Below are positions 1 through 64,000 of a DNA stretch of 64,000 nt, in pieces (position 1 is the first letter of the stretch; every line of letters starts with the position of its first letter). The notes under the pieces are model-generated. The model did not search any database and had not been told where the DNA came from. It was given only the letters and a program-made list of their open reading frames with translations. Source of the DNA: Taibaiella chishuiensis (GTDB lineage Bacteria; Bacteroidota; Bacteroidia; Chitinophagales; Chitinophagaceae); contig NZ_PYGD01000002.1 in assembly GCF_003014535.1 (NCBI RefSeq), positions 372,001 through 436,000 of the forward strand. Reading direction: 5' to 3'. The position numbers and the translations under genes are program-made.

Positions 1-704
1 GTGATCGATGCCGTCTTGTTTTTGGAGGAGGTATTGAAGGCGCCGCCATAGCTATAATCTTCGTTGCTGTTTTTGCCGGTAATCTGGAATACGCCCATAT
101 TAGCGTTCTTCAGGCTGCCCAGGCTGCTGCCGGCATTCTTGGCAATGCTTTCGGCGCGGCTTTTGGCATCGGCGCTGGCTTTGGCCAGCAGGTCGATCTT
201 CAGTTCCGACAGGCGGGAGTAGAAATAGGCCGGGGCCGAGGAGTTGATCTCGATGCCCTGCTCGATCAGTTCGGTAATTTCCCGGCTAATGCCTTCTACC
301 TTTTCAATATTTTTCGATTCTACTTTTACGGTTTGTTTCAGCACATAACCGTTAAACACCGTAGATACGATACGGCCGTTCTCATCCGATTTGTTGCTGA
401 AGTCTTTATTGATATCTACCGAAGAGAAAACCAGCTCCGCATCGGCCAGGCCTTTGGTTCTGAGGTAGGCCCTGATATTGTGCTCATCCTCTTTCAGGGC
501 AGCATAGGCCGTCTTCAGGTCCATATTGGTCCGGGAGTAATTGCCCGTCCATACGATCAGGTCGCTTACAAAATCTTTTTCCGCCAGGCCGGTAACCGTA
601 ATCTTATCGGCCGTGCGGTATTTGTATTTAAAGGCGGCGCCCGCAATCAGGGCAAACAACACAATGGCTATTCCGATAATAATGGCATTCAGGGCGTTTT
701 TCAT
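1..704 (-). CDS. SIMPL domain (DUF541) protein, 3' end outside window
   Basis: The minus-strand frame from the ATG at 702-704 stays open to the window edge, so the C-terminus is missing. The product begins MKNALNAIIIGIAIVLF, a single N-terminal membrane anchor or uncleaved signal, then continues TADKITVTGLAEKDFVSDLIVWTG, the usual start of the periplasmic SIMPL fold (known as DUF541/YggE-like). The function of this family in Bacteroidota is not settled; YggE relatives are linked to oxidative-stress tolerance. A TAnnTTTG -7 box on the minus strand lies at 722-729, about 17 nt before the start codon. The family call is by eye from the N-terminal 235 residues. Confidence 0.85.
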   Translation of the reverse strand, partial: MKNALNAIIIGIAIVLFALIAGAAFKYKYRTADKITVTGLAEKDFVSDLIVWTGNYSRTNMDLKTAYAALKEDEHNIRAYLRTKGLADAELVFSSVDINKDFSNKSDENGRIVSTVFNGYVLKQTVKVESKNIEKVEGISREITELIEQGIEINSSAPAYFYSRLSELKIDLLAKASADAKSRAESIAKNAGSSLGSLKNANMGVFQITGKNSNEDYSYGGAFNTSSKNKTASI

Positions 705-721
705 GAAGGGGTGGTTTTAAC

Positions 722-729
722 CAAAGTTA
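722..729 (-). promoter_or_regulatory. -7 promoter box of the SIMPL gene
   Basis: Read on the minus strand this is TAACTTTG, a full match to the Bacteroidota -7 consensus TAnnTTTG. No convincing -33 TTG was found at the right distance. Confidence 0.5.
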
Positions 730-808
730 AAAATATTTCAGGCAATCCCCTTTGTTAAAAAATAAAGAAGCCGCCCGGGTAGGGCGGCCTCGACTCCGGT
801 TACAGGGC

Positions 809-1225
809 TTATTCGGGGTCTATGCGGTTAAAGCGGTTGTGTTCCATTCTTTTTTGTTTGGCCACCCTTTTGCCCCTGAAGAAGAGGTACAGGTTGAGAA
901 ACAGCATACCGCCCAGGTAAATGCTGAATCCGCCCACTTTATAGCTCAGTACTTCGATAATGTCCTGGGCGCCGGCCAGTTCCAGGTTGATCTTCAGGAT
1001 ATACAGGGCAAAGCCGATATTGAGCAGGTAAAAGCCGATGCGGAACAGCGTATTGGTGGCCAGGGCAATCTCTTCGCGGCCGTTGAAGATATCTTTCATA
1101 AACACGATACTGTTGCGGAAAAGGGTGTGGGCTACATACCAGGTAAGAGCCAGGGCCACAGGCAGGTAAATGAGATAGGCGATAACCATATTGGTATTGG
1201 TGTGGAGCGCTTGATAAGTGTTCAT
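809..1225 (-). CDS. Small integral membrane protein, unknown function
   Basis: A 138-aa product starting MNTYQALHTNTNMVIAYLIY. I chose the ATG at 1223-1225 over a longer open frame because the longer version would run through the upstream gene. It has about four hydrophobic segments (near residues 13-30, 58-78, 84-100 and 105-118) and ends in a basic tail (RGKRVAKQKRMEHNRF). It starts 11 nt after the gene at 1237-1593 and shares its size class, topology and motifs (YLxxxGxA in the middle, NxxLxF near the C-terminus), so the two look like a duplicated pair in one operon. I do not recognise the family. Confidence 0.6.
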   Translation of the reverse strand: MNTYQALHTNTNMVIAYLIYLPVALALTWYVAHTLFRNSIVFMKDIFNGREEIALATNTLFRIGFYLLNIGFALYILKINLELAGAQDIIEVLSYKVGGFSIYLGGMLFLNLYLFFRGKRVAKQKRMEHNRFNRIDPE

Positions 1226-1236
1226 AACAGGAAGTA

Positions 1237-1593
1237 TTAAGGGGTTATTGTTTTGTGTTTCTGAGCAAGGAAATAAATAAGCAACATATTGAAGTAATGG
1301 GTTACGGCCAGGATCAGGATGAGGATGCCGATATTGCCGCTGAGCGAATCGATGAGCTGGGCCGGGCTGCGGATGCGCTCCCAACTGCGGAGCTTCAGGA
1401 AGGCATACCCCATATTGAACAGGTAATAGGCGATCAACAGGATATTATTGGTGGTATCGGTAGACGCGGTATCGCCTTTGTACAATTGCAGTATGAATAC
1501 CCGGCCACTGCGATGAAATAGCCTGCCCAGCCAGTAAATAATATACACCATCAGGACGAGGTAAATAATATAGGCTACAATATTGCTGTTCAT
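1237..1593 (-). CDS. Small integral membrane protein, unknown function
   Basis: A 118-aa product starting MNSNIVAYIIYLVLMVYIIYWLGR with about three to four transmembrane segments. The central YYLFNMGYAFLKL resembles FYLLNIGFALYIL in the downstream gene, suggesting tandem paralogues. It is the first gene of a two-gene minus-strand operon with a good promoter at 1635-1664. No catalytic motif is visible and I assign no function. Confidence 0.6.
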   Translation of the reverse strand: MNSNIVAYIIYLVLMVYIIYWLGRLFHRSGRVFILQLYKGDTASTDTTNNILLIAYYLFNMGYAFLKLRSWERIRSPAQLIDSLSGNIGILILILAVTHYFNMLLIYFLAQKHKTITP

Positions 1594-1634
1594 AACCTTT
1601 GCGTTTTAAAAAGCTTATCGTTGCATTTGCTGCA

Positions 1635-1664
1635 CAAAGATAGTAGTATATTCTGAATTTTCAA
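1635..1664 (-). promoter_or_regulatory. Bacteroidota-type promoter of the small membrane protein pair
   Basis: On the minus strand, TTG at 1664-1662, a 19-nt spacer and TATCTTTG at 1642-1635 match the -33/-7 consensus TTG-N19-21-TAnnTTTG. Predicted 5' UTR is about 35 nt. Confidence 0.65.
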
Positions 1665-1743
1665 TAATTTCTGAAAATAAAATTCAATTCACTTTCCGGG
1701 ACATCTAATTACACCGCAGCCCGGCAATCTGTAGGCAATTCAA

Positions 1744-1751
1744 TACCTTTG
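1744..1751 (+). promoter_or_regulatory. -7 promoter box of the radical SAM gene
   Basis: TACCTTTG, a perfect TAnnTTTG match, lies 22 nt before the TTG start at 1774, leaving a leader of about 15 nt. This supports the TTG start over internal ATGs. No clear -33 TTG. Confidence 0.5.
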
Positions 1752-1773
1752 CAGGACTAATAGTGCGCCCGTT

Positions 1774-3981
1774 TTGAACCAGAAAGTATTTTTAATAACA
1801 CCTCCTTTTACCCAGCTCAATACGCCTTACCCGGCTACCGCCTACCTGAAGGGTTTTCTCAATACCCAACAGGTACCCGCATACCAGTCGGATATGGGTA
1901 TAGAGGTCATTCTCGAACTCTTTTCGGAGCAGGGATTACGGGCGTTATTTGATACCGTGGCCCGGTCGGGCAAAACCCTGTCGGCCAACAGCCGGCGTAT
2001 TATGAACCTGAAGCAGGAGTACCTGAAGACGATCGCACCGGTTATCGATTTCCTGCAGGACCGTAATCCCACACTGGCGCACCTGGTATGCACCGGCAAC
2101 TACCTGCCCGAAGCCTCGCGCTTTGCCCAGGTGGCCGACCTGGAATGGGCCTTCGGCGCTATGGGTATCCGCGACAAGGCCCGGCACCTGGTTACGCTTT
2201 ACCTCGAAGATATTTCCGATCTTATTATCGAAGCGGTGGACCCGCATTTTGGTTTCAGCCGTTATGCAGAGCGCCTGGGGCGTTCGGCATCTACCTTCGA
2301 CGAGCTGGATACCGCGCTCAGCGCCGATGATACCTATATCGACACCCTTTTGTTCCGCAGGCTGGAACTGAAGATCGCGGCCGAGCAACCGACGCTCGTT
2401 GCCATATCGGCGCCTTTTCCCGGTAACCTGTACAGCGCTTTTAAATGCGGGCAGTGGATTAAAAAACATTATCCGCATATCAAAGTATGCCTGGGCGGCG
2501 GTTATGCCAATACCGAACTGCGCTCGCTTACCGATCCGCGGGTGTTCCGCTTTATCGACTTTATTACCCTCGACGATGGCGAGGCGCCCATCCTGCACCT
2601 GCTCGAGTACCTGGAAGGCAAGCGTCCCATCGATTTCCTCAAACGCACCTTTGCATTGCTGGACGGTGTAGTTACCTATTTCAACGGTTCTATGCTGCCG
2701 GACTATAAACAGAAAGATGTGGGCACACCCGACTATTCGGACCTGCCGCTGGACCGCTATCTTTCGGTGATCGAGATCGCCAATCCCATGCACCGCCTCT
2801 GGAGCGACGGGCGCTGGAATAAGCTTACCCTGGCGCATGGCTGTTACTGGGGCAAATGTACCTTCTGCGATATTTCGCTCGATTATATCAAAACCTACGA
2901 AGCCGCGTCGGCCAGGGTCCTGGTCGATAAGATCGAAGAGATCATCAACCAGACCGGGCAGAACGGGTTTCATTTTGTAGATGAAGCTGCGCCACCGGCC
3001 CTGATGCGCGAACTGGCGCTCGAGATCCTGCGCCGCGGGCTTACCGTGGTTTGGTGGACCAATGTTCGTTTCGAAAAAAGTTTTACAGCCGACCTTTGCC
3101 GGCTGTTTGCCGCATCGGGTTGTATTGCCATATCCGGCGGCCTGGAAGTGGCTTCAGACCGCTTGCTCCAGCTCATCAACAAAGGGGTTACGGTAAAACA
3201 GGTAGCACGCGTGGCCGATAATTTTACCACCGCCGGTATTATGGTGCATGCTTACCTGATGTATGGTTTCCCGACACAAACCGCACAGGAAACGATCGAT
3301 GCCCTGGAGGTGGTGCGGCAGTTGTTTATGCTGAACGTGGTCCAGTCGGGCTTCTGGCACCAGTTTGCCATGACGGCGCATAGTCCAGTGGGTATGTTTC
3401 CCGAGCAGTTTAAGGTAAAGCGGGTATCCGAACTGGCGGGTAGTTTTGCCAACAACGATCTCGAACATACCGATCCCACCGGTTGCGATCATGAGACCTT
3501 TAGCTCGGGCCTGCGCAAATCGCTGTTTAACTATATGCATGGCATCTGCTTCGATTTTCCCCTGCAGGATTGGTTCGATTTTAAGGTGCCCCGTACCCGT
3601 GTACCGGCCGGTTATATCGAAGAGGCGCTTACCGAACCGGAAGAGAAAACCATAAAGCCCAGTACGAAGATGGTATGGATCGGCGGGCAGCCCGCAATGG
3701 AAACCCATACGAAGACGAAGAAGGGTAAAACCTATACCCGTACGGTATTGCAGTTCCCCGTAAAACGGGAAGACGTGGAGATCATTATCCCCGAAAAGAC
3801 CGGGAAATGGCTGCTGGAGCTGTTCCCCTTATTATCGATAACGAATGATAAGACCTTTACTTATGGCGAGTTCGTCAAAGCTTTCGAACAACTGGAGCAG
3901 GAAGAGTTCAGCGATTTCGACGATTTCTGGCAGGACGAAGCTGTGCTGCAGTTGCGGGATCATGGCCTTTTATTGCTGTAA
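1774..3981 (+). CDS. B12-binding-domain radical SAM protein with a CX4CX2C cluster motif
   Basis: A 735-aa product starting from TTG. The N-terminus (KVFLITPPFTQLNTPYPA, then LKGFLNTQ) and the region near residues 210-270 (VAISAPFPGNLYSAFKCGQWIK, CLGGGYANTEL) look like a cobalamin-binding Rossmann domain of the radical SAM B12 class. The 4Fe-4S motif near residue 365 reads GCYWGKCTFCD, which is CX4CX2C, not the canonical CX3CX2C. A radical SAM barrel follows (FVDEAAPP, SGGLEVASDRLL, YLMYGFPTQTAQETID). The last 150 residues are a family-specific extension with acidic stretches. The substrate cannot be told; members of this class methylate or rearrange unreactive carbons. It is a single gene converging on ubiX with no gap. 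Confidence 0.85.
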   Translation: MNQKVFLITPPFTQLNTPYPATAYLKGFLNTQQVPAYQSDMGIEVILELFSEQGLRALFDTVARSGKTLSANSRRIMNLKQEYLKTIAPVIDFLQDRNPTLAHLVCTGNYLPEASRFAQVADLEWAFGAMGIRDKARHLVTLYLEDISDLIIEAVDPHFGFSRYAERLGRSASTFDELDTALSADDTYIDTLLFRRLELKIAAEQPTLVAISAPFPGNLYSAFKCGQWIKKHYPHIKVCLGGGYANTELRSLTDPRVFRFIDFITLDDGEAPILHLLEYLEGKRPIDFLKRTFALLDGVVTYFNGSMLPDYKQKDVGTPDYSDLPLDRYLSVIEIANPMHRLWSDGRWNKLTLAHGCYWGKCTFCDISLDYIKTYEAASARVLVDKIEEIINQTGQNGFHFVDEAAPPALMRELALEILRRGLTVVWWTNVRFEKSFTADLCRLFAASGCIAISGGLEVASDRLLQLINKGVTVKQVARVADNFTTAGIMVHAYLMYGFPTQTAQETIDALEVVRQLFMLNVVQSGFWHQFAMTAHSPVGMFPEQFKVKRVSELAGSFANNDLEHTDPTGCDHETFSSGLRKSLFNYMHGICFDFPLQDWFDFKVPRTRVPAGYIEEALTEPEEKTIKPSTKMVWIGGQPAMETHTKTKKGKTYTRTVLQFPVKREDVEIIIPEKTGKWLLELFPLLSITNDKTFTYGEFVKAFEQLEQEEFSDFDDFWQDEAVLQLRDHGLLLL

Positions 3982-4536
3982 TCACTGTCCCCATTTATAA
4001 CCTTTGGGGTCGAGTCCGCAGAGGTTCAATACCCGGTCTACAACGGTTTGCGTGGCATCTTCGAGGGTTACCGGCTTATGGTAAAACGATGGCGACCCGG
4101 GGCAGATAATACCGCCGGCTTCGGTTACGGCTTTCATATTGTTGATATGGATCAGGCTGTAGGGCATTTCGCGGATCACGCAAATAAGTTTCCTTCTTTC
4201 TTTCAGCATCACATCGGCTGCGCGGGTGATCAGGTTATCGCTGATGCCGCCTGCGATGCGGCCCAGGGTGCCCATGCTACAGGGGCAAATAATAAGCGCT
4301 TTATAGTCGGAGCTGCCCGATGCGAAAGGCGCATAGAAGTCGTGTTTATGCCATACCTTAAAAGGGAAACGGTCAAAATTCCGGTTGCTCAGCTCTTCTT
4401 CCCACACGGTTTTAGCATTATCGCTCCATACGATACTTACCTCCTCGACCTGGTCCTGCATCTGCTGCAGCTTATGCAGCAACTGCTGTACATAGATCGA
4501 TCCGCTGGCGCCGGTTACCGCTACTGCTATTTTCAT
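3982..4536 (-). CDS. ubiX: UbiX-family flavin prenyltransferase
   Basis: A 184-aa product, normal UbiX length. The N-terminal MKIAVAVTGASGSIYVQQLL is the FMN-binding Rossmann start; CPCSMGTLGRIAGGISDNLITRAADVMLKERR and the following REMPYSLIHINNM are hallmark UbiX stretches. UbiX attaches dimethylallyl phosphate to FMN to make prenylated FMN, the cofactor of UbiD-type decarboxylases. No ubiD is in this window, so the partner must be elsewhere. The stop codon directly abuts that of the radical SAM gene (convergent, zero gap). Confidence 0.93.
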   Translation of the reverse strand: MKIAVAVTGASGSIYVQQLLHKLQQMQDQVEEVSIVWSDNAKTVWEEELSNRNFDRFPFKVWHKHDFYAPFASGSSDYKALIICPCSMGTLGRIAGGISDNLITRAADVMLKERRKLICVIREMPYSLIHINNMKAVTEAGGIICPGSPSFYHKPVTLEDATQTVVDRVLNLCGLDPKGYKWGQ

Positions 4537-4561
4537 CCTGCTGAATTTAATGTTAATGGAG

Positions 4562-4593
4562 CAAAACTAAAGCATCTAATTTGTAAATTGCAA
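4562..4593 (-). promoter_or_regulatory. Promoter of ubiX
   Basis: Minus-strand TAGTTTTG (4569-4562) matches TAnnTTTG, with a TTG 21 nt upstream (4593-4591). The leader would be about 20 nt. Confidence 0.5.
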
Positions 4594-4656
4594 AGTATAA
4601 CCCCTAAAATGGCCGGTCGCGACCAGCGGCCCGGTATATTAGGATAAAAGCTGTTT

Positions 4657-5229
4657 ATGAAACGTTTTGTATTAATGATGTGCGTGCTGGCCGCCTTTTC
4701 GGGCGCAGCCTGCGGCAACCAGAAAGGAAATGAAGCATCTGCACCCAAAGAAACCGAGGTAGCAGCGGCCAACGAGATTCACTGGCTGACCTTCGAAGAA
4801 GCGGAAAAGAAAATGAAAGAGCAGCCCCGTAAGGTGCTGGTCGATATCTATACCGACTGGTGCGGCTGGTGTAAGGTAATGGACAAAAAGACCTATACCA
4901 ATGCCGCCCTGATCAAGTATGTCAACGAAAATTTCTATGCCGTTAAGTTCAACGCGGAACAACGCGCGCCGATCAATTTCGCCGGTAAAAAATGGGAGTT
5001 CATCGAACAGAACAGGGCCAACCAGCTCGCAGTAGAATTAATGAGCGGACAGATGTCGTACCCGACAACGGTGATTATGGAAGAAGGCTTTAAAAATGCC
5101 CAGCCTATGCCGGGGTATATGGAAACCTTCCAGATGGAAAGCGTACTGAAATACATCGCCGGCGACAACCATAAGAAAATGTCCTGGAACGACTGGCAGC
5201 ACGGCTTTAAGGCCGAATGGGGCAAGTAA
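4657..5229 (+). CDS. Thioredoxin-fold lipoprotein with CGWC active site
   Basis: A 190-aa product. MKRFVLMMCVLAAFSGAAC is a lipoprotein signal with the lipobox Cys at residue 19. After a low-complexity linker the mature domain reads KVLVDIYTDWCGWCKVMDKK, a thioredoxin-like CxxC active site (CGWC) of the type in DsbD C-terminal and DUF255-like proteins, and YPTTVI supplies the cis-proline (SYPTT). The protein probably reduces or isomerises periplasmic disulfides from a membrane anchor. It is a single gene, converging with the ketosynthase-like gene over a terminator hairpin. Confidence 0.88.
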   Translation: MKRFVLMMCVLAAFSGAACGNQKGNEASAPKETEVAAANEIHWLTFEEAEKKMKEQPRKVLVDIYTDWCGWCKVMDKKTYTNAALIKYVNENFYAVKFNAEQRAPINFAGKKWEFIEQNRANQLAVELMSGQMSYPTTVIMEEGFKNAQPMPGYMETFQMESVLKYIAGDNHKKMSWNDWQHGFKAEWGK

Positions 5230-5269
5230 GCATCAGTAAATTAGGTAATCCGGGTGTTCCCGGTCATAA

Positions 5270-5301
5270 AAAACCTGCAGTCTTAAACAGCTGCAGGTTT
5301 T
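5270..5301. terminator. Bidirectional terminator hairpin between convergent genes
   Basis: An 11-bp perfect stem (5270-5280 pairing with 5291-5301) has a 10-nt loop and A/T-rich flanks on both sides. It overlaps the last codons of the minus-strand gene. Confidence 0.7.
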
Positions 5302-6245
5302 ATTTTATCGATGCACCAGGCGCTCCAGTACCGGCCTGTACGGCTCAGGATCCAGCAGCGTTCCCGCCCGGCGCTGATATGCTGCGTGGCCAGGCCCAGG
5401 GCAAAGGCCGATGCCGTGGGATATTCGCCGCACCAGGCTTTATAAGGCAGCGTGCTCAGGTGCGGAAACCAGGTATTCGTAAATGAGGTATCTGTAAGAA
5501 CGGAGCCGTCGAGCAACAGGTCGGTGGCTGCGGGTTGCAGGCCCTGCCTGTCGAAAAATGCCTGTAACTGAGCCCCCGCTTCTTCTTCGGTGCGGGCAAC
5601 GAACATATCGAAGGCCCTGATCTGCGCCAGCGAATGGACTTGTGCCTTTTGCGATAAGAGGAAGAACGCCGCACCTTCGCCGGCCGTTGCCCCTGCTGCA
5701 AAAACATGGAACCGGTTCAGCAGGTCGTAACTGGTATCGGTGCATTCGTCTACGGCGCCGGCCAGTACCTGGTAGTCCGGTTGTGCCTCCAGGGTTAATG
5801 CGGCGTCGAGCAACGCGCTTTCAAAGGAATGCCCTTTATGCACATAGGTCATATTATGGGCGTTGCAGCCGAGGCTCAGTGCGATCTGGCCCGCTACGGT
5901 ATTGTGCGTGGACTGGATAAACGAAGTAGGCGAAAGCGCCTGCTCCTCCTGCCCGATCATTTTACCCAGGAAATTTTCGGAATCCTGCAACATACCGAAA
6001 GCCGTACCGGCATGTATGGCATCAGGCATACTCACACCGGCTTCCTGCAGGCATAATTTTGCAGCGGCCACGCCGGTGCGTACCGGTTTGGTCATCCGGC
6101 GCAGTTGCATCGGCGGTATCAGGTCTTTATAGTCAGGTTCTGCACAGTTTGCACGCGCTGCGGTGAGCCCTGCCGATTGCGGCAAGTCGCTTTTGGAAGT
6201 AAGGGTACCGGCAGGCGTAATGCTGCAAAAACTGTTGATATACAT
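5283..6245 (-). CDS. Ketosynthase-like protein lacking catalytic Cys and His (chain-length-factor type)
   Basis: A 320-aa product from the ATG at 6243-6245 (MYINSFCSITPAG), about three quarters of the usual 400-aa KAS length. The fold is recognisable: GTAFGMLQDSENF, STHNTVAGQIALSLGC, then LAGAVDE match the N-terminal ketosynthase pattern. Where active KAS enzymes have TACASS the sequence is HKGHSF, so the nucleophilic Cys is replaced by Gly. The C-terminal GHT is GEY. It resembles the beta-ketoacyl synthase/chain-length-factor proteins of aryl-polyene and flexirubin clusters (PF13723 type), but no other cluster gene is nearby. A catalytic role as a condensing enzyme is unlikely; a partner subunit or structural role is inferred. 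Confidence 0.75.
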   Translation of the reverse strand: MYINSFCSITPAGTLTSKSDLPQSAGLTAARANCAEPDYKDLIPPMQLRRMTKPVRTGVAAAKLCLQEAGVSMPDAIHAGTAFGMLQDSENFLGKMIGQEEQALSPTSFIQSTHNTVAGQIALSLGCNAHNMTYVHKGHSFESALLDAALTLEAQPDYQVLAGAVDECTDTSYDLLNRFHVFAAGATAGEGAAFFLLSQKAQVHSLAQIRAFDMFVARTEEEAGAQLQAFFDRQGLQPAATDLLLDGSVLTDTSFTNTWFPHLSTLPYKAWCGEYPTASAFALGLATQHISAGRERCWILSRTGRYWSAWCIDKIKPAAV

Positions 6246-6262
6246 AAGCAGGGTATGAAGGT

Positions 6263-6292
6263 CAAAAATAAACTTTAATCGGTGCCGCACAA
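6263..6292 (-). promoter_or_regulatory. Promoter of the ketosynthase-like gene
   Basis: Minus-strand TTG at 6292-6290, 19-nt spacer, TATTTTTG at 6270-6263. It leaves a leader of about 11 nt to the ATG at 6245 and supports that start. Confidence 0.6.
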
Positions 6293-6372
6293 AAAACGAA
6301 GTGCCGGAACTACCTGTCCGGGGAAAATAAAACGCGCTTAGCGTAATTTTAAACTAATTTTAAGGACTTACT

Positions 6373-7743
6373 ATGCACTACCTGAACCGCATTACCTGGA
6401 AAAGAATAACGGCTATCCTCCTGTTGCTGGGGGCCCTGGGCGCATCTGCCCAAAACGGGCAACCGCAATTTATAAAAGACGCCATGAAGGGCTGCCTGGT
6501 ATGGGACGAGTACTACGGGCCCCAAGACAAGGTGACCTGGACCGGCGGCTGTAAAAATAAATATGCAGAAGGCCAGGGCACGCTTACCTGGTATGAGGGC
6601 GAGCAATTAACAGCAACCTACGAAGGCGCCCTGCGCCAGGGAAAACCCGCAGGGCAGGGGCGTTACGATATCCGGAACTATGCCCGTATGGAAGGTACTT
6701 TTTACAACGGGCAGCTGAACGGGAAAGGCAAAATGGTATTTGAAAATGGCGGCAGGCTCGAGGGTAATTTTGTGAACGGTATGTTCCTCGACCTGGATAC
6801 CTTCTTTTTAAACCGCTTAAGCAAACATGTATTGCCTTTCAGGGATACGGCCGGCATTTACAGTACGGGTGGGGGCGGGCTGCACTATTACGCATTGCCG
6901 CCGCGCGACAGGATCAGGGCTACCCTGGTGTTGCTGCCCTCTACCCGCGAGAACACGGAAAACGTGATCAGCGCAAACAAAACCCTGATACAGGAGGCTT
7001 TCGGGAAGGGCATACTCATGGTCGTGGTATCGGCCAATAGCAACAAAGGCCTGGAGCACGATACCTTCGCCTTTAATTTTTTAAACCGGGTCTTTGCCGA
7101 TGTCATGGCCATCTACAAGGCTCCGCCGGGTACATTCATATTAAGCGGTTTGTCGCTGGGTGGCGAGAATGCGCTGCAATATACCGAGATGTCGCGTAAC
7201 CCCGCCTGTAGCACGCTGATCAGGCCTATGGCCGTAATCGGCGTAGATCCGCCGGTCGATATGGAGGACCTGTACCTGCGGGCCCGCGAAGAAATTGCGG
7301 CTTATGCTAAAGATTCCAATAATCTTACGGCGGGCAAACAACTGGCCTGGAACGAAGATCATTTCCTGGTCGACTATTTTCACCAGTTGTATGGCGGGCC
7401 GCCCGAACAGTTCCGCGACCGGTATATCGCCGGTTCGCAGTTTTCGCGGGGCCAGGCTGATGGCGGTAATGCCCGGTACTTGCTGGATGTGCCGGTAAGG
7501 CTGTATTGCGATCCTGATATCCTCTGGCAATTAAAGAACAGGAATCGCGACTACTACCATATGAATGCGGCGAGCCTCTCGGCTATGATCAATTTTTTAA
7601 CGATAAACGGCAATAAGCAGGCCGAGCTCATACCCGCTTTGGGCAAGGGCTACCGGGTAGACGGTACGCGGCACCCGCATTCCTGGTCGATCGTCGATGC
7701 CGGCGATTGCCTGAACTGGATCGCAGGCCTGATTAAAGAATAG
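6373..7743 (+). CDS. Secreted MORN-repeat protein fused to an alpha/beta-hydrolase-like domain
   Basis: A 456-aa product. Residues 1-26 are a signal peptide (ITAILLLLGALGASAQ). Residues about 50-145 carry three MORN-type repeats (GQGTLTWYEGEQL, GKPAGQGRYD, GTFYNGQLNGKGKM, LEGNFVNGMF). From about residue 185 the sequence becomes hydrolase-like: RATLVLLPS, then FILSGLSLGGENAL with the nucleophile-elbow Ser in GLSLGG, and a late HPHSW with a candidate catalytic His. It resembles esterase-D-type hydrolases. Substrate unknown; it should act in the periplasm or outside. The next gene follows after 13 nt and is probably co-transcribed. Confidence 0.72.
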   Translation: MHYLNRITWKRITAILLLLGALGASAQNGQPQFIKDAMKGCLVWDEYYGPQDKVTWTGGCKNKYAEGQGTLTWYEGEQLTATYEGALRQGKPAGQGRYDIRNYARMEGTFYNGQLNGKGKMVFENGGRLEGNFVNGMFLDLDTFFLNRLSKHVLPFRDTAGIYSTGGGGLHYYALPPRDRIRATLVLLPSTRENTENVISANKTLIQEAFGKGILMVVVSANSNKGLEHDTFAFNFLNRVFADVMAIYKAPPGTFILSGLSLGGENALQYTEMSRNPACSTLIRPMAVIGVDPPVDMEDLYLRAREEIAAYAKDSNNLTAGKQLAWNEDHFLVDYFHQLYGGPPEQFRDRYIAGSQFSRGQADGGNARYLLDVPVRLYCDPDILWQLKNRNRDYYHMNAASLSAMINFLTINGNKQAELIPALGKGYRVDGTRHPHSWSIVDAGDCLNWIAGLIKE

Positions 7744-7756
7744 ACGCAGGTAAATT

Positions 7757-8335
7757 ATGTCCCGTAATATAATACGATATCGCCAGGGTGGTTCGCAGCA
7801 GCATAAGCCTGCTGTGCCTTACCCGAACGAAGAGCCGATGGAGGAGTCTGAACTGGCTTTCCTTGTTGCCAAACGCGACAAGGACCGGTCGAGCCTTGTG
7901 CGTACGCTGCGTACCTTGTGTATCGCTTTTGTTATACTGCCCTTTGGCGCGGGCGCCGTACTTGAAAGTATCCGGCGGGTCAACGATGCCAAACGTCATC
8001 TGCCCGTTCACGAAGAGTCTTTTGGCAGCCGGTATGCTTTTTTTATCGGCATCCTGTTCCTGTTGTTCCTCATCAGCCTGGCAGGTTATATCAGTTATGT
8101 ACGTACCCTTAAGCGGGTGATCACCGATATACGGCGGGGGCTTAAAACCGTGGAGCAGACCACCATATCCCGTAAGGTGTATATGACCCATAATGATACC
8201 TGCCACTTTTATCTCCGCTCCTCCAGCAGGCTCAGTATCGAAGTGAGCCGCGAAGATTATGAACATTACGAAGAAGAAGACGAGATCAATATCGAGTACA
8301 GCACTTATGCCAAGGTATATTTCGGTTATTACTGA
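7757..8335 (+). CDS. Two-TM membrane protein, unknown function
   Basis: A 192-aa product. A basic/acidic N-terminus (residues 1-47) precedes two hydrophobic segments (about 50-68 and 92-112) and a soluble C-terminus that ends in an acidic, Tyr-rich stretch (EDYEHYEEEDEINIEYSTYAKVYFGYY). It probably forms one transcript with the MORN/hydrolase gene 13 nt upstream. Its last 7 nt overlap the convergent BtuF-like gene. I recognise no family. Confidence 0.6.
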   Translation: MSRNIIRYRQGGSQQHKPAVPYPNEEPMEESELAFLVAKRDKDRSSLVRTLRTLCIAFVILPFGAGAVLESIRRVNDAKRHLPVHEESFGSRYAFFIGILFLLFLISLAGYISYVRTLKRVITDIRRGLKTVEQTTISRKVYMTHNDTCHFYLRSSSRLSIEVSREDYEHYEEEDEINIEYSTYAKVYFGYY

Positions 8336-9114
8336 TGCCTTTGCTGCATCTGTTCCAGTAAGGCCTGCAGGTAAGGGCCGGCCCATTGCAGGCGGCTGCC
8401 ATACCAGCTGAACATTTCTCCATCGACCAGCAGGATATGCGCCTGCGGCACGATAGCCTGTAGCTCCGCAATATGTTTTTCTTTAAAGGGGTAAGGTTCC
8501 GAAGACAGGAAGATATACTGCGGGTTACGCTCGCTTATTTCGGCGGCGCTGATCTGCGGGTAGCGGTCCGCTTCTGCCCAGGCATTCTGTAAACCTATCC
8601 GGTTAAGGATATCGTGTATAAAGGTATCGCGTCCCACCGTCATCCAGGGATCGCGCCAGATCAGGTAAAGCACCGAAGGGGCAAACGCCGGCGGTGCAAT
8701 GGCAGCAAAACCTTCCCTGATGTTTTTATTGATGGCTGCCGCTGCTCCGGTCCTGCCGGTAAGCGCGCCTACAGCGGCGATCATGGCTTCCGAATCCTGC
8801 AGGTTATGAATATCGCTCATCCATACCGGTGCTATCGTGGTAAGGGATTCCACCTGTTCGCGTACATTCTCTTCTTTGTTGGCAATAATAAGATCGGGGG
8901 CCAAAGCCTGTACCTTATCGAAGTGTACGGTTTTGGTGCCGCCTATGCGCGGCTTGCTGCGGAACCATGTTTCGGGGTGAATGCAAAACTTGGTAATACC
9001 GGCCACGGTTTCGTCCAGTCCCAGGTGGTAGAGCAACTCGGTCTGCGAAGGTACCAGCGATACGATCCTGCGGGGCAGGCCGCTCAGCTGGTGCGGGCCG
9101 GGAAGAAAAGACAT
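8329..9114 (-). CDS. BtuF-like helical-backbone metal/cobalamin-binding protein without signal peptide
   Basis: A 261-aa product from the ATG at 9112-9114 (MSFLPGPHQLSG). RRIVSLVPSQTELLYHLGL, VAGITKFCIHP, FDKVQALAPDLIIANKEEN and the later LIWRDPWMTVGRDTF are characteristic of the ABC-transporter substrate-binding proteins for cobalamin and iron complexes. No signal peptide or lipobox is present, so it is either cytoplasmic or anchored indirectly; such signal-less forms are seen in Bacteroidota, and no permease or ATPase is adjacent. A near-consensus -7 box (AACCTTTG on the minus strand, 9125-9118) ends 3 nt before the start codon, suggesting a leaderless transcript. Confidence 0.8.
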   Translation of the reverse strand: MSFLPGPHQLSGLPRRIVSLVPSQTELLYHLGLDETVAGITKFCIHPETWFRSKPRIGGTKTVHFDKVQALAPDLIIANKEENVREQVESLTTIAPVWMSDIHNLQDSEAMIAAVGALTGRTGAAAAINKNIREGFAAIAPPAFAPSVLYLIWRDPWMTVGRDTFIHDILNRIGLQNAWAEADRYPQISAAEISERNPQYIFLSSEPYPFKEKHIAELQAIVPQAHILLVDGEMFSWYGSRLQWAGPYLQALLEQMQQRHQ

Positions 9115-9124
9115 AGGCAAAGGT

Positions 9125-9667
9125 TTAAATCGCTACCGGCGCGGCTGGCGTAGGTAACAGCAGTTGTAAAAATAAGAGATCGAGCCACTGGTCGAACTTA
9201 TAACCCACCTGTTTAAAATGGGCTACCTGCTCGAAGCCGAACTGCTCATGCAGTTTAATACTGGCCGCGTTACTGGCATCGATACCGGCTACGATGGTAT
9301 GCAGGTCCATGGCCTTTGCGGCTTCGATCAGCGGCGGCATCAGCATTTTGGCTATGCCTTTGCCCCGGTGCTCCGGGTGTACATACACCGAACTCTCGGC
9401 GGTATATTTATAGGCGGCAAAGGCGCGGAAAGGACCGAGGCTGCTATACCCTGCAACGGCGCCCCGGCTGTCGGCCACCAGTACCGGGAAGCCTTGCTCT
9501 TGTCTTTCGCGCAACCAGGCCAGGCGCATGTCCGGGCTATGCGGCACATAATTGTAAATGGCCGTGGTATGCAGTATGGCGTCGTTATAGATCTCCAGTA
9601 TGCCCGGCACGTCGGCTTCGGTAGCGGGCCGTATGTGCAGGGGAGCGTTGTGGTCGGTAGCGTGCAT
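9125..9667 (-). CDS. GNAT N-acetyltransferase, phosphinothricin-acetyltransferase-like
   Basis: A 180-aa product from the ATG at 9665-9667. IRPATEADVPGILEIYNDAI is the typical start of the PAT/YwnH-type GNAT group. ESSVYVHPEHRGKGIAKML is the acetyl-CoA pyrophosphate loop (R/QxxGxG), and GIDASNAASIKLHEQFGFEQVAHFKQVGYKF is the C-terminal signature. Members acetylate small amines such as methionine sulfoximine. It lies 11 nt from the histidine kinase gene and 10 nt from the BtuF-like gene, all minus strand, so the three could be one transcript. Confidence 0.88.
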   Translation of the reverse strand: MHATDHNAPLHIRPATEADVPGILEIYNDAILHTTAIYNYVPHSPDMRLAWLRERQEQGFPVLVADSRGAVAGYSSLGPFRAFAAYKYTAESSVYVHPEHRGKGIAKMLMPPLIEAAKAMDLHTIVAGIDASNAASIKLHEQFGFEQVAHFKQVGYKFDQWLDLLFLQLLLPTPAAPVAI

Positions 9668-9678
9668 ATTACTTGTGC

Positions 9679-10842
9679 TTATCTTCTGAAAATGATCCGG
9701 AATGTAGTGCCCTTGCCGGGTTCCGACTGTTTTACGAATATGCTGGCATGGTGGTATTTCTGGATAATACGCTTGGCCAGCGATAAGCCCAGTCCCCATC
9801 CGCGTTTCTTGGTCGAATAGCCGGGAGCGAATACTTTCTTGAAATTGTTTTTCGGTATGCCTTTGCCTGTATCGCTTATATCGATGGTAACCAGCCTGGG
9901 CTGGTTGGTCAACTGTATAAATATGCGGCCCTGGCCTTCCATGGCATCGAGGGCATTACGGATCAGGTTTTCGATTACCCAGTCGAACAGGGGCGCGCTC
10001 AGCAGCACCTGTACATCTTCTTCGGTGCCATGGTCGAAGTCGATGGTTACCTTATTGGGTTTACGCATACGCATGTAGTCCACCATGCCCTGCAGGCGTT
10101 CGATCAGGTTCTCCTCTTTCAGTTCGGGTATACTGCCGATTTTGGAGAAACGGTCGGCGATCAGTTGCAGGCGGGTTACATCTTTCTCCATTTCCTCCAC
10201 CCACTCGCGGTTGCTTTCGTTGTCCTTCAGTAATTCCATCCAGGCTACGATCGAGGTCAGCGGCGTGCCGATCTGGTGTGCCGTCTCTTTCGACATGCCC
10301 ACCCATACCTGGTTCTGCAGGCTTTGCTGGGCATTGGATACCGCGATAAATACAATCAGCAGGAATACGCAGGTAATGGCGATCAGCAGCAGGGGGTAAT
10401 ACTTGAGGCTGCGCAGCAGGCTGGAGTCGCCGTAATACACCAGGTTTTTGCCCACCTGGTTATTGGCTACGGGGTAGAAAGAAGGAATGGGCATATGGAA
10501 CCGGCCAAACTCTTCCAGCTTGCGTTTGATATAACTGCTGTCCTGCCGCAGGCGCGTGGAGTCGAGGTTGACATGGTACTGGATATTGCCCTTTTCGTCG
10601 GTAATGATCAGCGGGATACTGGTATTCTGCGTAATCACTTTGGAGGCAAAGGTGATATCATTGCCCAAAGAGCTTGCTGACGCATTGTTGACGGTATTCA
10701 GGGCCTCGATCAGCGTATTTACCTTGGCCTGTTCTTCAACGGCCATATCGCCGGCAATGCGGTTAAAGTAATACAAGGCAAAGCCGACTATGGCCAGTGC
10801 CGCTATGATGAGGTAGGTTCTCCGGTTGAAAAATTTACGCAT
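9679..10842 (-). CDS. Membrane sensor histidine kinase, no adjacent response regulator
   Basis: A 387-aa product from the ATG at 10840-10842 (MRKFFNRRTYLIIAAL). Transmembrane segments at about 8-25 and 152-175 flank a periplasmic sensor of about 125 residues. The H box reads SKETAHQIGTPLTSIVAW, with the phosphoacceptor His. The ATPase domain has the N box (VIENLIRNALDAM), DTGKGIP and GWGLGLSLAKRII. Ligand unknown. The -7 box TATTTTTG on the minus strand (10855-10848) ends 5 nt before the ATG, so the mRNA is probably leaderless. Confidence 0.9.
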   Translation of the reverse strand: MRKFFNRRTYLIIAALAIVGFALYYFNRIAGDMAVEEQAKVNTLIEALNTVNNASASSLGNDITFASKVITQNTSIPLIITDEKGNIQYHVNLDSTRLRQDSSYIKRKLEEFGRFHMPIPSFYPVANNQVGKNLVYYGDSSLLRSLKYYPLLLIAITCVFLLIVFIAVSNAQQSLQNQVWVGMSKETAHQIGTPLTSIVAWMELLKDNESNREWVEEMEKDVTRLQLIADRFSKIGSIPELKEENLIERLQGMVDYMRMRKPNKVTIDFDHGTEEDVQVLLSAPLFDWVIENLIRNALDAMEGQGRIFIQLTNQPRLVTIDISDTGKGIPKNNFKKVFAPGYSTKKRGWGLGLSLAKRIIQKYHHASIFVKQSEPGKGTTFRIIFRR

Positions 10843-10847
10843 GGATT

Positions 10848-10855
10848 CAAAAATA
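10848..10855 (-). promoter_or_regulatory. -7 box placed 5 nt before the histidine kinase start
   Basis: Minus-strand TATTTTTG, a perfect TAnnTTTG. Transcription would begin at or near the start codon (10842). Confidence 0.5.
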
Positions 10856-10895
10856 AGGACAATAGCGCAAGGGATCAAAGCGCAAACGGTTAGTC

Positions 10896-12137
10896 CTACT
10901 TTTTATTTTTCTTTCGCCTGGATTGTTTTTCAAATGCTTCCTGCTCGTCGAGCAACAGCTTCCAGTTATCGTTAGGGGTATCGTCGGTAAAGCTGAGCGT
11001 TTCCTGGTATTCGGTCTTATCGATCTGCATCACCCTGATTTTGGTACCCATATAGTTTTCGATAGCCTCGAGCAGCGGTTTTTCTTCGGTACTGCAAAAC
11101 GATACGGCCTGTCCCTTCTTTACCCCGCGGCCGGTACGGCCTACACGGTGTACATAGTTTTCGGGTACTTCGGGCAGGTCGTAGTTCACTACGAAGTCCA
11201 CATCGGGGATATCGATACCACGGGCATTGACATCGGTAGTGATCATGATCTTGCTTTCCCCGCTCTTGAATTCATCCATGATCTTCAGCCGGTCCTGCTG
11301 CTCTTTATCGCCATGCATCGTAATGGTATTGATACCGATCCGGGCCATGGCATTGTGCACCCTTTCGGCGCGTACCTTGGTCCTTACGAAAACGAGGATC
11401 TTGTTGTCGGGCAGTTCTTTGACCAGGCGTTCCAGGAAGAAACGCTTATCATCCATTTCAATAAAAGCCAGCGAGTGGTTTACGTTTTTGGAAACGGGAT
11501 CTTTGGGCGATACCTGTATCCGTATGGGGTTATACACCACGGAATAGGCCAGGTCTTTGATCTCTTTATCGATCGTGGCGGAGAAGAAGAGGGTCTGGTG
11601 TTTGCGGGGCAGGTGGCGCAATACATCGCGGATATCTTTGATAAAGCCGAGGTCGAGCATATGGTCGGCTTCGTCGAGTACCAGCACGTCGACCCTGCTG
11701 AGGTCGATATGCTCCTGGCTTACCAGGTCGAACATGCGGCCGGGGGTGGCTACCAGTACGTCTACACCACGATCCAGTTTGCGGATCTGGCTATCCTGGT
11801 CTACACCGCCGTACAGGCCCAGGATATTGAGCCGGGTATATTTCCCGATCACATCAAACACCTCGGCGATCTGCACGGCCAGTTCGCGGGTCGGTACCAT
11901 TACCAGGCATTTTACCTGCCGCCTGGAGTTCATGCTGCTGCGTTGCTGCAGCATATGCAGGATAGGAATGGCAAATGCGGCAGTCTTGCCGGTACCGGTC
12001 TGTGCAATAGCCAATACATCATCGCCTTTCAGAATCGAAGGAATGGACTTGAACTGTATATCGGTAGGGCGTCTGAACCCCAGTTCTTCCAGGCTTCTTT
12101 TTATTTCCGGGGATATGTTGTATTGCTCGAATTTCAT
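10896..12137 (-). CDS. DEAD-box ATP-dependent RNA helicase, RhlE-like
   Basis: A 413-aa product with all superfamily 2 motifs in order: the Q motif (GFRRPTDIQ), AQTGTGKT, PTRELA, TPGR, DEAD (VLDEADHML), SAT, the HGDKEQQDR region, RGIDIPDVD and HRVGRTGR. It ends in a short basic tail (KQSRRKKNKK) as in RhlE proteins. It unwinds RNA duplexes during ribosome assembly or mRNA decay in the cytoplasm. The promoter -7 box TACCTTTG is at 12180-12173 on the minus strand, giving a leader of about 30 nt. Confidence 0.95.
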   Translation of the reverse strand: MKFEQYNISPEIKRSLEELGFRRPTDIQFKSIPSILKGDDVLAIAQTGTGKTAAFAIPILHMLQQRSSMNSRRQVKCLVMVPTRELAVQIAEVFDVIGKYTRLNILGLYGGVDQDSQIRKLDRGVDVLVATPGRMFDLVSQEHIDLSRVDVLVLDEADHMLDLGFIKDIRDVLRHLPRKHQTLFFSATIDKEIKDLAYSVVYNPIRIQVSPKDPVSKNVNHSLAFIEMDDKRFFLERLVKELPDNKILVFVRTKVRAERVHNAMARIGINTITMHGDKEQQDRLKIMDEFKSGESKIMITTDVNARGIDIPDVDFVVNYDLPEVPENYVHRVGRTGRGVKKGQAVSFCSTEEKPLLEAIENYMGTKIRVMQIDKTEYQETLSFTDDTPNDNWKLLLDEQEAFEKQSRRKKNKK

Positions 12138-12172
12138 ATGCGATCTTATGCTTTGCAGCGGTCTTTAAGCGG

Positions 12173-12180
12173 CAAAGGTA
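12173..12180 (-). promoter_or_regulatory. -7 box of the DEAD-box helicase gene
   Basis: Minus-strand TACCTTTG, a perfect consensus, 36 nt upstream of the ATG at 12137. Confidence 0.5.
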
Positions 12181-12233
12181 GCATTTTTTGACCGCTAAGA
12201 CCGGGCATAAAGTACAGGCTAACTGCAATTTCC

Positions 12234-12524
12234 TTAATGGACCAGGTCGTTCCACTCGGGATGTTTGCTGAGGTAATGCTGTACATAAGTACACAGCGGC
12301 AGTATCTTTTTGCCCTTTTCCCGGATAAAGGTCAGCACCTTTTCGACCAGTATCGCCGCGATGCCTTGTCCTTCAAGCGCTTCGGGCACTTCGGTATGGA
12401 TCAGCGCTATATATTCGGGTTTGTCGCGGTACTCCAGGAAGGCAATATGTTCGCCCACCGGCATTTCGAAACGGTGTTCGTTGATATTGTCGTTCAGGGT
12501 GAGTGCATTATAATCTATAGACAT
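12234..12524 (-). CDS. Small GNAT-like acetyltransferase (YjdJ/GCN5-related N-acetyltransferase family)
   Basis: A 96-aa product from the ATG at 12522-12524 (MSIDYNALTLND). NEHRFEMPVGEHIAFLEYR, IALIHTEVPEALEGQGIAAILVEKVLTF and ILPLCTYVQHYLSKHPEW match the short one-domain GNAT family PF14542 (YjdJ), with the acetyl-CoA loop at EGQGIA. The substrate is unknown in the family. It appears to be monocistronic. Confidence 0.85.
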   Translation of the reverse strand: MSIDYNALTLNDNINEHRFEMPVGEHIAFLEYRDKPEYIALIHTEVPEALEGQGIAAILVEKVLTFIREKGKKILPLCTYVQHYLSKHPEWNDLVH

Positions 12525-12581
12525 AAAACTCTTTTTTGAAATTACAAAAACGGCCGGAAATGGTTCGTAATGAAAAGACAA

Positions 12582-12608
12582 AGCCGGTTGCTGTAGTGGC
12601 AACCGGCT
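12582..12608 (-). terminator. Terminator of the pirin operon
   Basis: A perfect 10-bp GC-rich stem (12582-12591 with 12599-12608) has a 7-nt loop. On the minus strand it is followed by a U-rich stretch. It begins just past the pirin stop codon. Confidence 0.75.
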
Positions 12609-12613
12609 CCTGT

Positions 12614-13483
12614 TTAGGCAAGTGTGCCGTATTTACCGGCATTGAATTCCTGTATGGCAGTCATGATCTCTTCCTGGGTATTCATTACGAAGGGACCATA
12701 GGCGGCAATCGGTTCATCGATCGGCTCACCACTCAGCAGTAAGATCACGCTGTCTTCATTGGCGCTGATCTCCAGCGTTTCGCCTTCGTTTTTAAACAAT
12801 ACGAAGCTGTGTTCCGCAGCATTGGCGCCGTTTACGGTAATACTGCCTTCTATCACCAGCAGCATGGTATTGAATGCCGCAGGGCTACTGGTGGTAATGC
12901 TGCCGCCCTTATTCAGTTTCAGGCTCGACAGGTTTACCGGTGTATAGGTATCGGCCGGGCCGCGGGTTCCGTTAAAGTCACCCGCGATTACGGTAACCTG
13001 GCCGGCATTACCCGGCAGTTCGAGTTTACCCATATTATCCGCGGTCAGCGACTGGTAATGCGCCGGGGTATTTTTGTCTTTGGCAGGCAGGTTTACCCAC
13101 AGCTGTACCATTTCAAAGGGGCCGCCTTTACGGGCATACTCCTGCTCGTGGTATTCTTTGTGCAGGATGCCGGCGCCGGCCGTCATCCATTGTACATCAC
13201 CGGGGTTGATCACACCGCTGTTGCCTGCGCTGTCGTGGTGGGCCACACTGCCTTTATAGGCAATAGTCACGGTTTCAAAACCTTTATGCGGGTGTACGTC
13301 CACGCCACGCAGTTTCTCAGAGGGGCCGAAGTCATAGGCCGGGTTAAAGTCCAGCATCAGGAAGGGACTCATCCTGCGGCGCAGGTTAAAGGCGCCGGGT
13401 ATATAGTTATACACCCTGAATCCATCGCCGACCATGCCGAATTGGGCAGGACGGGAAAATACTTTTTCTATTTGCTTATTCAT
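12614..13483 (-). CDS. Pirin family protein (bicupin)
   Basis: A 289-aa product, normal pirin length. The N-terminal cupin contains PFLMLDFNPAYDFGPSEKLRGVDVHPHKGFETVTIAYKG with the metal-binding HPHKG His pair, then HHDSAGNSGVINPGDVQWMTAGAGILHKEYH, the pirin signature with further His/Glu ligands. The C-terminal cupin ends GEPIDEPIAAYGPFVMNTQEEI. Pirins are Fe-dependent; some have quercetinase activity and others bind transcription factors. It is the second gene of a two-gene operon, 12 nt after the gene at 13496. Confidence 0.94.
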   Translation of the reverse strand: MNKQIEKVFSRPAQFGMVGDGFRVYNYIPGAFNLRRRMSPFLMLDFNPAYDFGPSEKLRGVDVHPHKGFETVTIAYKGSVAHHDSAGNSGVINPGDVQWMTAGAGILHKEYHEQEYARKGGPFEMVQLWVNLPAKDKNTPAHYQSLTADNMGKLELPGNAGQVTVIAGDFNGTRGPADTYTPVNLSSLKLNKGGSITTSSPAAFNTMLLVIEGSITVNGANAAEHSFVLFKNEGETLEISANEDSVILLLSGEPIDEPIAAYGPFVMNTQEEIMTAIQEFNAGKYGTLA

Positions 13484-13495
13484 TGTTGTTGTTTT

Positions 13496-13873
13496 TTATT
13501 CGATAGTAATGTTGAACCGCGTTGCATGTAAGGCATCGTCCTGTACGGAAACGGAAGCCTGGCGGGCGGTATAGTATTGCGTCAGCGCCTGTTCCGCTAC
13601 GGCGATCACATCGTCGCCGGTAGTAAGCCTGGCCCATACCAGGTCGCGGTTCTGGCGGCTCAGCAGGTTTTCCAGTTTAGCGGTCGCTGCGGCTTCCAGG
13701 TCGTGATCCAGGATCACGATATCCAGGTCGTTGCGGTAAAACTGTTCGATAGCCGCTTCGGTACCATTTGCCGGTATGGCGATACAGGTAAAGTGAGCTT
13801 CCAGCCTTGATGCTGCGGTTTGCAGGCGCTGTTCATTATGGCCTGCAACCATAATTTCTATTTTGTTCATCAT
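13496..13873 (-). CDS. Small receiver-like protein upstream of pirin, unknown function
   Basis: A 125-aa product from the first of two ATGs (13871-13873), preceded on the minus strand by AAGGAGC, a good ribosome binding site. The order NKIEIMVAGHNEQRLQTAASRLEAH, then DLDIVILDHDLEAAATAKLENLL looks like the beta1 and phospho-Asp strands of a response-regulator receiver, but the usual acidic pair near the N-terminus is missing. This is a weak fold impression. Its position in the pirin operon suggests a shared role, perhaps redox or stress. Confidence 0.55.
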   Translation of the reverse strand: MMNKIEIMVAGHNEQRLQTAASRLEAHFTCIAIPANGTEAAIEQFYRNDLDIVILDHDLEAAATAKLENLLSRQNRDLVWARLTTGDDVIAVAEQALTQYYTARQASVSVQDDALHATRFNITIE

Positions 13874-13901
13874 TGCTCCTTTTTGTTTTTGGATTGCATA
13901 G

Positions 13902-13933
13902 CAAAGGTACACCCGCACTACAGCCGGAAACAA
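13902..13933 (-). promoter_or_regulatory. Promoter of the pirin operon
   Basis: Minus-strand TTG at 13933-13931, 21-nt spacer, TACCTTTG at 13909-13902. The leader of about 22 nt carries an AGGAG ribosome binding site. Confidence 0.6.
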
Positions 13934-13966
13934 TAATGTAGATTAAGAAAAACGAGGGTATAAGGC

Positions 13967-14542
13967 TTATGCGGGCTTGTTCAGCATTTTGCTCAGGAAC
14001 TCGGGTGTAACGCCGATATAAGCGGCCACCTGTTTCTGCGGCAGGCATTGGATCAGGGAAGGGTAGGTACGGCAAAAGTTATCGTATCGTTCCATAGCCG
14101 AGAGGCTCAGGCTGTCGATCATACGGTGCTGGTAGGTGGCAATCGAATTCTCGGCCAGTATGCGGAAAAAACGTTCGAATGGTGGCAGTTGCCGGTAAAG
14201 CCGCTCTACATCTGCTTTAGCGATCAGGAGGATCTCACTTTTATCTACCGCGTCGATATGCAATACGCCGGGCGTTTGCGTGGTAAAGCTGCGCATATCG
14301 CCGATCCACCAGCCCGGGGGGGCAAACTGCAGGATATGTTCAAACCCGTTATGATCGATCGAATAACTGCGCAGACAGCCTGCGGTAACGAATACCTGGT
14401 ATTTGTGGATATCGCCTTCCTGGTACAGCACCTGCTTCCTTTTCAGCTTCTTAACCTGCAACAGGCTGCTGACAAAAGCTTGCTCTTCCGCGTCGAGCGG
14501 GATATGTTTTTCGATATGTTGAAACAGCAGGCCGGTAGACAT
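13967..14542 (-). CDS. Crp/Fnr-family transcriptional regulator
   Basis: A 191-aa product from the ATG at 14540-14542 (MSTGLLFQHIEKHIPLD). The cyclic-nucleotide-binding-type beta-roll spans residues about 20-115 (LKRKQVLYQEGDIHKYQVFVTAGCLRSYSIDHNG). The C-terminal winged helix ends with LPQKQVAAYIGVTPEFLSKMLNKP, the recognition helix. The canonical cAMP ligands are not evident, as is usual in Bacteroidota members. It lies 94 nt upstream of the pirin operon on the same strand and is divergent from the sorbosone-dehydrogenase-like gene, so either could be a target. Confidence 0.88.
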   Translation of the reverse strand: MSTGLLFQHIEKHIPLDAEEQAFVSSLLQVKKLKRKQVLYQEGDIHKYQVFVTAGCLRSYSIDHNGFEHILQFAPPGWWIGDMRSFTTQTPGVLHIDAVDKSEILLIAKADVERLYRQLPPFERFFRILAENSIATYQHRMIDSLSLSAMERYDNFCRTYPSLIQCLPQKQVAAYIGVTPEFLSKMLNKPA

Positions 14543-14624
14543 AAAGCAGGTGTAATAAAGGACGGTCGCCCCATGCCGGCAACAAACCGGCTTATGTTTT
14601 GTTGGACTAAGATAAGGAAAGATC

Positions 14625-15977
14625 ATGAACCAAAACGAAAGGGCTATGCAATACAGATATCTTACCATTACGATGGCAGCTACAATCATGGGCCTCTTAT
14701 CCTGTGCCGGTACGGGTTCGGAAGGATCGGTACCGCGTACAGACAGCCTGGCGCAGCAAAGCGGGCAGGGCGGTATGCCCGAGCCATACGCCACACCTTC
14801 TGCCGTTAATTTCTCTAAAGTCAAAGGCTGGTCTGCAGGGCAATTGCCTGTAGCCCCTGCGGGTTTTACGGTAAAACAATTTGCATCGGGTTTGCAAAAC
14901 CCGCGCTGGATCTATGTTGCGCCCAACGGCGATATCTTCGTTTCCGAAGCCAGTACGCAAAAGAGCGCGGTAGTCAAGGTACGCGATAAGATCATCGGTA
15001 AAGATAAATCGGAGCAGGCAGGGCCCACGGGCAGTGCCAACCGCATCACTTTATTCCGCGATAAAGATCATGACGGTGTTGCAGAGGAACGGTATGTCTT
15101 TCTTGAACGGCTCTACCAGCCTTTCGGTATGCTGATCCTGAACGGTTATTTTTATGTAGCCAATACCGATGGCCTCCTGCGTTTTCCCTATACCGAAGGA
15201 CAAACCGTAATGAAGGCTGCAGGGCAACAGGTACTGCCGTTGCCTGCCGGCGGGTATAACAACCACTGGACACGCAACATCGTCAGCAATGCCGCCGGTA
15301 CTAAACTTTATGTATCCGTGGGCTCGGGCAGCAATGTGGCCGAACATGGCATGGATAACGAAAAACGCAGGGCCAATATACTCGAGATCAATCCCGATGG
15401 CAGCGGCGAAAGGATATATGCTTCGGGGCTGCGTAACCCTGTAGGCATGGACTGGGCGCCCGGCGCCACTACCTTATGGACGGCCGTTAATGAACGCGAT
15501 GGCCTGGGCGACGAGCTGGTGCCCGACTACCTTACCAGTGTGCGGGACGGTGGTTTTTATGGCTGGCCCTATGTGTATTGGGGCAGGCATGCCGATCCGC
15601 GCCTGGAGGGAAAAGGCAAGGAGTGGATCGGTAAGGCCATTGTACCCGATGTGCCGCTGGGTGCGCACACCGCATCCCTGGGCCTGGCTTTCGACCAGGC
15701 CGGTATATTCCCCGCACCTTATCGTGGCGGCGCTTTTATAGGACAGCACGGTTCCTGGAACCGTACCGAACTTACAGGCTATAAGGTCGCTTTTGTACCC
15801 TTTAAAAACGGCAAGCCTTCGGGCGGAATGCAGGACTTCCTGACGGGTTTCCGGATCGAAGGCAAGAAGGATGAGGTGTACGGCCGCCCGGTAGGCGTGG
15901 CTTTTACCGCCACCTATATGCTGGTGGCCGACGATGCCGGCAATACTATTTTCAGCGTATTGTCACCGGCAAAATAA
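14625..15977 (+). CDS. Sorbosone-dehydrogenase-like beta-propeller lipoprotein (PQQ-type fold)
   Basis: A 450-aa product. The ATG at 14625 is preceded by AAGGAAAG; a second ATG at 14646 is possible. The signal ends in LLSC (Cys near residue 27), so the protein is lipid-anchored. The mature domain reads GFTVKQFASGLQNPRWIYVAPNGDIFVSEA, NRITLFRDKDHDGVAE, GLRNPVGMDWAPG and GAFIGQHGSWNRTELTGYKV, the pattern of L-sorbosone dehydrogenase/soluble glucose dehydrogenase propellers. Such proteins oxidise sugars with PQQ; no PQQ biosynthesis genes are in the window. It acts in the periplasm or at the outer membrane. Confidence 0.87.
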   Translation: MNQNERAMQYRYLTITMAATIMGLLSCAGTGSEGSVPRTDSLAQQSGQGGMPEPYATPSAVNFSKVKGWSAGQLPVAPAGFTVKQFASGLQNPRWIYVAPNGDIFVSEASTQKSAVVKVRDKIIGKDKSEQAGPTGSANRITLFRDKDHDGVAEERYVFLERLYQPFGMLILNGYFYVANTDGLLRFPYTEGQTVMKAAGQQVLPLPAGGYNNHWTRNIVSNAAGTKLYVSVGSGSNVAEHGMDNEKRRANILEINPDGSGERIYASGLRNPVGMDWAPGATTLWTAVNERDGLGDELVPDYLTSVRDGGFYGWPYVYWGRHADPRLEGKGKEWIGKAIVPDVPLGAHTASLGLAFDQAGIFPAPYRGGAFIGQHGSWNRTELTGYKVAFVPFKNGKPSGGMQDFLTGFRIEGKKDEVYGRPVGVAFTATYMLVADDAGNTIFSVLSPAK

Positions 15978-15990
15978 GCAGTATCGACAC

Positions 15991-16022
15991 ATGCCTGTTG
16001 CATCTTGTTTATAAACAGGCAT
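15991..16022 (+). terminator. Possible terminator hairpin
   Basis: A perfect 9-bp inverted repeat (15991-15999 with 16014-16022) has a 14-nt loop but no T-run. It lies just after the sorbosone-dehydrogenase-like gene. Confidence 0.35.
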
Positions 16023-16094
16023 AGGCCTGGCGCCCGCTTCCTGTTTACTCCTTATCTTTAAGCCCTTAATGCTTGTTTATAACCCATAAAGGAT

Positions 16095-16412
16095 ATGGAT
16101 CATACCCCTGAAACCATAAAACAAAAGAACAGCCGGATCAGTGTCTCGCTGATCGTCGTGAACGTCATCCTGCTTTTTATATTTGCCCATGTAGGCGCCG
16201 GCGGTGCCGATAATTCAGAAAGCCAGGCGATTGAGAACGGTATTATCTGTTTTACCGGTGTTATCGTTTTACTGGGCGGTTATGCCTTCAGTTATCATGG
16301 CAAAGGGTATCGTATCGGTAAATGGCTGTTTGGCATTGCCCTGCTTATCGGGCTTATCCTGCTCGGCCTGCTGTGGTATGTAGCACAACTGGCGCATGCC
16401 TTCCAACACTAA
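16095..16412 (+). CDS. Small membrane protein, about three TM segments, unknown
   Basis: A 105-aa product preceded by AAAGGA. Hydrophobic segments lie at about residues 17-33, 49-66 and 77-98, with a His-rich tail (AHAFQH). The DUF2931-type gene starts 5 nt after its stop, so the two should be co-transcribed. I recognise no family. Confidence 0.6.
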   Translation: MDHTPETIKQKNSRISVSLIVVNVILLFIFAHVGAGGADNSESQAIENGIICFTGVIVLLGGYAFSYHGKGYRIGKWLFGIALLIGLILLGLLWYVAQLAHAFQH

Positions 16413-16417
16413 TCATT

Positions 16418-17131
16418 ATGAAACTGAATTTTATCAACAGGGCCTACCTGGCGTTGGCCTGCATCGTGCTGGTGGCCATTGTCGTGCGGATATGCCGGTA
16501 TAAAAGCTGGGAACGTTATTACTATTTCAGCAGTATATCGGCGCCGGCATCCTACCCGGTATATGTAAGGGAGGCTTATTTTATCACGGCCGATCCTAAC
16601 GACGACAGCTGGTTCGATAATCGGGATGTGAACGACTTCAACACCACCTGGGGCGACGAATACTTTTTCCCGGAAGTAAGAACGGCAATGCGCCTGCCCG
16701 AAAAACTGGTACTGAAATATGCATCCTACAGGGATAGTAAATTTTACCGCGATACCCTGGACCTGCCCCGGGAGCAGATCAGGCGGGCTTTTGAGCAAGC
16801 TGTTAAAAAGAACACCACCCGTAGCATGGGTACCAGCGACCAGGGCCGCCGCGGTCTTTATTTTGTGCTCGGCATCGGCAATGGCGGCAAGGTCGTGTTA
16901 TGGTTGCGGGGCAAGGGTTTCGAGCAACAGGTACTGAAAACGGTGATCGCGGCCCGCGAGCCTGAAGGTGATGATACCTATTATCGCAAACGCCTGCCCA
17001 AACAGGAATACCTCGATGAAGTATTCGACCGCCTGCCCGATAGCCTGCGCCGGGAAATGGCCCGTGGCTGGGAAGCCGGCGCCAGTTACGGCGATAGTCT
17101 TTCGCACTACACCGGCAAGGACGTGGACTAA
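16418..17131 (+). CDS. DUF2931-like membrane-anchored protein
   Basis: A 237-aa product from the ATG at 16418. One N-terminal anchor (residues 8-25) precedes an extracytoplasmic domain. The segment ISAPASYPVYVREAYFI, the WGDEYFFPEVRTAMRLPEKLVLKYASY stretch (substrate-like phrasing of DUF2931) and the C-terminal LP.SLRREM helix support the family. Its function is unknown; DUF2931 proteins often occur near toxin and immunity genes, but nothing here shows that. A strong bidirectional terminator follows. Confidence 0.6.
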   Translation: MKLNFINRAYLALACIVLVAIVVRICRYKSWERYYYFSSISAPASYPVYVREAYFITADPNDDSWFDNRDVNDFNTTWGDEYFFPEVRTAMRLPEKLVLKYASYRDSKFYRDTLDLPREQIRRAFEQAVKKNTTRSMGTSDQGRRGLYFVLGIGNGGKVVLWLRGKGFEQQVLKTVIAAREPEGDDTYYRKRLPKQEYLDEVFDRLPDSLRREMARGWEAGASYGDSLSHYTGKDVD

Positions 17132-17154
17132 TACTCCTTTGCGTAAAAAAAGAG

Positions 17155-17187
17155 AACACCCCGGCAGCAACCGGGGTGTTGTCTTTT
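17155..17187. terminator. Bidirectional rho-independent terminator
   Basis: A perfect 10-bp GC-rich stem (17155-17164 with 17171-17180) has a 6-nt loop, an A-run on one side and a T-run on the other. It separates the convergent DUF2931-like and EamA genes. Confidence 0.85.
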
Positions 17188-17203
17188 TATGGATAGATTA
17201 TAC

Positions 17204-18160
17204 CTAACTTACCTTGGTATCTTCCAGCGTTTGGGCTTGCGCCGTGTCTTTTACTTCCTCCCGGGGCTTCTTTTTTCTATAACCTGCATTAATAAAATAT
17301 ACCCCGGTAACCGTAGTGGCAAAGGCTATGGCCGTATAAGGCGTTACCTTTTCGTTGAGGATCAGGAAACCCAGGCCCACCGCGATAAAGGGATTGATAT
17401 AGGCATATACCGCTACCAGTCCTACCGGCAGGTTGCGGATGGCGTAGAGATAACAGAAATAAGAAAGCAGGGAGCCGAAAAGGATCAGGTAGACCAGGGC
17501 CCATATACTGTCGCTGCTTACGGTTTGCAGTTCGCTGTAATCATCCAGGAAGAAGGAGGCCAGGATCAGCGACAGGCCGCCACTGGTAAGCTGCAGCGCC
17601 GTATTGATATAAGGATCGGTAGTCGCGGCGCTCTTCTTCATATAGATCGTGCCGGCGGCCCAGGCCAGCGAAGCCAGGAAGGTTGCGATCACGCCCCAGA
17701 AATAACGCGCATCGCCCAGGTCGCTGAGGTTGTCTTTAAAAATAAGTACGATGCCCACACAGCCCAGCAATAAGCCCGTTACGATCTTTTTATTGAGGTC
17801 GCGGCCATCGCCGGTAATAAAATTGATCACCACCACGTACAGGGGCATAATGGAAACGATAAGCGCGGCAAGACCGCTCGGGATGTACTTTTCAGCCCAT
17901 CCGATAACACCGTTGCCCAGGCCCAGCATCAAAATGCCGGGAATGACCTGGCGGATCACGTCGCGGTAACGGAAGCTGAATTTCTTTTTCAGGAAAGGAA
18001 GCACCAGCCAGAGTATCAGCGCCGCGGTACAGTGCCGCAGGCCGGAAAACAGGAAGGCGGGAAAGCCGGTCACACCTACACGCATAGCCAGGTAAGTAGT
18101 GCCCCATACCACGCAAACTACAGCAAGGGCCAGGTAGGCCCTGGTATTCTCTTTGAACAT
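17204..18160 (-). CDS. EamA/DMT-family 10-TM transporter
   Basis: A 318-aa product from the ATG at 18158-18160 (MFKENTRAYLALA); an ATG at 18175 is also possible. Two EamA repeats are evident, each with about five transmembrane helices: VWGTTYLAMRVGVTGFPAFLFSGLRH opens the first, FWGVIATFLASLAWAAGTIYMKK the second, and AYINPFIAVGLGFLILNEKVT closes it. These exporters handle amino acids or metabolites. It is divergent from a MocR-type regulator with only 145 nt between start codons, suggesting that the regulator controls it. Confidence 0.92.
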   Translation of the reverse strand: MFKENTRAYLALAVVCVVWGTTYLAMRVGVTGFPAFLFSGLRHCTAALILWLVLPFLKKKFSFRYRDVIRQVIPGILMLGLGNGVIGWAEKYIPSGLAALIVSIMPLYVVVINFITGDGRDLNKKIVTGLLLGCVGIVLIFKDNLSDLGDARYFWGVIATFLASLAWAAGTIYMKKSAATTDPYINTALQLTSGGLSLILASFFLDDYSELQTVSSDSIWALVYLILFGSLLSYFCYLYAIRNLPVGLVAVYAYINPFIAVGLGFLILNEKVTPYTAIAFATTVTGVYFINAGYRKKKPREEVKDTAQAQTLEDTKVS

Positions 18161-18279
18161 ACAGGAAGGGAACATTGGGTTATATTGATTGCCGGAGGTA
18201 GGAAAGCCCGGAGGCCGGATCAACAAATGTCCCGACAAATGTGGCGAAATTTTTATTACCAATACAGATACAAAAACAT

Positions 18280-18287
18280 TAATTTTG
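18280..18287 (+). promoter_or_regulatory. -7 box of the MocR gene
   Basis: TAATTTTG, a perfect TAnnTTTG, 18 nt before the ATG at 18306. It lies in the shared divergent region with the EamA gene. Confidence 0.45.
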
Positions 18288-18305
18288 AGCGATACAGTTT
18301 GTCTT

Positions 18306-19745
18306 ATGAAAACCCTCGCTTTATCCGCTAAAGAACATCTTTATCTCCGTATTGCCCAGAGCATCGAACGCCAGATCGACACCGGCGTATTGAAGATCGG
18401 GGATAAGCTGCCCTCTATCCGTATGGTATGCCGCGAACATGGCGTAAGCATGAGCACCGCTACCCAGGCCTATTTCGAGCTGGAGCGCAAAGCCCTGATC
18501 GAGTCGCGGCCCCAGTCGGGTTATTATGTACGGAGCTGTCCGCGCAAAAGGCTGGGCGTACCGGCTACCAGCAAACCCGTAAACCGGCATGGCAACGAGG
18601 GGCAACCCGAAGACATCATTACCCGCATCTACCAGGACATCAGCCGTAAGGATCTTACGCTGTTATCGCTGAGCGTGCCCTCCGACGAACTGTTGCCTAT
18701 TGCCAAACTCAATAAAGGCATGGTACAGGCCATGCGCGAACTACCGGGCAGCGGCACCGCTTACGAAGACATACAGGGCAACGACAAACTGCGCCGCGAT
18801 ATTGCACGCTGGTCGTTTACCTGGGGCGGCAACCTGGAAGAAAACGATATCGTAACCACGGCGGGTAGTATGAACGCCATTTCCTTTTGCCTGATGGCGC
18901 TTACCGAAAGGGGCGATACCGTGGCCGTCGAAAGCCCGGTATACTTCGGCATCCTGCAACTGGCGCAGAGCCTGGGGCTTAAGGTGCTGGAACTGCCTAC
19001 CAATGCCTGTACCGGGGTGGAGATCGATGCCTTGAAAAAGGCGTTGGAGCGTAACCAGGTCAAAGTATGCCTGCTGATCAGCAATTTTAATAATCCCCTG
19101 GGCAGCCGTATGCCCGACAGTCATAAGCAGGAGGTGGTGCGGCTGATGGAGCGGCATAATGTGCCGCTTATCGAAGACGATATTTATGGTGATGTATACT
19201 TTGGCGATAGCCGGCCGTTATGCTGCAAAAGCTTCGACGAGAGCGGCATTGTACTGTGGTGCGGTTCGGTATCGAAAACCCTGGCGCCCGGCTACCGTGT
19301 AGGCTGGGTAGCTCCCGGCAAGTTTAAGGAAGAGGTGATCCGCCGTAAGATCTTTCATTCCATCTCGGCAACAACGCTGACGCAGGAGGTGATCGCCAAT
19401 TTCCTGGAAAACGGCCGCTACGAGAACCACCTGCGGCGGTTGCGGCAAACCCTGCACACCAGTTGCCTGCAATACATCCGTGCCATTGCCGAATATTTTC
19501 CCGAAGGTACCAAGGTAAGTCATCCCGACGGCGGCTTTGTGCTTTGGGTCGAACTGGATAAAAAGGCCGATACCATCGCCCTTTACGAAAAGGCGGTGCG
19601 GCATAAGATCAGCTTTGCCCCGGGCCGCATCTTTACCCTGCAGCAACAGTTTAATAATTGCATGCGGCTGAGCTATGGCGTACGCTGGAGCGATAAGCTG
19701 GACGATACCCTTAAGCTGCTCGGTAAGCTGGCGCATACGCATTAA
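18306..19745 (+). CDS. MocR-family (GntR HTH + aminotransferase) transcriptional regulator
   Basis: A 479-aa product from the ATG at 18306. Residues 1-75 form a GntR winged helix (LYLRIAQSIERQIDTGVLKIGDKLPSIRMV, then SMSTATQAYFELE and SGYYV). The rest is a fold-type-I aminotransferase: TAYEDIQGNDKLRRDIAR, VTTAGSMNAISF, SNFNNPLGS, EDDIYGDVYF, and the PLP lysine in CGSVSKTLAPGYRVGWV. MocR proteins sense PLP or amines and usually act on a divergent target, here the EamA transporter gene. Confidence 0.94.
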   Translation: MKTLALSAKEHLYLRIAQSIERQIDTGVLKIGDKLPSIRMVCREHGVSMSTATQAYFELERKALIESRPQSGYYVRSCPRKRLGVPATSKPVNRHGNEGQPEDIITRIYQDISRKDLTLLSLSVPSDELLPIAKLNKGMVQAMRELPGSGTAYEDIQGNDKLRRDIARWSFTWGGNLEENDIVTTAGSMNAISFCLMALTERGDTVAVESPVYFGILQLAQSLGLKVLELPTNACTGVEIDALKKALERNQVKVCLLISNFNNPLGSRMPDSHKQEVVRLMERHNVPLIEDDIYGDVYFGDSRPLCCKSFDESGIVLWCGSVSKTLAPGYRVGWVAPGKFKEEVIRRKIFHSISATTLTQEVIANFLENGRYENHLRRLRQTLHTSCLQYIRAIAEYFPEGTKVSHPDGGFVLWVELDKKADTIALYEKAVRHKISFAPGRIFTLQQQFNNCMRLSYGVRWSDKLDDTLKLLGKLAHTH

Positions 19746-19750
19746 ATGAA

Positions 19751-19780
19751 CAAGGCTGTCCCGGTAGCGGGACAGCCTTG
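19751..19780. terminator. Terminator hairpin between convergent genes
   Basis: A perfect 13-bp stem (19751-19763 with 19768-19780) has a GTAG loop. The T-run is poor, but its position between two stop codons supports termination. Confidence 0.7.
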
Positions 19781-19809
19781 CCTGTAAGTTTAAAGTAAAG
19801 TCTTATTTC

Positions 19810-20757
19810 TTATTGTTTATTGCGCAGGTTCTTCAGCATATCCTCCGTCATTTTTGCGAGGTCGAACTCATGCTTCCAACCCCAGTCGGCGCGGGCCTCG
19901 CTGTCGTCGATGCTTTGCGGCCAGCTGGCAGCGATCTGCTGCCGGTAGTCGGGTGCATAGTCGATCGTAAATTCGGGGATATGTAATTTAATGGATTCGC
20001 TGATCTCCTTGGGCGAAAAGCTCATGGCCGACAGGTTATAAGCTGTACGGTTCCGGATCTTTTCGGCCGGGGCTTCCATCAGTTCGATGGTGGCGCGGAT
20101 GGCGTCATCCATATACATCATCGGCAGGTAAGTATCTTCGGAGAGGAAGCAGGTAAAGTGCTGCTTTTTCAGCGCTTCAATATAAATGTCGATGGCATAG
20201 TCGGTAGTACCGCCGCCGGGCGCCGATTTCCAGCTGATCAGGCCGGGATAACGCAGGCTGCGGATATCGAGGCCATAACGGTTAAAATAATATTGGCACC
20301 ACAGTTCGCCGGCATATTTGCTGATACCGTATACGGTAGTCGGCTCCATAATGGTATGTTGCGGGGTATTTTGCCGGGGCGTATTGGGACCGAATGCGGC
20401 AATAGAGCTGGGCCAGTAGAATTTCTTCACCTTGTTTTCGCGGCAGATCTCCAGCAGGTTCAGCAGGCTTTGCATATTGATATCCCAGGCCCAGATCGGG
20501 TTGGCCTCGCCGGTAGCCGACAGGATGGCGGCCAGCAGGTATACCTGGGTAATATTTTCGCGGGCTACGATTTTGGCTACCTCTTTGGTATCCATTACGT
20601 CGAGGTTGAAGAACGGCCCGTTATCTTCCTTTAAAATTGGATGTTCTTCTCGTATATCAGTAGCGATTACATTGTTACGGCCATAAATTTTACGGAGCGC
20701 AAGCGTAAGTTCAACGCCGATCTGGCCTCCGGCACCGATAATGAGAATTTTATCCAT
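19810..20757 (-). CDS. L-threonine 3-dehydrogenase, SDR/epimerase type
   Basis: A 315-aa product (MDKILIIGAGGQIGVELTLAL), with an in-frame ATG three codons earlier. The NAD-binding motif is GAGGQIG. VYLLAAILSATGEANPIWAWDINMQSL, FYWPSSIAAFGP, TVYGISKYAGELWCQYY (the YxxxK catalytic pair) and LRYPGLISWKSAPGGGTTDYA are the signatures of the extended-SDR threonine dehydrogenase found in Flavobacteria and animals. It converts L-threonine to 2-amino-3-oxobutyrate, which a KBL ligase would cleave; no kbl gene is nearby. Confidence 0.9.
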   Translation of the reverse strand: MDKILIIGAGGQIGVELTLALRKIYGRNNVIATDIREEHPILKEDNGPFFNLDVMDTKEVAKIVARENITQVYLLAAILSATGEANPIWAWDINMQSLLNLLEICRENKVKKFYWPSSIAAFGPNTPRQNTPQHTIMEPTTVYGISKYAGELWCQYYFNRYGLDIRSLRYPGLISWKSAPGGGTTDYAIDIYIEALKKQHFTCFLSEDTYLPMMYMDDAIRATIELMEAPAEKIRNRTAYNLSAMSFSPKEISESIKLHIPEFTIDYAPDYRQQIAASWPQSIDDSEARADWGWKHEFDLAKMTEDMLKNLRNKQ

Positions 20758-20821
20758 AGGTTGCAAGATATCTCCCCCCGGGGAGCAGTTTTATTAAATG
20801 ATTAAACAGGATATATGATTC

Positions 20822-20850
20822 CCTGCGCCGGGTAGGGTACCCGGCACAGG
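20822..20850 (-). terminator. Hairpin downstream of carA
   Basis: A 13-bp inverted repeat with one mismatch (20822-20834 with 20838-20850) has a 3-nt loop. No T-run follows on the minus strand, so efficiency is unclear. Confidence 0.5.
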
Positions 20851-20863
20851 CACTTATTATTCT

Positions 20864-21988
20864 TTAGTTGAGGCTGATGCCTTCCGTTTTACAGATCAGT
20901 TCGATAAAATCGTCGAACAGGTAACGGGAGTCGTACGGGCCGGGGGTGCTTTCGGGGTGGTATTGCACCGAAAAAGCCGGTTTGTTTTTCATCCGGATAC
21001 CTTCGATAGAATTATCGTTCAGGTTGATGTGGGTGATCTCCAGTTCCGGGTTGGCACGCGTAGCTTCGGGATCGATGCCAAAGCCATGGTTTTGCGTGGT
21101 GATCTCGCATTTGCCGGTAACCAGGTTCTTAACCGGGTGGTTCAGTCCGCGGTGACCATGGTGCATTTTGAACGTAGGGATGCCGTTGGCCTGCGCAAGC
21201 AATTGCTGACCGAGACAGATACCGAACAGGGCCTTACCGGAGTTCAGGATGTCTTTTACGGTATTTACCGCGTATTCCATAGAGGCCGGATCGCCGGGAC
21301 CGTTGGAAATAAAGATGCCATGCGGGTTAAATGCGCTCAGTTCTGCAAAGCTGGTTTTGGCGGGGAATACTTTAAGGTAAGCGCCGCGGCTCACCAGCGA
21401 GGTAAGAATATTTCTTTTTACACCAAAGTCCAGTACCGCGATACGGATATCGGCGCTTTCGTCGCCTACGGTGTAGGGGGCATCGGTGGTAACGGCTGAG
21501 GAGAGTTCAAGACCTTTCATCGGCGGCACTTTGGCCAGCATCTGCTGCAGTTCGGCCAGGTCTTCCGTCTCAGAAGAGATCACGCAGTTCATCGCGCCTT
21601 TGGTGCGTACATGTTGTACCAGCGCCCGGGTATCTACATCCTGTATGGCCACGATATTGTGGTCGGTCAGGTAGTCGGCCAGCGAACCGGTTGCCGTCAT
21701 GCGGGAATAGCGTTGTGCTATATTTTTACAGATCAGACCTTTAATGGTCACTTTATCGGATTCGGTATCTTCTTTATTGACGCCGTAGTTGCCGACATAA
21801 CAGGTACTCATGATCAGCATCTGGCCGGTATAGCTGGGGTCGGTAAATATTTCCTGGTAGCCGGTCATGCCGGTCGTGAAACATAACTCTCCACCTGTAG
21901 TTCCTATTTTACCAAATGATTTTCCTTTGAAAAGTGTACCGTCTTCAAGTAAGAGATAGGCATTACGCGTATTCGTGTCCTGGGGCAT
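20864..21988 (-). CDS. carA: Carbamoyl-phosphate synthase small (glutaminase) subunit
   Basis: A 374-aa product from the ATG at 21986-21988 (MPQDTNTRNAYLLL), normal CarA length. The N-terminal CarA domain is clear (LEDGTLFKGKSFG, FTTGMTGYQEIFTDPSY). The class I amidotransferase domain has GVKRNIL, ISNGPGDP, the nucleophile in FGICLGQQLLA and the His/Glu pair in QYHPESTPGP. It supplies ammonia from glutamine for carbamoyl phosphate, feeding pyrimidines and arginine. carB is not adjacent. The -7 box is at 22030-22037. Confidence 0.96.
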   Translation of the reverse strand: MPQDTNTRNAYLLLEDGTLFKGKSFGKIGTTGGELCFTTGMTGYQEIFTDPSYTGQMLIMSTCYVGNYGVNKEDTESDKVTIKGLICKNIAQRYSRMTATGSLADYLTDHNIVAIQDVDTRALVQHVRTKGAMNCVISSETEDLAELQQMLAKVPPMKGLELSSAVTTDAPYTVGDESADIRIAVLDFGVKRNILTSLVSRGAYLKVFPAKTSFAELSAFNPHGIFISNGPGDPASMEYAVNTVKDILNSGKALFGICLGQQLLAQANGIPTFKMHHGHRGLNHPVKNLVTGKCEITTQNHGFGIDPEATRANPELEITHINLNDNSIEGIRMKNKPAFSVQYHPESTPGPYDSRYLFDDFIELICKTEGISLN

Positions 21989-22029
21989 TGATGTGAATTG
22001 ACTTGTTTTTTTGGAGGTCAAAAGTATGC

Positions 22030-22037
22030 AAAGATAC
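22030..22037 (-). promoter_or_regulatory. -7 box of carA
   Basis: Minus-strand TATCTTTG, a perfect TAnnTTTG. It gives a leader of about 35 nt. Confidence 0.5.
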
Positions 22038-22297
22038 ACTTGGAAAATTAAAAAGCGGCATAAAAAAAGCAGGAGGCTGAGGTGGCTCGGGTACCCGGCT
22101 TAAAATGCAGTTGGGCGGCGGCATACCGGTATAAAATATATGGTTTGCGAATAAATTAACCTCGTATTTACGGCCCGGGTTTTCGCGCGGCGGTCATGAA
22201 GTTATAAATGATGATCGCGGCTATGGGAAAAATATTTTTTTTATCGCCAATTAAACTTTGCTGCTTTATTTAAGTCCATTGACCTGGGTAAGGGTAC

Positions 22298-22313
22298 GAA
22301 CATTTAAATGTTC
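22298..22313. promoter_or_regulatory. Perfect 16-bp palindrome, candidate operator
   Basis: GAACATTTAAATGTTC is a perfect palindrome 165 nt upstream of the XRE gene. Its GAACA/TGTTC half-sites recur at 22898-22936 in front of pyrD, which suggests a shared binding protein. Confidence 0.45.
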
Positions 22314-22477
22314 CATATAATAGTCAGATAATCAATTGTTTTTCAGTATATATATCCGGTATAATTTTTTATCTCTGAACGCTTTGAAATGTTCATATTT
22401 AATGTAATTTTACCCGGGCTAAAATCCAAACCAAAACCAACCAGAATAAGTCTTCTTTAACCAAACCAAAAGTATTT

Positions 22478-22870
22478 ATGAGAAAAGTTGTTGAGAACGT
22501 GCGGAAGTTGCGGGAGTTACGCAATTTTACGCAGCAGCACATGGCAGATAAGCTGGAAATGACCCAGGGTAATTACGCACGGATCGAGAATGAAGAAATT
22601 AATTTATCCGAGGAAAGATTACAGAAGATTGCTGCACTTTTAGGCTATAGTGTCGAATTTATCACGGAGTTCGATATTGAAAAGATTAACAGTGGCGTTG
22701 CCGAGAAAAAAGACGCAGCAGAAGGGGATGTTTTCCAATATAAAATAAGTCCCGAACTGAAGCAGCTTTACGAAGGCCGGATCAAAGCGCTGGAGAGTTA
22801 TATCGACGAACTGAAAGCCGAGATCCGCGAGCTGAAGGGCGTCCGGATCAATCCGCAGATCGTGTCCTGA
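22478..22870 (+). CDS. XRE-family helix-turn-helix regulator with C-terminal coiled coil
   Basis: A 130-aa product. Residues 5-62 are a Cro/C1-type HTH ([48 protein letters not shown]). Residues about 90-122 form a heptad-like coiled coil ([24 protein letters not shown]), probably for dimerisation. It may bind the GAACA/TGTTC palindrome upstream of itself and the related inverted repeat in front of pyrD; both are inferences from position. It lies between carA and pyrD. Confidence 0.9.
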
Positions 22871-22897
22871 ACCGGGATACAACCTGTGTGAAGCAGA

Positions 22898-22936
22898 GGG
22901 CGGAACAGAAAGTCATTTTGACGATTTGTTCCGCCC
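22898..22936. promoter_or_regulatory. Inverted repeat spanning the pyrD -33 region
   Basis: GGGCGGAACA (22898-22907) and its exact complement TGTTCCGCCC (22927-22936) flank the pyrD -33 TTG. It could be an operator or a terminator of the XRE gene, but no T-run follows. Confidence 0.5.
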
Positions 22937-22947
22937 CCTTATCTTTG
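22917..22947 (+). promoter_or_regulatory. Promoter of pyrD, giving a leaderless mRNA
   Basis: TTTG at 22917-22920, a 19-nt spacer and TATCTTTG at 22940-22947 match the Bacteroidota consensus. The -7 box ends 5 nt before the ATG at 22953. Confidence 0.7.
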
Positions 22948-22952
22948 CCGCC

Positions 22953-23972
22953 ATGTACGCCTTAATCAAGTATGTCCTGTTTCGCCGGGATCCCGAGGTG
23001 ATTCATTACTGGGTAATGAACAACCTGAAAAAATGGTATAAAAATCCGTTGACCCGGAGCTTTCTGAAAAAGAACTTTACGCTCGAAAAAAAGGAACTGG
23101 AGCGTACGCTATGGGGCCTCAAATTTAAAAACCCGGTAGGCCTGGCCGCGGGTTTTGATAAAGATGCAAAATATACGGACGAACTGGCCGGACTGGGTTT
23201 CGGATTTATCGAGATCGGTACCGTAACACCGCTGGCCCAGGATGGCAACGACAAACCCCGCCTGTTCCGCCTGCCCGAAGACAAGGCCCTGATCAACCGG
23301 ATGGGGTTTAACAACGAAGGGGTAAAAGCGGCCGCCGCGCGCCTGCGCAACCGCAAATCCGATATCATCATCGGGGGTAATATCGGCAAAAACAAGATCA
23401 CACCCAACGAACAGGCCACCAACGATTACGAGACCTGCTTCCGCGAGCTCTACGATGTAGTCGACTATTTTACGGTAAACGTGAGCAGCCCGAATACCCC
23501 TAACCTGCGCGAGCTGCAGGAAAAAGAACCCCTGCAACAATTACTGACCCGCCTGCAGATCATCAATACCGAACTGGGAAAAGAAAGACCCATTCTCCTT
23601 AAAATAGCACCGGATCTTACCCGCGAACAACTCGACGATATTATCGATATCGTCAATACCACACATATACATGGTATCGTGGCTACCAATACCACCATCA
23701 GCCGTGCCGGTCTTAAAACCGATGGCAAGACTGTAGAAGATATGGGCGCCGGTGGCGTAAGCGGCCTGCCGGTACGTGAAAAAGCGACCGATGTGATCCG
23801 TTATATCCACCAGCGCAGCAAAGGCGCTATTCCCATTATCGCTGCCGGCGGTATCTTTACGGCCAGCGACGCACGCGAAAAACTGGAAGCCGGCGCATCG
23901 CTGGTACAGGTATACACCGGCTTCATTTACGAAGGTCCGGCTATCGTTAAAAAAATATGTTCCGGTCTCTAA
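22953..23972 (+). CDS. pyrD: Dihydroorotate dehydrogenase, class 2 (quinone-linked)
   Basis: A 339-aa product from the ATG at 22953; a longer frame would overlap the promoter. The N-terminal [24 protein letters not shown] is the membrane-associating extension of class 2 enzymes. [60 protein letters not shown] and [14 protein letters not shown] (with the class 2 catalytic Ser region) are diagnostic. [11 protein letters not shown] and [12 protein letters not shown] bind FMN phosphate. It oxidises dihydroorotate to orotate, passing electrons to quinone. Confidence 0.96.
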
Positions 23973-24004
23973 CTTTAATCCCTGTCAAATAGTTTTACAC
24001 GTTT

Positions 24005-24784
24005 ATGGAACATCTTTTTACGGCCGATAATATCATCAGCTTTATCGTACTGGTCGTACTCGAAATTGTGCTGGGTATCGACAATGTGATCTTTGTCAGC
24101 ATTATCCTGAACCGCCTGCCCCAGGCCCTGCAGAAAAAAGGCCGCCTGATCTGGATGGTCACCGGTATCGCGGTGCGATCGTTGTTGCTGTTTGCCCTGC
24201 AATGGTTGCTGGCACAAAAAGGCAAGCCCGTGTTTACCTTATGGGATAAGGGTTTCGACCTGGCCAGCCTCGTCATGCTCGGCGGCGGTATCTTCCTGAT
24301 CTACAAAACCGTAATGGAGATCCACCACAAACTGGAAGGCGAAGAGGAGCATGCTAAAGATAAAAAGGGTACGCTTACCCTGGGTAAGGCGGTATTCCAG
24401 ATTATCCTGATCGATATGATCTTCAGTTTCGATAGTATTATTACGGCAGGCGGTACGGCCAAGCACCTCGAGATTATGATTGCCGCCGTGGTGATCGCCA
24501 TGCTGGTCATGTTCCTGTTCAGCGCCAATATCGCGGCGTTCATCCACAAACATCCGACCATCAAAATGCTGGCGCTTTCGTTCCTGGTAATGATCGGCTT
24601 TATCCTGCTGGTCGAGGGCTGGGACTCCGAGCGGTCGCATGAGCTGCACCTGAAGAACTACGCCTACTTCGCTATGGCCTTCTCTTTCCTGGTCGAGTTG
24701 CTCAATATGCGCCTGCGTAAAAAGACAAGTCCGCCGGTGACGCTGCGCGAACCCACACTGGACGAAAAAGAAGCACAACAATAA
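24005..24784 (+). CDS. TerC-family integral membrane protein
   Basis: A 259-aa product with about seven transmembrane helices. VLLEIVLGIDNVIFVSIILNRLP-like text at residues 17-38 contains the Asp/Asn of the TerC signature, repeated at IDMIFSFDSIITAGG (about 138-152). The His/acid-rich loop (HHKLEGEEEHAKDKKG) between the halves is typical. TerC/Alx-type proteins export manganese and are linked to tellurite resistance. It lies 32 nt after pyrD and may be co-transcribed with it. It ends at a strong terminator. Confidence 0.92.
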   Translation: MEHLFTADNIISFIVLVVLEIVLGIDNVIFVSIILNRLPQALQKKGRLIWMVTGIAVRSLLLFALQWLLAQKGKPVFTLWDKGFDLASLVMLGGGIFLIYKTVMEIHHKLEGEEEHAKDKKGTLTLGKAVFQIILIDMIFSFDSIITAGGTAKHLEIMIAAVVIAMLVMFLFSANIAAFIHKHPTIKMLALSFLVMIGFILLVEGWDSERSHELHLKNYAYFAMAFSFLVELLNMRLRKKTSPPVTLREPTLDEKEAQQ

Positions 24785-24813
24785 GTATCGTAAACAGAGC
24801 CGGTATAAAACAA

Positions 24814-24844
24814 AAAGCGGGACATGGTCATCATGTCCCGCTTT
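24814..24844. terminator. Bidirectional terminator between terC-like and peptidase genes
   Basis: A perfect 13-bp stem (24814-24826 with 24832-24844) has a 5-nt loop and A/T flanks. Confidence 0.85.
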
Positions 24845-24871
24845 GTATGGATGACCCCGGCAGGGGGGATT

Positions 24872-26113
24872 TTACTTTTTCTTCGCCAGGTAAAACAGCG
24901 TATTGCCGTTGGCGGGCGCCATGATGCGCGTTGCTGCGGCGCTGATGCGTTCGCGGGTTACCTCCAGGTAGTTGTCCAGTTCGGTATTCATCAGTTCTGC
25001 ATTGCCCAGCAGTTCGTAAAAAGCTAGGTTATTGGCCCTTGACAACAGGTTCATGTCCTCGAATATGATCATGGCTTCGATCTTGTTCTTGGCCTTGGTC
25101 AGCTCTTCGTCGCTGATCCCGTTTTCCTGGAGCTCGCGGATCTGTTGTTCTATGGCTTCGTTGGCGGCCCCGGGCGATACTCCGGCAATCAGTTTGCCTT
25201 CGATAACGAGCAGGCCCGGATCGGTGCTACCGGTATGGTGGCAGGAAATATTGCTGAAGAACTGCTGTTCTTTAACCAGCTTCTGGTAGAGGCGCGAGGA
25301 GTGGCCGCCGCCCAGTACTTCGGTAATGATATCGGCTTCGTAATACTCGGGGTTGAGGCGGTCGCCCATATGCCAGGCTTTATACAGCGCATCGTAGGGT
25401 ACATCGGCTTCCACGGTCTGTGTTCTCGGGGCTTCCTGGCGGCCTTCAGCGGGCAGGTTACGCTGGTACTTTTCGCCACCGGGTATATCGCCGAACCATT
25501 TTTCGGCCAGTGCTTTTACCTCGGCAACGGTGGTATCGCCGGCCACACACAATACAGCATTCTGCGGACAGTAGTGTTTGGCGAAAAAGGCTTTTACATC
25601 GGCCAGCTGGGCATCTTCGATATGTTTCAGTTCTTTACCGATGGTCATCCATTGGTAGGGGTGTTGTTTATAGGCCAGTTCGCGCAGGTATTTCCATACA
25701 TCGCCGTAAGGTTTGTTGATGTAATGTTCTTTAAACTCTTCACATACCACTTTACGTTGTACCTCCAGGCTGTTTTCGTTAAAGGCGAGCGAGAGCATAC
25801 GGTCGCTTTCCAGCCAGAAGGCGGTCTCCATATTCTCGCGGGGCAACTGGATATAGTAATTGGTAATATCGTTGGTGGTATAGGCGTTGTTCTCGCCGCC
25901 GGCCATCTGCAGCGGTTCGTCGTAGTCGGGTATATTTACCGAACCGCCAAACATCAGGTGCTCGAACAGGTGGGCAAAGCCGGTTTGTGCCGGGTTTTCG
26001 TCGCGGGCACCTACATCGTACAATACATTAAAGGCGATCATCGGTGTGGTGTGGTCCTCGTGTACAATTACCCGTAAGCCGTTAGCCAGCGTAAACTTTT
26101 CAAATGAGATCAT
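24872..26113 (-). CDS. M16-family zinc metallopeptidase
   Basis: A 413-aa product. The inverted zinc motif HLFEH (HxxEH) occurs near residue 48 in GFAHLFEHLMFGGSVN, and the downstream Glu ligand lies in VVCEEFKEH. GGENNAYTTNDITNYYIQLP is the M16 catalytic-domain signature. The second half (HMGDRLNPEYYEADIITEVLGGGHSSRLYQKLVKE) is the inactive pair domain. No signal peptide is visible, so it may act in the cytoplasm as a processing peptidase. It is followed 40 nt downstream by the TPR gene on the same strand order (TPR first). Confidence 0.93.
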   Translation of the reverse strand: MISFEKFTLANGLRVIVHEDHTTPMIAFNVLYDVGARDENPAQTGFAHLFEHLMFGGSVNIPDYDEPLQMAGGENNAYTTNDITNYYIQLPRENMETAFWLESDRMLSLAFNENSLEVQRKVVCEEFKEHYINKPYGDVWKYLRELAYKQHPYQWMTIGKELKHIEDAQLADVKAFFAKHYCPQNAVLCVAGDTTVAEVKALAEKWFGDIPGGEKYQRNLPAEGRQEAPRTQTVEADVPYDALYKAWHMGDRLNPEYYEADIITEVLGGGHSSRLYQKLVKEQQFFSNISCHHTGSTDPGLLVIEGKLIAGVSPGAANEAIEQQIRELQENGISDEELTKAKNKIEAMIIFEDMNLLSRANNLAFYELLGNAELMNTELDNYLEVTRERISAAATRIMAPANGNTLFYLAKKK

Positions 26114-26153
26114 GTCGGTATTTTTTTAAGCCTTACGGCAATTACGATAGGGG

Positions 26154-26666
26154 TTACAAACCAAGCCACTCCTGCATTTTACGGATGGCAGGCATCATGT
26201 CCTGTTTTACTTTCAGGTCTTTCATCTGCACGAAATATTCCCGTGCTTTGATCCTGTTCTTGCGCACCATCTCCATATCGGTAAGGGCCAGCAGGGCCAT
26301 TGCAATATCGTTCTGGTTTTTGATGCCGTCGTTCAGCGACTCTTCCAGCAGGATCTTCGCTTCATCGAAGTTATCCTTTTCGCGGGCAATAAAACCTTTT
26401 ACAAACAGGTAATAGGCTTTTTGTTTCTTGTCGAGGCGGTCGGGCTGGGTGGTATAATCGATAATACGTTCGGCCTCGGCATAGTCTTCCTTGCGCAGCT
26501 GCGACAGGGCCAGGGCAACCGAGCCTTTGCGGAAGTAACCGAACAACAGGATAACGGAACAGATACTGGTGATGATAAGCAAGCTCCAGATGCCGATTAC
26601 AGCGGCAGTAACCGATAAAGCGGCGCAGAGCAACAATAAAATAATACGGGAAAAAGGTGTAAACAT
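26154..26666 (-). CDS. TPR-like protein with two N-terminal TM segments
   Basis: A 170-aa product. Two hydrophobic helices (residues 7-24 and 26-44) anchor it. The remainder has tetratricopeptide-like helices (AEAERIIDYTTQPDRLDKKQKAYYLFVKGFIAREKDNFDEAKILLEESL; IAMALLALTDMEMVRKNRIKAREYF). It is probably a scaffold; partner unknown. It is upstream of the M16 peptidase gene on the same strand (40 nt gap), so the two are likely one operon. The promoter is at 26692-26722. Confidence 0.8.
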   Translation of the reverse strand: MFTPFSRIILLLLCAALSVTAAVIGIWSLLIITSICSVILLFGYFRKGSVALALSQLRKEDYAEAERIIDYTTQPDRLDKKQKAYYLFVKGFIAREKDNFDEAKILLEESLNDGIKNQNDIAMALLALTDMEMVRKNRIKAREYFVQMKDLKVKQDMMPAIRKMQEWLGL

Positions 26667-26691
26667 GCAGGTCCTGGATAAAAAACTCCGG

Positions 26692-26722
26692 CAAAATTAC
26701 CCGAAAAATGACAGCACAGCAA
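26692..26722 (-). promoter_or_regulatory. Promoter of the TPR/M16 operon
   Basis: Minus-strand TTG at 26722-26720, a 20-nt spacer, TAATTTTG at 26699-26692. The leader is about 20 nt. Confidence 0.6.
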
Positions 26723-26796
26723 ACGGATTACAAGAAAAAGGAAACCGGGCCGGATTTCTGTTCGCGAGGTCCCCTTTCGGGAGCCCTCGGGACAAA

Positions 26797-26835
26797 GTCA
26801 TGTGATGCAGCGGCAAGGTTAAAGATGCAAGATTT
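26797..26835. repeat. Secondary direct repeat attached to the hairpin repeat, copy A
   Basis: The text beginning GTCATGTGATGCAGCGGCAA and ending AAAGATGCAAG recurs with few changes at 27094-27128, so the real repeat unit is longer than the hairpin. Confidence 0.7.
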
Positions 26836-27093
26836 CCGTCTCCTGTTCGCAAGGTCCCTTTTGGGGAGACCTCGCGACGAAGAGCAGTTGACAGCGCTGT
26901 GTTCGCCGCGCTCGCTGCGAGACAATTTTACAGGATGTTTTGATCCGGTTGGATTTCGACGTCTTGCATCCCTTTCGCAAGGTCCCCTTTCGGGAGACCT
27001 CGCGACGAAGTCATATTATACAGCTGTACGATTACAGGTGTGAATTTTTCAACTTCCTTTCGCAAGGTCCGCTTTGGGAGATCTCGAGACGAA

Positions 27094-27128
27094 GTCATGT
27101 GAAGCAGCAGCAAGGTTAAAGATGCAAG
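27094..27128. repeat. Secondary direct repeat attached to the hairpin repeat, copy B
   Basis: Second copy of the flank at 26797-26835. A short inverted remnant (GTCTTGCATCCC) is seen at about 26960-26972. Confidence 0.65.
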
Positions 27129-27195
27129 GTCTTCAACCCCTTTCGCAAGGTCCCCTTTCGGGAGACCTCGCGACGAAGAGCAATGCTGTAGCAGA

Positions 27196-27231
27196 AAAAA
27201 GGACCTGCTGCGGGTGCAACAGGTCCTTTTT
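27196..27231. terminator. Terminator of pyrG
   Basis: A perfect 12-bp stem (27196-27207 with 27220-27231) has a 12-nt loop. On the minus strand it is followed by a run of U. Confidence 0.85.
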
Positions 27232-27253
27232 AATAGTATTCAACCGGTCCGGC

Positions 27254-28951
<1,698 letters not shown>

Positions 28952-28963
28952 TTATCGGTCATG

Positions 28964-28971
28964 CAAAGGTA
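28964..28971 (-). promoter_or_regulatory. -7 box of pyrG
   Basis: Minus-strand TACCTTTG, a perfect TAnnTTTG. The predicted leader is about 55 nt. Confidence 0.5.
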
Positions 28972-29041
28972 AAGAGAATTATCAGGACGGAAAAACCTAA
29001 GCCCCGTTTTTTATGAAAACAGCCTGGAAAGCATGATGGGA

Positions 29042-29099
29042 GCAGGTAATGCCTGCATAGGTATTCGTTATGGACGCGGTACCTATATCCTTATAACGA
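29042..29099. other. Interleaved inverted repeats between pyrG and the HAD gene
   Basis: A GCAGG/CCTGC hairpin (29042-29056) is followed by two perfect 7-bp inverted repeats whose arms alternate: 29057-29063 pairs with 29080-29086, and 29065-29071 pairs with 29093-29099. This order gives a pseudoknot as RNA, or overlapping operators as DNA. Confidence 0.45.
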
Positions 29100-29139
29100 G
29101 ATTAAATCCGGCAGGTTCTGTTTTTCGAAAGCAGGACCT

Positions 29140-29147
29140 TATTTTTG
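29140..29147 (+). promoter_or_regulatory. -7 box of the HAD hydrolase gene
   Basis: TATTTTTG, a perfect TAnnTTTG, ends 8 nt before the GTG start at 29156, so the mRNA has almost no leader. Confidence 0.5.
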
Positions 29148-29155
29148 CATAAAAA

Positions 29156-29785
29156 GTGCTGCAAAACGTACGACACATCATTTTTGACTTCGGAGGCGTA
29201 CTCCTGAATATAGATTATAAAAGAACGGAACAGGCTTTTGTAGACCTGGGACTCACGGAATTCGGCCGCTTGTATTCGCAGTTGCAGCAAACCGACCTGT
29301 TCGACCGTTTCGAAACCGGCAAAATCGGCGGACCTGAATTTATCCGGGAGCTGAAAACATCGACGGGCCTGCAGGCTACCGAGGCCCAGGTAACCGACGC
29401 CTGGAACGCCATGCTGCTCGACCTGCCCCTGCGCCGGCTGCAGATCCTGCAACAACTGCAATTGCATTTCGATACCTTTTTGCTGAGCAATACCAACGAG
29501 ATACACGAAGCGGCTTTTAATAAGATCCTGAAGGCACAGGCCGGTTTCCAGTCGATGGGCGTATTTTTCGATAAAGTATATTATTCGCACCATGTAGGGC
29601 TGCGTAAACCCGGCCCCGAAATTTTCAGGATGATCCTCGAACAAAATGGCCTGAGCGCTGAAAAAACGCTTTTTATAGACGACAGCCCGCAGCATATCGC
29701 CACCGCGAAGGCTCTGGGACTGCAAACGATCTTTCTGGAGCCCGGCATGACCATCGAGGACGATATCTTTAAACCGAAACAATAA
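29156..29785 (+). CDS. HAD-superfamily hydrolase, YihX-like
   Basis: A 209-aa product starting from GTG. Motif I is IIFDFGGVLLNID (nucleophile and acid Asp), motif II FLLSNTNEIH, the motif III Lys lies in VGLRKPGPEIF and motif IV is FIDDSPQHIATA. This is the HAD-IA phosphatase group with a small helical cap (residues about 20-90). YihX dephosphorylates glucose-1-phosphate; the actual substrate here is unknown. A DinB gene follows after 44 nt. Confidence 0.92.
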   Translation: MLQNVRHIIFDFGGVLLNIDYKRTEQAFVDLGLTEFGRLYSQLQQTDLFDRFETGKIGGPEFIRELKTSTGLQATEAQVTDAWNAMLLDLPLRRLQILQQLQLHFDTFLLSNTNEIHEAAFNKILKAQAGFQSMGVFFDKVYYSHHVGLRKPGPEIFRMILEQNGLSAEKTLFIDDSPQHIATAKALGLQTIFLEPGMTIEDDIFKPKQ

Positions 29786-29829
29786 CCCTGTTTATTTGTT
29801 ACACCTTACGCTAAACCCCTTAACCGCAT

Positions 29830-30402
29830 ATGTCCGGACAGATACAACAATGGCAGCAGCAGATCGACGAAGTTACCCATAACTTCCGCGAGGAGTTCGG
29901 TACCCTGAACGCCGAAGAGCTGAACCGTAAACCCAATGGCAGTACCTGGTCCATAGCCGAAAACATGGAGCACCTGATCTCGGTTAACGATTCGTACTTC
30001 CCGATCGTGGAGCAATTAAAGGCCGGTAGCTATAAAACGCCCTTCCTGGGTAAAAGTGCTTTTTTCGTAAAGTTTATGGGCAATACATTGCTTAAAAGCG
30101 TAGCGCCCGACCGGAAAAAGAAAATGAAAACCTTCCCGGTATGGGAACCCAAGAACGGGAGTGTGAACCCTGATATCCTGCAGGCTTTCGTAAAGCACCA
30201 GGGCGCCCTGAAAAAGCTGGTCGCTGAGTCGGAACCGTTTCTCCAGCGGGGCACGGTTATTTCGTCGCCGGCCAACCGCAATATCGTCTATACGCTCGAA
30301 CGCGCCTTCGAGGTAATCATCGCGCACGAGCAACGCCATTTTAACCAGGCCTCTGAAGTAATGGATGCCATATTCGTGAACCAATACAAATATGATATCT
30401 GA
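29830..30402 (+). CDS. DinB-family four-helix metal-binding protein
   Basis: A 190-aa product. WSIAENMEHLISVNDSYFPIV gives the first metal His, and VIIAHEQRHFNQASEVMDAIF the last two (HxxxH), as in DinB/YfiT proteins. Related proteins are thiol-dependent transferases or hydrolases. Its end overlaps the Crp/Fnr gene by 11 nt, so the two are translationally coupled and the regulator may respond to the same stress. Confidence 0.88.
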   Translation: MSGQIQQWQQQIDEVTHNFREEFGTLNAEELNRKPNGSTWSIAENMEHLISVNDSYFPIVEQLKAGSYKTPFLGKSAFFVKFMGNTLLKSVAPDRKKKMKTFPVWEPKNGSVNPDILQAFVKHQGALKKLVAESEPFLQRGTVISSPANRNIVYTLERAFEVIIAHEQRHFNQASEVMDAIFVNQYKYDI

Positions 30403-30979
30403 GCTGATCGCGGCAGTAGGCCGCGATGTTAAGCTTAGGGCTGCCGACGAGGCCCTTATCGGCGCCGGCTTTAAAGAACGCCGCTTTAAACGGAATGCTG
30501 TGCTGCTGCAATGCGGCGAGGTAGCGCACGAGGCTTTTTTCCTGCTCAGTGGTACCCTGCACCAGTTCTATATCGACGAAGCAGGCAGGGAGCGTACCTG
30601 TAACTTCTGTTTCGAAAAAGAGTTTATTACCGACCTGGAAAGCTTTTCGCAGCAGACCCGCTCCGCATCATCGATCAAAGCCCTGACTCCGGTACATTGC
30701 CTGAGCATACGCTGCACCGACCTGGTGGCGCTCCTGCAGCAGTCGCCGGCCATGGCCGAATTCTTCCGCATCCTGGTCGAGCGCGTGGCCCAGCGCAGTA
30801 TACGCCGTACCAAATCCCTCTTATCCTTCTCTGCAGAACAACAATTGCAGGAGCTGACCGATGAACGGCCCGATATTTTCCAGCATGTACCGCAACGGTA
30901 TATTGCCCAATACCTGGGTATTGCCCCCGAAAGCCTGAGCCGTATCCGCAAACGCCTGATGCAGGCTGCAAAATCATAA
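30392..30979 (+). CDS. Crp/Fnr-family transcriptional regulator
   Basis: A 195-aa product starting inside the end of the DinB gene. The effector domain (FKRNAVLLQCGEVAHEAFFLLSGTLHQFYIDEAGRERTCNF, residues about 30-75) lacks obvious cAMP ligands. The C-terminal HTH reads HVPQRYIAQYLGIAPESLSRIRKRL. Coupling with DinB suggests local control. The C-terminus, with SLSRIRKR in the recognition helix, is typical of Bacteroidota Crp proteins. Confidence 0.88.
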   Translation: MISELIAAVGRDVKLRAADEALIGAGFKERRFKRNAVLLQCGEVAHEAFFLLSGTLHQFYIDEAGRERTCNFCFEKEFITDLESFSQQTRSASSIKALTPVHCLSIRCTDLVALLQQSPAMAEFFRILVERVAQRSIRRTKSLLSFSAEQQLQELTDERPDIFQHVPQRYIAQYLGIAPESLSRIRKRLMQAAKS

Positions 30980-30988
30980 CCCGGATCA

Positions 30989-31020
30989 TTGTTTCGTCGC
31001 CCGGGTCGCTGTTACCTTTG
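30989..31020 (+). promoter_or_regulatory. Promoter of the NAD-epimerase gene
   Basis: TTG at 30989-30991, a 21-nt spacer and TACCTTTG at 31013-31020 match the consensus. The leader would be about 12 nt before the ATG at 31039. Confidence 0.65.
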
Positions 31021-31038
31021 TCCTAAAAACAGCAGGTT

Positions 31039-31962
31039 ATGCAAACCTTACTTGGCGCCGGCGGTGCAGTCGGCATCCCCCTGGCAAAAGAACTAAAACA
31101 GTTTACGGATAAAATAAGACTGGTAAGCCGCAATCCGGTGCGGGTCAACGAAGACGACGAACTTTTTGCTGCTAACCTTACCGACAAGGCCGCGGTACAA
31201 CGGGCTGTAGCCGGTTCGGAAGTGGTGTACCTGATTGCCGGCCTGGAATACAGCCGTAAGGTATGGCGCCGCGACTGGCCGGTTATTATGGCCAATGTGA
31301 TCGAGGCCTGCCTGGCGGCCAACAGCAAACTGGTGTTTTTCGATAATGTGTATATGTATGCCCGTACCGAAATACCCCATATGCGGGAAACCGCTTCGAT
31401 CGGGCCTTCCAGCGAAAAGGGCAAAGTAAGGGCCGGCCTGGTGGCGCAGCTTTTCGATGCGGTGCACAACCGCGGGCTTAAAGCCCTGGTCGCCCGCAGT
31501 GCCGATTTCTACGGGCCCGGCGTAAAAAACAGTCCCTTACAGATCTCCGTGGCCGATAAATTCAAACAGGGTAAAAAGGCCTTCTGGATGGCCGATGCGG
31601 GCAAAATACATTCCTTTACCTATATTCCCGATGCGGCAAAGGCTACGGCGCTGCTGGGCAATACGCCCGATGCCTATGGTGAAGTATGGCACCTGCCTAC
31701 CTCGGCCGAACGCCTTACCGGTGCGCAATACATCGCAATGACGGCTGCAGCTATGGGCGTAAAACCCCGGTATTATATCCTCTCCGAATTCATGCTGGGC
31801 CTGCTGGGCCTGTTTGTGCCCATGGTGGGCGAACTGAAAGAAATGGTATACCAGTACAACCGGGATTACTTTTTCGACAGCAGCAAATTCGAACAGCGTT
31901 TCCTCCTGGAACCGACGGCATACGAAACGGGGATAAAAGCCGTGGTGGCCGCTTACAGGTAG
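31039..31962 (+). CDS. NAD-dependent epimerase/dehydratase-type SDR protein
   Basis: A 307-aa product. The N-terminal TLLGAGGAVGIPLAKEL is the dinucleotide-binding loop; LTDKAAVQRAVAGSEVVYLIAGLEYS is the following Rossmann segment. The active-site Tyr is not in a clean YxxxK (VYMYARTEIPH), so the protein may be an atypical SDR acting as a reductase or a non-catalytic NAD(P)-binding protein. The C-terminal half (VWHLPTSAERLTGAQYIAM, then a hydrophobic FMLGLLGLFVPM) matches NmrA/NDUFA9-like members. Its last 10 nt overlap the convergent ClC gene. Confidence 0.8.
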   Translation: MQTLLGAGGAVGIPLAKELKQFTDKIRLVSRNPVRVNEDDELFAANLTDKAAVQRAVAGSEVVYLIAGLEYSRKVWRRDWPVIMANVIEACLAANSKLVFFDNVYMYARTEIPHMRETASIGPSSEKGKVRAGLVAQLFDAVHNRGLKALVARSADFYGPGVKNSPLQISVADKFKQGKKAFWMADAGKIHSFTYIPDAAKATALLGNTPDAYGEVWHLPTSAERLTGAQYIAMTAAAMGVKPRYYILSEFMLGLLGLFVPMVGELKEMVYQYNRDYFFDSSKFEQRFLLEPTAYETGIKAVVAAYR

Positions 31963-33743
31963 TCGCTGTCGCGCTTCAGCAGGGCGCGGTACTTATTGAG
32001 GATACCGGCTTTGGATACAAAGCCTTTGTACCGGTTATCGGCATCGACCACCGGGTAGATCGGTATATTCTGGTTTTCCATATCCCGCATTACCTCCAGG
32101 GCATTGGCATCGATAGTTACGGTATCGGTTAGCGGGTGCATCAGTTCTTCCACCGGGGTTGCCGACTGTTCCGAATCTTTATTGATGAGGATCTCGAGCA
32201 GTTCTTCACTGTTGATAACACCGAGTAACAGGCCATCTTTCGCGACTACCGGGAAAATATTCCGTTGGGTATGGATAATATCGTAGCTTCTTTCCGAGGG
32301 TGTATCTTCCGGTTTCAGGATAATGAAATCGTCCTCGATCAGGTATTTGAGTTTGATGCGGCGCAGGATGGCGCGGTCTTTAAACTCCGGTGTAGCCAGG
32401 TCGCCGCTTTCTGCAAGACTTTTGGTATAGATCGAATGTTGCAGGGTACCCTTGTTGATAAAGTAAGCAATAGCCGAGACAATCATTAAGGGTACCATCA
32501 GTTCGTATCCGCCGGTAATTTCCGCGATCAGGAAAATGCCGGTGAGCGGAGCATGCATAATGCCACTGAGGGCAGCGGCCATGCCCGCCACGATAAAATT
32601 GGTAGTGTTGAGCTGGATCCAGCCGAACTGGTTGATGGTATGTGCAAAGATAAACCCGATAAAGGCGCCCATAACCAGGCTGGGGCCAAAGGTGCCGCCA
32701 TTGCCACCGCTATAGATCGTAAGCAGCGAGGCCAGCGATTTGCCAAACAGGGTGAGGGTGGCAAAACCCAGCAGGATCCAGGGATTGTCCTTGAAATCGG
32801 AAAAAAAGCTATTGGCCAGCAGCGATTCATATTTCCCGTTCATCAGCTGCTGGATGGTAATATAACCTTCGCCGTACAGGGCGGGTAACAGGGCAATGAA
32901 CAGCCCGATCATAATACCGCCGATCCATACTTTGTTATAGGTGTTCTTAATTTTTGAAAACTGGCGCTGTACATAAAAGTTCAGCTTGAAGAAATAGATT
33001 GAAAAGGCGCCTACGAGCAGGGCCATAATGGTGTAAAATACCAGGGCCTGCATCTGCCAGCCTTCCGTAACAAGGAAGAACAGGGGTTTGGCATACAGGA
33101 CACGGGCCACCACCGATGCGGTGGCTACGGCGATGAGCAAGGGGATAAAGGCCGGTATGGAAAAAGTCGGCAGCAGGATCTCGATGGCAAATACCATGCC
33201 GGCTATAGGACTGTTAAAAGCGCCCGCAATACCGGCGCCTGCGCCACAGGCGAGCAACAGGGTTACTTCCCGGTAATTGAGCCCGAAAAAGCGGCCTATA
33301 TTCGAGCCAATGGCCGAGCCGCTGGTAACGATAGGGGCCTCCAGGCCCACCGAACCGCCAAACCCCGTCGTGAGTGCGCTGCTGATGATCTGCGAATAGA
33401 TATTATGAAAATCTACACGGCCCGAATTGCGCGATATGTCGACCATCAGCGGCGTAAGGCCGTGTTTGAATTTGCGTTTGCGGATAAAGGTCTTAATGTA
33501 TAAAACGGTAAGAAAGATACCGATGAGGGGAAAAAACAGGTAGAGGTAATATTTGTACTTCCATTGCAGGCCGTTTTGCAGGAACTCTTCGATCAGGTGG
33601 GTCAGTTGCTTGAGCAGTGCGGCGGCCAGTCCACCGAGGATACCCACAACGAAAGCTGCGATGATCAGGAAATTTGCTTTGGAAATACGTTGTTTCCGCC
33701 ACAGGTTAAACTGTTCTATAAGCGCTACCGTTTTTGCGTTCAT
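31953..33743 (-). CDS. ClC-family chloride channel/antiporter with CBS domains
   Basis: A 596-aa product. The ClC core has about 11 membrane segments: GFGGSVGLEAPIVTSGSAIGSN (selectivity filter with the gating Glu, here EAP in place of the usual EGP), GAGAGIAGAFNSPIAGMVFAIE and the second filter GGNGGTFGPSLVMGAFIG. The C-terminal 150 residues carry two CBS domains (IHTQRNIFPVVAKDGLLLGVI; MENQNIPIYPVVDADNRYKGFVS). The gating Glu suggests proton-coupled Cl- exchange. The -7 box is at 33790-33797. Confidence 0.95.
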   Translation of the reverse strand: MNAKTVALIEQFNLWRKQRISKANFLIIAAFVVGILGGLAAALLKQLTHLIEEFLQNGLQWKYKYYLYLFFPLIGIFLTVLYIKTFIRKRKFKHGLTPLMVDISRNSGRVDFHNIYSQIISSALTTGFGGSVGLEAPIVTSGSAIGSNIGRFFGLNYREVTLLLACGAGAGIAGAFNSPIAGMVFAIEILLPTFSIPAFIPLLIAVATASVVARVLYAKPLFFLVTEGWQMQALVFYTIMALLVGAFSIYFFKLNFYVQRQFSKIKNTYNKVWIGGIMIGLFIALLPALYGEGYITIQQLMNGKYESLLANSFFSDFKDNPWILLGFATLTLFGKSLASLLTIYSGGNGGTFGPSLVMGAFIGFIFAHTINQFGWIQLNTTNFIVAGMAAALSGIMHAPLTGIFLIAEITGGYELMVPLMIVSAIAYFINKGTLQHSIYTKSLAESGDLATPEFKDRAILRRIKLKYLIEDDFIILKPEDTPSERSYDIIHTQRNIFPVVAKDGLLLGVINSEELLEILINKDSEQSATPVEELMHPLTDTVTIDANALEVMRDMENQNIPIYPVVDADNRYKGFVSKAGILNKYRALLKRDSDYL

Positions 33744-33789
33744 TGCTGGCCGTTTGAGTTCCCGGAATCCGGTATGAGGAAGAAGGCTG

Positions 33790-33797
33790 CAAAGATA
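33790..33797 (-). promoter_or_regulatory. -7 box of the ClC gene
   Basis: Minus-strand TATCTTTG, a perfect TAnnTTTG. The leader is about 40 nt. Confidence 0.45.
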
Positions 33798-33882
33798 GAC
33801 TTAAAAACAGGCTTTTATTGGCGTATAAACAGGTGCTTAACATTTTTTAAAGTATCTTGCAGCCGCTTAAAGCTTTTACTAT

Positions 33883-34593
33883 ATGGATTCTATCATCGCA
33901 TTTTTTCATCAGTTGTACGACCCTATCAAGACGACATTGATGAACCCCGACTGGATCATGGCTCATGGAGGATTGTATCTTGTCGCTTTTATCATTTTCG
34001 CAGAAACAGGCCTGCTCGTAGGCTTTTTCCTGCCCGGAGATTCCCTGCTCTTCATTACCGGTATCGTGATTGCCGGTAGCAAAAACACCCCCGTACCTTT
34101 CGACAACCACATCGTTAACCTCATATTCTGGATCATCCTGCTTACCGTCGCCGGTGTTATCGGCAACTTCGTCGGTTACTGGTTCGGTAAAAAAACCGGC
34201 CCCCTGCTCTTCGAACGGAAAGATACCTGGCTGATCAAGAAAAAACATATCCAGCAGGCGCATGAGTTTTATGATAAGAAAGGCGGCGTAGCGGTGATCT
34301 TCGCCAGGTTCCTGCCTATCGTACGTACGTTTGCACCGATCGTTGCCGGTGTGGTAAAAATGGACTTCAAGAAATTCGCCTTATACAACATCGTAGGCGC
34401 CATCCTCTGGATCGCGAGCCTGGTTTCGCTCGGGTTCGTACTCGGCGAAAACGAATGGGTAGAGCGCAACCTGGAACTGATCATTATCGCACTGGTACTG
34501 GTTACTACCGGGCCTGTGTTGTTCAAAATGTTCTTCGGCAAAAAGAAACAACCCGATCAGAAGGTCAACGAGCCTGATGAAATGGCGGTTTAA
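33883..34593 (+). CDS. DedA-family membrane protein
   Basis: A 236-aa product. FAETGLLVGFFLPGDSLLFITGI (acidic residue and GDS loop) and FARFLPIVRTFAPIVAGVVKM (the FxRFxPxxRT motif) are DedA/SNARE-associated hallmarks. It has about five hydrophobic segments. DedA proteins act as undecaprenyl-phosphate or phospholipid flippases. A strong terminator follows. Confidence 0.94.
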   Translation: MDSIIAFFHQLYDPIKTTLMNPDWIMAHGGLYLVAFIIFAETGLLVGFFLPGDSLLFITGIVIAGSKNTPVPFDNHIVNLIFWIILLTVAGVIGNFVGYWFGKKTGPLLFERKDTWLIKKKHIQQAHEFYDKKGGVAVIFARFLPIVRTFAPIVAGVVKMDFKKFALYNIVGAILWIASLVSLGFVLGENEWVERNLELIIIALVLVTTGPVLFKMFFGKKKQPDQKVNEPDEMAV

Positions 34594-34603
34594 GAAAATA
34601 AAT

Positions 34604-34631
34604 GCCCCGGTTCGTTACCGGGGCTTTTTTT
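34604..34631 (+). terminator. Rho-independent terminator of the dedA-like gene
   Basis: A perfect 8-bp GC-rich stem (34604-34611 with 34617-34624) has a 5-nt loop and a run of T. Confidence 0.88.
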
Positions 34632-34637
34632 ATGAAT

Positions 34638-34645
34638 TATATTTG
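34638..34645 (+). promoter_or_regulatory. -7 box 4 nt before the DUF1801 gene start
   Basis: TATATTTG, a perfect TAnnTTTG, ends 4 nt before the ATG at 34650, so a leaderless mRNA is expected. Confidence 0.55.
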
Positions 34646-34649
34646 AACT

Positions 34650-35258
34650 ATGATAGCTACAGATCCCCGTATCGACGCTTATATCGACCAGGCTGCGCCC
34701 TTTGCCCGGCCTTTATTGCAACACCTCAGGGCTTTGATCCACAAACATTGCCCGGGTGTGGAAGAGACCATAAAATGGGGCTTCCCGCATTTCGTGTATA
34801 AAGGCAAGAACCTGTTCAGTATGGCTTCCTTCAAGCAGCATTGCGCCTGCAACTTCCGCCTGGCGCCTGTTATGCAGGATACGCACGGCCTGTTGCAGGT
34901 GGACGATCGGGAAGCTATGGGCCACCTGGGCCGCATTACCCGCCTGGAGGACCTGCCCGCAGACAAGGTATTCGTGGCTTATCTTAAAGAGGCGATGAAG
35001 CTTACCGAAGCGGGTGCGCAATTGCCTAAGGCCGAAAAGAAGGCTGCGCCACCCGAAGTAGTGCCGGACTTTATCCTGGCCGAACTCAGGAAAAATAAAA
35101 AAGCCCTGGCCACCTTCGAAGGATTCAGCGCTTCGCACCGGCGCGAGTACCTCGAATGGATTACGGAAGCCAAATGGGAAGAGACCCGCAACAAACGACT
35201 GGCCCAGGCCATCGAATGGCTGGCCGAAGGCCGGCAGCGCCACTGGAAGTATATGTAA
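34650..35258 (+). CDS. DUF1801/YdeI-type protein
   Basis: A 202-aa product. Residues 1-115 match DUF1801 (LRALIHKHCPGVEETIKWGFPHFVYKGKNLFSMASFKQHCAC, the IKWG and Cys-containing strand). Residues about 140-200 are the bacteriocin-protection/OmdA-like YdeI helix pair (LRKNKKALATFEGFSASHRREYLEWITEAKWEETRNKRL). The molecular role is unknown in the family. Confidence 0.9.
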   Translation: MIATDPRIDAYIDQAAPFARPLLQHLRALIHKHCPGVEETIKWGFPHFVYKGKNLFSMASFKQHCACNFRLAPVMQDTHGLLQVDDREAMGHLGRITRLEDLPADKVFVAYLKEAMKLTEAGAQLPKAEKKAAPPEVVPDFILAELRKNKKALATFEGFSASHRREYLEWITEAKWEETRNKRLAQAIEWLAEGRQRHWKYM

Positions 35259-35310
35259 GCCGCAGCCTGCATGTTTCTTGCCCGGCACAACACCGAAGAC
35301 CCGGATTGCC

Positions 35311-35318
35311 TATTTTTG
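35311..35318 (+). promoter_or_regulatory. -7 box 5 nt before the TonB-receptor start
   Basis: TATTTTTG, a perfect TAnnTTTG, ends 5 nt before the GTG at 35324, which decides this start over longer frames and implies a leaderless mRNA. Confidence 0.55.
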
Positions 35319-35323
35319 CAACC

Positions 35324-37327
35324 GTGAATTACCTTACCCGCTACGCCCCGCTGTTATTACTGCTTGCCTGTTATGGCTCCCTGACTTCTGAAACGTATGC
35401 CCAGTCCCTGCAGGACACGCTACACGAAGTGCAGGTAAGCGACCGGGCACAGGTACAGGACGCCCGGGCCGGCTTTACGGCCGGGCAGCAGGTACAGACC
35501 ATAAGCAGCGTTTATAAAGAGGTATACCAGGTACAATCGCTGGCCGGCCTGCTCTCGCAGCAAACCCCTGTTTTTATCAAATCCTATGGCGTCAACAGTA
35601 TGGCTACGCTCTCTTTCCGCGGCGCCTCGGCAGCGCAGTCTGCGGTACTGTGGAACGGTGTTCCCATCCTTAACCCGGCCCTCGGCGTGGCCGATATTTC
35701 CCTGCTCAATACCGGCTTGTTCGACCGCATCAGCCTGCAATACGGCAGTGCCGCCGCTTTGTATGGCAGTGGTAATGTGGGCGGGGCATTGATGCTCGAA
35801 CGTAATGTGCCCGATTTCAGCCCGGGCCGGTCCCTGCGGGCTACTATAGGCGGCGGCAGCTTTGGCCGGCGCGACCTGCAGCTCGCCGGGCAGTGGCAGC
35901 AACGCCGGTGGAGCGTAGGCCTTAAAACTTTTTACCAGCAGGCTGCCAACGATTTTAATTATATCAATAACCTGGGCCAGGAGGAACGGCTGCCCAACGC
36001 CCGACTGAAAGCGGGTGGGGTACTGGCTTCTGTCGATTACGACCTGAGCCGGCGACCCGGCGATAAAACCGAGCTGCTCTCGCTGGATCTCTGGTTCCAG
36101 CAGTACCGGCGCGAGATCCCGCCGGCCCTGTTCGAGTCGGGCTCTGTAAAACGCCAGACCGACGCCTCTTTCCGGAGTTTTGCCGAATGGCAGAAGACCT
36201 TGGACCGGAGCCATTTTTACGTGCGGGCTTCGTATAACCGCGAATTCCTGCGTTACCAGGATGGGGTCGTGCTGCCCGATAATAAAAACAATATGACCCA
36301 GTATTACCAGGAGCTGGGCTGGAAGTACAGCCTGAACAAAGCTTCCGGCAACCCTGCCTTCCTGCATGAGCTACTGGTGTTCAGTCCGCTGCAGTTTGCA
36401 GTGGCCGAAGGAGAGAATATCAGTAAAAGTGAAACCCAGCTGCGGCCCGCACTGGTGGCCACATACAGCATACGTACGCCCAACGATAAGCTGAAGGCTA
36501 ATGCTGCCCTGCGGCAGGAGTGGATCAATGGCGATGCCGCTCCCTTATTGCCGGGTATCGGCGCCGCCTGGCGGTTTTTCGAAAAGACACGGCAGCTATC
36601 GTCGGTAAGCTGGCAGTTGCGCGCCAATGTACAACGTACTTACCGCTTTCCTACTTTAAACGAATTGTATTACTTCCCTGGCGGCAATAAAGACCTGAAG
36701 CCCGAACAGGGCTGGAACCAGGATGCCGGTTATACCTTTACGTTCCGGCTGGCCGGGGCCGCCGATGCTACCCGGAGCCGTCTCTTGTTCAGTCATGACC
36801 TTGCTGCCTTTAACCGCAATATTAAAGACTGGATCTATTGGCTGGGCGGCGCTATATGGACGCCCTATAATATTGCGGAAGTGCACAGCCGCGGTCTTGA
36901 AACTGATAATAAAATAGAATACCTGGCCGGCAGCTGTAAACTGCATTTCGGTTTACGGTCGGCCTATGTGATTTCAACTTCCGAAGCTTCTTACTTGCCC
37001 AACGATGGCAGTAAAGGCAAGCAGGTGCCGTATGTGCCGCGTTATAACGGGCAGTTCAACCTGGGCTTTACCTGGGCCGGTTGCTTTGTGAATTACAACC
37101 ATACCTATACCGGTTACCGCTTTACCACTATCGATGAATCGCAGTTTCTCGAACCTTACAATACCGGCAACCTGCAGGTGATGTATACCTTTACCAGGGC
37201 CGCTTATACGCTGAAGGCCGCAGCCCAGGTACAGAACCTCTGGAACACGGCCTACGAGGTGGTATCGGCAAGACCCATGCCCGGCCGCTATTTCCTGTTC
37301 AGCCTGCAGCTGGGACTTAAGGGATAA
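35324..37327 (+). CDS. TonB-dependent outer-membrane receptor, BtuB-like
   Basis: A 667-aa product from the GTG at 35324. A signal peptide (YAPLLLLLACYGSLTSETYA) precedes a TonB-like start (LHEVQVSDRAQ), the plug domain (SLAGLLSQQTPVFIKSYGVNSMATLSFRGASAAQSAVLWNGVPI, GSAAALYGSGNVGGAL) and a 22-strand barrel ending in an aromatic (YFLFSLQLGLKG). No carboxypeptidase-like extension is present. The size and plug suit cobalamin or small siderophore uptake; the BtuF-like gene at 8329 is the only other candidate pathway member here, so substrate assignment is tentative. Confidence 0.92.
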   Translation: MNYLTRYAPLLLLLACYGSLTSETYAQSLQDTLHEVQVSDRAQVQDARAGFTAGQQVQTISSVYKEVYQVQSLAGLLSQQTPVFIKSYGVNSMATLSFRGASAAQSAVLWNGVPILNPALGVADISLLNTGLFDRISLQYGSAAALYGSGNVGGALMLERNVPDFSPGRSLRATIGGGSFGRRDLQLAGQWQQRRWSVGLKTFYQQAANDFNYINNLGQEERLPNARLKAGGVLASVDYDLSRRPGDKTELLSLDLWFQQYRREIPPALFESGSVKRQTDASFRSFAEWQKTLDRSHFYVRASYNREFLRYQDGVVLPDNKNNMTQYYQELGWKYSLNKASGNPAFLHELLVFSPLQFAVAEGENISKSETQLRPALVATYSIRTPNDKLKANAALRQEWINGDAAPLLPGIGAAWRFFEKTRQLSSVSWQLRANVQRTYRFPTLNELYYFPGGNKDLKPEQGWNQDAGYTFTFRLAGAADATRSRLLFSHDLAAFNRNIKDWIYWLGGAIWTPYNIAEVHSRGLETDNKIEYLAGSCKLHFGLRSAYVISTSEASYLPNDGSKGKQVPYVPRYNGQFNLGFTWAGCFVNYNHTYTGYRFTTIDESQFLEPYNTGNLQVMYTFTRAAYTLKAAAQVQNLWNTAYEVVSARPMPGRYFLFSLQLGLKG

Positions 37328-37333
37328 AACAAA

Positions 37334-37353
37334 ACCACAGCGGTAAAGCTGTG
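37334..37353 (+). terminator. Weak hairpin after the TonB receptor gene
   Basis: A 7-bp perfect stem (37334-37340 with 37347-37353) has a 6-nt loop but no T-run. Confidence 0.35.
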
Positions 37354-37403
37354 GCCTGCTACAATGCGAAAACTACTATTACTGAGGTGTATAGGGGACA
37401 GGG

Positions 37404-37877
37404 CTAGTACGTAAAGATCTTGGTATAGGAACCGGAAACGGTTTCTGTAACTGGGGATTGGGTAGAGCCTTCTACTACGGGGGTGTAGTGGAGCGTCATG
37501 GGAGCGCCTGCATTCGACACCACGATAGATACCGAGATGCTTGCCATCGGGCGAATGCTTTCTACAACGACATCATTGCCGGAAGCTACATCTTCTGTTT
37601 CGATAGAGATCAGCGGTTCGTTGCTGCGGGTAGCGCCGTTCACTTTCCAATAAGTATTGGCGCCAGAACCATCGGCGCCGTTTATAGTAATACTCACGTC
37701 GTCGTTTTCACTGAGGTTAAGGTCTTTAACCGAGATCGTGAACTTGGCATTCTTCAATGTGATACCGGGAGGTACCAGCGGGTTATTGTTGTCTTTGGAG
37801 CAGGAGGAGAGCAGGGCCGCGGTAAGCAGCACCGCCGCGCCATTCAGGATGTGTTTGTTACGGAACGGTAACTTCAT
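37404..37877 (-). CDS. Small lipoprotein of unknown function
   Basis: A 157-aa product. The signal ends in the lipobox LLSSC (Cys at about residue 26), then an Asn/Asp-rich linker (SKDNNNPLVPPG). The mature part is beta-rich (FTISVKDLNLSENDDVSITINGADGSGAN), like a small Ig-type fold, with no catalytic motif. It has its own promoter at 38061-38091 and so a long leader of about 180 nt. It is divergent from the two-component operon and could be its target. Confidence 0.65.
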   Translation of the reverse strand: MKLPFRNKHILNGAAVLLTAALLSSCSKDNNNPLVPPGITLKNAKFTISVKDLNLSENDDVSITINGADGSGANTYWKVNGATRSNEPLISIETEDVASGNDVVVESIRPMASISVSIVVSNAGAPMTLHYTPVVEGSTQSPVTETVSGSYTKIFTY

Positions 37878-38060
37878 GATTTGTTTTGTTTTAGTGTTTA
37901 AGTAAGCCCGGGAAGGTGGCCCGGACTGGTATTGTACAACTCTTTATGTGGTGCTTATTGCCAGGTTAGCAGGCTGTTAGCGTATCCTGCGCTGCTGCCC
38001 CTGATGCAGGCCTGGCTTGTGTTTCGCGTGCCGGTAGTATACATTTATACTTTGGAAGCG

Positions 38061-38091
38061 CAAAAATAGACCCCTGTGTTTTGACGGGCAA
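38061..38091 (-). promoter_or_regulatory. Promoter of the small lipoprotein gene
   Basis: Minus-strand TTG at 38091-38089, a 20-nt spacer, TATTTTTG at 38068-38061. The inverted repeat at 38090-38133 touches its -33 element. Confidence 0.6.
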
Positions 38092-38146
38092 TACCGGAAA
38101 CCCATGGTTTTTTTCTACTGGTATTCCGGTATTTTTTGTTACCAGT
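38090..38146. promoter_or_regulatory. Two interleaved inverted repeats between lipoprotein and kinase genes
   Basis: AATACCGGAA (38090-38099) pairs exactly with 38124-38133, and ACTGGTA (38117-38123) pairs exactly with 38140-38146. The arms alternate, so only one RNA hairpin can form at a time, or they are overlapping DNA sites. A T-run follows the first repeat. Confidence 0.5.
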
Positions 38147-38180
38147 AAATTTGCTCCTTAAATCTTCTTTATTTTGTCCT

Positions 38181-40172
38181 ATGCTTAAACCGATCTGCCT
38201 GTTTTTCCTGATGTTTTATGGCGTTTTCTGCTGTAAGGCGCAGATCCCCATCGACATGGATCATTTTATCGACAGCCTCGAAACCCGGCTGCGTACCGAA
38301 CGGTCCGATAGCATCAGTGCCCGTATACATTTCCTGCTTACCGATGCCTGGATGTTCCGGGATACGGCAAAAGCCCATGCCAACCTCAATAAAGGTCGCG
38401 AGCTGAGCCGTAAGTATCCTTACCTCGAAGGCATCTCCTATGCGATGGAGGGCGCTTTTTATTATGCCGTAGACCTCGACCGCAGCGAGCTGGCCTATCA
38501 TAAAGCCGATGCGCTGCTCAGCAAATTCGACGATAAGCAAACGTATTTTGTGAGAGCCAATATCTGGGGCAACTGCGCCAGCATCCTGCAACGCAGGGAC
38601 GATGACCGGGGGTTTGTAGACATTATGCTGAACAAGGCCCTGCCCCTGGCCAAGCTAAGCGGACGCAAGGCATTGGTCGGTTCGCAATATGTCAATGTTG
38701 GGCTTGCTTTTATGGAGCTGGAACAATACAAGGAGGCTAGCCTGTATTTCGATAAGGCCATCGAAAACCTGGAATCGGAAGGCGAACCGGTAAGGCTTGT
38801 CTCTGCTTACAACAGGGCTATCGAAAACTATATCAAGCTGAAGGACCTGGGTAAAGCCAAGGACCTGCTCGATAAGGCAAGGGAGATCCTGGCCCCTTAT
38901 CCCCAGTCCGATCAGTATGCGGGATTTTATCTTTCCGAAGGTCTTTTTTATAACGAAATGGGCGCTTATGCAAGGGCATTGGAGAGCTTTGATAAAGGGA
39001 TTATGTCGGCCAAAGGACCCAATAAGTTTTCGAAGATACTGGAGCTGAAAAATGCACGGATCGAGGCGCTGATCGGTACGGGCAGGTACGAGGCGGCCAA
39101 AAGGCAACTCGACGAACTGACCCGGGACGACGAGTTGATGTCCTGGGGAGAAGACCGCCTGGAGGTATACGAGCATTATGCGGCAGTCTATGCCGGTATG
39201 GGCAATATGAAAGAAGCCTATACCTGGTTGCACAAGGCCTATATACTGAACGATAGTTTATATGATACCAAGTTCAAGAACGATATCAATATGATGGAGA
39301 TGCGGTATGATCGTGTCGAAAACCAGAAGAAGATTGCAGAACTGAACAACAAGAACCAGAAAGCCGTGATGGCGGCGAAGACCAACCGTTTACTGAGCTG
39401 GCTGCTGGGGTCGGTTTGCGTGTTCCTGCTTATCGTAGCCCTGCTCGCGCTGTTGTATTACCGCAACAATAAAAAGCTGGCAGTGCAGCAGGAGCTTAAT
39501 CACCGGCAACAATTGAAAGAGATCGAGCAGCAGCAACAGCTTACGATTACCACGGCGATGCTGAAAGGAGAAGAGCAGGAACGTAACCGTATTGCCCGCG
39601 ACCTGCACGACGGCCTGGGTGGCATGCTGGCCGGTGTAAAGATCAACCTGTCGGGCCTGGCTCAGCATACAACCGATGGCGACATCGATCCCGGGCTCAA
39701 TAAAGTAATCGGGCAGCTGGATAATTCGGTAAGCGAATTGCGGCGCATAGCCCGTAACATGATGCCGGAGACCCTGATGAAATTTGGACTGGAAACGGCT
39801 TTGAAGGATCTCTGCGAATCGGTGATGTCGGACCAGGTACATATCGACTTCCAGTGTTTCGGTATACAGCCGGACATCAGCCTGGAAAAACAGATCACCA
39901 TTTACCGTATCATACAGGAAGTGCTGTCCAATGCGGTGCGCCATGCGCAGGCCAGCCGTATCGTATTGCAATGCAGCCAGAACGAATCGGTGTTTTTTAT
40001 TACCGCCGAAGATAACGGCAAAGGATTCGATACCGCTACACTGGCGCAGAAGCAGGGTATGGGTTTTAATAATATTCAGAACAGGGTAGACTATCTTAAA
40101 GGATCGCTGGAGATCATATCGGCGCCGGGAGAGGGTACTACCATAAATATCGAACTTAATGTCGCAGGATAA
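38181..40172 (+). CDS. TPR-containing sensor histidine kinase (HisKA_3/NarL-type)
   Basis: A 663-aa product from the ATG at 38181. A signal sequence (MLKPICLFFLMFYGVFCCKA) is followed by TPR repeats over about 40-370 (periplasmic), one membrane helix (LLSWLLGSVCVFLLIVALLALLYY), a coiled coil and the HisKA_3 dimerisation domain with the phospho-His in RNRIARDLHDGLGGMLAG. The ATPase domain has IIQEVLSNAVRHAQ and EDNGKGFD...GMGFNNIQNRVDYLKG. It pairs with the regulator 14 nt overlapped downstream. A near-consensus -7 box ends 4 nt before the ATG. Confidence 0.94.
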   Translation: MLKPICLFFLMFYGVFCCKAQIPIDMDHFIDSLETRLRTERSDSISARIHFLLTDAWMFRDTAKAHANLNKGRELSRKYPYLEGISYAMEGAFYYAVDLDRSELAYHKADALLSKFDDKQTYFVRANIWGNCASILQRRDDDRGFVDIMLNKALPLAKLSGRKALVGSQYVNVGLAFMELEQYKEASLYFDKAIENLESEGEPVRLVSAYNRAIENYIKLKDLGKAKDLLDKAREILAPYPQSDQYAGFYLSEGLFYNEMGAYARALESFDKGIMSAKGPNKFSKILELKNARIEALIGTGRYEAAKRQLDELTRDDELMSWGEDRLEVYEHYAAVYAGMGNMKEAYTWLHKAYILNDSLYDTKFKNDINMMEMRYDRVENQKKIAELNNKNQKAVMAAKTNRLLSWLLGSVCVFLLIVALLALLYYRNNKKLAVQQELNHRQQLKEIEQQQQLTITTAMLKGEEQERNRIARDLHDGLGGMLAGVKINLSGLAQHTTDGDIDPGLNKVIGQLDNSVSELRRIARNMMPETLMKFGLETALKDLCESVMSDQVHIDFQCFGIQPDISLEKQITIYRIIQEVLSNAVRHAQASRIVLQCSQNESVFFITAEDNGKGFDTATLAQKQGMGFNNIQNRVDYLKGSLEIISAPGEGTTINIELNVAG

Positions 40173-40794
40173 AATACAACTGGCGATCGTCGACGATCAT
40201 CCGCTTATCATACAGGGGTTGCAAACCCTGCTGCAGGATAAAGCGGACATAGCCATAACCGGCAGCTTTACCACGGGCGCCGACTTCATGACCTTTCTCA
40301 AGGCCAATACCGTGCATATCGTACTGCTCGATATTACGCTGCCCGATGTAAACGGTATGGACCTGTGCCGCGACATCAAGCGGGTATCGCCTGATACCTA
40401 TGTGCTGGCGCTCAGCAACCATAACGAACGCAGCATGATTATGCAGATGCTGCATAACGGGGCCAGCGGTTATCTGCTGAAGAATGCCTCGGGACGCGAA
40501 CTCTCGGATTGTATCGACGAGGCCCTGAGCGACCAGGTTACCTTTAGCAGGGAAGTAAAAGAAATTATTGCGCGGCCTGCGCTTAATGAATTAAAAGGCA
40601 TACCGCAGCTGACCAAAAGAGAAAAAGAGATACTGAAACAGATTGCCGATGGTAAAACCACAGTGGTCATTGCAGAGCAGCTTTCGCTGAGCCCGCTTAC
40701 CATCGAAACGCACCGGCGTAACCTGATGCAGAAGTTCGAAGCCAAGAACGTGGCGGAACTGATCCGGATGGCTATGCAGCAGAAAATGCTCTGA
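40159..40794 (+). CDS. LuxR/NarL-family response regulator
   Basis: A 211-aa product. The receiver has IVDDHPLIIQGL, the phospho-Asp in IVLLDITLPDVNG, and the Lys in GYLLKNASG. The C-terminal HTH reads LTKREKEILKQIADGKTTVVIAEQLSLSPLTIETHRRNLMQKF. The start overlaps the kinase gene by 14 nt, indicating translational coupling. The candidate target is the divergent lipoprotein gene or its own operon. A strong terminator follows. Confidence 0.96.
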   Translation: MSQDKIQLAIVDDHPLIIQGLQTLLQDKADIAITGSFTTGADFMTFLKANTVHIVLLDITLPDVNGMDLCRDIKRVSPDTYVLALSNHNERSMIMQMLHNGASGYLLKNASGRELSDCIDEALSDQVTFSREVKEIIARPALNELKGIPQLTKREKEILKQIADGKTTVVIAEQLSLSPLTIETHRRNLMQKFEAKNVAELIRMAMQQKML

Positions 40795-40821
40795 CGTTCG
40801 TCGGTGTCAAAATAGCTGAAG

Positions 40822-40846
40822 GCGCTGCAATAAGCAGCGCTTTTTT
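40822..40846 (+). terminator. Rho-independent terminator of the two-component operon
   Basis: A perfect 7-bp stem (40822-40828 with 40834-40840) has a 5-nt loop and six T. Confidence 0.85.
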
Positions 40847-40919
40847 GCGTTAGGGCAATTTTACCCGGAAATGCATGGTTGTATTTCCTTATTTTTATAT
40901 CGTATAAAAACTGTTGGTT

Positions 40920-41540
40920 ATGATTTCGTTGAGTCATTACGTGCCTGCTTTCGCCGCGGTATTCCCGGGTTTCGGTGCGCTTGCACCCTGGATGATCCTG
41001 GATAACCGGATGACTTTGCTCCGTGATAAAATGGCGGCGCTGCCTGAAGAAGCGTATGATATCCGTAATGGTGTGGCAGTGCACCGCTCGGCAATCATCG
41101 AAACCGGCGTGGTGCTGAAAGCCCCGGTAATTATCGGTCCTGGCTGTTTTATAGGGGCACATGCTTACCTGCGCGATGGCGTTTTCCTGGAAGAGGATGT
41201 CAGCATCGGGCCGGGCTGTGAAGTAAAGGCCAGCCTTATTTTTGCTTCCAGTGCACTCGCGCATTTCAACTTTGCAGGCAACAGCATTATCGGCAGGCAG
41301 GTCAACCTGGAGGCCGGCGCCGTGATCGCCAATCATTACAACGAACGTGCGGTAAAACAGGTGTATGTAAACGTAGCTGGTAAACGCATCCATACCGGTA
41401 TGGATAAATTCGGCGCCCTGGTCGGCGATCAGTGTAAGATCGGCGCCAATGCTGTGCTGTCGCCGGGTACCCTGCTTGAGCCCCGTACCGTGGTAGGCCG
41501 CCTGGTGCTGATCGAACAGAATCCTCCCACAGAGCCATAA
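40920..41540 (+). CDS. Left-handed beta-helix (hexapeptide-repeat) protein
   Basis: A 206-aa product from the ATG at 40920. After an N-terminal helical region the hexapeptide rungs run from about residue 65 (VHRSAIIETGVVLKAPVIIGPGCFIGAHAYLRDGVFLEEDVSIGPGCEVKASLI) to the end (IGANAVLSPGTLLEPRTVVG). It resembles GlmU C-terminal or sugar-phosphate nucleotidyl-acetyltransferase modules without the nucleotidyltransferase half. An acetyl- or acyltransferase role is likely but the substrate is unknown. Confidence 0.85.
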   Translation: MISLSHYVPAFAAVFPGFGALAPWMILDNRMTLLRDKMAALPEEAYDIRNGVAVHRSAIIETGVVLKAPVIIGPGCFIGAHAYLRDGVFLEEDVSIGPGCEVKASLIFASSALAHFNFAGNSIIGRQVNLEAGAVIANHYNERAVKQVYVNVAGKRIHTGMDKFGALVGDQCKIGANAVLSPGTLLEPRTVVGRLVLIEQNPPTEP

Positions 41541-41570
41541 AGATATGCCCTGTTACGCTGTTTTATACCG

Positions 41571-41604
41571 GCGAGGTTGTAGCTCCCGCTACGACCTCGC
41601 TTTT
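41571..41604 (+). terminator. Terminator hairpin with GCGAGGT core
   Basis: A 13-bp stem with one G-U pair (41571-41583 with 41588-41600) has a 4-nt loop and four T. The GCGAGGT/ACCTCGC arms resemble those of the repeats at 26761-27178. Confidence 0.75.
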
Positions 41605-41834
41605 CCACAATAGCAATGCCAGGTTATTTTTATTTTGTAATAAAATTAAATGTGTATCAGTGGACTATTCCTGCTATGATGCTGTTTGAAACGCTTTATT
41701 TTAAAGTACTATAGAATTATTTATATCTTCCTTAACAAATCTGGTACATATCCTATTGGTATTTATGTTGCGATTATGCATGGTGTGCAGATTACCTTCG
41801 CGCCCGCATTTTTAAACCAACACACTAACCAATT

Positions 41835-43025
41835 ATGAGAAAAATTACCAGTCTTTTACTGGCTTTAAGCGCTATGGCAACAAGCGTTATTGCCCAGGTA
41901 AACCAGAAGATCAATTACCAGGCCGTAATCCGCAATGCTGCGGGGGCGCCGGTTATCAACCAGAATGTATCGCTGCGTTTCAGCATCCTGACCGGCTCTG
42001 CGTCGGGTACTTCCGTGTACTCAGAAACACAGGCGGCAACTACCAATGCCTTTGGCCTGACCAATGTACAGATCGGCGGCGGCACACCTGTAAGCGGCAA
42101 CTTTACCACCATCAATTGGGGCAATGCCGCTAAGTTCCTGAAAGTAGAAGCCGATATCAATGGTGGCACTACCTATGCACAACTGGCAACGGTTGAAATG
42201 GTAAGCGTACCCTATGCCATGAATGCGCAAACCAGCAACGATAACCGCTGGAACCTGGCTACCAACGACATTACCAGCAACAATACCGGTAGCGTAGGTA
42301 TTGGCGGTACGCCCAATGCCAGTGCCAAACTCGATATCTCCGCTACCAATAAAGGTATCCTAATTCCCCGCATTACACAGGCCAACCGGCCGGCAGCGCC
42401 TGCAGAGGGCCTGATGATCTACCAGACCGATAATACGCCCGGGTTTTATTACTACGGCGGCGGCAGTTGGAAGCGGGTGGTAAACAATACTGATATCGCC
42501 GCTCCTGCCGGTACGATCATCCCGTTTGCTTCCGGTATACCGGTTACGCTTACCACGCTGATCGGCGGTTTCTCCGGTACTGGCGCCCTGGTAGGTTTCG
42601 GTAATGCGGCATCAGGTATCAACCTGACTACGAGTAGCTTCGATATCAGTGGCGGTGGCGCTGCATTGATCAACTGTGCCTTTGTAGCCCCCAGGAGTGG
42701 CGCGATAACTTCTGTTGCCGCCCATTTCAGCGCCGCTGTAGCGCTTGCCCTGCTTGGCTCTGATGTTAATATCACAGCACAGTTGTATAGCGCACCCGCT
42801 GGCAGCAATGTCTTTACGGCCGTAGCCGGCGCTACTGTTGCGCTTACGCCTGCATTTACTGCCCTCATTCCCATCGGCACTACGGCTACGGGCATTACCA
42901 CCGGTCTGAATATCCCGGTTACTGCAGGTTCCCGTTATGTATTGGTTTATGCTGCCACTATGAACGGCTTGCCTGTAGTCAGCAATATAAGCGGGTATGC
43001 AAGTGCAGGTATCAATATTAACTAA
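41835..43025 (+). CDS. Secreted surface protein with BclB-like C-terminal domain
   Basis: A 396-aa product with a signal peptide ([19 protein letters not shown]). Residues 24-140 are a common Bacteroidota surface module ([60 protein letters not shown]); 150-220 has the [29 protein letters not shown]-like bridge. Residues about 222-396 ([32 protein letters not shown], then [22 protein letters not shown] and [20 protein letters not shown]) closely follow the exosporium-glycoprotein BclB C-terminal pattern, otherwise associated with collagen-like surface proteins. It is upstream of a T9SS substrate by 37 nt. Confidence 0.85.
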
Positions 43026-43062
43026 CCCGTTCCGGTTGTATGCATAACCGGAGTGTCAAAAT

Positions 43063-43845
43063 ATGATTATGAAAAACAAGCTATTCAGATACCTGTTGCC
43101 TGGTATATTGCTGGGCGGGTATATCCTGCCGGCGTACAGCCAGTCTGCATTGCCTTATGTATTTGCCAGTGGTGGCGGTACTGCGGCCGTCGCCGGTGGC
43201 AATGTGGTCGACTTTACGGTGGGCGAAACCTTTATCGCTACCGTAGGCTCCAGCCCCCAGGCTACACAAGGCTTTCAGCAACCTTCTACCAGCGGCAGCC
43301 CGCTGGGGGTGCAGCTGCTGGGCTTTACCGGTACCGCTAAAAAGGACTACAACTTCCTGACCTGGCATACGGCTTTTGAAAAAAACAACGATCGCTTCGT
43401 ACTGGAACGCAGTGCGGACGGTGTTGACTTTACACCTGTAGCTACTGTATACAGCAAAGCAAGCGGTGGGTACAGCACCACAGAGCTGTTGTATACCTAT
43501 ACCGACCGTGCTATGACGGCGCCGGTAAATTACTACCGCTTAAAGCAGGCAGACCGCGACGGGGCTTATACTTATTCTGCTGTAGTACGGCTGGAAAGGA
43601 ATAACGTGGAAGGCAGCCTGTTCGTAACGCCCAACCCCACCCGCGATAAAGCGGTGCTGTCTGTTGCAGGGGCTGTTGCTCAGGCACGTATACAACTGGC
43701 CGATATCACCGGCCGTATCCTGCTTACCGCACCGGTTACAGCAAGCGAAACGGTAATCGACCTGGGCGCATATGTACCCGGTATTTACTTTGTCCGTTAT
43801 GAAGACGGGCAGCATGTTGAATCCGTTAAAGTGGTGAAACAATAA
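43063..43845 (+). CDS. Type IX secretion substrate with C-terminal sorting domain
   Basis: A 260-aa product with a signal peptide (FRYLLPGILLGGYILPAYS); an ATG at 43069 is also possible. The central domain (TATKKDYNFLTWHTAFEKNNDRFVLERSADGVDF) is the fibronectin-like module of many T9SS cargoes. The last 80 residues are a type A sorting domain: FVTPNPTRDKAVLSV, IQLADITGRIL, then GIYFVRYEDGQHVESVKVVKQ. It should be exported and anchored outside the cell. It is probably co-transcribed with the BclB-like gene. Confidence 0.92.
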   Translation: MIMKNKLFRYLLPGILLGGYILPAYSQSALPYVFASGGGTAAVAGGNVVDFTVGETFIATVGSSPQATQGFQQPSTSGSPLGVQLLGFTGTAKKDYNFLTWHTAFEKNNDRFVLERSADGVDFTPVATVYSKASGGYSTTELLYTYTDRAMTAPVNYYRLKQADRDGAYTYSAVVRLERNNVEGSLFVTPNPTRDKAVLSVAGAVAQARIQLADITGRILLTAPVTASETVIDLGAYVPGIYFVRYEDGQHVESVKVVKQ

Positions 43846-43868
43846 GCAACCCGGTACCGTTAAAAATA

Positions 43869-43904
43869 AAAAGAGGTCTTTTCATAAACGGGAAGACCTC
43901 TTTT
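43869..43904. terminator. Bidirectional terminator of the surface-protein operon
   Basis: A perfect 12-bp stem (43869-43880 with 43893-43904) has a 12-nt loop, A-rich upstream and T-rich downstream. Confidence 0.85.
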
Positions 43905-43917
43905 CGTGATCTGCTTT

Positions 43918-44484
43918 TTAAGCGCGTTTTTGATAATGAAGTCCTACAACGCCCGATGCAAAGGGCACGACACTCAGCAGGTCGAGCGGCACTTTACCGG
44001 TTGTATCTTTGAATAACGGGATGCCCGTACCCAGGATAACCGGGTTGACAAACAGCCAGAACTCATCGATAAGCTGTGCTTCCATAAGGGCATGCGATGC
44101 GCTTGCACTGCCGAAGATCAGGATGTTTTTACCGCTTTCCTGTTTCAATTGCCTGATCTGCGCCGCAAGGTTATCGCTAACGATCTGCAGGTTCGGATCC
44201 TGGCTTTGCAGCGTATGCGACAAGACCACTTTCTTTACATGATTATACCAGCGCGAGTGGTCTTTGTCGTGGTCGCTGGCATTAGGCTGATCGCCGGCTG
44301 TAGGCCAGTAGCCTTCCATCATCTGGTAGGTGACGCGGCCGTATAACGCGGTATCTGCGGCTTCGGTCAGTTTACCTGTATATTTAAAAATCTCTTCGTC
44401 TACATGGATCCAGTCCATGGCGCCGCCGGGGCCGGCAACAAAGTTGTCGAGCGAGGTATGCATACACAATACAAGCTTTCTCAT
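43918..44484 (-). CDS. Dihydrofolate-reductase-like (RibD C-terminal domain) protein
   Basis: A 188-aa product. RKLVLCMHTSLDNFVAGPGGAMDWI, ALYGRVTYQMMEGYW, ILIFGSASASHALMEAQLIDEFWLFVNPVILGTGIPLF are hallmarks of the RibD_C/DHFR-fold family. The enzymes reduce pyrimidine or pterin-like substrates with NADPH; the exact substrate is unknown. It is monocistronic on the minus strand. Confidence 0.9.
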   Translation of the reverse strand: MRKLVLCMHTSLDNFVAGPGGAMDWIHVDEEIFKYTGKLTEAADTALYGRVTYQMMEGYWPTAGDQPNASDHDKDHSRWYNHVKKVVLSHTLQSQDPNLQIVSDNLAAQIRQLKQESGKNILIFGSASASHALMEAQLIDEFWLFVNPVILGTGIPLFKDTTGKVPLDLLSVVPFASGVVGLHYQKRA

Positions 44485-44635
44485 TGGGTGCTGTTTTATT
44501 TAGGATAACGGGCTGTTTAAGCGTAAACAGCGCCGGCAATGACTTATCATATTACAGGACAAAGATAAATGCTGTGTTGTTTTCGTGCCGGGGCGTCCGG
44601 GCCATGCTTAGGCGCCGGTTGCGACAAAACCGGGT

Positions 44636-45757
44636 CTATTCTTCAGGCTTATCCGTCCCCGGTGGCTTGCGTGACTTGCTTTTCAGTTTCAGTGCTTTCT
44701 TGTCTTCGTCCGTGCCCATCAGTATGGCCCAGGGTTCCAGCCCGTTCACCCTTTCGAAAATGATCTTTAATATGGCGGCCAGCGGGATAAACAGGAAGGT
44801 GCCCGATATGCCCCAGAGCATAGAGCCCGTAAGCACGGCTACGATGGTGATGAGCGGGTTCATTTTAACCCTGCCGCCAACGATACGGGGCATCAGGATA
44901 TTGGCATCGATAAAGTGGATGATCAGCAGGATGATGATCACCTGCAGGGCATCGCCCGGTGTACTGTTGCTCAGCGTGATAATGGCCGCCAGGGCCGCCG
45001 CGCTGTAAATGCCGATATAGGGTATAATATTGAGCACCGCCGCCAGGATACCCAGCAGGATCGCATATTTGACACCGAATATCAATAGGGCGGTACAGTT
45101 GATCAGCGCTACCAGGATCATTTCGATCAGCAGGCCGGCAATATAACCTTTGGCCAGTAGGCGGGTCTGGAGCATCACTTCGTTGACCCGGGTATGGTGC
45201 CGTTCTTTAAACAGCGCGATCATAAAGCGGCGCAACAGGCCCCTGTGGGTAAGGATAAAAAAGGTAAAGATAAAAACGAACACGGTCCAGATCAGGAAAC
45301 CGCTGAGCGCGAGCAGGAACGACTGGGCTACTACGCTGATATAGTTGACGATGCTGGCGCCGGCACGGCTCAGGTACGAGATCTGGGTGCTGTAATTGAC
45401 ATGGTAGCGCTTGCTGATCCATTGTTGCAGCTCCTGGATCCATACCTGCATCCTGTTGCCCAGTTCGGGCATGTCTTTGGAAAAGTCGGTGATCTGCTGT
45501 CCCATAAACGAGAGGAAACCCGCAATCACCAGGAGGAACAACAGCAGGGAAATAAAGGCAGCAGCGCCACGGGGCAGCCTGCGCCGTTCGAGCCATTGGG
45601 TGAGCGGCAACAGCATAAAGCTGATCAGTACGGAAAAGAAAAGTGGAATAAAAATCGTCCGTCCCTCGTGCATCAGCAGGATAATCAGTGTCACAGATAT
45701 CAGGATACAGGTAAGTCTCAGGTAAAAGGGGAGTCGCATGCTCGGACTTTCTTCCAT
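44636..45757 (-). CDS. AI-2E family transporter (PerM/YdiK-like)
   Basis: A 373-aa product from the ATG at 45755-45757. Seven or eight transmembrane helices occur: RLTCILISVTLIILLMHEG, FFSVLISFMLLPLTQWLERR and ILAAVLNIIPYIGIYSAAALAAI (the conserved NxxPYxG motif) plus IIHFIDANILMPRIVG. Members export small molecules or function as antiporters. A basic C-terminal tail (KKALKLKSKSRKPPGTDKPEE) follows. Confidence 0.93.
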   Translation of the reverse strand: MEESPSMRLPFYLRLTCILISVTLIILLMHEGRTIFIPLFFSVLISFMLLPLTQWLERRRLPRGAAAFISLLLFLLVIAGFLSFMGQQITDFSKDMPELGNRMQVWIQELQQWISKRYHVNYSTQISYLSRAGASIVNYISVVAQSFLLALSGFLIWTVFVFIFTFFILTHRGLLRRFMIALFKERHHTRVNEVMLQTRLLAKGYIAGLLIEMILVALINCTALLIFGVKYAILLGILAAVLNIIPYIGIYSAAALAAIITLSNSTPGDALQVIIILLIIHFIDANILMPRIVGGRVKMNPLITIVAVLTGSMLWGISGTFLFIPLAAILKIIFERVNGLEPWAILMGTDEDKKALKLKSKSRKPPGTDKPEE

Positions 45758-45931
45758 AATTTTTGTTATTTCACAGGTAAAAGGCAAACTGTTTTGCCAC
45801 AGCTAAAGTAAACATGTATGCCCGCAAAAACAAAATTAGAAACCGGTATGCCGGCGATGCCTTGAATGGCGCGTAATTGCGGCGCCGGGCTTAGAGCACG
45901 GTTATGCAAACTAATATCTGAAACCAGCAAT

Positions 45932-46402
45932 ATGCAGGACTTTTTACAACTACAATACGGCCTGGTACAGGCTTCCCGGGCGGTATTGCTGCAATACACC
46001 GCTACCATGCAGCAGCAGCACTTTACCCGCAGCAGCCCTGCATTCGGCAGGGGCTCGGTACGCAATCTGCTCGTGCATATCTGCGATACCTATCACTACT
46101 GGATTGCAGACCGCGTTTTGCAGCTGGAGCCTGCTTTCCCGCCTTTCGATGCTTATGATACCCTGGACCAATGCCGGGATTATTTCGAAAAAACGGATCA
46201 GCTCATGACCTTATTCTTAGAACGCTTCGCGGGCCAGTACACCAATCCCCTGCCTGTACAACGGCAGCAGGGAATAGACATGCTCAGCCCGTTAACGCTG
46301 TTTACCCATGTTATTACCCACGAATTTCATCATAAAGGACAGATCCTGTCGCTGAGCCGGGACCTGGGTTATACGCCCGTCGATACCGACGTGATCCGCT
46401 AA
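45932..46402 (+). CDS. DinB-family protein
   Basis: A 156-aa product from the ATG at 45932. RNLLVHICDTYHYWIADRVLQ provides the first metal His and TLFTHVITHEFHHKGQILSLSRDLGY the last two (HxxHH-like), typical of DinB/YfiT. A terminator follows. The substrate is unknown; the gene is unlinked to the DinB at 29830. Confidence 0.9.
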   Translation: MQDFLQLQYGLVQASRAVLLQYTATMQQQHFTRSSPAFGRGSVRNLLVHICDTYHYWIADRVLQLEPAFPPFDAYDTLDQCRDYFEKTDQLMTLFLERFAGQYTNPLPVQRQQGIDMLSPLTLFTHVITHEFHHKGQILSLSRDLGYTPVDTDVIR

Positions 46403-46403
46403 A

Positions 46404-46439
46404 AGCAATACAGGCAGCCGCTACCGGCTGCCTGTTGCT
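46404..46439 (+). terminator. Terminator of the DinB gene
   Basis: A 10-bp core stem (46411-46420 with 46425-46434) is extended by AGCAA/TTGCT arms. Confidence 0.75.
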
Positions 46440-46488
46440 GTTTCAGGATGCTTTAATAGGCGTATAAGTCCTGTCCTTTCCGTTATAA

Positions 46489-47847
46489 CTACAGGTTATC
46501 CACTACGGCTTCGATGCTGTTCTGCACCGATACGGGCAGGGAGGAGAGCAGGTCGTAACCGGTAGCCGCTTCGATGGCGTCTACCGAGGTGCGGTATACT
46601 TTCCAGTTGCTGTTGATGCTGTTGGTATTGGGTGTATTGACAGCGATCACGCGGGTGCTGGTCGTAACGCGGCCCAGGTCGTTATTACCGTTAGGGATCA
46701 CCACGATCACCTTCCAGATATTGGAAGGTACCGTTACATTACCGCCGTTAATGGTATTGGTAACACCGCCATTGCTGCCGGTGCCGCCGGTGCCGTATAC
46801 ACCGCTGATTACGTATACTTCGTTGCCTGCAGTTACGAGCCCGCGGGTATAGTCTTCCAGGTTGTTCCAGGTTTGCTGGTTATTGTTGGGCGCCTGGGGA
46901 ATCATATTCGACATCAGGAAGGTAGCAGAGTTGGCGGCTACCGAAGAGGTACGGTCGGCCGAAGGACAGTTATGACCACGGTCGAAGCCGCTGCCGCTGT
47001 AACCGCTGCTGGGTACGCGATACCAGCCGGAAGGCAGGCTGTTGTCGGCACGATAGTCGTCCTGGCGTGGCGTGCTGCCGAGGTCGCTGGCGTTCATGTG
47101 CCAGGATACCCAGTTGGGCGTGCCGCGGTCCCTGTTGTAGGACAAGCTGTAATAGGTTTTATCCATCAGGTAATTGGCCGGCATAGCAATGTCGGTAGCC
47201 GCGTTGCTTGGGTTGCCCATCAGCAGGTTACTGTTGTCGCCCGGGGTAATAACCGTAGTATCGGGAGGATTGGTTGTGGTAGTATCGGATTCGATGCTGA
47301 AGTCATCGATGTTTACCCGGCCGCTACCCGCAAGCTTCCTGATCTGGAAACGGGCAGGACCGCTGAGGTTGGTATTGAATACAACAGTCTGCAGGGTGGT
47401 GGTAACGGTTACGACATTGCTGCCGGTCTGCGCCCAGTTTGCGCCGCCGTCGGTAGAGTACCACAGCTGCCAGGTGCTGGCTACATCGGAACCGAACTTG
47501 GCATGTGCGATGCTTACCTGTACTGCATTGTTTACATCGAATAACATGGTAATGCTGCCGCTGTTGCGGATCCTTACCGATTTGCCGCCGTTTTTGGCAT
47601 CAGTGGCCAGGTTGCCGATCAGGGCCTCGTCGAAGCTCCAGGTACCGCTGGGCAGCGATACATTACCGATAGCATAAGCTGCTTTGCTGCCCGATTCAAA
47701 TCCTTCAGGAAAGCCGGAGATCAGGGTCTCCACGGTAGCCGGCAGACTGGTCGGGTTCTGGCCGGGTACAGGCAGCTTGTCTTTGGTACAGGAGGCGAAG
47801 AGCAGGCACAGGAGTGCCACTACGCTGAAGTGTTTCATTGCGTTCAT
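46489..47847 (-). CDS. DNA/RNA non-specific endonuclease (NUC1/NucA family) lipoprotein
   Basis: A 452-aa product. A lipoprotein signal ends in LLFASC (Cys at about residue 20). Residues about 40-190 form a beta-sandwich (SWSFDEALIGNLATDAKNGGKSVRIRNSGS; RKLAGSGRVNIDDFSIES). A Thr/Pro linker joins the nuclease domain: NWVSWHMNASDLG, the catalytic DRGH in SGFDRGHNCPSADRT, then ATFLMSNMIPQAPNNNQQTWNNLEDYTR with the metal-binding Asn, and FKRTS-type C-terminus. It is the second gene after a NuiA-like inhibitor 51 nt upstream. It degrades extracellular nucleic acids or could be an effector. Confidence 0.93.
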   Translation of the reverse strand: MNAMKHFSVVALLCLLFASCTKDKLPVPGQNPTSLPATVETLISGFPEGFESGSKAAYAIGNVSLPSGTWSFDEALIGNLATDAKNGGKSVRIRNSGSITMLFDVNNAVQVSIAHAKFGSDVASTWQLWYSTDGGANWAQTGSNVVTVTTTLQTVVFNTNLSGPARFQIRKLAGSGRVNIDDFSIESDTTTTNPPDTTVITPGDNSNLLMGNPSNAATDIAMPANYLMDKTYYSLSYNRDRGTPNWVSWHMNASDLGSTPRQDDYRADNSLPSGWYRVPSSGYSGSGFDRGHNCPSADRTSSVAANSATFLMSNMIPQAPNNNQQTWNNLEDYTRGLVTAGNEVYVISGVYGTGGTGSNGGVTNTINGGNVTVPSNIWKVIVVIPNGNNDLGRVTTSTRVIAVNTPNTNSINSNWKVYRTSVDAIEAATGYDLLSSLPVSVQNSIEAVVDNL

Positions 47848-47898
47848 CTTTATTTAGGGGTTTTTGGGGTGAACTGGATCAGGACTGCATCCTTCGGC

Positions 47899-48300
47899 TC
47901 AGGTCTCTATGGCAGTGGTTTGGATGGCTATACAGGATTGCCCCGGCAGGTAGCCGGTAATAACGATGGGAATACGGCTGCTGCCTTCGGCCCGGGTAAC
48001 GGTTATATCGGACAATTGCTCCTGCAGGTAGGTAAATAATTTGTTGAGCTTTGCGGCATTCTGCACCAGTACCTCATCGCCGGGATCGCTGCTGCGGCCC
48101 AGGCGTTCGAAGAAGCCAGCCGGATCGACTTGTTTCAGGCTGCCGGGATCGGCCTGTAGCATAGCCGCAATTTTGTCGTTGCGTTCCCCGGGAGCTACGG
48201 CTCCCCAGTCGCTTACCGTAAAGGGATGTTCTGATTCGCTGAAATACAGCGCCCCGTCTATCATAGCGGAGGTCTCGGATATAAATGCAGCAGGGTTCAT
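47899..48300 (-). CDS. NuiA-family nuclease A inhibitor-like protein
   Basis: A 133-aa product. The N-terminal sequence DGALYFSESEHPFTVSDWGAVAPGE resembles the known Anabaena NuiA segment with SESEYPFEV and a later W; the C-terminus (DITVTRAEGSSRIPIVITGYLPGQSCIAIQTTAIET) also fits, including the closing T(K/T).(V/I)ET. There is no signal peptide, so it would protect the cytoplasm. It is upstream of the NUC1-type nuclease in the same operon, as expected for an inhibitor made before its nuclease. A quasi-palindrome lies 1-30 nt before its ATG. Confidence 0.88.
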   Translation of the reverse strand: MNPAAFISETSAMIDGALYFSESEHPFTVSDWGAVAPGERNDKIAAMLQADPGSLKQVDPAGFFERLGRSSDPGDEVLVQNAAKLNKLFTYLQEQLSDITVTRAEGSSRIPIVITGYLPGQSCIAIQTTAIET

Positions 48301-48301
48301 A

Positions 48302-48329
48302 ATACAAAAATGAATGATTCATTTTGTAT
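48302..48329. promoter_or_regulatory. Quasi-palindrome immediately upstream of the nuclease-inhibitor gene
   Basis: ATACAAAA, one bulged A, TGAAT, a central G, then ATTCA and TTTTGTAT form a near-perfect 27-nt dyad. It ends at the ATG (48300) and could be an operator controlling the inhibitor/nuclease operon. Confidence 0.5.
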
Positions 48330-48673
48330 TTTTCAGCGCTACAAATAATGATAATATTTAATTAATGTTATCCCGGTGTTACCTCTTGATTAAGTAATTA
48401 AGTTGCCGGCAGCAACGGTTAAACGTAACGTATTGTGGTTAAGCTTTTGCCGTTTTTAAATCCTGTTGGCCAAGCCCGGATTGCGGGTGTTAATTATTTG
48501 TATGTATATTGATTATCTTAATTTTAGGTGTTTTCACGTATTTTTTGCCGGCTTGCATTTTGGGCATCTTTTTAATTTTTTGATTTTAAATTAAATATGG
48601 ATATTTTTATTTTAATTTTTCTAATAAATCCACGCCGCAGCTATAAATGGATTTTTTTTCGATTTTTAAATTA

Positions 48674-48681
48674 TAATTTTG
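48674..48681 (+). promoter_or_regulatory. Candidate promoter of the contractile injection operon
   Basis: TAATTTTG, a perfect TAnnTTTG, lies at the end of an AT-rich stretch. A T-rich tract replaces the usual -33 TTG. It would give a 5' leader of about 390 nt. Confidence 0.5.
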
Positions 48682-48887
48682 TCCCGGGAAGACAGTTAAA
48701 CCCGCTGCCTTTACCTACCCTGAACCAAACAGACGGCCCGGCAAGAACCGGGAAATTACCAAACCTATCAACGACCATGAAAAGCATTTTCTTCACTTCT
48801 TTATCGGCGGCTCCCGGAATTTAGTTTTCCTGACAGACAGACCCGACCTTCTTCGAAAAAAAACACTGTTTTTTATACGCCCTCTTT

Positions 48888-48922
48888 TGAACGGGCCGGT
48901 AAGTTTATTTACCCGCTGTTCA
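48888..48922 (+). other. Stem-loop in the operon leader
   Basis: TGAAC (48888-48892) pairs with GTTCA (48918-48922) and the inner GGTAA (48898-48902) with TTACC (about 48909-48913), with an internal loop between them. It could shape the leader RNA. Confidence 0.35.
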
Positions 48923-49050
48923 GGATAGCTTCGCAAATTTTTTTTACAACAGGACTGCCGGAGGTTCCCTTCCGTGTCCGTTACTACTGTTGCCGCATTA
49001 TACCGGCAAATGCTCCCTGGCCTCTTAGCTGCGCGGACCGGAATCCCCAT

Positions 49051-49073
49051 TATTAAATCTTTCAAATTTAATA
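49051..49073 (+). other. A/U hairpin directly before the first operon gene
   Basis: A perfect 8-bp inverted repeat (49051-49058 with 49066-49073) with a 7-nt loop ends one base before the ATG at 49075 and occupies the position of a ribosome binding site. Confidence 0.5.
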
Positions 49074-49074
49074 C

Positions 49075-49689
49075 ATGATACGTACTGCCCTGACATTTAT
49101 AAAAAATGAACTGGATGCCTATTTCGTGGCCCGCGAAAATGATCCTGCCTTATATGCTCCCGGAAGTAATATAGAACTGCAGGCGCTGGCCGCTCCCGGA
49201 GGCGCCATCGACCTTAACGATAACCTGCATGTGTACATGATGCTTGCCGGTATCGAAGAAGGCCGCCGCGAAGGCAAAAGGCCCTTGTTTATGGCGGCGG
49301 ATAATAACGACCTGTATAAGCTCAATCCCCCGGTAGAACTGGAGCTGAGCGTGCTCTTTGCCGCACACAGGAGCAGCTACCCGATGGCCCTGCGCGATCT
49401 TACCCATGTGATCAGCTTCTTCCAGGCCAACCCCGTATTCGACCGGCAGCGCTACCCGGCGATGAATGGTACGGTTACCGACCCCGAGGCTACGCCCTGG
49501 CAGCTTGTAGATCGCCTCTCCTTCCGGATGATGAACTTGGGCTTTGAACAGCAGAATAACCTCTGGGCTATGATCGGTACCAAATACCTGCCGAATGTTA
49601 TGTACAAGGTCAATGTGCTTACCGTATTCGATACGCAACCTAAAGAAAAAGCAATCCCTGTTTCCGAATTCAATATTCAAGAGCCCTAA
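49075..49689 (+). CDS. DUF4255 (Pvc16-N-type) eCIS protein, candidate tube/sheath terminator
   Basis: A 204-aa product. IRTALTFIKNELDAYF at the start and NLWAMIGTKYLPNVMYKVNVLTVF at the end bracket a beta-rich core, the pattern of DUF4255/Pvc16_N proteins. In characterised systems such as PVC and Afp the homologue caps the tube and sheath ends. In PVC it is the last gene; here it is the first. It is followed after only 2 nt by the unknown 391-aa gene. Confidence 0.85.
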   Translation: MIRTALTFIKNELDAYFVARENDPALYAPGSNIELQALAAPGGAIDLNDNLHVYMMLAGIEEGRREGKRPLFMAADNNDLYKLNPPVELELSVLFAAHRSSYPMALRDLTHVISFFQANPVFDRQRYPAMNGTVTDPEATPWQLVDRLSFRMMNLGFEQQNNLWAMIGTKYLPNVMYKVNVLTVFDTQPKEKAIPVSEFNIQEP

Positions 49690-49691
49690 TC

Positions 49692-50867
49692 ATGAATGCA
49701 ATACATGTAAAATACAGCACCCTGTTCAGCCTGGGCATCCGGCAGCTGTACTATGCCAACGGCATAGGCCCGGGCTACCGCATCAGCCCGGAAACGGATA
49801 TGGACATCCTGCCTACCGAAGCCACCGTAAATACCCTGCGCAGGCTCGATATGATCTTTAAAAGAACCGACCGGAATGCCGGCTTTACCCTGCTGGCCAA
49901 TACCATCGGTAAATCGGGACCCAACGATGTGTTGCGTGTGGCGCCGGGCAAAGGCGACCGGCTCAGCTTTTTTATCCTGTTTAAAAAGGCTGCTTCCTAT
50001 CATTATAACCTGTTGCCTATGCCCATGCCGGCCAACAGCCTGTTGTACTTCAGTAACGAAGTGGGCGACGGCGCTGCACCGCGTGCCAACCTGCACCTCA
50101 GCACATCGGCAAACGGGGTGGATGGCAGTGTGGATCTGATAAAAAGCGCCGGGCCGGTATACCGGTACAACCACAATACCACCATCGTTCCCGGTAAGGC
50201 CAGGGTGGTGCACCGTTCCGGTGCGGTATTACTGCCCGAATCGCTGATCAATGAAAACGGCAAAGCCGCCCTGGTCTTTAACCTGCTGTCGCTGCCGGAA
50301 GGCCGCTGCAGCCTGCTGGTCGACGGTGTCACCATCGAAGCGTTTTATTATACCGGTCCGCTGGATGGGTTGAAAGTGGCCGGTGTTATCGACCTGAGCC
50401 TGGCCGATGTGCTGCCGGCCAATTACCGGATCGTAGAGCCTGCCAAACAACTGGCGCCCGCCCGCCCTGCATTCACCATCTCCTTTCCCAACCGCAAGAC
50501 CATATGGCGGTACGTGGTACAAATGCAAAGCAGCAGCCCGCTGTACCTGCAAATGAAAGACCTGAACCCGGCCGATAAGATACAGTTCCTCAATACACTC
50601 AAAATAGAAAGCAACGATCCTAACGTGGTTTTTACCCGCTCGGCGGCAACCGACTTCAGTATCGTATTTGAATCCACCCAGCCTATTGCCCTGCAGGAGC
50701 GGTACCTGGCTTCAGCGGTCAACGACCCGCTCCATATCAACTTCAACCGTTACCCCGGACCGGGTACGCCTACGGTACTCCGCGCCAGCCTGCCTTATCC
50801 CTCCACGGATATGATCAATGCCCTTAATCCCAACGCTGTTTTATCTGAAATATTCCTAACCATTTAA
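49692..50867 (+). CDS. Unknown eCIS-operon protein, 391 aa
   Basis: A beta-rich soluble protein with no signal peptide. Parts that look folded are ATVNTLRRLDMIFKRTDRNAGFTLLANTIGKSGPNDVLRVAP at the N-terminus and FLNTLKIESNDPNVVFTRSAATDFSIVFES near residue 310. Placement between the DUF4255 and sheath genes (2 nt and 12 nt spacers) implies a structural or assembly role: cap adaptor, sheath chaperone or collar are the options. I cannot name a family and there is no catalytic motif. Confidence 0.6.
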   Translation: MNAIHVKYSTLFSLGIRQLYYANGIGPGYRISPETDMDILPTEATVNTLRRLDMIFKRTDRNAGFTLLANTIGKSGPNDVLRVAPGKGDRLSFFILFKKAASYHYNLLPMPMPANSLLYFSNEVGDGAAPRANLHLSTSANGVDGSVDLIKSAGPVYRYNHNTTIVPGKARVVHRSGAVLLPESLINENGKAALVFNLLSLPEGRCSLLVDGVTIEAFYYTGPLDGLKVAGVIDLSLADVLPANYRIVEPAKQLAPARPAFTISFPNRKTIWRYVVQMQSSSPLYLQMKDLNPADKIQFLNTLKIESNDPNVVFTRSAATDFSIVFESTQPIALQERYLASAVNDPLHINFNRYPGPGTPTVLRASLPYPSTDMINALNPNAVLSEIFLTI

Positions 50868-50879
50868 ACTCTAACAAAC

Positions 50880-52325
50880 ATGTCTGTTTTAAAACTCTCC
50901 ACCCCGGGTGTGTATGTGCAGGAAGTATCTTCCCTGCCGCCTTCTGTTGCCGAAGTAGAAACGGCAATACCGGCTTTTATCGGTTATACGGCCAAGGCCG
51001 ACCGACTGGCTCCGGGTGACCTGGTCATGGTGGCCAACAAAATCAATAACATGAGCGACTTCGAGCACTTTTACGGCGGAGCTCCCCTCGAGTCCAACAA
51101 CAGTATCACCGTTGCCGTTAAGGATTATGGCAACAGCCGCTACGAAGTGGGCTTTGGTTACGATGCCACCCAGCGCTCCAAAAACAACCTGTACTATTCC
51201 GTAAAACACTTTTACGACAACGGCGGCGGTACCTGTTACATTGTAGCGGTAGATACCTACAAAGCCAGCGTGGATAAAGACCTCCTGAAAAAAGGACTGG
51301 ACGTGGTGTACGAGGTAGACGAGGTAACCCTGCTGGTGGTGCCCGAAGCCGCTAAGAACGATGCTGCAGCTTATACGGACGTAGTGAATAAAATGATCGC
51401 CCAGGCCGCTGCCCTTAAAGACCGTTTTGCGCTGATCGATCCCTTCCAGGTGACACCGAAAAACTCGAGCGATCCTAACGGCGATATCGATGCCGATGTT
51501 AAACTGATCCGCGATGCGAGCCTGTCGGTAGCCGAGAACCGTTATGCAGCGGCTTATTATCCCAATGTAGTCACTACTTATGATTTCCAGTATGACCTGC
51601 CCAACCTGCAGATCGATACGTATACCCTGGTAGGGGTAGCGGCGCCATCGGTGGCCGGTCATGCAGCAGGCATGGTCCTTTCTGCCGCCGGCGCGGGTTC
51701 CGTGCTCTACAACAAGGTAAAGGACGAACTGAAAAAGCAATATGTAACCCTGCCGCCTACACCCGCCATTGCCGGTCTGTATGCCCGTGTGGACAGTACC
51801 AAAGGGGTGTGGAAAGCGCCGGCCAATGAATCGCTGATGTCGGTGATCGGTCCGGATATCGCGATCTCCAACCGCGAACAGGAAAACCTCAACGTCGATT
51901 CGTCTACTGGTAAATCCATCAACGTGGTGCGTAGCTTCCCGGGTTATGGCACCCTGGTATGGGGCGCACGTACCCTCAACGGTAACGATAACGAATGGCG
52001 TTATATCAGTGTGCGCCGCTTCTTCAATATGGTAGAAGAGTCGATCAAGAAATCGAGCCAGTGGGCGGTATTCGAACCCAATACGATCAATACCTGGGTA
52101 AAGATGCAGGCCATGATCGAAAACTACCTGTTCCTGAAATGGAAAGAAGGCGCGCTTGCCGGCGTAAAACCGGAGCAGGCTTATTATGTACGGGTGGGCC
52201 TGGGCACAACCATGAATGCCATCGATGTACTGGAAGGCCGTATGAACGTAGAGATCGGTATGGCTGTTGCCCGTCCGGCTGAGTTTATCGTATTAAGCTT
52301 TACCCAGTTAATGCAACAATCTTAA
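50880..52325 (+). CDS. Contractile tail sheath protein (Pvc2-4/Afp2-4-like)
   Basis: A 481-aa product. STPGVYVQEVSSLPPSVAEVETAIPAFIGYT is the canonical sheath N-terminus. YVRVGLGTTMNAIDVLEGRMNVEIGMAVARPAEFIVLSFTQ is the C-terminal handshake strand region, and NVVRSFPGYGTLVWGARTL precedes it. It forms the contractile outer tube around the inner tube. Only one sheath gene is present in the operon, in contrast to three in PVC. Confidence 0.97.
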   Translation: MSVLKLSTPGVYVQEVSSLPPSVAEVETAIPAFIGYTAKADRLAPGDLVMVANKINNMSDFEHFYGGAPLESNNSITVAVKDYGNSRYEVGFGYDATQRSKNNLYYSVKHFYDNGGGTCYIVAVDTYKASVDKDLLKKGLDVVYEVDEVTLLVVPEAAKNDAAAYTDVVNKMIAQAAALKDRFALIDPFQVTPKNSSDPNGDIDADVKLIRDASLSVAENRYAAAYYPNVVTTYDFQYDLPNLQIDTYTLVGVAAPSVAGHAAGMVLSAAGAGSVLYNKVKDELKKQYVTLPPTPAIAGLYARVDSTKGVWKAPANESLMSVIGPDIAISNREQENLNVDSSTGKSINVVRSFPGYGTLVWGARTLNGNDNEWRYISVRRFFNMVEESIKKSSQWAVFEPNTINTWVKMQAMIENYLFLKWKEGALAGVKPEQAYYVRVGLGTTMNAIDVLEGRMNVEIGMAVARPAEFIVLSFTQLMQQS

Positions 52326-52370
52326 TTCCTGCATCAAAACCATTTCTAAAAATCAATAAAACAAAATATT

Positions 52371-52805
52371 ATGGCAACGTATCCCATCCCGGTTTTTCAT
52401 TATAAAGTATCCTGGAATAACGAAGACATCGGCTTTTCGGACGTATCCGGACTGACCCAGGAAATATCGCCGATCGAGTACCGCGACGGCCTGATGTCGG
52501 CAACCACGGTGCCGCTGAAAAGGCCGGGCCTGATCAAGGTAAACAATATCAGCCTGAAGCGCGGTATTACCGAAAAGAACAACGACCTGTTCAACTGGTT
52601 CAACAATAACGGCTCCCCCAATGTGGAGCGCCGAGACATTACCATCTCCCTGCTCAACGACGAAGGCAACCCGGTAATGGTATGGTCGGTATCGCAGGCC
52701 TGGCCTGTGAAGTGCGAAGGACCGGGGCTCAAAGCTACCGGCAACGAGATCGCCATCGAAACCATAGAACTCGTACACGAGGGTATTAAAGTTAAAACCG
52801 TATAA
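52371..52805 (+). CDS. Inner tube protein, gp19-type (Pvc1/5-like), first copy
   Basis: A 144-aa product. YPIPVFHYKVSWNNEDIGFSDVSGL is the characteristic gp19 N-terminal strand pair and SQAWPVKCEGPGLKATGNEIAIETIELVHEG the C-terminal end. It stacks as hexameric rings to make the inner tube through which cargo passes. The 3-nt gap to the second copy indicates coupled expression. Confidence 0.95.
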   Translation: MATYPIPVFHYKVSWNNEDIGFSDVSGLTQEISPIEYRDGLMSATTVPLKRPGLIKVNNISLKRGITEKNNDLFNWFNNNGSPNVERRDITISLLNDEGNPVMVWSVSQAWPVKCEGPGLKATGNEIAIETIELVHEGIKVKTV

Positions 52806-52808
52806 CAC

Positions 52809-53276
52809 ATGGCCAGCTATTATCCACCCACGGGCTTCCATTTCCGGGTCGAATTCCAGGGCATCAGCGGTATGGATAGCGATACCGAGCAACGTTTCCA
52901 GGATGTAGGCGGACTCTCGTTCGAGATCGAAACCGAAACCGTGAATGAAGGCGGCGAAAACCGGTTTAGTCATAAGTTCCCGAAACGGACCAAGTATCCC
53001 AACCTGGTGCTGAAGCGGGGCCTGCTTACCAATACCGCTTTGCTGGACTGGATGAATGCCGCCATGAATACCTTTTATACCGTAGTGATCTATGACTTCA
53101 AACCTGCGGATATCCTGATCTCCCTCCTGGACGAGGCAGGCAACCCGCTGGCTGTATGGAGCGTGGTACAGGCTTATCCCGTAAAATGGTCGGTATCCGA
53201 TTTCCGGTCGACGGAGAATGCTGTGGTTGTGGAAACCATAGAACTGGCCTATCAATATTTCGAACGAAAACTATAA
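52809..53276 (+). CDS. Inner tube protein, gp19-type, second copy
   Basis: A 155-aa product. YYPPTGFHFRVEFQGISGMDSDTEQRFQDVGGL and VQAYPVKWSVSDFRSTENAVVVETIELAYQYF give the gp19 pattern. It is clearly divergent from the first copy and larger, so it may form a specialised ring near the baseplate, as Pvc5 does in PVC. Confidence 0.94.
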   Translation: MASYYPPTGFHFRVEFQGISGMDSDTEQRFQDVGGLSFEIETETVNEGGENRFSHKFPKRTKYPNLVLKRGLLTNTALLDWMNAAMNTFYTVVIYDFKPADILISLLDEAGNPLAVWSVVQAYPVKWSVSDFRSTENAVVVETIELAYQYFERKL

Positions 53277-53280
53277 CGCC

Positions 53281-53445
53281 ATGCCTGTCCAGATCAATGA
53301 AGTAGTCATAAAAATATCGGTCGATGCTGACCCTGCCGGAGCTCCTGCACCGGCAGCTTCAGCCGGTCTGTCCGATACCGGTAACGACGATGCAGCCATT
53401 GCAGCGTTGGTCTTACAAATCATCAAAGAAAAAAATGAAAGATAA
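53281..53445 (+). CDS. DUF5908-type small eCIS protein (Pvc6 position)
   Basis: A 54-aa product that begins MPVQINEVVIKISVD, the typical DUF5908 pattern, then Ala/Pro-rich residues and LVLQIIKEKNER. It lies 4 nt after the second tube gene and its stop codon overlaps the ATG of the next gene by one base (TAATG), so it is translationally coupled. Its function in eCIS loci is unknown. Confidence 0.8.
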   Translation: MPVQINEVVIKISVDADPAGAPAPAASAGLSDTGNDDAAIAALVLQIIKEKNER

Positions 53446-54134
53446 TGGACGCGCAATCCGCAGCCAAGCTGCCTTTTAATCTGAAGATCATCCCTACCAA
53501 CCGCGACGGTATACCGATGGGCGTGCCCTTCCTGGCTATGCTTAACCCCGAAAACTTTTCGGTAAAGGAAGATGTAGTCTGGTATGAAAAGCCCATACCC
53601 GGCAAGAACGGGACCGATCCTACCTTCCTGGCTGTTCGCCCGCGCACCTTTACCATCGATTTCATACTCGACGGAACCGGCGTGAATACCAACGGGGTTA
53701 AGATCCCGGTTACCGCACAGGTAGCGCTTTTCAGGGGGGTAACCACCAATATCCGTGGTACCATACACCGCCCCTCCTACCTGATGGTACAATACGGCAC
53801 TTTTGTAAATGTATGCGTACTGACCACCTCGACGGTTACCTATACCATGTTCGACCTGGCCGGTTTGCCGATCAGGGCCAAGATCTCGGCCACCTTTACC
53901 GAACGCATCATCTCCGGTCTCAGCGATGTACTGGGTATGTTGTCTTCGCCGGATCTTACGCACGAGGTAGAGGTAAAGCAATACGACCTGTTGCCCCTGC
54001 TTACCTATAACATATACCAGAACCAGCACTACTACCTGCAGGTGGCCAAAGCCAACCGGATCAAGAATTTCCGGAAGCTGAAGCCCGGCACGAAGCTGAA
54101 CTTTTACCCGCTGTTATCCGCAAAAAAACAATAA
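53445..54134 (+). CDS. CIS tube-initiator/LysM protein (Pvc7/Afp7-like)
   Basis: A 229-aa product. The N-terminal domain (IPMGVPFLAMLNPENFSVKEDVVW; RTFTIDFILDGTGVN) fits the CIS tube protein family, and the last 50 residues form a LysM-type domain (YDLLPLLTYNIYQNQHYYLQVAKANRIKNFRKLKPGTKLNFYPL). In PVC this protein links the spike to the tube. It starts by overlap with the DUF5908 gene. Confidence 0.9.
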   Translation: MDAQSAAKLPFNLKIIPTNRDGIPMGVPFLAMLNPENFSVKEDVVWYEKPIPGKNGTDPTFLAVRPRTFTIDFILDGTGVNTNGVKIPVTAQVALFRGVTTNIRGTIHRPSYLMVQYGTFVNVCVLTTSTVTYTMFDLAGLPIRAKISATFTERIISGLSDVLGMLSSPDLTHEVEVKQYDLLPLLTYNIYQNQHYYLQVAKANRIKNFRKLKPGTKLNFYPLLSAKKQ

Positions 54135-54156
54135 AGCATAAAACCCAGTTACCGTC

Positions 54157-55782
54157 ATGAGCTTAACCAGTTTCCCGCCGGGCAGCGCAGCGCCCACCGA
54201 TGTCGTAAGCCAGAAAGTCTGGATCAATGGCGCCGTACTCAGCAACGAAGTATTGCTGAGCCAGCTTACCGTGCAAAAGACGTTCAATAAAATAGCCTCT
54301 GCCCGGCTGGTGTTTGTAGACGGCTCTGCTGCCGAACGCGATTTTGCACTGAGCAGCGGCGACCTCTTCAAACCGGGCAACGAGATCCGGATAGGCCTGG
54401 GCTACGATGGCGATGTGACCACCGTGTTTGAAGGCATTATTGTAAAACACAGTATTAAAATAGGGCAGGGCGGAAGATCGCTGCTGATGGTCGAAGCTAA
54501 GGATAAAGCCATAAAGCTGACCGGCGCCCGTAAAAGCGCTTACTTCAGCGAAAAGACCGATAGCGATATCCTCTCCGAACTGGCCGGTGGCGCCGGTTTA
54601 CAGACCGAGATCGCGACAACCGCCTTCTCGCATAAACAAATGGTACAGTTCGATACTACCGACTGGGACTTTATGCTTACCCGTGCCGAAGCCAATAGTA
54701 TGCTGGTACTGACCGACGATGGCAAGATCGTAATCGGCAAACCTGTAGCCGCAGGCCCTGCGGTACTTACTGCCTTATTTGGCAGCAATATCATGGAGTT
54801 TGAAGCGGAAATGGACGCCCGCCGGCAACTGAAAAGCGTAAAGGCCGACAGCTGGAGCCCGACCAACCTGGAGCTCGATGAGTCGTCGGAAGGCACGGCC
54901 ACCTTTACGGAACCTGGCAATATTACGGCTTCTGAGCTGGCCGATATCCTGGCTGCCGACCTGCAATTGACGCATACCGGAAACCTGGGCCAGCAGCAAT
55001 TGCAGGACTGGGCCGATGCCTATGCCTTACGCAGCAAACTGTCGAAAGCCGTGGGCCGTGTACGCGTCCAGGGCAGCGCCGATGCCAAACCCGGCGTGAT
55101 GATCACGCTTTCCGGCGTAGGCGACCGCTTTAACGGCGATGTATGGGTAACCGGTGTGCTGCATCACTTCGACGGCAACTGGACCAGCGATGTACAATTC
55201 GGCTGGGCCGAAGGCTGGTTCTATAAAAAAGAAGAGGTGATGAACAAGCCTGCCGCAGGCCTGCTGCCCGGTATAAACGGGTTGCAGGTAGGTACCGTAG
55301 TCGATACCGCCGATCCCGAGGGCAACTACCGGCTCAAAGTACATGTGCCCACCATTACCGGTGGCGGAGATGGCTTCTGGGCGCGGGTTGTAAGTCCCGA
55401 TGCCGGCCAGGACCGCGGGCTTTACTTCCGGCCGCAGACCGGCGACGAGGTGATCCTGGGTTTTCTCAACGACGATCCCAGGGAGCCTGTTGTGCTGGGC
55501 TGTATGCACAGTAAGGATAAGAAAGCCCTGCCCTTCCGCGAGAACGAAGAGTTTGGCGTGATTACCAAGGAAAAAGTAAAAGTGTTGCTCGACGATACCA
55601 ATAAAAAGCTCACCCTGAGTGTAACAACCAGCTCGGGCGATAAGACCATTATCCTGAACGACTCCGGCGCTATGGAGCTGAAGGATGAATACGGCAACAG
55701 CATCAAAATGGAACAGTCGGGTATTACCATCGAGGCCAGCGCCAATGTAACCATTAAAGGCGCCCAGGTGTTGATCAACTGA
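54157..55782 (+). CDS. VgrG/gp27-gp5-like spike protein (Pvc8-like)
   Basis: A 541-aa product. The gp27-like part (LSQLTVQKTFNKIASARLVFVDGS; TTVFEGIIVKHSIKIGQGGRSLLMVEAKDKAIKLTGARKSAYF) occupies about residues 20-330. The gp5-type OB fold is at about 370-460 (VGTVVDTADPEGNYRLKVHVPTI; GLYFRPQTGDEVILGFLNDDPREPVVLGC). The last 60 residues (LKDEYGNSIKMEQSGITIEASANVTIKGAQVLIN) are beta-helix-like. It forms the tip that pierces the target membrane. Confidence 0.95.
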   Translation: MSLTSFPPGSAAPTDVVSQKVWINGAVLSNEVLLSQLTVQKTFNKIASARLVFVDGSAAERDFALSSGDLFKPGNEIRIGLGYDGDVTTVFEGIIVKHSIKIGQGGRSLLMVEAKDKAIKLTGARKSAYFSEKTDSDILSELAGGAGLQTEIATTAFSHKQMVQFDTTDWDFMLTRAEANSMLVLTDDGKIVIGKPVAAGPAVLTALFGSNIMEFEAEMDARRQLKSVKADSWSPTNLELDESSEGTATFTEPGNITASELADILAADLQLTHTGNLGQQQLQDWADAYALRSKLSKAVGRVRVQGSADAKPGVMITLSGVGDRFNGDVWVTGVLHHFDGNWTSDVQFGWAEGWFYKKEEVMNKPAAGLLPGINGLQVGTVVDTADPEGNYRLKVHVPTITGGGDGFWARVVSPDAGQDRGLYFRPQTGDEVILGFLNDDPREPVVLGCMHSKDKKALPFRENEEFGVITKEKVKVLLDDTNKKLTLSVTTSSGDKTIILNDSGAMELKDEYGNSIKMEQSGITIEASANVTIKGAQVLIN

Positions 55783-55814
55783 TTTTTATTCCTGACCGCT
55801 AAAAGAGAAAAGCC

Positions 55815-56111
55815 ATGCCAGCAGCAGCCCGCATCAACGACAATCATACCTGTCCTATGGTTAACCCGGGCACGAACAGCCCGCATACCGGTGGCCCCAT
55901 CCTGCCGCCCGGCGTACCTACCGTACTCATCGGCGGTCAGCCGGCTGCCGTGGTGGGCGATATGTGTACGTGCTCAGGACCGCCGGACAGCATCATTAAA
56001 GGATCTGCCACGGTACTGATCGGCGGCAAACCCGCAGCCCGCCAGGGCGACAGCACGGCTCATGGCGGCAGCATTACCGCCGGCTGCGCTACTGTGCTCA
56101 TCGGCGGATAA
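55815..56111 (+). CDS. PAAR-domain spike tip protein (Pvc10-like)
   Basis: A 98-aa product with three VLIGG-type strands (TVLIGGQPAAVVGDM, ATVLIGGKPAARQGD, ATVLIGG), and His/Cys residues (HTCP, CTCSG, HGG) typical of the zinc-binding PAAR cone. It sharpens the VgrG-like spike immediately upstream. It is followed 25 nt later by the gp25-like gene. Confidence 0.94.
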   Translation: MPAAARINDNHTCPMVNPGTNSPHTGGPILPPGVPTVLIGGQPAAVVGDMCTCSGPPDSIIKGSATVLIGGKPAARQGDSTAHGGSITAGCATVLIGG

Positions 56112-56136
56112 AAGACTAACCCCTAAAATTTTTACC

Positions 56137-56565
56137 ATGCAAGAAAATAGTAACCGTTCATTTTTAGGTACCGGCTGGAACTTTCCGCCTACCTTTCGCC
56201 GGGAGTGGTATGGTCCCGAAATGCTGAGTGGGGAGGAGGATGTGCGCAGCAGTATCCGCATCATCCTCGAGACCATTACGGGCGAGCGGGTCATGCTGCC
56301 CAATTTCGGTTGTAACCTGCAGCCTTATATTTTCGAACCCATGACGCCGGCTACCATCACCCTGATCCAGAAGATCGTTTTCGAAGCGTTATCCATCCAT
56401 GAGCCCCGTATTATCGTAGGCGATATTACCTATAAGCTGGATGAAGCCGCCGGTGTACTGGAACTCGATATTCCCTATACCATCATTACCACCAACACCC
56501 GTTACAACTACACCTATCCATTCTATATCGAAGAGGCTACCAATATCGAACGTAACCCGGCATAG
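56137..56565 (+). CDS. gp25/GPW-type baseplate wedge protein (Pvc9-like)
   Basis: A 142-aa product from the ATG at 56137. GEEDVRSSIRIILETITGERVMLPNFGCNLQPYIFEPMTP is the core gp25/IraD signature, including the EPR/ITGER and FGC segments, followed by ALSIHEPRIIVGDITYKLDEAAGVLELDIPYTI. It initiates the sheath at the baseplate in homologous systems. It is followed by a giant baseplate gene after 38 nt. Confidence 0.94.
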   Translation: MQENSNRSFLGTGWNFPPTFRREWYGPEMLSGEEDVRSSIRIILETITGERVMLPNFGCNLQPYIFEPMTPATITLIQKIVFEALSIHEPRIIVGDITYKLDEAAGVLELDIPYTIITTNTRYNYTYPFYIEEATNIERNPA

Positions 56566-56603
56566 TATCCCTTCCTTATTTTTTTATCTATAAACCCTGC
56601 CCA

Positions 56604-59600
56604 ATGAGCAATTGTAACTGCAATACTGAAATCATCCGCGACGGCTCCAGCCAACTGGATCGATACCTACAGGCACTGGATCCCGCTTATGCGCCCGTGG
56701 ACGGGCGCAGCCTGGAAGATCTGCTGGTTTTCGCGAAACGTTATGCCGCCCGGATCAGATTTTACGATATACCTGAAAGCAAGATCAACGACGACACCGA
56801 TCCCGGGAAACTGAGCTGGAGCGAGTTCTTCAGGAGAGATATGGCCGTACTGGCATCGTCGGTTGCAACGCTTGATGCCGGCCGGTTTAAACTGCGCTAC
56901 GATGCGCAGCGTGAAGCCCTCGAACAGGCTCCCGACCGGGATAAATACGTATCTCTCTACCATATCGTACTCGAAATGGCAGCGCAGATCGATCAGTGGT
57001 ACCGTGTTGCCATACCCGGCAACCCCTTACGCACCGACCTGGACCTGGCCATCGATGCACACCTGCGCGGGCAGATGCAGCGTGTGATCGCCTACGAGGA
57101 AGGATACCGGCTTATCGATGCCAAACATCCTTTACAACTCGATTATACCATCATCAGTAATGACGCATTATGGGGCCTGGACGATGCCATAGATCCTGAT
57201 GCGACTATTTATGATGCCGACAACTTTGAAGATAAACTCAGGAACGCAGCTTTATATGCGGATGAGCTTTTTAATAGTTTTTACAGCTTTATCAATAACC
57301 TGGTCGAACAGTCGGACCGCTACCTGCAATTCGCACTGGAACAATACCCCGGGCATCAGCCGCATATGGCGCTGTTTATCGCCTTCCTGAAGCTGTTCCG
57401 GCTGGCCCAGGAGCAGATGAACGGTCTTACCGGCCGTATGCTCGACTTCTACTATAAAGAAGTGCTGCAGCTGCAGGCCAAGGATGCGTTGCCTGACAGG
57501 GCCCATGTCGTGTTTGAACTGGCCAAGGAAGTAACCGAATACAGCCTGGATCCCGGTACGGCGCTCAAAGCCGGCAAGGACGGCGGCGGTATAGAACAGG
57601 TGTATGCAACCGATACCGGCCTGGTGATCAACCAGGCTAAAGTAAAAGAACTGAAAACCATCTTTATCGAAAAGACGCCGCTGCAGGCCGGTCCGGAAGA
57701 TAAGACCCTGCAAACCATCTATGCCCGGCCCGTGGCCAACTCGGCCGATGGTTACGGCGCGCCTTTCCTGGCGCCCAATCCCAAGTGGTACACCTTTGGT
57801 AAAGGTGTGCTGAACGATAAACAAAAATCCGATACCTGTGCGGTGATCCGCGATATGGAAGATGCCGGTACGGTACTGAATCAAACGCAGATCGGCTTTG
57901 CCATCGCCTCGCCCCAACTGGTATTGCAGGGTGGCAACCGCCTGATCAGCTGGAAACTCGATGGTTTCAGCGAAATATTCCGTGAAAAGGAATTGGATAG
58001 CAACAATGGCGATACCGCCGAAAAAGACCTGCTGATCGTGCTCAGCGGTGAAGAAGGCTGGCTGCCGGTGGCACGCAGGCTGATGACCTGGGAATACGAC
58101 AATTTCAACAACGAGTTGCGCAGCGGTGCATTTCCGCGTAATATCGATACTTCCTTTTATTACCACGACCGGGGCGGTAATACGCTGCATGTATACCTGC
58201 CGGTAGCGGAAAAGGCCATCGTGCCTTATAATACCAAACTGCATGCCGGCAAAACCTTTATGACCCAATGGCCGGTAATGCAGGTGCTGCTGGGGCCGGA
58301 TGTAAAGATCGACGAAGGCCGCTTTAATGCCCTGCGTTTTAATGATCTTTCCCTGTCGGTACGTGTAGGGTCGCACAACCTGCACGAAGACAGCCTGATG
58401 GCCGCGCATTTCGACGGGCTTAAAAAACTGGTGCTGCAGAACGACGACGGCCTGATTACACCAGGTAAGCCTTTCGATCCTTTTACGGCTTATCCCTTAC
58501 CGGGCAAGTCGCTTTATGTGGGCAGCAGCGAAGTGTTTAATAAACCCCTGACCGAACTCTCCATCCACATCAAACATACTATGGAGCGCAATGCGCCTAC
58601 CAGTCCGCCTTCCAGCCCGCCTTCCGACGAAGAGGCCGCCGATCAGAACGCCTTTTACCGCACCAGTATCCTGGAGCAGAAGTCCTGGAACGAGCTGAAG
58701 TATGACAAACAGCTCTTTTCGGAAGCAACACTGTCCAAGGACTTGTTCCGCGACCGTTATTTCCCTTACGGTTATACACAAACCGACCGCAAGCCCATTG
58801 CCTTTTACGATAAAGTGGATGATAAAACGACCAGGGGTTTTGTACAGCTTAAATTCAGTACGCGCGACTATAACAATAATAGCTTCCTGAAGGATAATAA
58901 GCTGTCGGATACCGACAACAGCACCTGGCAGGCCCTGGCTATGAAATTCCAGGTAAAGGAGATCTCGGTGAGTTATGCTTCCGAGTTGCGTAACCTGGAC
59001 CAGGAGATCGACCAGTTTTTTCATGTATATCCTTTTGGCGCTATAGAGACTTATACCATACCCTATGTGGAGCAGCCCCAGGGATCGCCGCCCTACAACT
59101 ATTTCTACGATACGCCGAACTACGCCCGGAAGGCCGCTTTACAGGCACTGCCCGGCACACAGCCGGCTACGTTTGAAGAGATGGACCGGCAGCGGGGTTG
59201 GCTGCTGGTGGATGCCGATGAACGGTTGTTGCCGCATTTTACCTACAAGAGCGTGTATGCATTACCGGAAGCGCCTGTAGCATCGCCGCCGGTTAAACAT
59301 ACGAAACCCAATATGCGCAGGCTCAAAGACGGTAGCCTGCAGGAAGTGATCGTAACGGGCAGCAAGCGGGCCGTGATCAGCAACCAGTACGCTGGCAAAA
59401 TACAGGAAGAAGGTATGCTCTTTATCGGCCTGGAAAATGCAAAGCCGCTACAGACGCTTTCGATGTTGTTCCAGTTTGCCGAAGGCAGCGCCGAAGATGA
59501 AGACAACGAGCCGCCTGCAATCAACTGGTCCTATCTCAGCAACAACGAATGGAAACCCATGCGGGGCGAAGATATCGTGAGCGATGGCACTTACGGTTTC

Positions 59601-61409
59601 CAGACCACGGGTATAGTTAAGGTCAATATCCCCGGCGATGCCACCGATAACAATACCATCATTACCGCCGGGCTGCACTGGCTTTGCGCCAGCGTTACCC
59701 AAGATGCCAACCGCATCCCTATGTTGATCGATATCCGTACACAAGCTGTTACGGTAACCTTCCGCGACAACAACAATGACGCCACGCATTATGACAAAGC
59801 GTTGCCTGCGGGTACCATAGCCAAACTGGCTAGCGCTGTGCCCGAGGTGAGTAAAGTAGAGCAACCTTTTGCCAGTTTCGATGGTAAACACAAAGAAGCC
59901 GGCCGGGAATACTACCAGCGTGTAAGCGAAAGGCTCCGGCATAAACACCGCGCCATTACACCCTGGGATTATGAACACCTGGTGCTGGACCGTTTTGCTA
60001 CGGTTTATAAAGTAAAATGTATCAGTCATACCGACCCGGAATGCCTGTGCCGCGATACGGTAACCGTTTCCGGCAGCGATAGCAAGACTTTTATGGTGCC
60101 CCAGGAAGATCCCAATGGCGGTATCCTGCTCGACGATATTGCGAAAGAACTGCTGGGTAATACACAGCTTACCGGTAAGGTACGCGGTTACGGCGACGGG
60201 CCCGAAGGCCTGATGCTGGCCAAACGCAGGGCTGATAAGATTATGCAGCTGCTGGTAAAATATGGTATTGCCGCAGGTCGCCTGTCTACGGAAGCATTGA
60301 ACGGTACGGATAATACCCGGTTCGAAGTAATTGTTTCGGGTTACCCGGTAACCGGCAGCCAGGCGCATTGCTGTGGTCCGCAGGTAGCGCCGGGGCATGT
60401 ACTGATTGTACCGGTAGCCGACCTGAAAAACAGGAATTCCATTAACCCTTTACAGCCTAAGACCGGCCGCAGGGTCTTGCTCGATATAGAACGTTACCTG
60501 CAGGGCCTGAGCTCGCCTTTTGTAAAGATCCATGCCCGCAACCCGGTATATGAAGAGATACTGACCTCCTTCGCCGTGAAGTTTTATACCGGTACCGACC
60601 AGGGTTATTTCCTGAAAGTACTTAACGACGAACTGGTGCGCTTCCTGACGCCCTGGGCCTTCGACGAACAGGCAACCTTCCGATTCGGGCAAAAGGTTTA
60701 TGCCTCTTCGATCATCAATTTTATCGAAGAACGGCCTTATGTAGACTTTATCACCGACTTCGAAATGCGGGTATGTATGGAAACCTGCTGCCCCGAACCT
60801 GCCGGCAAACGCAAGCGGGATGATAAGTTCAGCCCTGCCGATCTTTCCGGTTGCGATGCTATCGAAAACCTGATCGGCGACGCATTGAAAGACAGCGGTG
60901 CGATTGTGGCACGCCCTTCGGGTCCTCGTTCCATCCTCGTTTCTGCACCGCGGCACCAGATCCGGCCTTATGTGGCGCCCATACTGGAAACACCTTGCGA
61001 GCAGCGCCAGAAAATGAAGAAAGCAAAACCAGCGCCGGTTACGGATACCCGTATCGATCCTGTGGACGTAAAGGACAGGGTTAAGGATGTGGTGGCTACA
61101 GACCATGCGGCTGTGGAAAAAGAAACCGCTACCGGGGTCAAAGCAAAAACAGAAGCGCTGAAGGATACGTTGACGGCTGCTAAAGCTACTAGCGCATCAC
61201 TGCGTGAGGTTAAGGCCACGGTGGCGAAGAAAACCGCGGAGGAAATCCCTGCTGTTCCGGCAGCGCCTGCCGGTGCTGCTGCTACACCCGCCTCGCCGGA
61301 ACCTGCTCCTGCAGCTGAAGACGCGGCTGCAACGAAGAAAGTAGCCGCTAAAAAAACAAGCCCTGCCAAGCGTACCAAAATAATCACTATTAAAAAGACG
61401 GATAAGTAG
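56604..61409 (+). CDS. Giant baseplate J protein with OmpA-like insertion and Lys/Ala/Pro tail (Pvc11-like)
   Basis: A 1601-aa product. Baseplate J-like features include VELAKEVTEYSLDPGTALKAGKDGGG-type text near 290-330, HRAITPWDYEHLVLDRFATVYKVKCISHT at 1117-1143 and GHVLIVPVADLKNRNSINPLQPK from 1265. Between these an insertion (about 1146-1261) has OmpA-like elements: GYGD (1195-1198), LAKRRADK (1205-1212), YGIAAGRLSTE (1220-1230) and RFEVI (1239-1243). It is bracketed by C1139/C1147/C1149 and C1256/C1257. The final 130 residues (about 1470-1601) are Lys/Ala/Pro-rich, ending TKIITIKKTDK. A Pro/Ser tract lies near 670. It is one of the wedge proteins. The inserted part could bind peptidoglycan, but key residues are only partly kept. 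Confidence 0.88.
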   Translation: MSNCNCNTEIIRDGSSQLDRYLQALDPAYAPVDGRSLEDLLVFAKRYAARIRFYDIPESKINDDTDPGKLSWSEFFRRDMAVLASSVATLDAGRFKLRYDAQREALEQAPDRDKYVSLYHIVLEMAAQIDQWYRVAIPGNPLRTDLDLAIDAHLRGQMQRVIAYEEGYRLIDAKHPLQLDYTIISNDALWGLDDAIDPDATIYDADNFEDKLRNAALYADELFNSFYSFINNLVEQSDRYLQFALEQYPGHQPHMALFIAFLKLFRLAQEQMNGLTGRMLDFYYKEVLQLQAKDALPDRAHVVFELAKEVTEYSLDPGTALKAGKDGGGIEQVYATDTGLVINQAKVKELKTIFIEKTPLQAGPEDKTLQTIYARPVANSADGYGAPFLAPNPKWYTFGKGVLNDKQKSDTCAVIRDMEDAGTVLNQTQIGFAIASPQLVLQGGNRLISWKLDGFSEIFREKELDSNNGDTAEKDLLIVLSGEEGWLPVARRLMTWEYDNFNNELRSGAFPRNIDTSFYYHDRGGNTLHVYLPVAEKAIVPYNTKLHAGKTFMTQWPVMQVLLGPDVKIDEGRFNALRFNDLSLSVRVGSHNLHEDSLMAAHFDGLKKLVLQNDDGLITPGKPFDPFTAYPLPGKSLYVGSSEVFNKPLTELSIHIKHTMERNAPTSPPSSPPSDEEAADQNAFYRTSILEQKSWNELKYDKQLFSEATLSKDLFRDRYFPYGYTQTDRKPIAFYDKVDDKTTRGFVQLKFSTRDYNNNSFLKDNKLSDTDNSTWQALAMKFQVKEISVSYASELRNLDQEIDQFFHVYPFGAIETYTIPYVEQPQGSPPYNYFYDTPNYARKAALQALPGTQPATFEEMDRQRGWLLVDADERLLPHFTYKSVYALPEAPVASPPVKHTKPNMRRLKDGSLQEVIVTGSKRAVISNQYAGKIQEEGMLFIGLENAKPLQTLSMLFQFAEGSAEDEDNEPPAINWSYLSNNEWKPMRGEDIVSDGTYGFQTTGIVKVNIPGDATDNNTIITAGLHWLCASVTQDANRIPMLIDIRTQAVTVTFRDNNNDATHYDKALPAGTIAKLASAVPEVSKVEQPFASFDGKHKEAGREYYQRVSERLRHKHRAITPWDYEHLVLDRFATVYKVKCISHTDPECLCRDTVTVSGSDSKTFMVPQEDPNGGILLDDIAKELLGNTQLTGKVRGYGDGPEGLMLAKRRADKIMQLLVKYGIAAGRLSTEALNGTDNTRFEVIVSGYPVTGSQAHCCGPQVAPGHVLIVPVADLKNRNSINPLQPKTGRRVLLDIERYLQGLSSPFVKIHARNPVYEEILTSFAVKFYTGTDQGYFLKVLNDELVRFLTPWAFDEQATFRFGQKVYASSIINFIEERPYVDFITDFEMRVCMETCCPEPAGKRKRDDKFSPADLSGCDAIENLIGDALKDSGAIVARPSGPRSILVSAPRHQIRPYVAPILETPCEQRQKMKKAKPAPVTDTRIDPVDVKDRVKDVVATDHAAVEKETATGVKAKTEALKDTLTAAKATSASLREVKATVAKKTAEEIPAVPAAPAGAAATPASPEPAPAAEDAAATKKVAAKKTSPAKRTKIITIKKTDK

Positions 61410-61440
61410 TCCTGCTGCTCATCTATAAACCTTATATGCC

Positions 61441-64000
61441 ATGCCCGATATCATTTCCTTAGTAAAAGAAAACCCGCTGTTGCCTGCCGAAGACTACGCC
61501 GCGATGCGTAAAGAAGGCTTTAAGCAGATCGAGAAGCTGGGCAGCGACCATTGGACGGATTATAATAATTCAGACCCCGGTATCACCATCCTGGAAGCTG
61601 TATTATACGCCATTACCGACCTGTCTTACCGTACCGGCTTCGACATCAAAGACCTGCTGGCGCCCGAACAGCTTACCGGCGATACCTGGAAGCAGGTATT
61701 TTATACCGCCAGGCAGATCCTGCACAACAGCGCATTGACCATTACCGATTACCGTAAGCTGATGATCGATGTAAAAGGGGTGCGCAATGCCTGGATCGAA
61801 CCCTCGAAAGAGTACGAAGTGCCGGTATGGGTGGACTATAATACCTATGAACTGAAAGCGCATGAAGACTGTCATTGCGAGGACAAGGAGCAGGAAGTTT
61901 GTATGGGCCGCCTGGGTATCGAAGCCGCTACGCCCGAGGCTGCAGCCGCTTTCCTGTCCAAACAAAAAGACGATGCCCTGCAACGGCAGCAGGCGCTGAC
62001 CAAAAAGCAGGATGAGCTGAACGAAGCCCTGAAAAAGATCGAGGATCAGATCGCCAGGGAGAGCGACCCCATTGCCCTGGAAGAGTTGAAAAAGAACCGC
62101 GAAAAATTTGCGGAACAGCTCCGGGACAACAGGAACGGGCTCAATGGCATAACCAAAGAGCTCGACCTGATCGCTTCCATGAAATATATACCTTCCAAGA
62201 TCGTGGAGTTCGAGGGCATCTATAACGTAATGGTGGAATACGAAGAAAATGTACTGGAAGAAGATCAGCGCGAAGAGGTACGGCAGCAGGTGGTACAACG
62301 CCTGTCGGCCAACCGTAGCCTTTGCGAAGATTTCCTGACCGTTAATGCTGTCGAATATGAAGATATCGGCATCGGCGCATCGGTCACGCTGCAGGAGTAT
62401 GCCGATCCTGACCTGGTGCTGGCCCGCATCTTCTTTATCATCTATAAATACTTTACGCCTTCCGTACCTTTTTATACTCTGCAGCAAATGCTGGAAAAAG
62501 GGTACGATACCGATGAGATCTTCGAAGGACCGGCGCTGGAACATGGGTTTATCGAAGACAGGGATATTGAAAAGACCAGCCTGTACCGCGATATCCGTAT
62601 GTCCGACATCATCAACGAGATTGCCGATATTGAAGGGGTGATCGCTATTACCTATTTGCACCTGCCTTTCGATGGTTTTGAAAACGAAGAAGCGGGTAAG
62701 GCTTATTTCGATCAATGGGTCAGGTTCCTGCAGCGCGAAAGGAAAGTAGCCCGTATCAGTCCCGAACGGAGCCAGGTGATCTTCTGCAAACAAAAAGAAA
62801 TGATCACCTATAATACCGGCAATGTCAAAGACCGCCGGTCGAACAGGATGCTGAAGCTGTTCCGCGACTTTAAGATCGCAGAACGTACATACAAACTGGA
62901 AGGCATAAGCCTCGATATCGCCGTGCCTGTGGGCGAAAATATGGAGCTGGAAGATTACTACCCGGTTACCTATTCGCTGCCGATGACCTATGGGGTAAGC
63001 GACAGGGCGGGCCTGCCGGGCAGTGCCGACGATAAGCGCAAGGTACAGGCTTTACAACTTAAAGGGTACCTGCTGTTCTTCGAACAATTGCTGGCCGGTC
63101 ACCTGGTACAACTCAATCACCTGCGCGATCTTTTTACTATGGATGAGAGTACCGAACATACCTATTTCAACCGGGTACTGCAGGAGATAGCCGGTCTGCA
63201 GGACCTGCTGATCGACGAAAAAGGCCGCGGCGCGGGCCATTTCGACCAGGTAATGCAGGACTTCTCTATCGTATTACAGGAGCTTATGGAAAGCCGCGAA
63301 CAATTCCTGGTGCGCCGTAACCGTTTCCTGGAGCACTTCCTGGGCCGTTTCTCCGAAGACCGGAGCGCTTACGATGCCATTAACCGCTGGCTGGACCCGG
63401 CTACGGCAGACGAACGCCTGGTAGACGATAAGATCCGTATGCTGAAAGACGGTGAATATACGCCCATCAGCTCGGGCCGCGGCAGGGGGTACAACTATAC
63501 CAGTCCCGACTTCTGGGATACCGATAATGTATCCGGCGCCGAACGGCGCATCGGCCGCCTGCTGGGCTTTGGCAGCATCCGGCGGCACGACCTGTCGCCC
63601 CGGTTCATAACTACAGAGCCGGTTATGATCCTGAACAAGAAAAAGCAGCAGGAACAAAAGCTCAGCAAGAAAGGCAAACCCCTGAATGTGGTGAAACTCC
63701 TGCATCCCGATAACAATGAACAGGTATTGCTGACGAGCGTGGAAAGTGTAGAAGGCTGCTGTACCGAACAACTGATCAGCGATATCCTGGAGCATGCCGA
63801 TAATACGGCGCATATCAAACTGTACGACGACCTGAACCGCCGGGCGCGCAAGACCGCAGGACCCGTAGGCAGCTTCTGGTTCGAAATATGGGATGGCCCG
63901 GCCGAAGAAACGGCCGTGTTACTGGCCGAGAGTCCCCGTTTTGATAAAAAGGAATTACGGGATGAAGCGCTGGCTACGCTGTTGCAGGTCATGAAAGGCA
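61441..64000 (+). CDS. Second large baseplate-associated protein (Pvc12 position), 3' end outside window
   Basis: At least 853 aa from the ATG at 61441. An N-terminal segment (DYNNSDPGITILEAVLYAITDLSYRTGFDIKDLLAPE) is the DPGITxLE signature of large baseplate proteins of eCIS. A cysteine cluster (EDCHCEDKEQEVC) precedes a coiled coil at about residues 170-245 (LQRQQALTKKQDELNEALKKIEDQI; LKKNREKFAEQLRDNRN). Later parts repeat Tyr-rich strands. It probably forms a wedge with the 1601-aa protein 31 nt upstream. Its end and the following genes (ATPase, tape measure, fibre, toxin) are outside the window. Confidence 0.85.
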   Translation, partial: MPDIISLVKENPLLPAEDYAAMRKEGFKQIEKLGSDHWTDYNNSDPGITILEAVLYAITDLSYRTGFDIKDLLAPEQLTGDTWKQVFYTARQILHNSALTITDYRKLMIDVKGVRNAWIEPSKEYEVPVWVDYNTYELKAHEDCHCEDKEQEVCMGRLGIEAATPEAAAAFLSKQKDDALQRQQALTKKQDELNEALKKIEDQIARESDPIALEELKKNREKFAEQLRDNRNGLNGITKELDLIASMKYIPSKIVEFEGIYNVMVEYEENVLEEDQREEVRQQVVQRLSANRSLCEDFLTVNAVEYEDIGIGASVTLQEYADPDLVLARIFFIIYKYFTPSVPFYTLQQMLEKGYDTDEIFEGPALEHGFIEDRDIEKTSLYRDIRMSDIINEIADIEGVIAITYLHLPFDGFENEEAGKAYFDQWVRFLQRERKVARISPERSQVIFCKQKEMITYNTGNVKDRRSNRMLKLFRDFKIAERTYKLEGISLDIAVPVGENMELEDYYPVTYSLPMTYGVSDRAGLPGSADDKRKVQALQLKGYLLFFEQLLAGHLVQLNHLRDLFTMDESTEHTYFNRVLQEIAGLQDLLIDEKGRGAGHFDQVMQDFSIVLQELMESREQFLVRRNRFLEHFLGRFSEDRSAYDAINRWLDPATADERLVDDKIRMLKDGEYTPISSGRGRGYNYTSPDFWDTDNVSGAERRIGRLLGFGSIRRHDLSPRFITTEPVMILNKKKQQEQKLSKKGKPLNVVKLLHPDNNEQVLLTSVESVEGCCTEQLISDILEHADNTAHIKLYDDLNRRARKTAGPVGSFWFEIWDGPAEETAVLLAESPRFDKKELRDEALATLLQVMKG

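Follow-up and report, generated by a model that had tools for sequence, protein, structure and literature searches.

Tail fibers are taken to set the target of extracellular contractile injection systems (eCIS) and to trigger their firing. In AlgoCIS of Algoriphagus machipongonensis (subtype Ib), as described in PMC8894135, a cap, a cap adaptor, a single sheath, a tube initiator, a plug, a long Cis11 and Cis12 are accompanied by DUF4157 cargo proteins with a common leader and differing C-termini; the system has an Alg19 fiber, its Cis11 is 1050 aa in length, and it carries two cargo genes. The thylakoid-anchored CIS of Anabaena (tCIS) possesses Cis13, a fiber-like transmembrane protein, and a Cis19 crown, and two DUF4157 putative effectors are described for it as well (PMC8894136). 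Contractile injection systems (CIS) of Bacteroidota without fibers have already been published, namely the gut BIS (Parabacteroides CIS-Pd) and systems like T6SSiv of Amoebophilus. Both belong to group Ib and have DUF4157 cargo according to PMC12210884 and PMC7394362, and the first of these papers describes BIS as lacking Cis13 and Alg19. Streptomyces CIS-Sc (subtype IId) is likewise described as having no tail fiber (PMC10066040, PMC12237407), with the membrane protein CisA at the fiber position. The Taibaiella chishuiensis locus considered here belongs to a lineage that is a variant of such fiber-less Bacteroidota systems.

The analyzed window is a stretch of 64,000 nucleotides of the T. chishuiensis genome. 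The CIS operon fills positions 49075-64000 and runs on, past the window, to approximately 78757. All CIS genes in the window are encoded on the + strand and are separated by no more than 45 nt, and the ORF list, Pfam and matches to PDB structures together bear out the original prediction of a CIS operon in this region, both in its parts and in their order. ATPase and effector genes had been expected beyond position 64000; they were found there, and the part past the window encodes a tape measure, an AAA ATPase, a CHAP hydrolase, five tandem DUF4157/eCIS_core cargo proteins and a muramidase.

For the small backbone genes, the best Pfam family above the curated cut-off was assigned to each. The operon begins with the cap protein Cis16A/Alg16A (49075..49689), which contains the Pvc16_N domain, that is, DUF4255 (PF14065, E-value 9.8e-27), and matches All3327 (5.9e-15) and the AlgoCIS cap (1.7e-10). 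The next gene (49692..50867, 391 aa) was left without a name in the first reading. As a single sequence it gave one chance-level match only (0.39); a two-row profile compared with the PDB identified it as the cap adaptor Cis16B/Alg16B (All3326, 7.1e-8; AlgoCIS cap adaptor, 5.4e-5), and its possible role as a fiber was rejected because of this match. It is followed by a single sheath, Cis2 (50880..52325; PF17482 and PF04984; All3325, 9.4e-126), and two gp19-like inner tube proteins of the Cis1/Cis5 type (52371..52805, PF06841, 2.1e-40, and 52809..53276, PF06841, 6.1e-44), which are the only gp19 matches genome-wide. The DUF5908 gene (53281..53445; PF19265, 1.2e-11) is a spike plug candidate at the Cis6/Alg6 position, its equivalence to Alg6 being suggested by position alone. 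Then come the tube initiator Cis7 (CIS_tube, 53445..54134; PF19266, 4.5e-32), the VgrG-like spike Cis8 (Phage_base_V, 54157..55782; PF04717, 1e-22), the PAAR spike tip Cis10 (55815..56111; PF05488, 1.4e-26) and the gp25-like sheath initiator Cis9 (GPW_gp25, 56062..56565; PF04965, 8.4e-22). The latter probably starts some 25-30 codons further downstream than the listed position 56062, since 18 of its 24 named relatives are 138-142 aa in length.

Pfam was blank for both large baseplate genes, which matched solved wedge proteins instead. Cis11 (56604..61409, 1601 aa) is similar to All3317 (1.9e-135). Cis12 (61441..64956, 1171 aa) is cut by the window end at 64000; its in-window part matches Alg12 (4.9e-92) and All3315 (2.3e-85), and a two-row profile of the full-length protein gives 1.4e-122 for All3315 and 6.7e-117 for Alg12. 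Every gene of this locus from the cap to the ATPase is assigned, and the backbone genes are intact. Searches with PHROGs and NCBIfam added little.

Judged by its sequence, the locus is a subtype Ib eCIS gene set: sheath, tube, spike, gp25, two wedges and AAA ATPase are clustered without phage head genes. The eight upstream and ten downstream flanking ORFs that were scanned include no capsid, terminase, portal or Tss gene, and a prophage or phage tail was rejected for these flanks. TssJLM, the membrane complex of type VI secretion systems of subtypes i-iii, had no Pfam match in the locus or in the same flanks. The nearest solved machines are the Anabaena tCIS, the best PDB match for the sheath, cap and Cis11, and AlgoCIS, and not those of the Afp/PVC type to which the original prediction likened the gene order. 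Therefore, the leading DUF4255 gene and the single sheath, previously regarded as differences, are ordinary, both being normal in these two systems. That this Bacteroidota genome encodes a system of the eCIS family is supported (Taibaiella soli is a same-family relative); the term "extracellular" is unproven, as the fiber of the usual mode of action is not present at the locus.

The gene search past position 64000 revealed no fiber gene at the fiber position, between Cis12 and the tape measure, and a profile search for the Cis19/Alg19 family detected no such gene in the T. chishuiensis genome, in contrast to AlgoCIS and tCIS. Other loci of the same family or order were compared, and in 12 of these 25 a Cis19/Alg19-type gene occupies this position. 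The 12 genes form one family; for the member that was tested, matches to All3314/Cis19 (1.6e-58) and to one chain of the AlgoCIS entry 9wt0 (7.8e-56) were obtained. An HMM built from the 12 sequences found no match among the ORFs of any fiber-less locus. Genome-wide, the Cis19/Alg19 profile search was negative in all nine fiber-less or sister genomes, one of which is 67 percent complete, and positive in three of three control genomes.

In the tree, this locus groups with 25 related ones as a single clade (UFBoot 100). Its non-redundant loci with both Cis12 and the tape measure intact number 21, and in every one of them the distance between these two genes is -61 to 145 nt, which is too short for a fiber gene. 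The 22 complete Cis11 proteins of the clade are 45-53 percent identical to the one described here, with many invariant columns.

Compared with AlgoCIS, the long Cis11 is extended by an insert and a basic tail. The tail (60999..61406, aa 1466-1601) is rich in Lys, Ala and Pro. In 22 of the 23 Cis11 proteins of the clade, 57 or more residues follow aa 1460, the exception being L086 with just 30, and the net charge of the last 40 residues is at least +4 in 18 of 23; the weaker ends are those of L067 (+3), L084 (+1), L068 (0), L074 (0) and L086 (-3). Among the named loci, none of 177 proteins belonging to eight further backbone types reached this charge, and the basic Cis11 end was seen in none of 15 other loci of the same family or order and in none of four loci of the sister group with a long tape measure. 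This sister group is also fiber-less; therefore, fiber loss is not generally compensated by such a tail. The added C-terminal extension is read directly from sequence, as are the parts and their order, the lack of a Cis19/Alg19-type gene and the monophyly of the clade; the location of the tail and inserts on the particle would be that suggested by tCIS. Since the C-terminal extension of tCIS Cis11 is described as touching the Cis13 fiber trimer (PMC8894136), the new tail may occupy the place of fiber docking. Alternatively, nucleic acid could be the ligand of the tail, as two of the 23 Cis11 proteins match the histone H1-like family HC2.

The insert of Cis11 at site A (60108..60308) is OmpA-like. 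Its PF00691 score of 22 bits is below the cut-off of 27.2, and it is the weakest of the 11 PF00691 matches genome-wide (4.5e-4); an HMM made from eight OmpA domains of the same genome ranked this Cis11 first of 23. The loop bearing the known ligand residues is shortened here, making peptidoglycan binding doubtful. With this score and a long site-A insert in only 7 of 24 Cis11 proteins, the case for the OmpA domain as a clade-wide wall anchor is weak. Carriers of inserts at sites A and B are grouped on the tree (three changes each versus a shuffled mean of about 6.2), so these inserts are partly inherited and not freely swapped.

The five tandem proteins past the window match eCIS_core with E 5.8e-30 or better; across the clade, 45 of 46 cargo proteins match this family. 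Five genes, in comparison with two in AlgoCIS, are not an oddity, as six clade loci carry 2-7; some Chitinophaga loci have one. With their DUF4157 heads and differing C-termini, these proteins are likely lumen cargo. The Chitinophaga rupis CIS with EAT14 (PMC11297309), represented by L079/L105, falls in the fiber-less clade; the first of its cargo genes shows the same DUF4157-LysM-Transglut_prok arrangement as EAT14, with a spacing that agrees with the three published active-site residues.

We propose, tentatively and at a little under an even chance, that the locus encodes a fiber-less subtype Ib particle with lumen cargo, the baseplate of which meets an anionic surface via basic Cis11 tails that replace fibers. 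The complete particle would comprise a baseplate of Cis9, Cis11 and Cis12, a spike with plug and PAAR tip, a tube within one sheath, and a cap with its adaptor; by analogy, the tape measure would define its length and the AAA ATPase may help with loading of the cargo, the DUF4157-headed proteins being carried in the lumen. Release, if any, would probably proceed by lysis, for which the CHAP hydrolase and the muramidase could serve. The Cis11 tails, mostly basic and present in six copies, might make the first contact with an anionic surface together with the optional inserts; this surface may belong to a target cell or to the envelope of the producer itself. A bolder version, in which a lineage spanning Bacteroidota and Chlorobiota lost fibers, gained no anchor and relies on electrostatic targeting by six polycationic tails and optional OmpA-like or CarbopepD_reg-like Cis11 domains near the spike, is unlikely; if true, it would mean a broad-range "sticky" syringe and not a receptor-specific one.

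The absence of a fiber can also be explained by a CIS that is kept in or on the producer, either firing in connection with stress, as CIS-Sc and tCIS, or anchored in the envelope, as T6SSiv and gut BIS. We consider this a serious possibility, appreciably short of an even chance. It agrees with the missing Cis19/Alg19 type, with the closeness of the sheath, cap and Cis11 to tCIS proteins, and with the two wall hydrolases in the operon. Published descriptions point the same way: CIS-Sc is reported as fiber-less and cytoplasmic (PMC10066040, PMC12237407), gut BIS without Cis13 and Alg19 are grouped with T6SSiv and thought to be cell-bound, not released (PMC12210884), and a fiber catalog suggests that intracellular action is possible for fiber-less loci (PMC12923769). 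However, BIS are described as lacking Cis6 and having a homolog of Aasi_0556, seen as a membrane-anchoring analog of the fiber, whereas the present locus encodes a DUF5908 plug candidate and has no spare gene between the cap and the ATPase. A conserved accessory gene as a fiber substitute was rejected, since within the stretches examined no extra family is common to more than six clade loci. Nor does any 19-residue window in 22 locus proteins exceed 1.6 on the Kyte-Doolittle scale, the threshold for transmembrane strength. Finally, the reported toxicity of EAT14 to E. coli and yeast (PMC11297309) suits injection into other cells.

An ordinary extracellular eCIS with a fiber gene at another place in the genome, or with a fiber type invisible to the profile, seems improbable. 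Fibers are described as fast-diverging and hard to find (PMC12923769), and the compared locus G098 indeed has a 333-aa gene at the fiber position that matches none of the others; but the genes from cap to ATPase are all accounted for, all 21 loci, which come from many hosts, leave no room at the fiber position, and the same lack of a widely shared accessory family applies. A decayed, non-functional remnant is very improbable: the fiber is missing and the clade member L075 has no intact Cis12 frame, yet the backbone is intact here and is kept throughout a clade with such divergent Cis11 proteins and so many invariant columns.

The clade is a monophyletic, widespread lineage in which the machine is complete apart from the fiber gene, the cargo is rich and no anchor is evident. 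Fiber-less loci are outside the scope of the 2026 fiber catalog as described (PMC12923769). In addition to Streptomyces, cyanobacteria and gut BIS, the lineage offers culturable Chitinophagaceae in which the firing of a CIS without a fiber can be tested. It also places the published toxin EAT14 in a fiber-less system.

The contractile injection system (CIS) operon of Taibaiella chishuiensis begins at 49075 on the + strand, and each gene that the original prediction listed for it was backed by Pfam and PDB searches. The analysis also took in the 39 kb that follow on the contig (the genome is 5.84 Mb in 24 contigs; the window is C2:372001-436000). Of the genes sought past 64000, the tape measure, AAA ATPase and eCIS_core proteins are present, whereas no gene occupies the fibre position between the wedge protein Cis12 and the tape measure. 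The Cis12 gene, the last wedge gene, crosses the window edge and ends at 64956. It is followed by the CIS_TMP tape measure (64896-66455, 4.9e-118), the AAA ATPase (66449-67888, 4.2e-27), a PG_binding_1 and CHAP protein (67927-68685), five eCIS_core/DUF4157 proteins (68745-77001), a 250-aa gene without assigned function and the last operon gene, encoding PG_binding_1 and N-acetylmuramidase domains (ending at 78757). Both gp19 matches in the genome fall in this operon, so the genome contains one CIS by this marker.

Past the operon, nine of the ten ORFs scanned have a Pfam match, including an iron permease, a dehydrogenase, acetyltransferases and metal-related enzymes. On the 5' side, NuiA-type inhibitor, nuclease, DinB, AI-2E-transporter and RibD_C genes and three small ORFs without a match are found. 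The nuclease and the NuiA-type nuclease inhibitor (133 aa) are neighbours just upstream, on the strand opposite to the operon (46489-48300, - strand). The nuclease is a secreted, lipoprotein-like endonuclease of the DNA/RNA non-specific type (Endonuclease_NS, 452 aa); possibly, they are a nuclease and self-protection pair.

In single-sequence searches, the sheath is most similar to that of Anabaena tCIS (9.4e-126), then AlgoCIS (2.1e-118), with Afp3 far behind (1.5e-65); the same order was obtained for the wedge protein Cis11 (1.9e-135 and 6.2e-115; Pvc11, 4.8e-37). The in-window part of Cis12 matches Alg12 first and All3315 second, and this order flips with a full-length two-row profile. The DUF4255 gene in first place and the single sheath had been regarded as differences from Afp/PVC/MAC-type loci; both are ordinary, since AlgoCIS (subtype Ib) is described as having one sheath protein, a short cap resembling the Pvc16 N-terminal domain and a cap adaptor (PMC8894135). 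A 391-aa gene left unnamed in the original prediction matches both known cap adaptors (two-row profile). The cap protein (49075-49689) also gives odd PDB matches to designed SAKe proteins (about 1e-5 to 1e-8, parts of residues 106-193).

A common leader and an HExxH eCIS_core domain characterize all five cargo proteins, whose C-termini differ, a layout also described for AlgoCIS Cgo1 and Cgo2, which fill the tube (PMC8894135). Two neighbouring cargo genes (L003:7486-8114 and L003:9261-9889 on the downstream continuation of the contig, where 62999 added to the L003 coordinate gives the position used here) are 92.8 percent identical in DNA over 629 bp of the leader region and diverge beyond it, which points to a recent duplication with replacement of the ends. 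Elsewhere in the genome, a short open frame on a different contig (G000:C16:47827-48012) gives a sixth, weak eCIS_core match (25.8 bits).

CIS loci are common among the relatives, since CIS_TMP was found in 28 of 147. The fibre position was compared in 25 loci that have Cis12 as well as a tape measure; 24 belong to the family of T. chishuiensis, and G098 to its order. Thirteen of these loci have a gene there, 333-1583 aa in length, and 12 of the 13 genes form one homologous family; that of G087 matches Cis19 of tCIS (1.6e-58) and one of the chains in AlgoCIS entry 9wt0 (7.8e-56). In tCIS, Cis19 forms the crown, and in AlgoCIS the fibre is Alg19. In G011 and G083, Cis12 exceeds 2000 aa and there is no separate gene. 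Neither feature is present in ten loci: T. chishuiensis, G028, G186, G295, G329, G358 and four with long tape measures (G079, G232, G239 and the second locus of G008). The first six are the same six genomes set apart by a Cis12 profile (best piece 1350-2573 bits versus at most 311) among 80 matched of 394 family genomes. A fibre HMM (12 sequences) matched 15 ORFs of 52 locus sets, none in fibre-less loci, and a genome-wide search with a four-row Cis19/Alg19-type profile matched none of nine fibre-less and sister genomes and all three controls. The absence concerns this family; a fibre of another family could still be present.

A Cis11 scan of named genomes revealed 24 loci, four of them on the same contigs, judged by length, as those of G028, G186, G329 and G358; with T. 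chishuiensis and G295, the non-redundant set comprises 26. The hosts of the 24 are Chitinophaga (nine records), Ferruginibacter (two), Flavihumibacter, Taibaiella, Niabella, Segetibacter and Ohtaekwangia, along with bins labelled Bacteroidetes (two), Bacteroides, Flammeovirgaceae, Chlorobium, Chlorobiaceae, Kapaibacterium and Ignavibacteria. Cis12 and the tape measure are intact in 21 of the 26, separated by -61 to 145 nt; four others stop short of the tape measure, and in L075 the Cis12 frame is not intact. On a spike and sheath tree of 45 loci (single fixed model LG+F+R4, midpoint root), all 26 form one clade (UFBoot 100), sister to three of the fibre-less long-tape-measure loci (support 100). 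The second G008 locus is placed elsewhere; thus, fibre absence also occurs outside this lineage.

Three long-tape-measure loci, L058 (G079), L056 (G232) and L060 (G239), have tape measures of 765-1094 aa, no fibre gene and no Pvc16_N gene called beside the sheath, with matches about 10-40 kb off on the same contig; in G079, weak eCIS_core proteins are spread over several contigs. This sister group is possibly similar to BIS/T6SSiv.

Clade cargo is uniform in its core (eCIS_core in 45 of 46 proteins); transglutaminase, VanY, annexin, nuclease or protease domains accompany it in a few, and most show no second domain. In Chitinophaga rupis, the cargo gene that directly follows the ATPase shows the same order of domains as EAT14, a toxin reported to act on both E. 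coli and yeast (PMC11297309). That it is EAT14, with a start codon 22 residues downstream, is suggested by the strain, the domain order and the spacing of the active-site residues.

The Cis11 backbone is conserved in 23 complete clade proteins, with two optional inserts. Site A (aa 1151-1255 in T. chishuiensis) measures 105-126 aa in six and 7-39 aa in the others, and site B (aa 1397-1436) 131-140 aa in six and 40-65 aa in the others; G295 has both inserts, giving 7/24 for each. CarbopepD_reg_2 was detected in seven of the 23 at E <=0.1 (best 8.3e-16), which exceeds the number of site-B carriers (six) by one. OmpA was found in the T. chishuiensis protein alone (0.0048 for the whole protein, the fragment staying below the cut-off). 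A profile of eight own-genome OmpA domains ranks it first of 23 (6.8e-5), then three other site-A carriers, and does not single out the other two.

Past aa 1460, Cis11 continues for 57-224 mostly Ala/Pro/Lys-rich residues in 22 of the 23 (30 in L086). In 18 of the 23, the last 40 residues carry a net charge of at least +4. None of the 177 proteins from named loci that represent eight other backbone types reaches this charge, nor does Cis11 in any of 15 further loci of the family or order (G098, G011, the cut-off locus G389 and 12 that have a Cis19-type fibre) or in the four long-tape-measure loci. A SILVS-like motif, judged by eye, lies inside the last 40 residues in 14 of these 19 non-clade loci and precedes the tail in the clade.

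In the literature searched, which covered few subscription journals, no description of the fibre-less clade, the Cis11 inserts or the Cis11 tail was found; a fibre catalogue mentions "likely fiberless" loci and excludes them (PMC12923769). Fibre-less machines are already known, namely CIS-Sc (PMC10066040, PMC12237407) and gut BIS, of which the latter are closer in taxon to T. chishuiensis. Gut BIS are reported to lack Cis13, Alg19 and Cis6 and, like T6SSiv, to have an Aasi_0556 homologue (PMC12210884). In the present clade, the baseplate itself may make contact without a fibre, or the machine may not be meant for release; the first explanation is only slightly preferred. In tCIS, a C-terminal extension of Cis11 is reported to contact the Cis13 fibre trimer (PMC8894136); by analogy, the clade's tail may occupy the docking place of a fibre, and the proposed contact through the baseplate is inferred from this.
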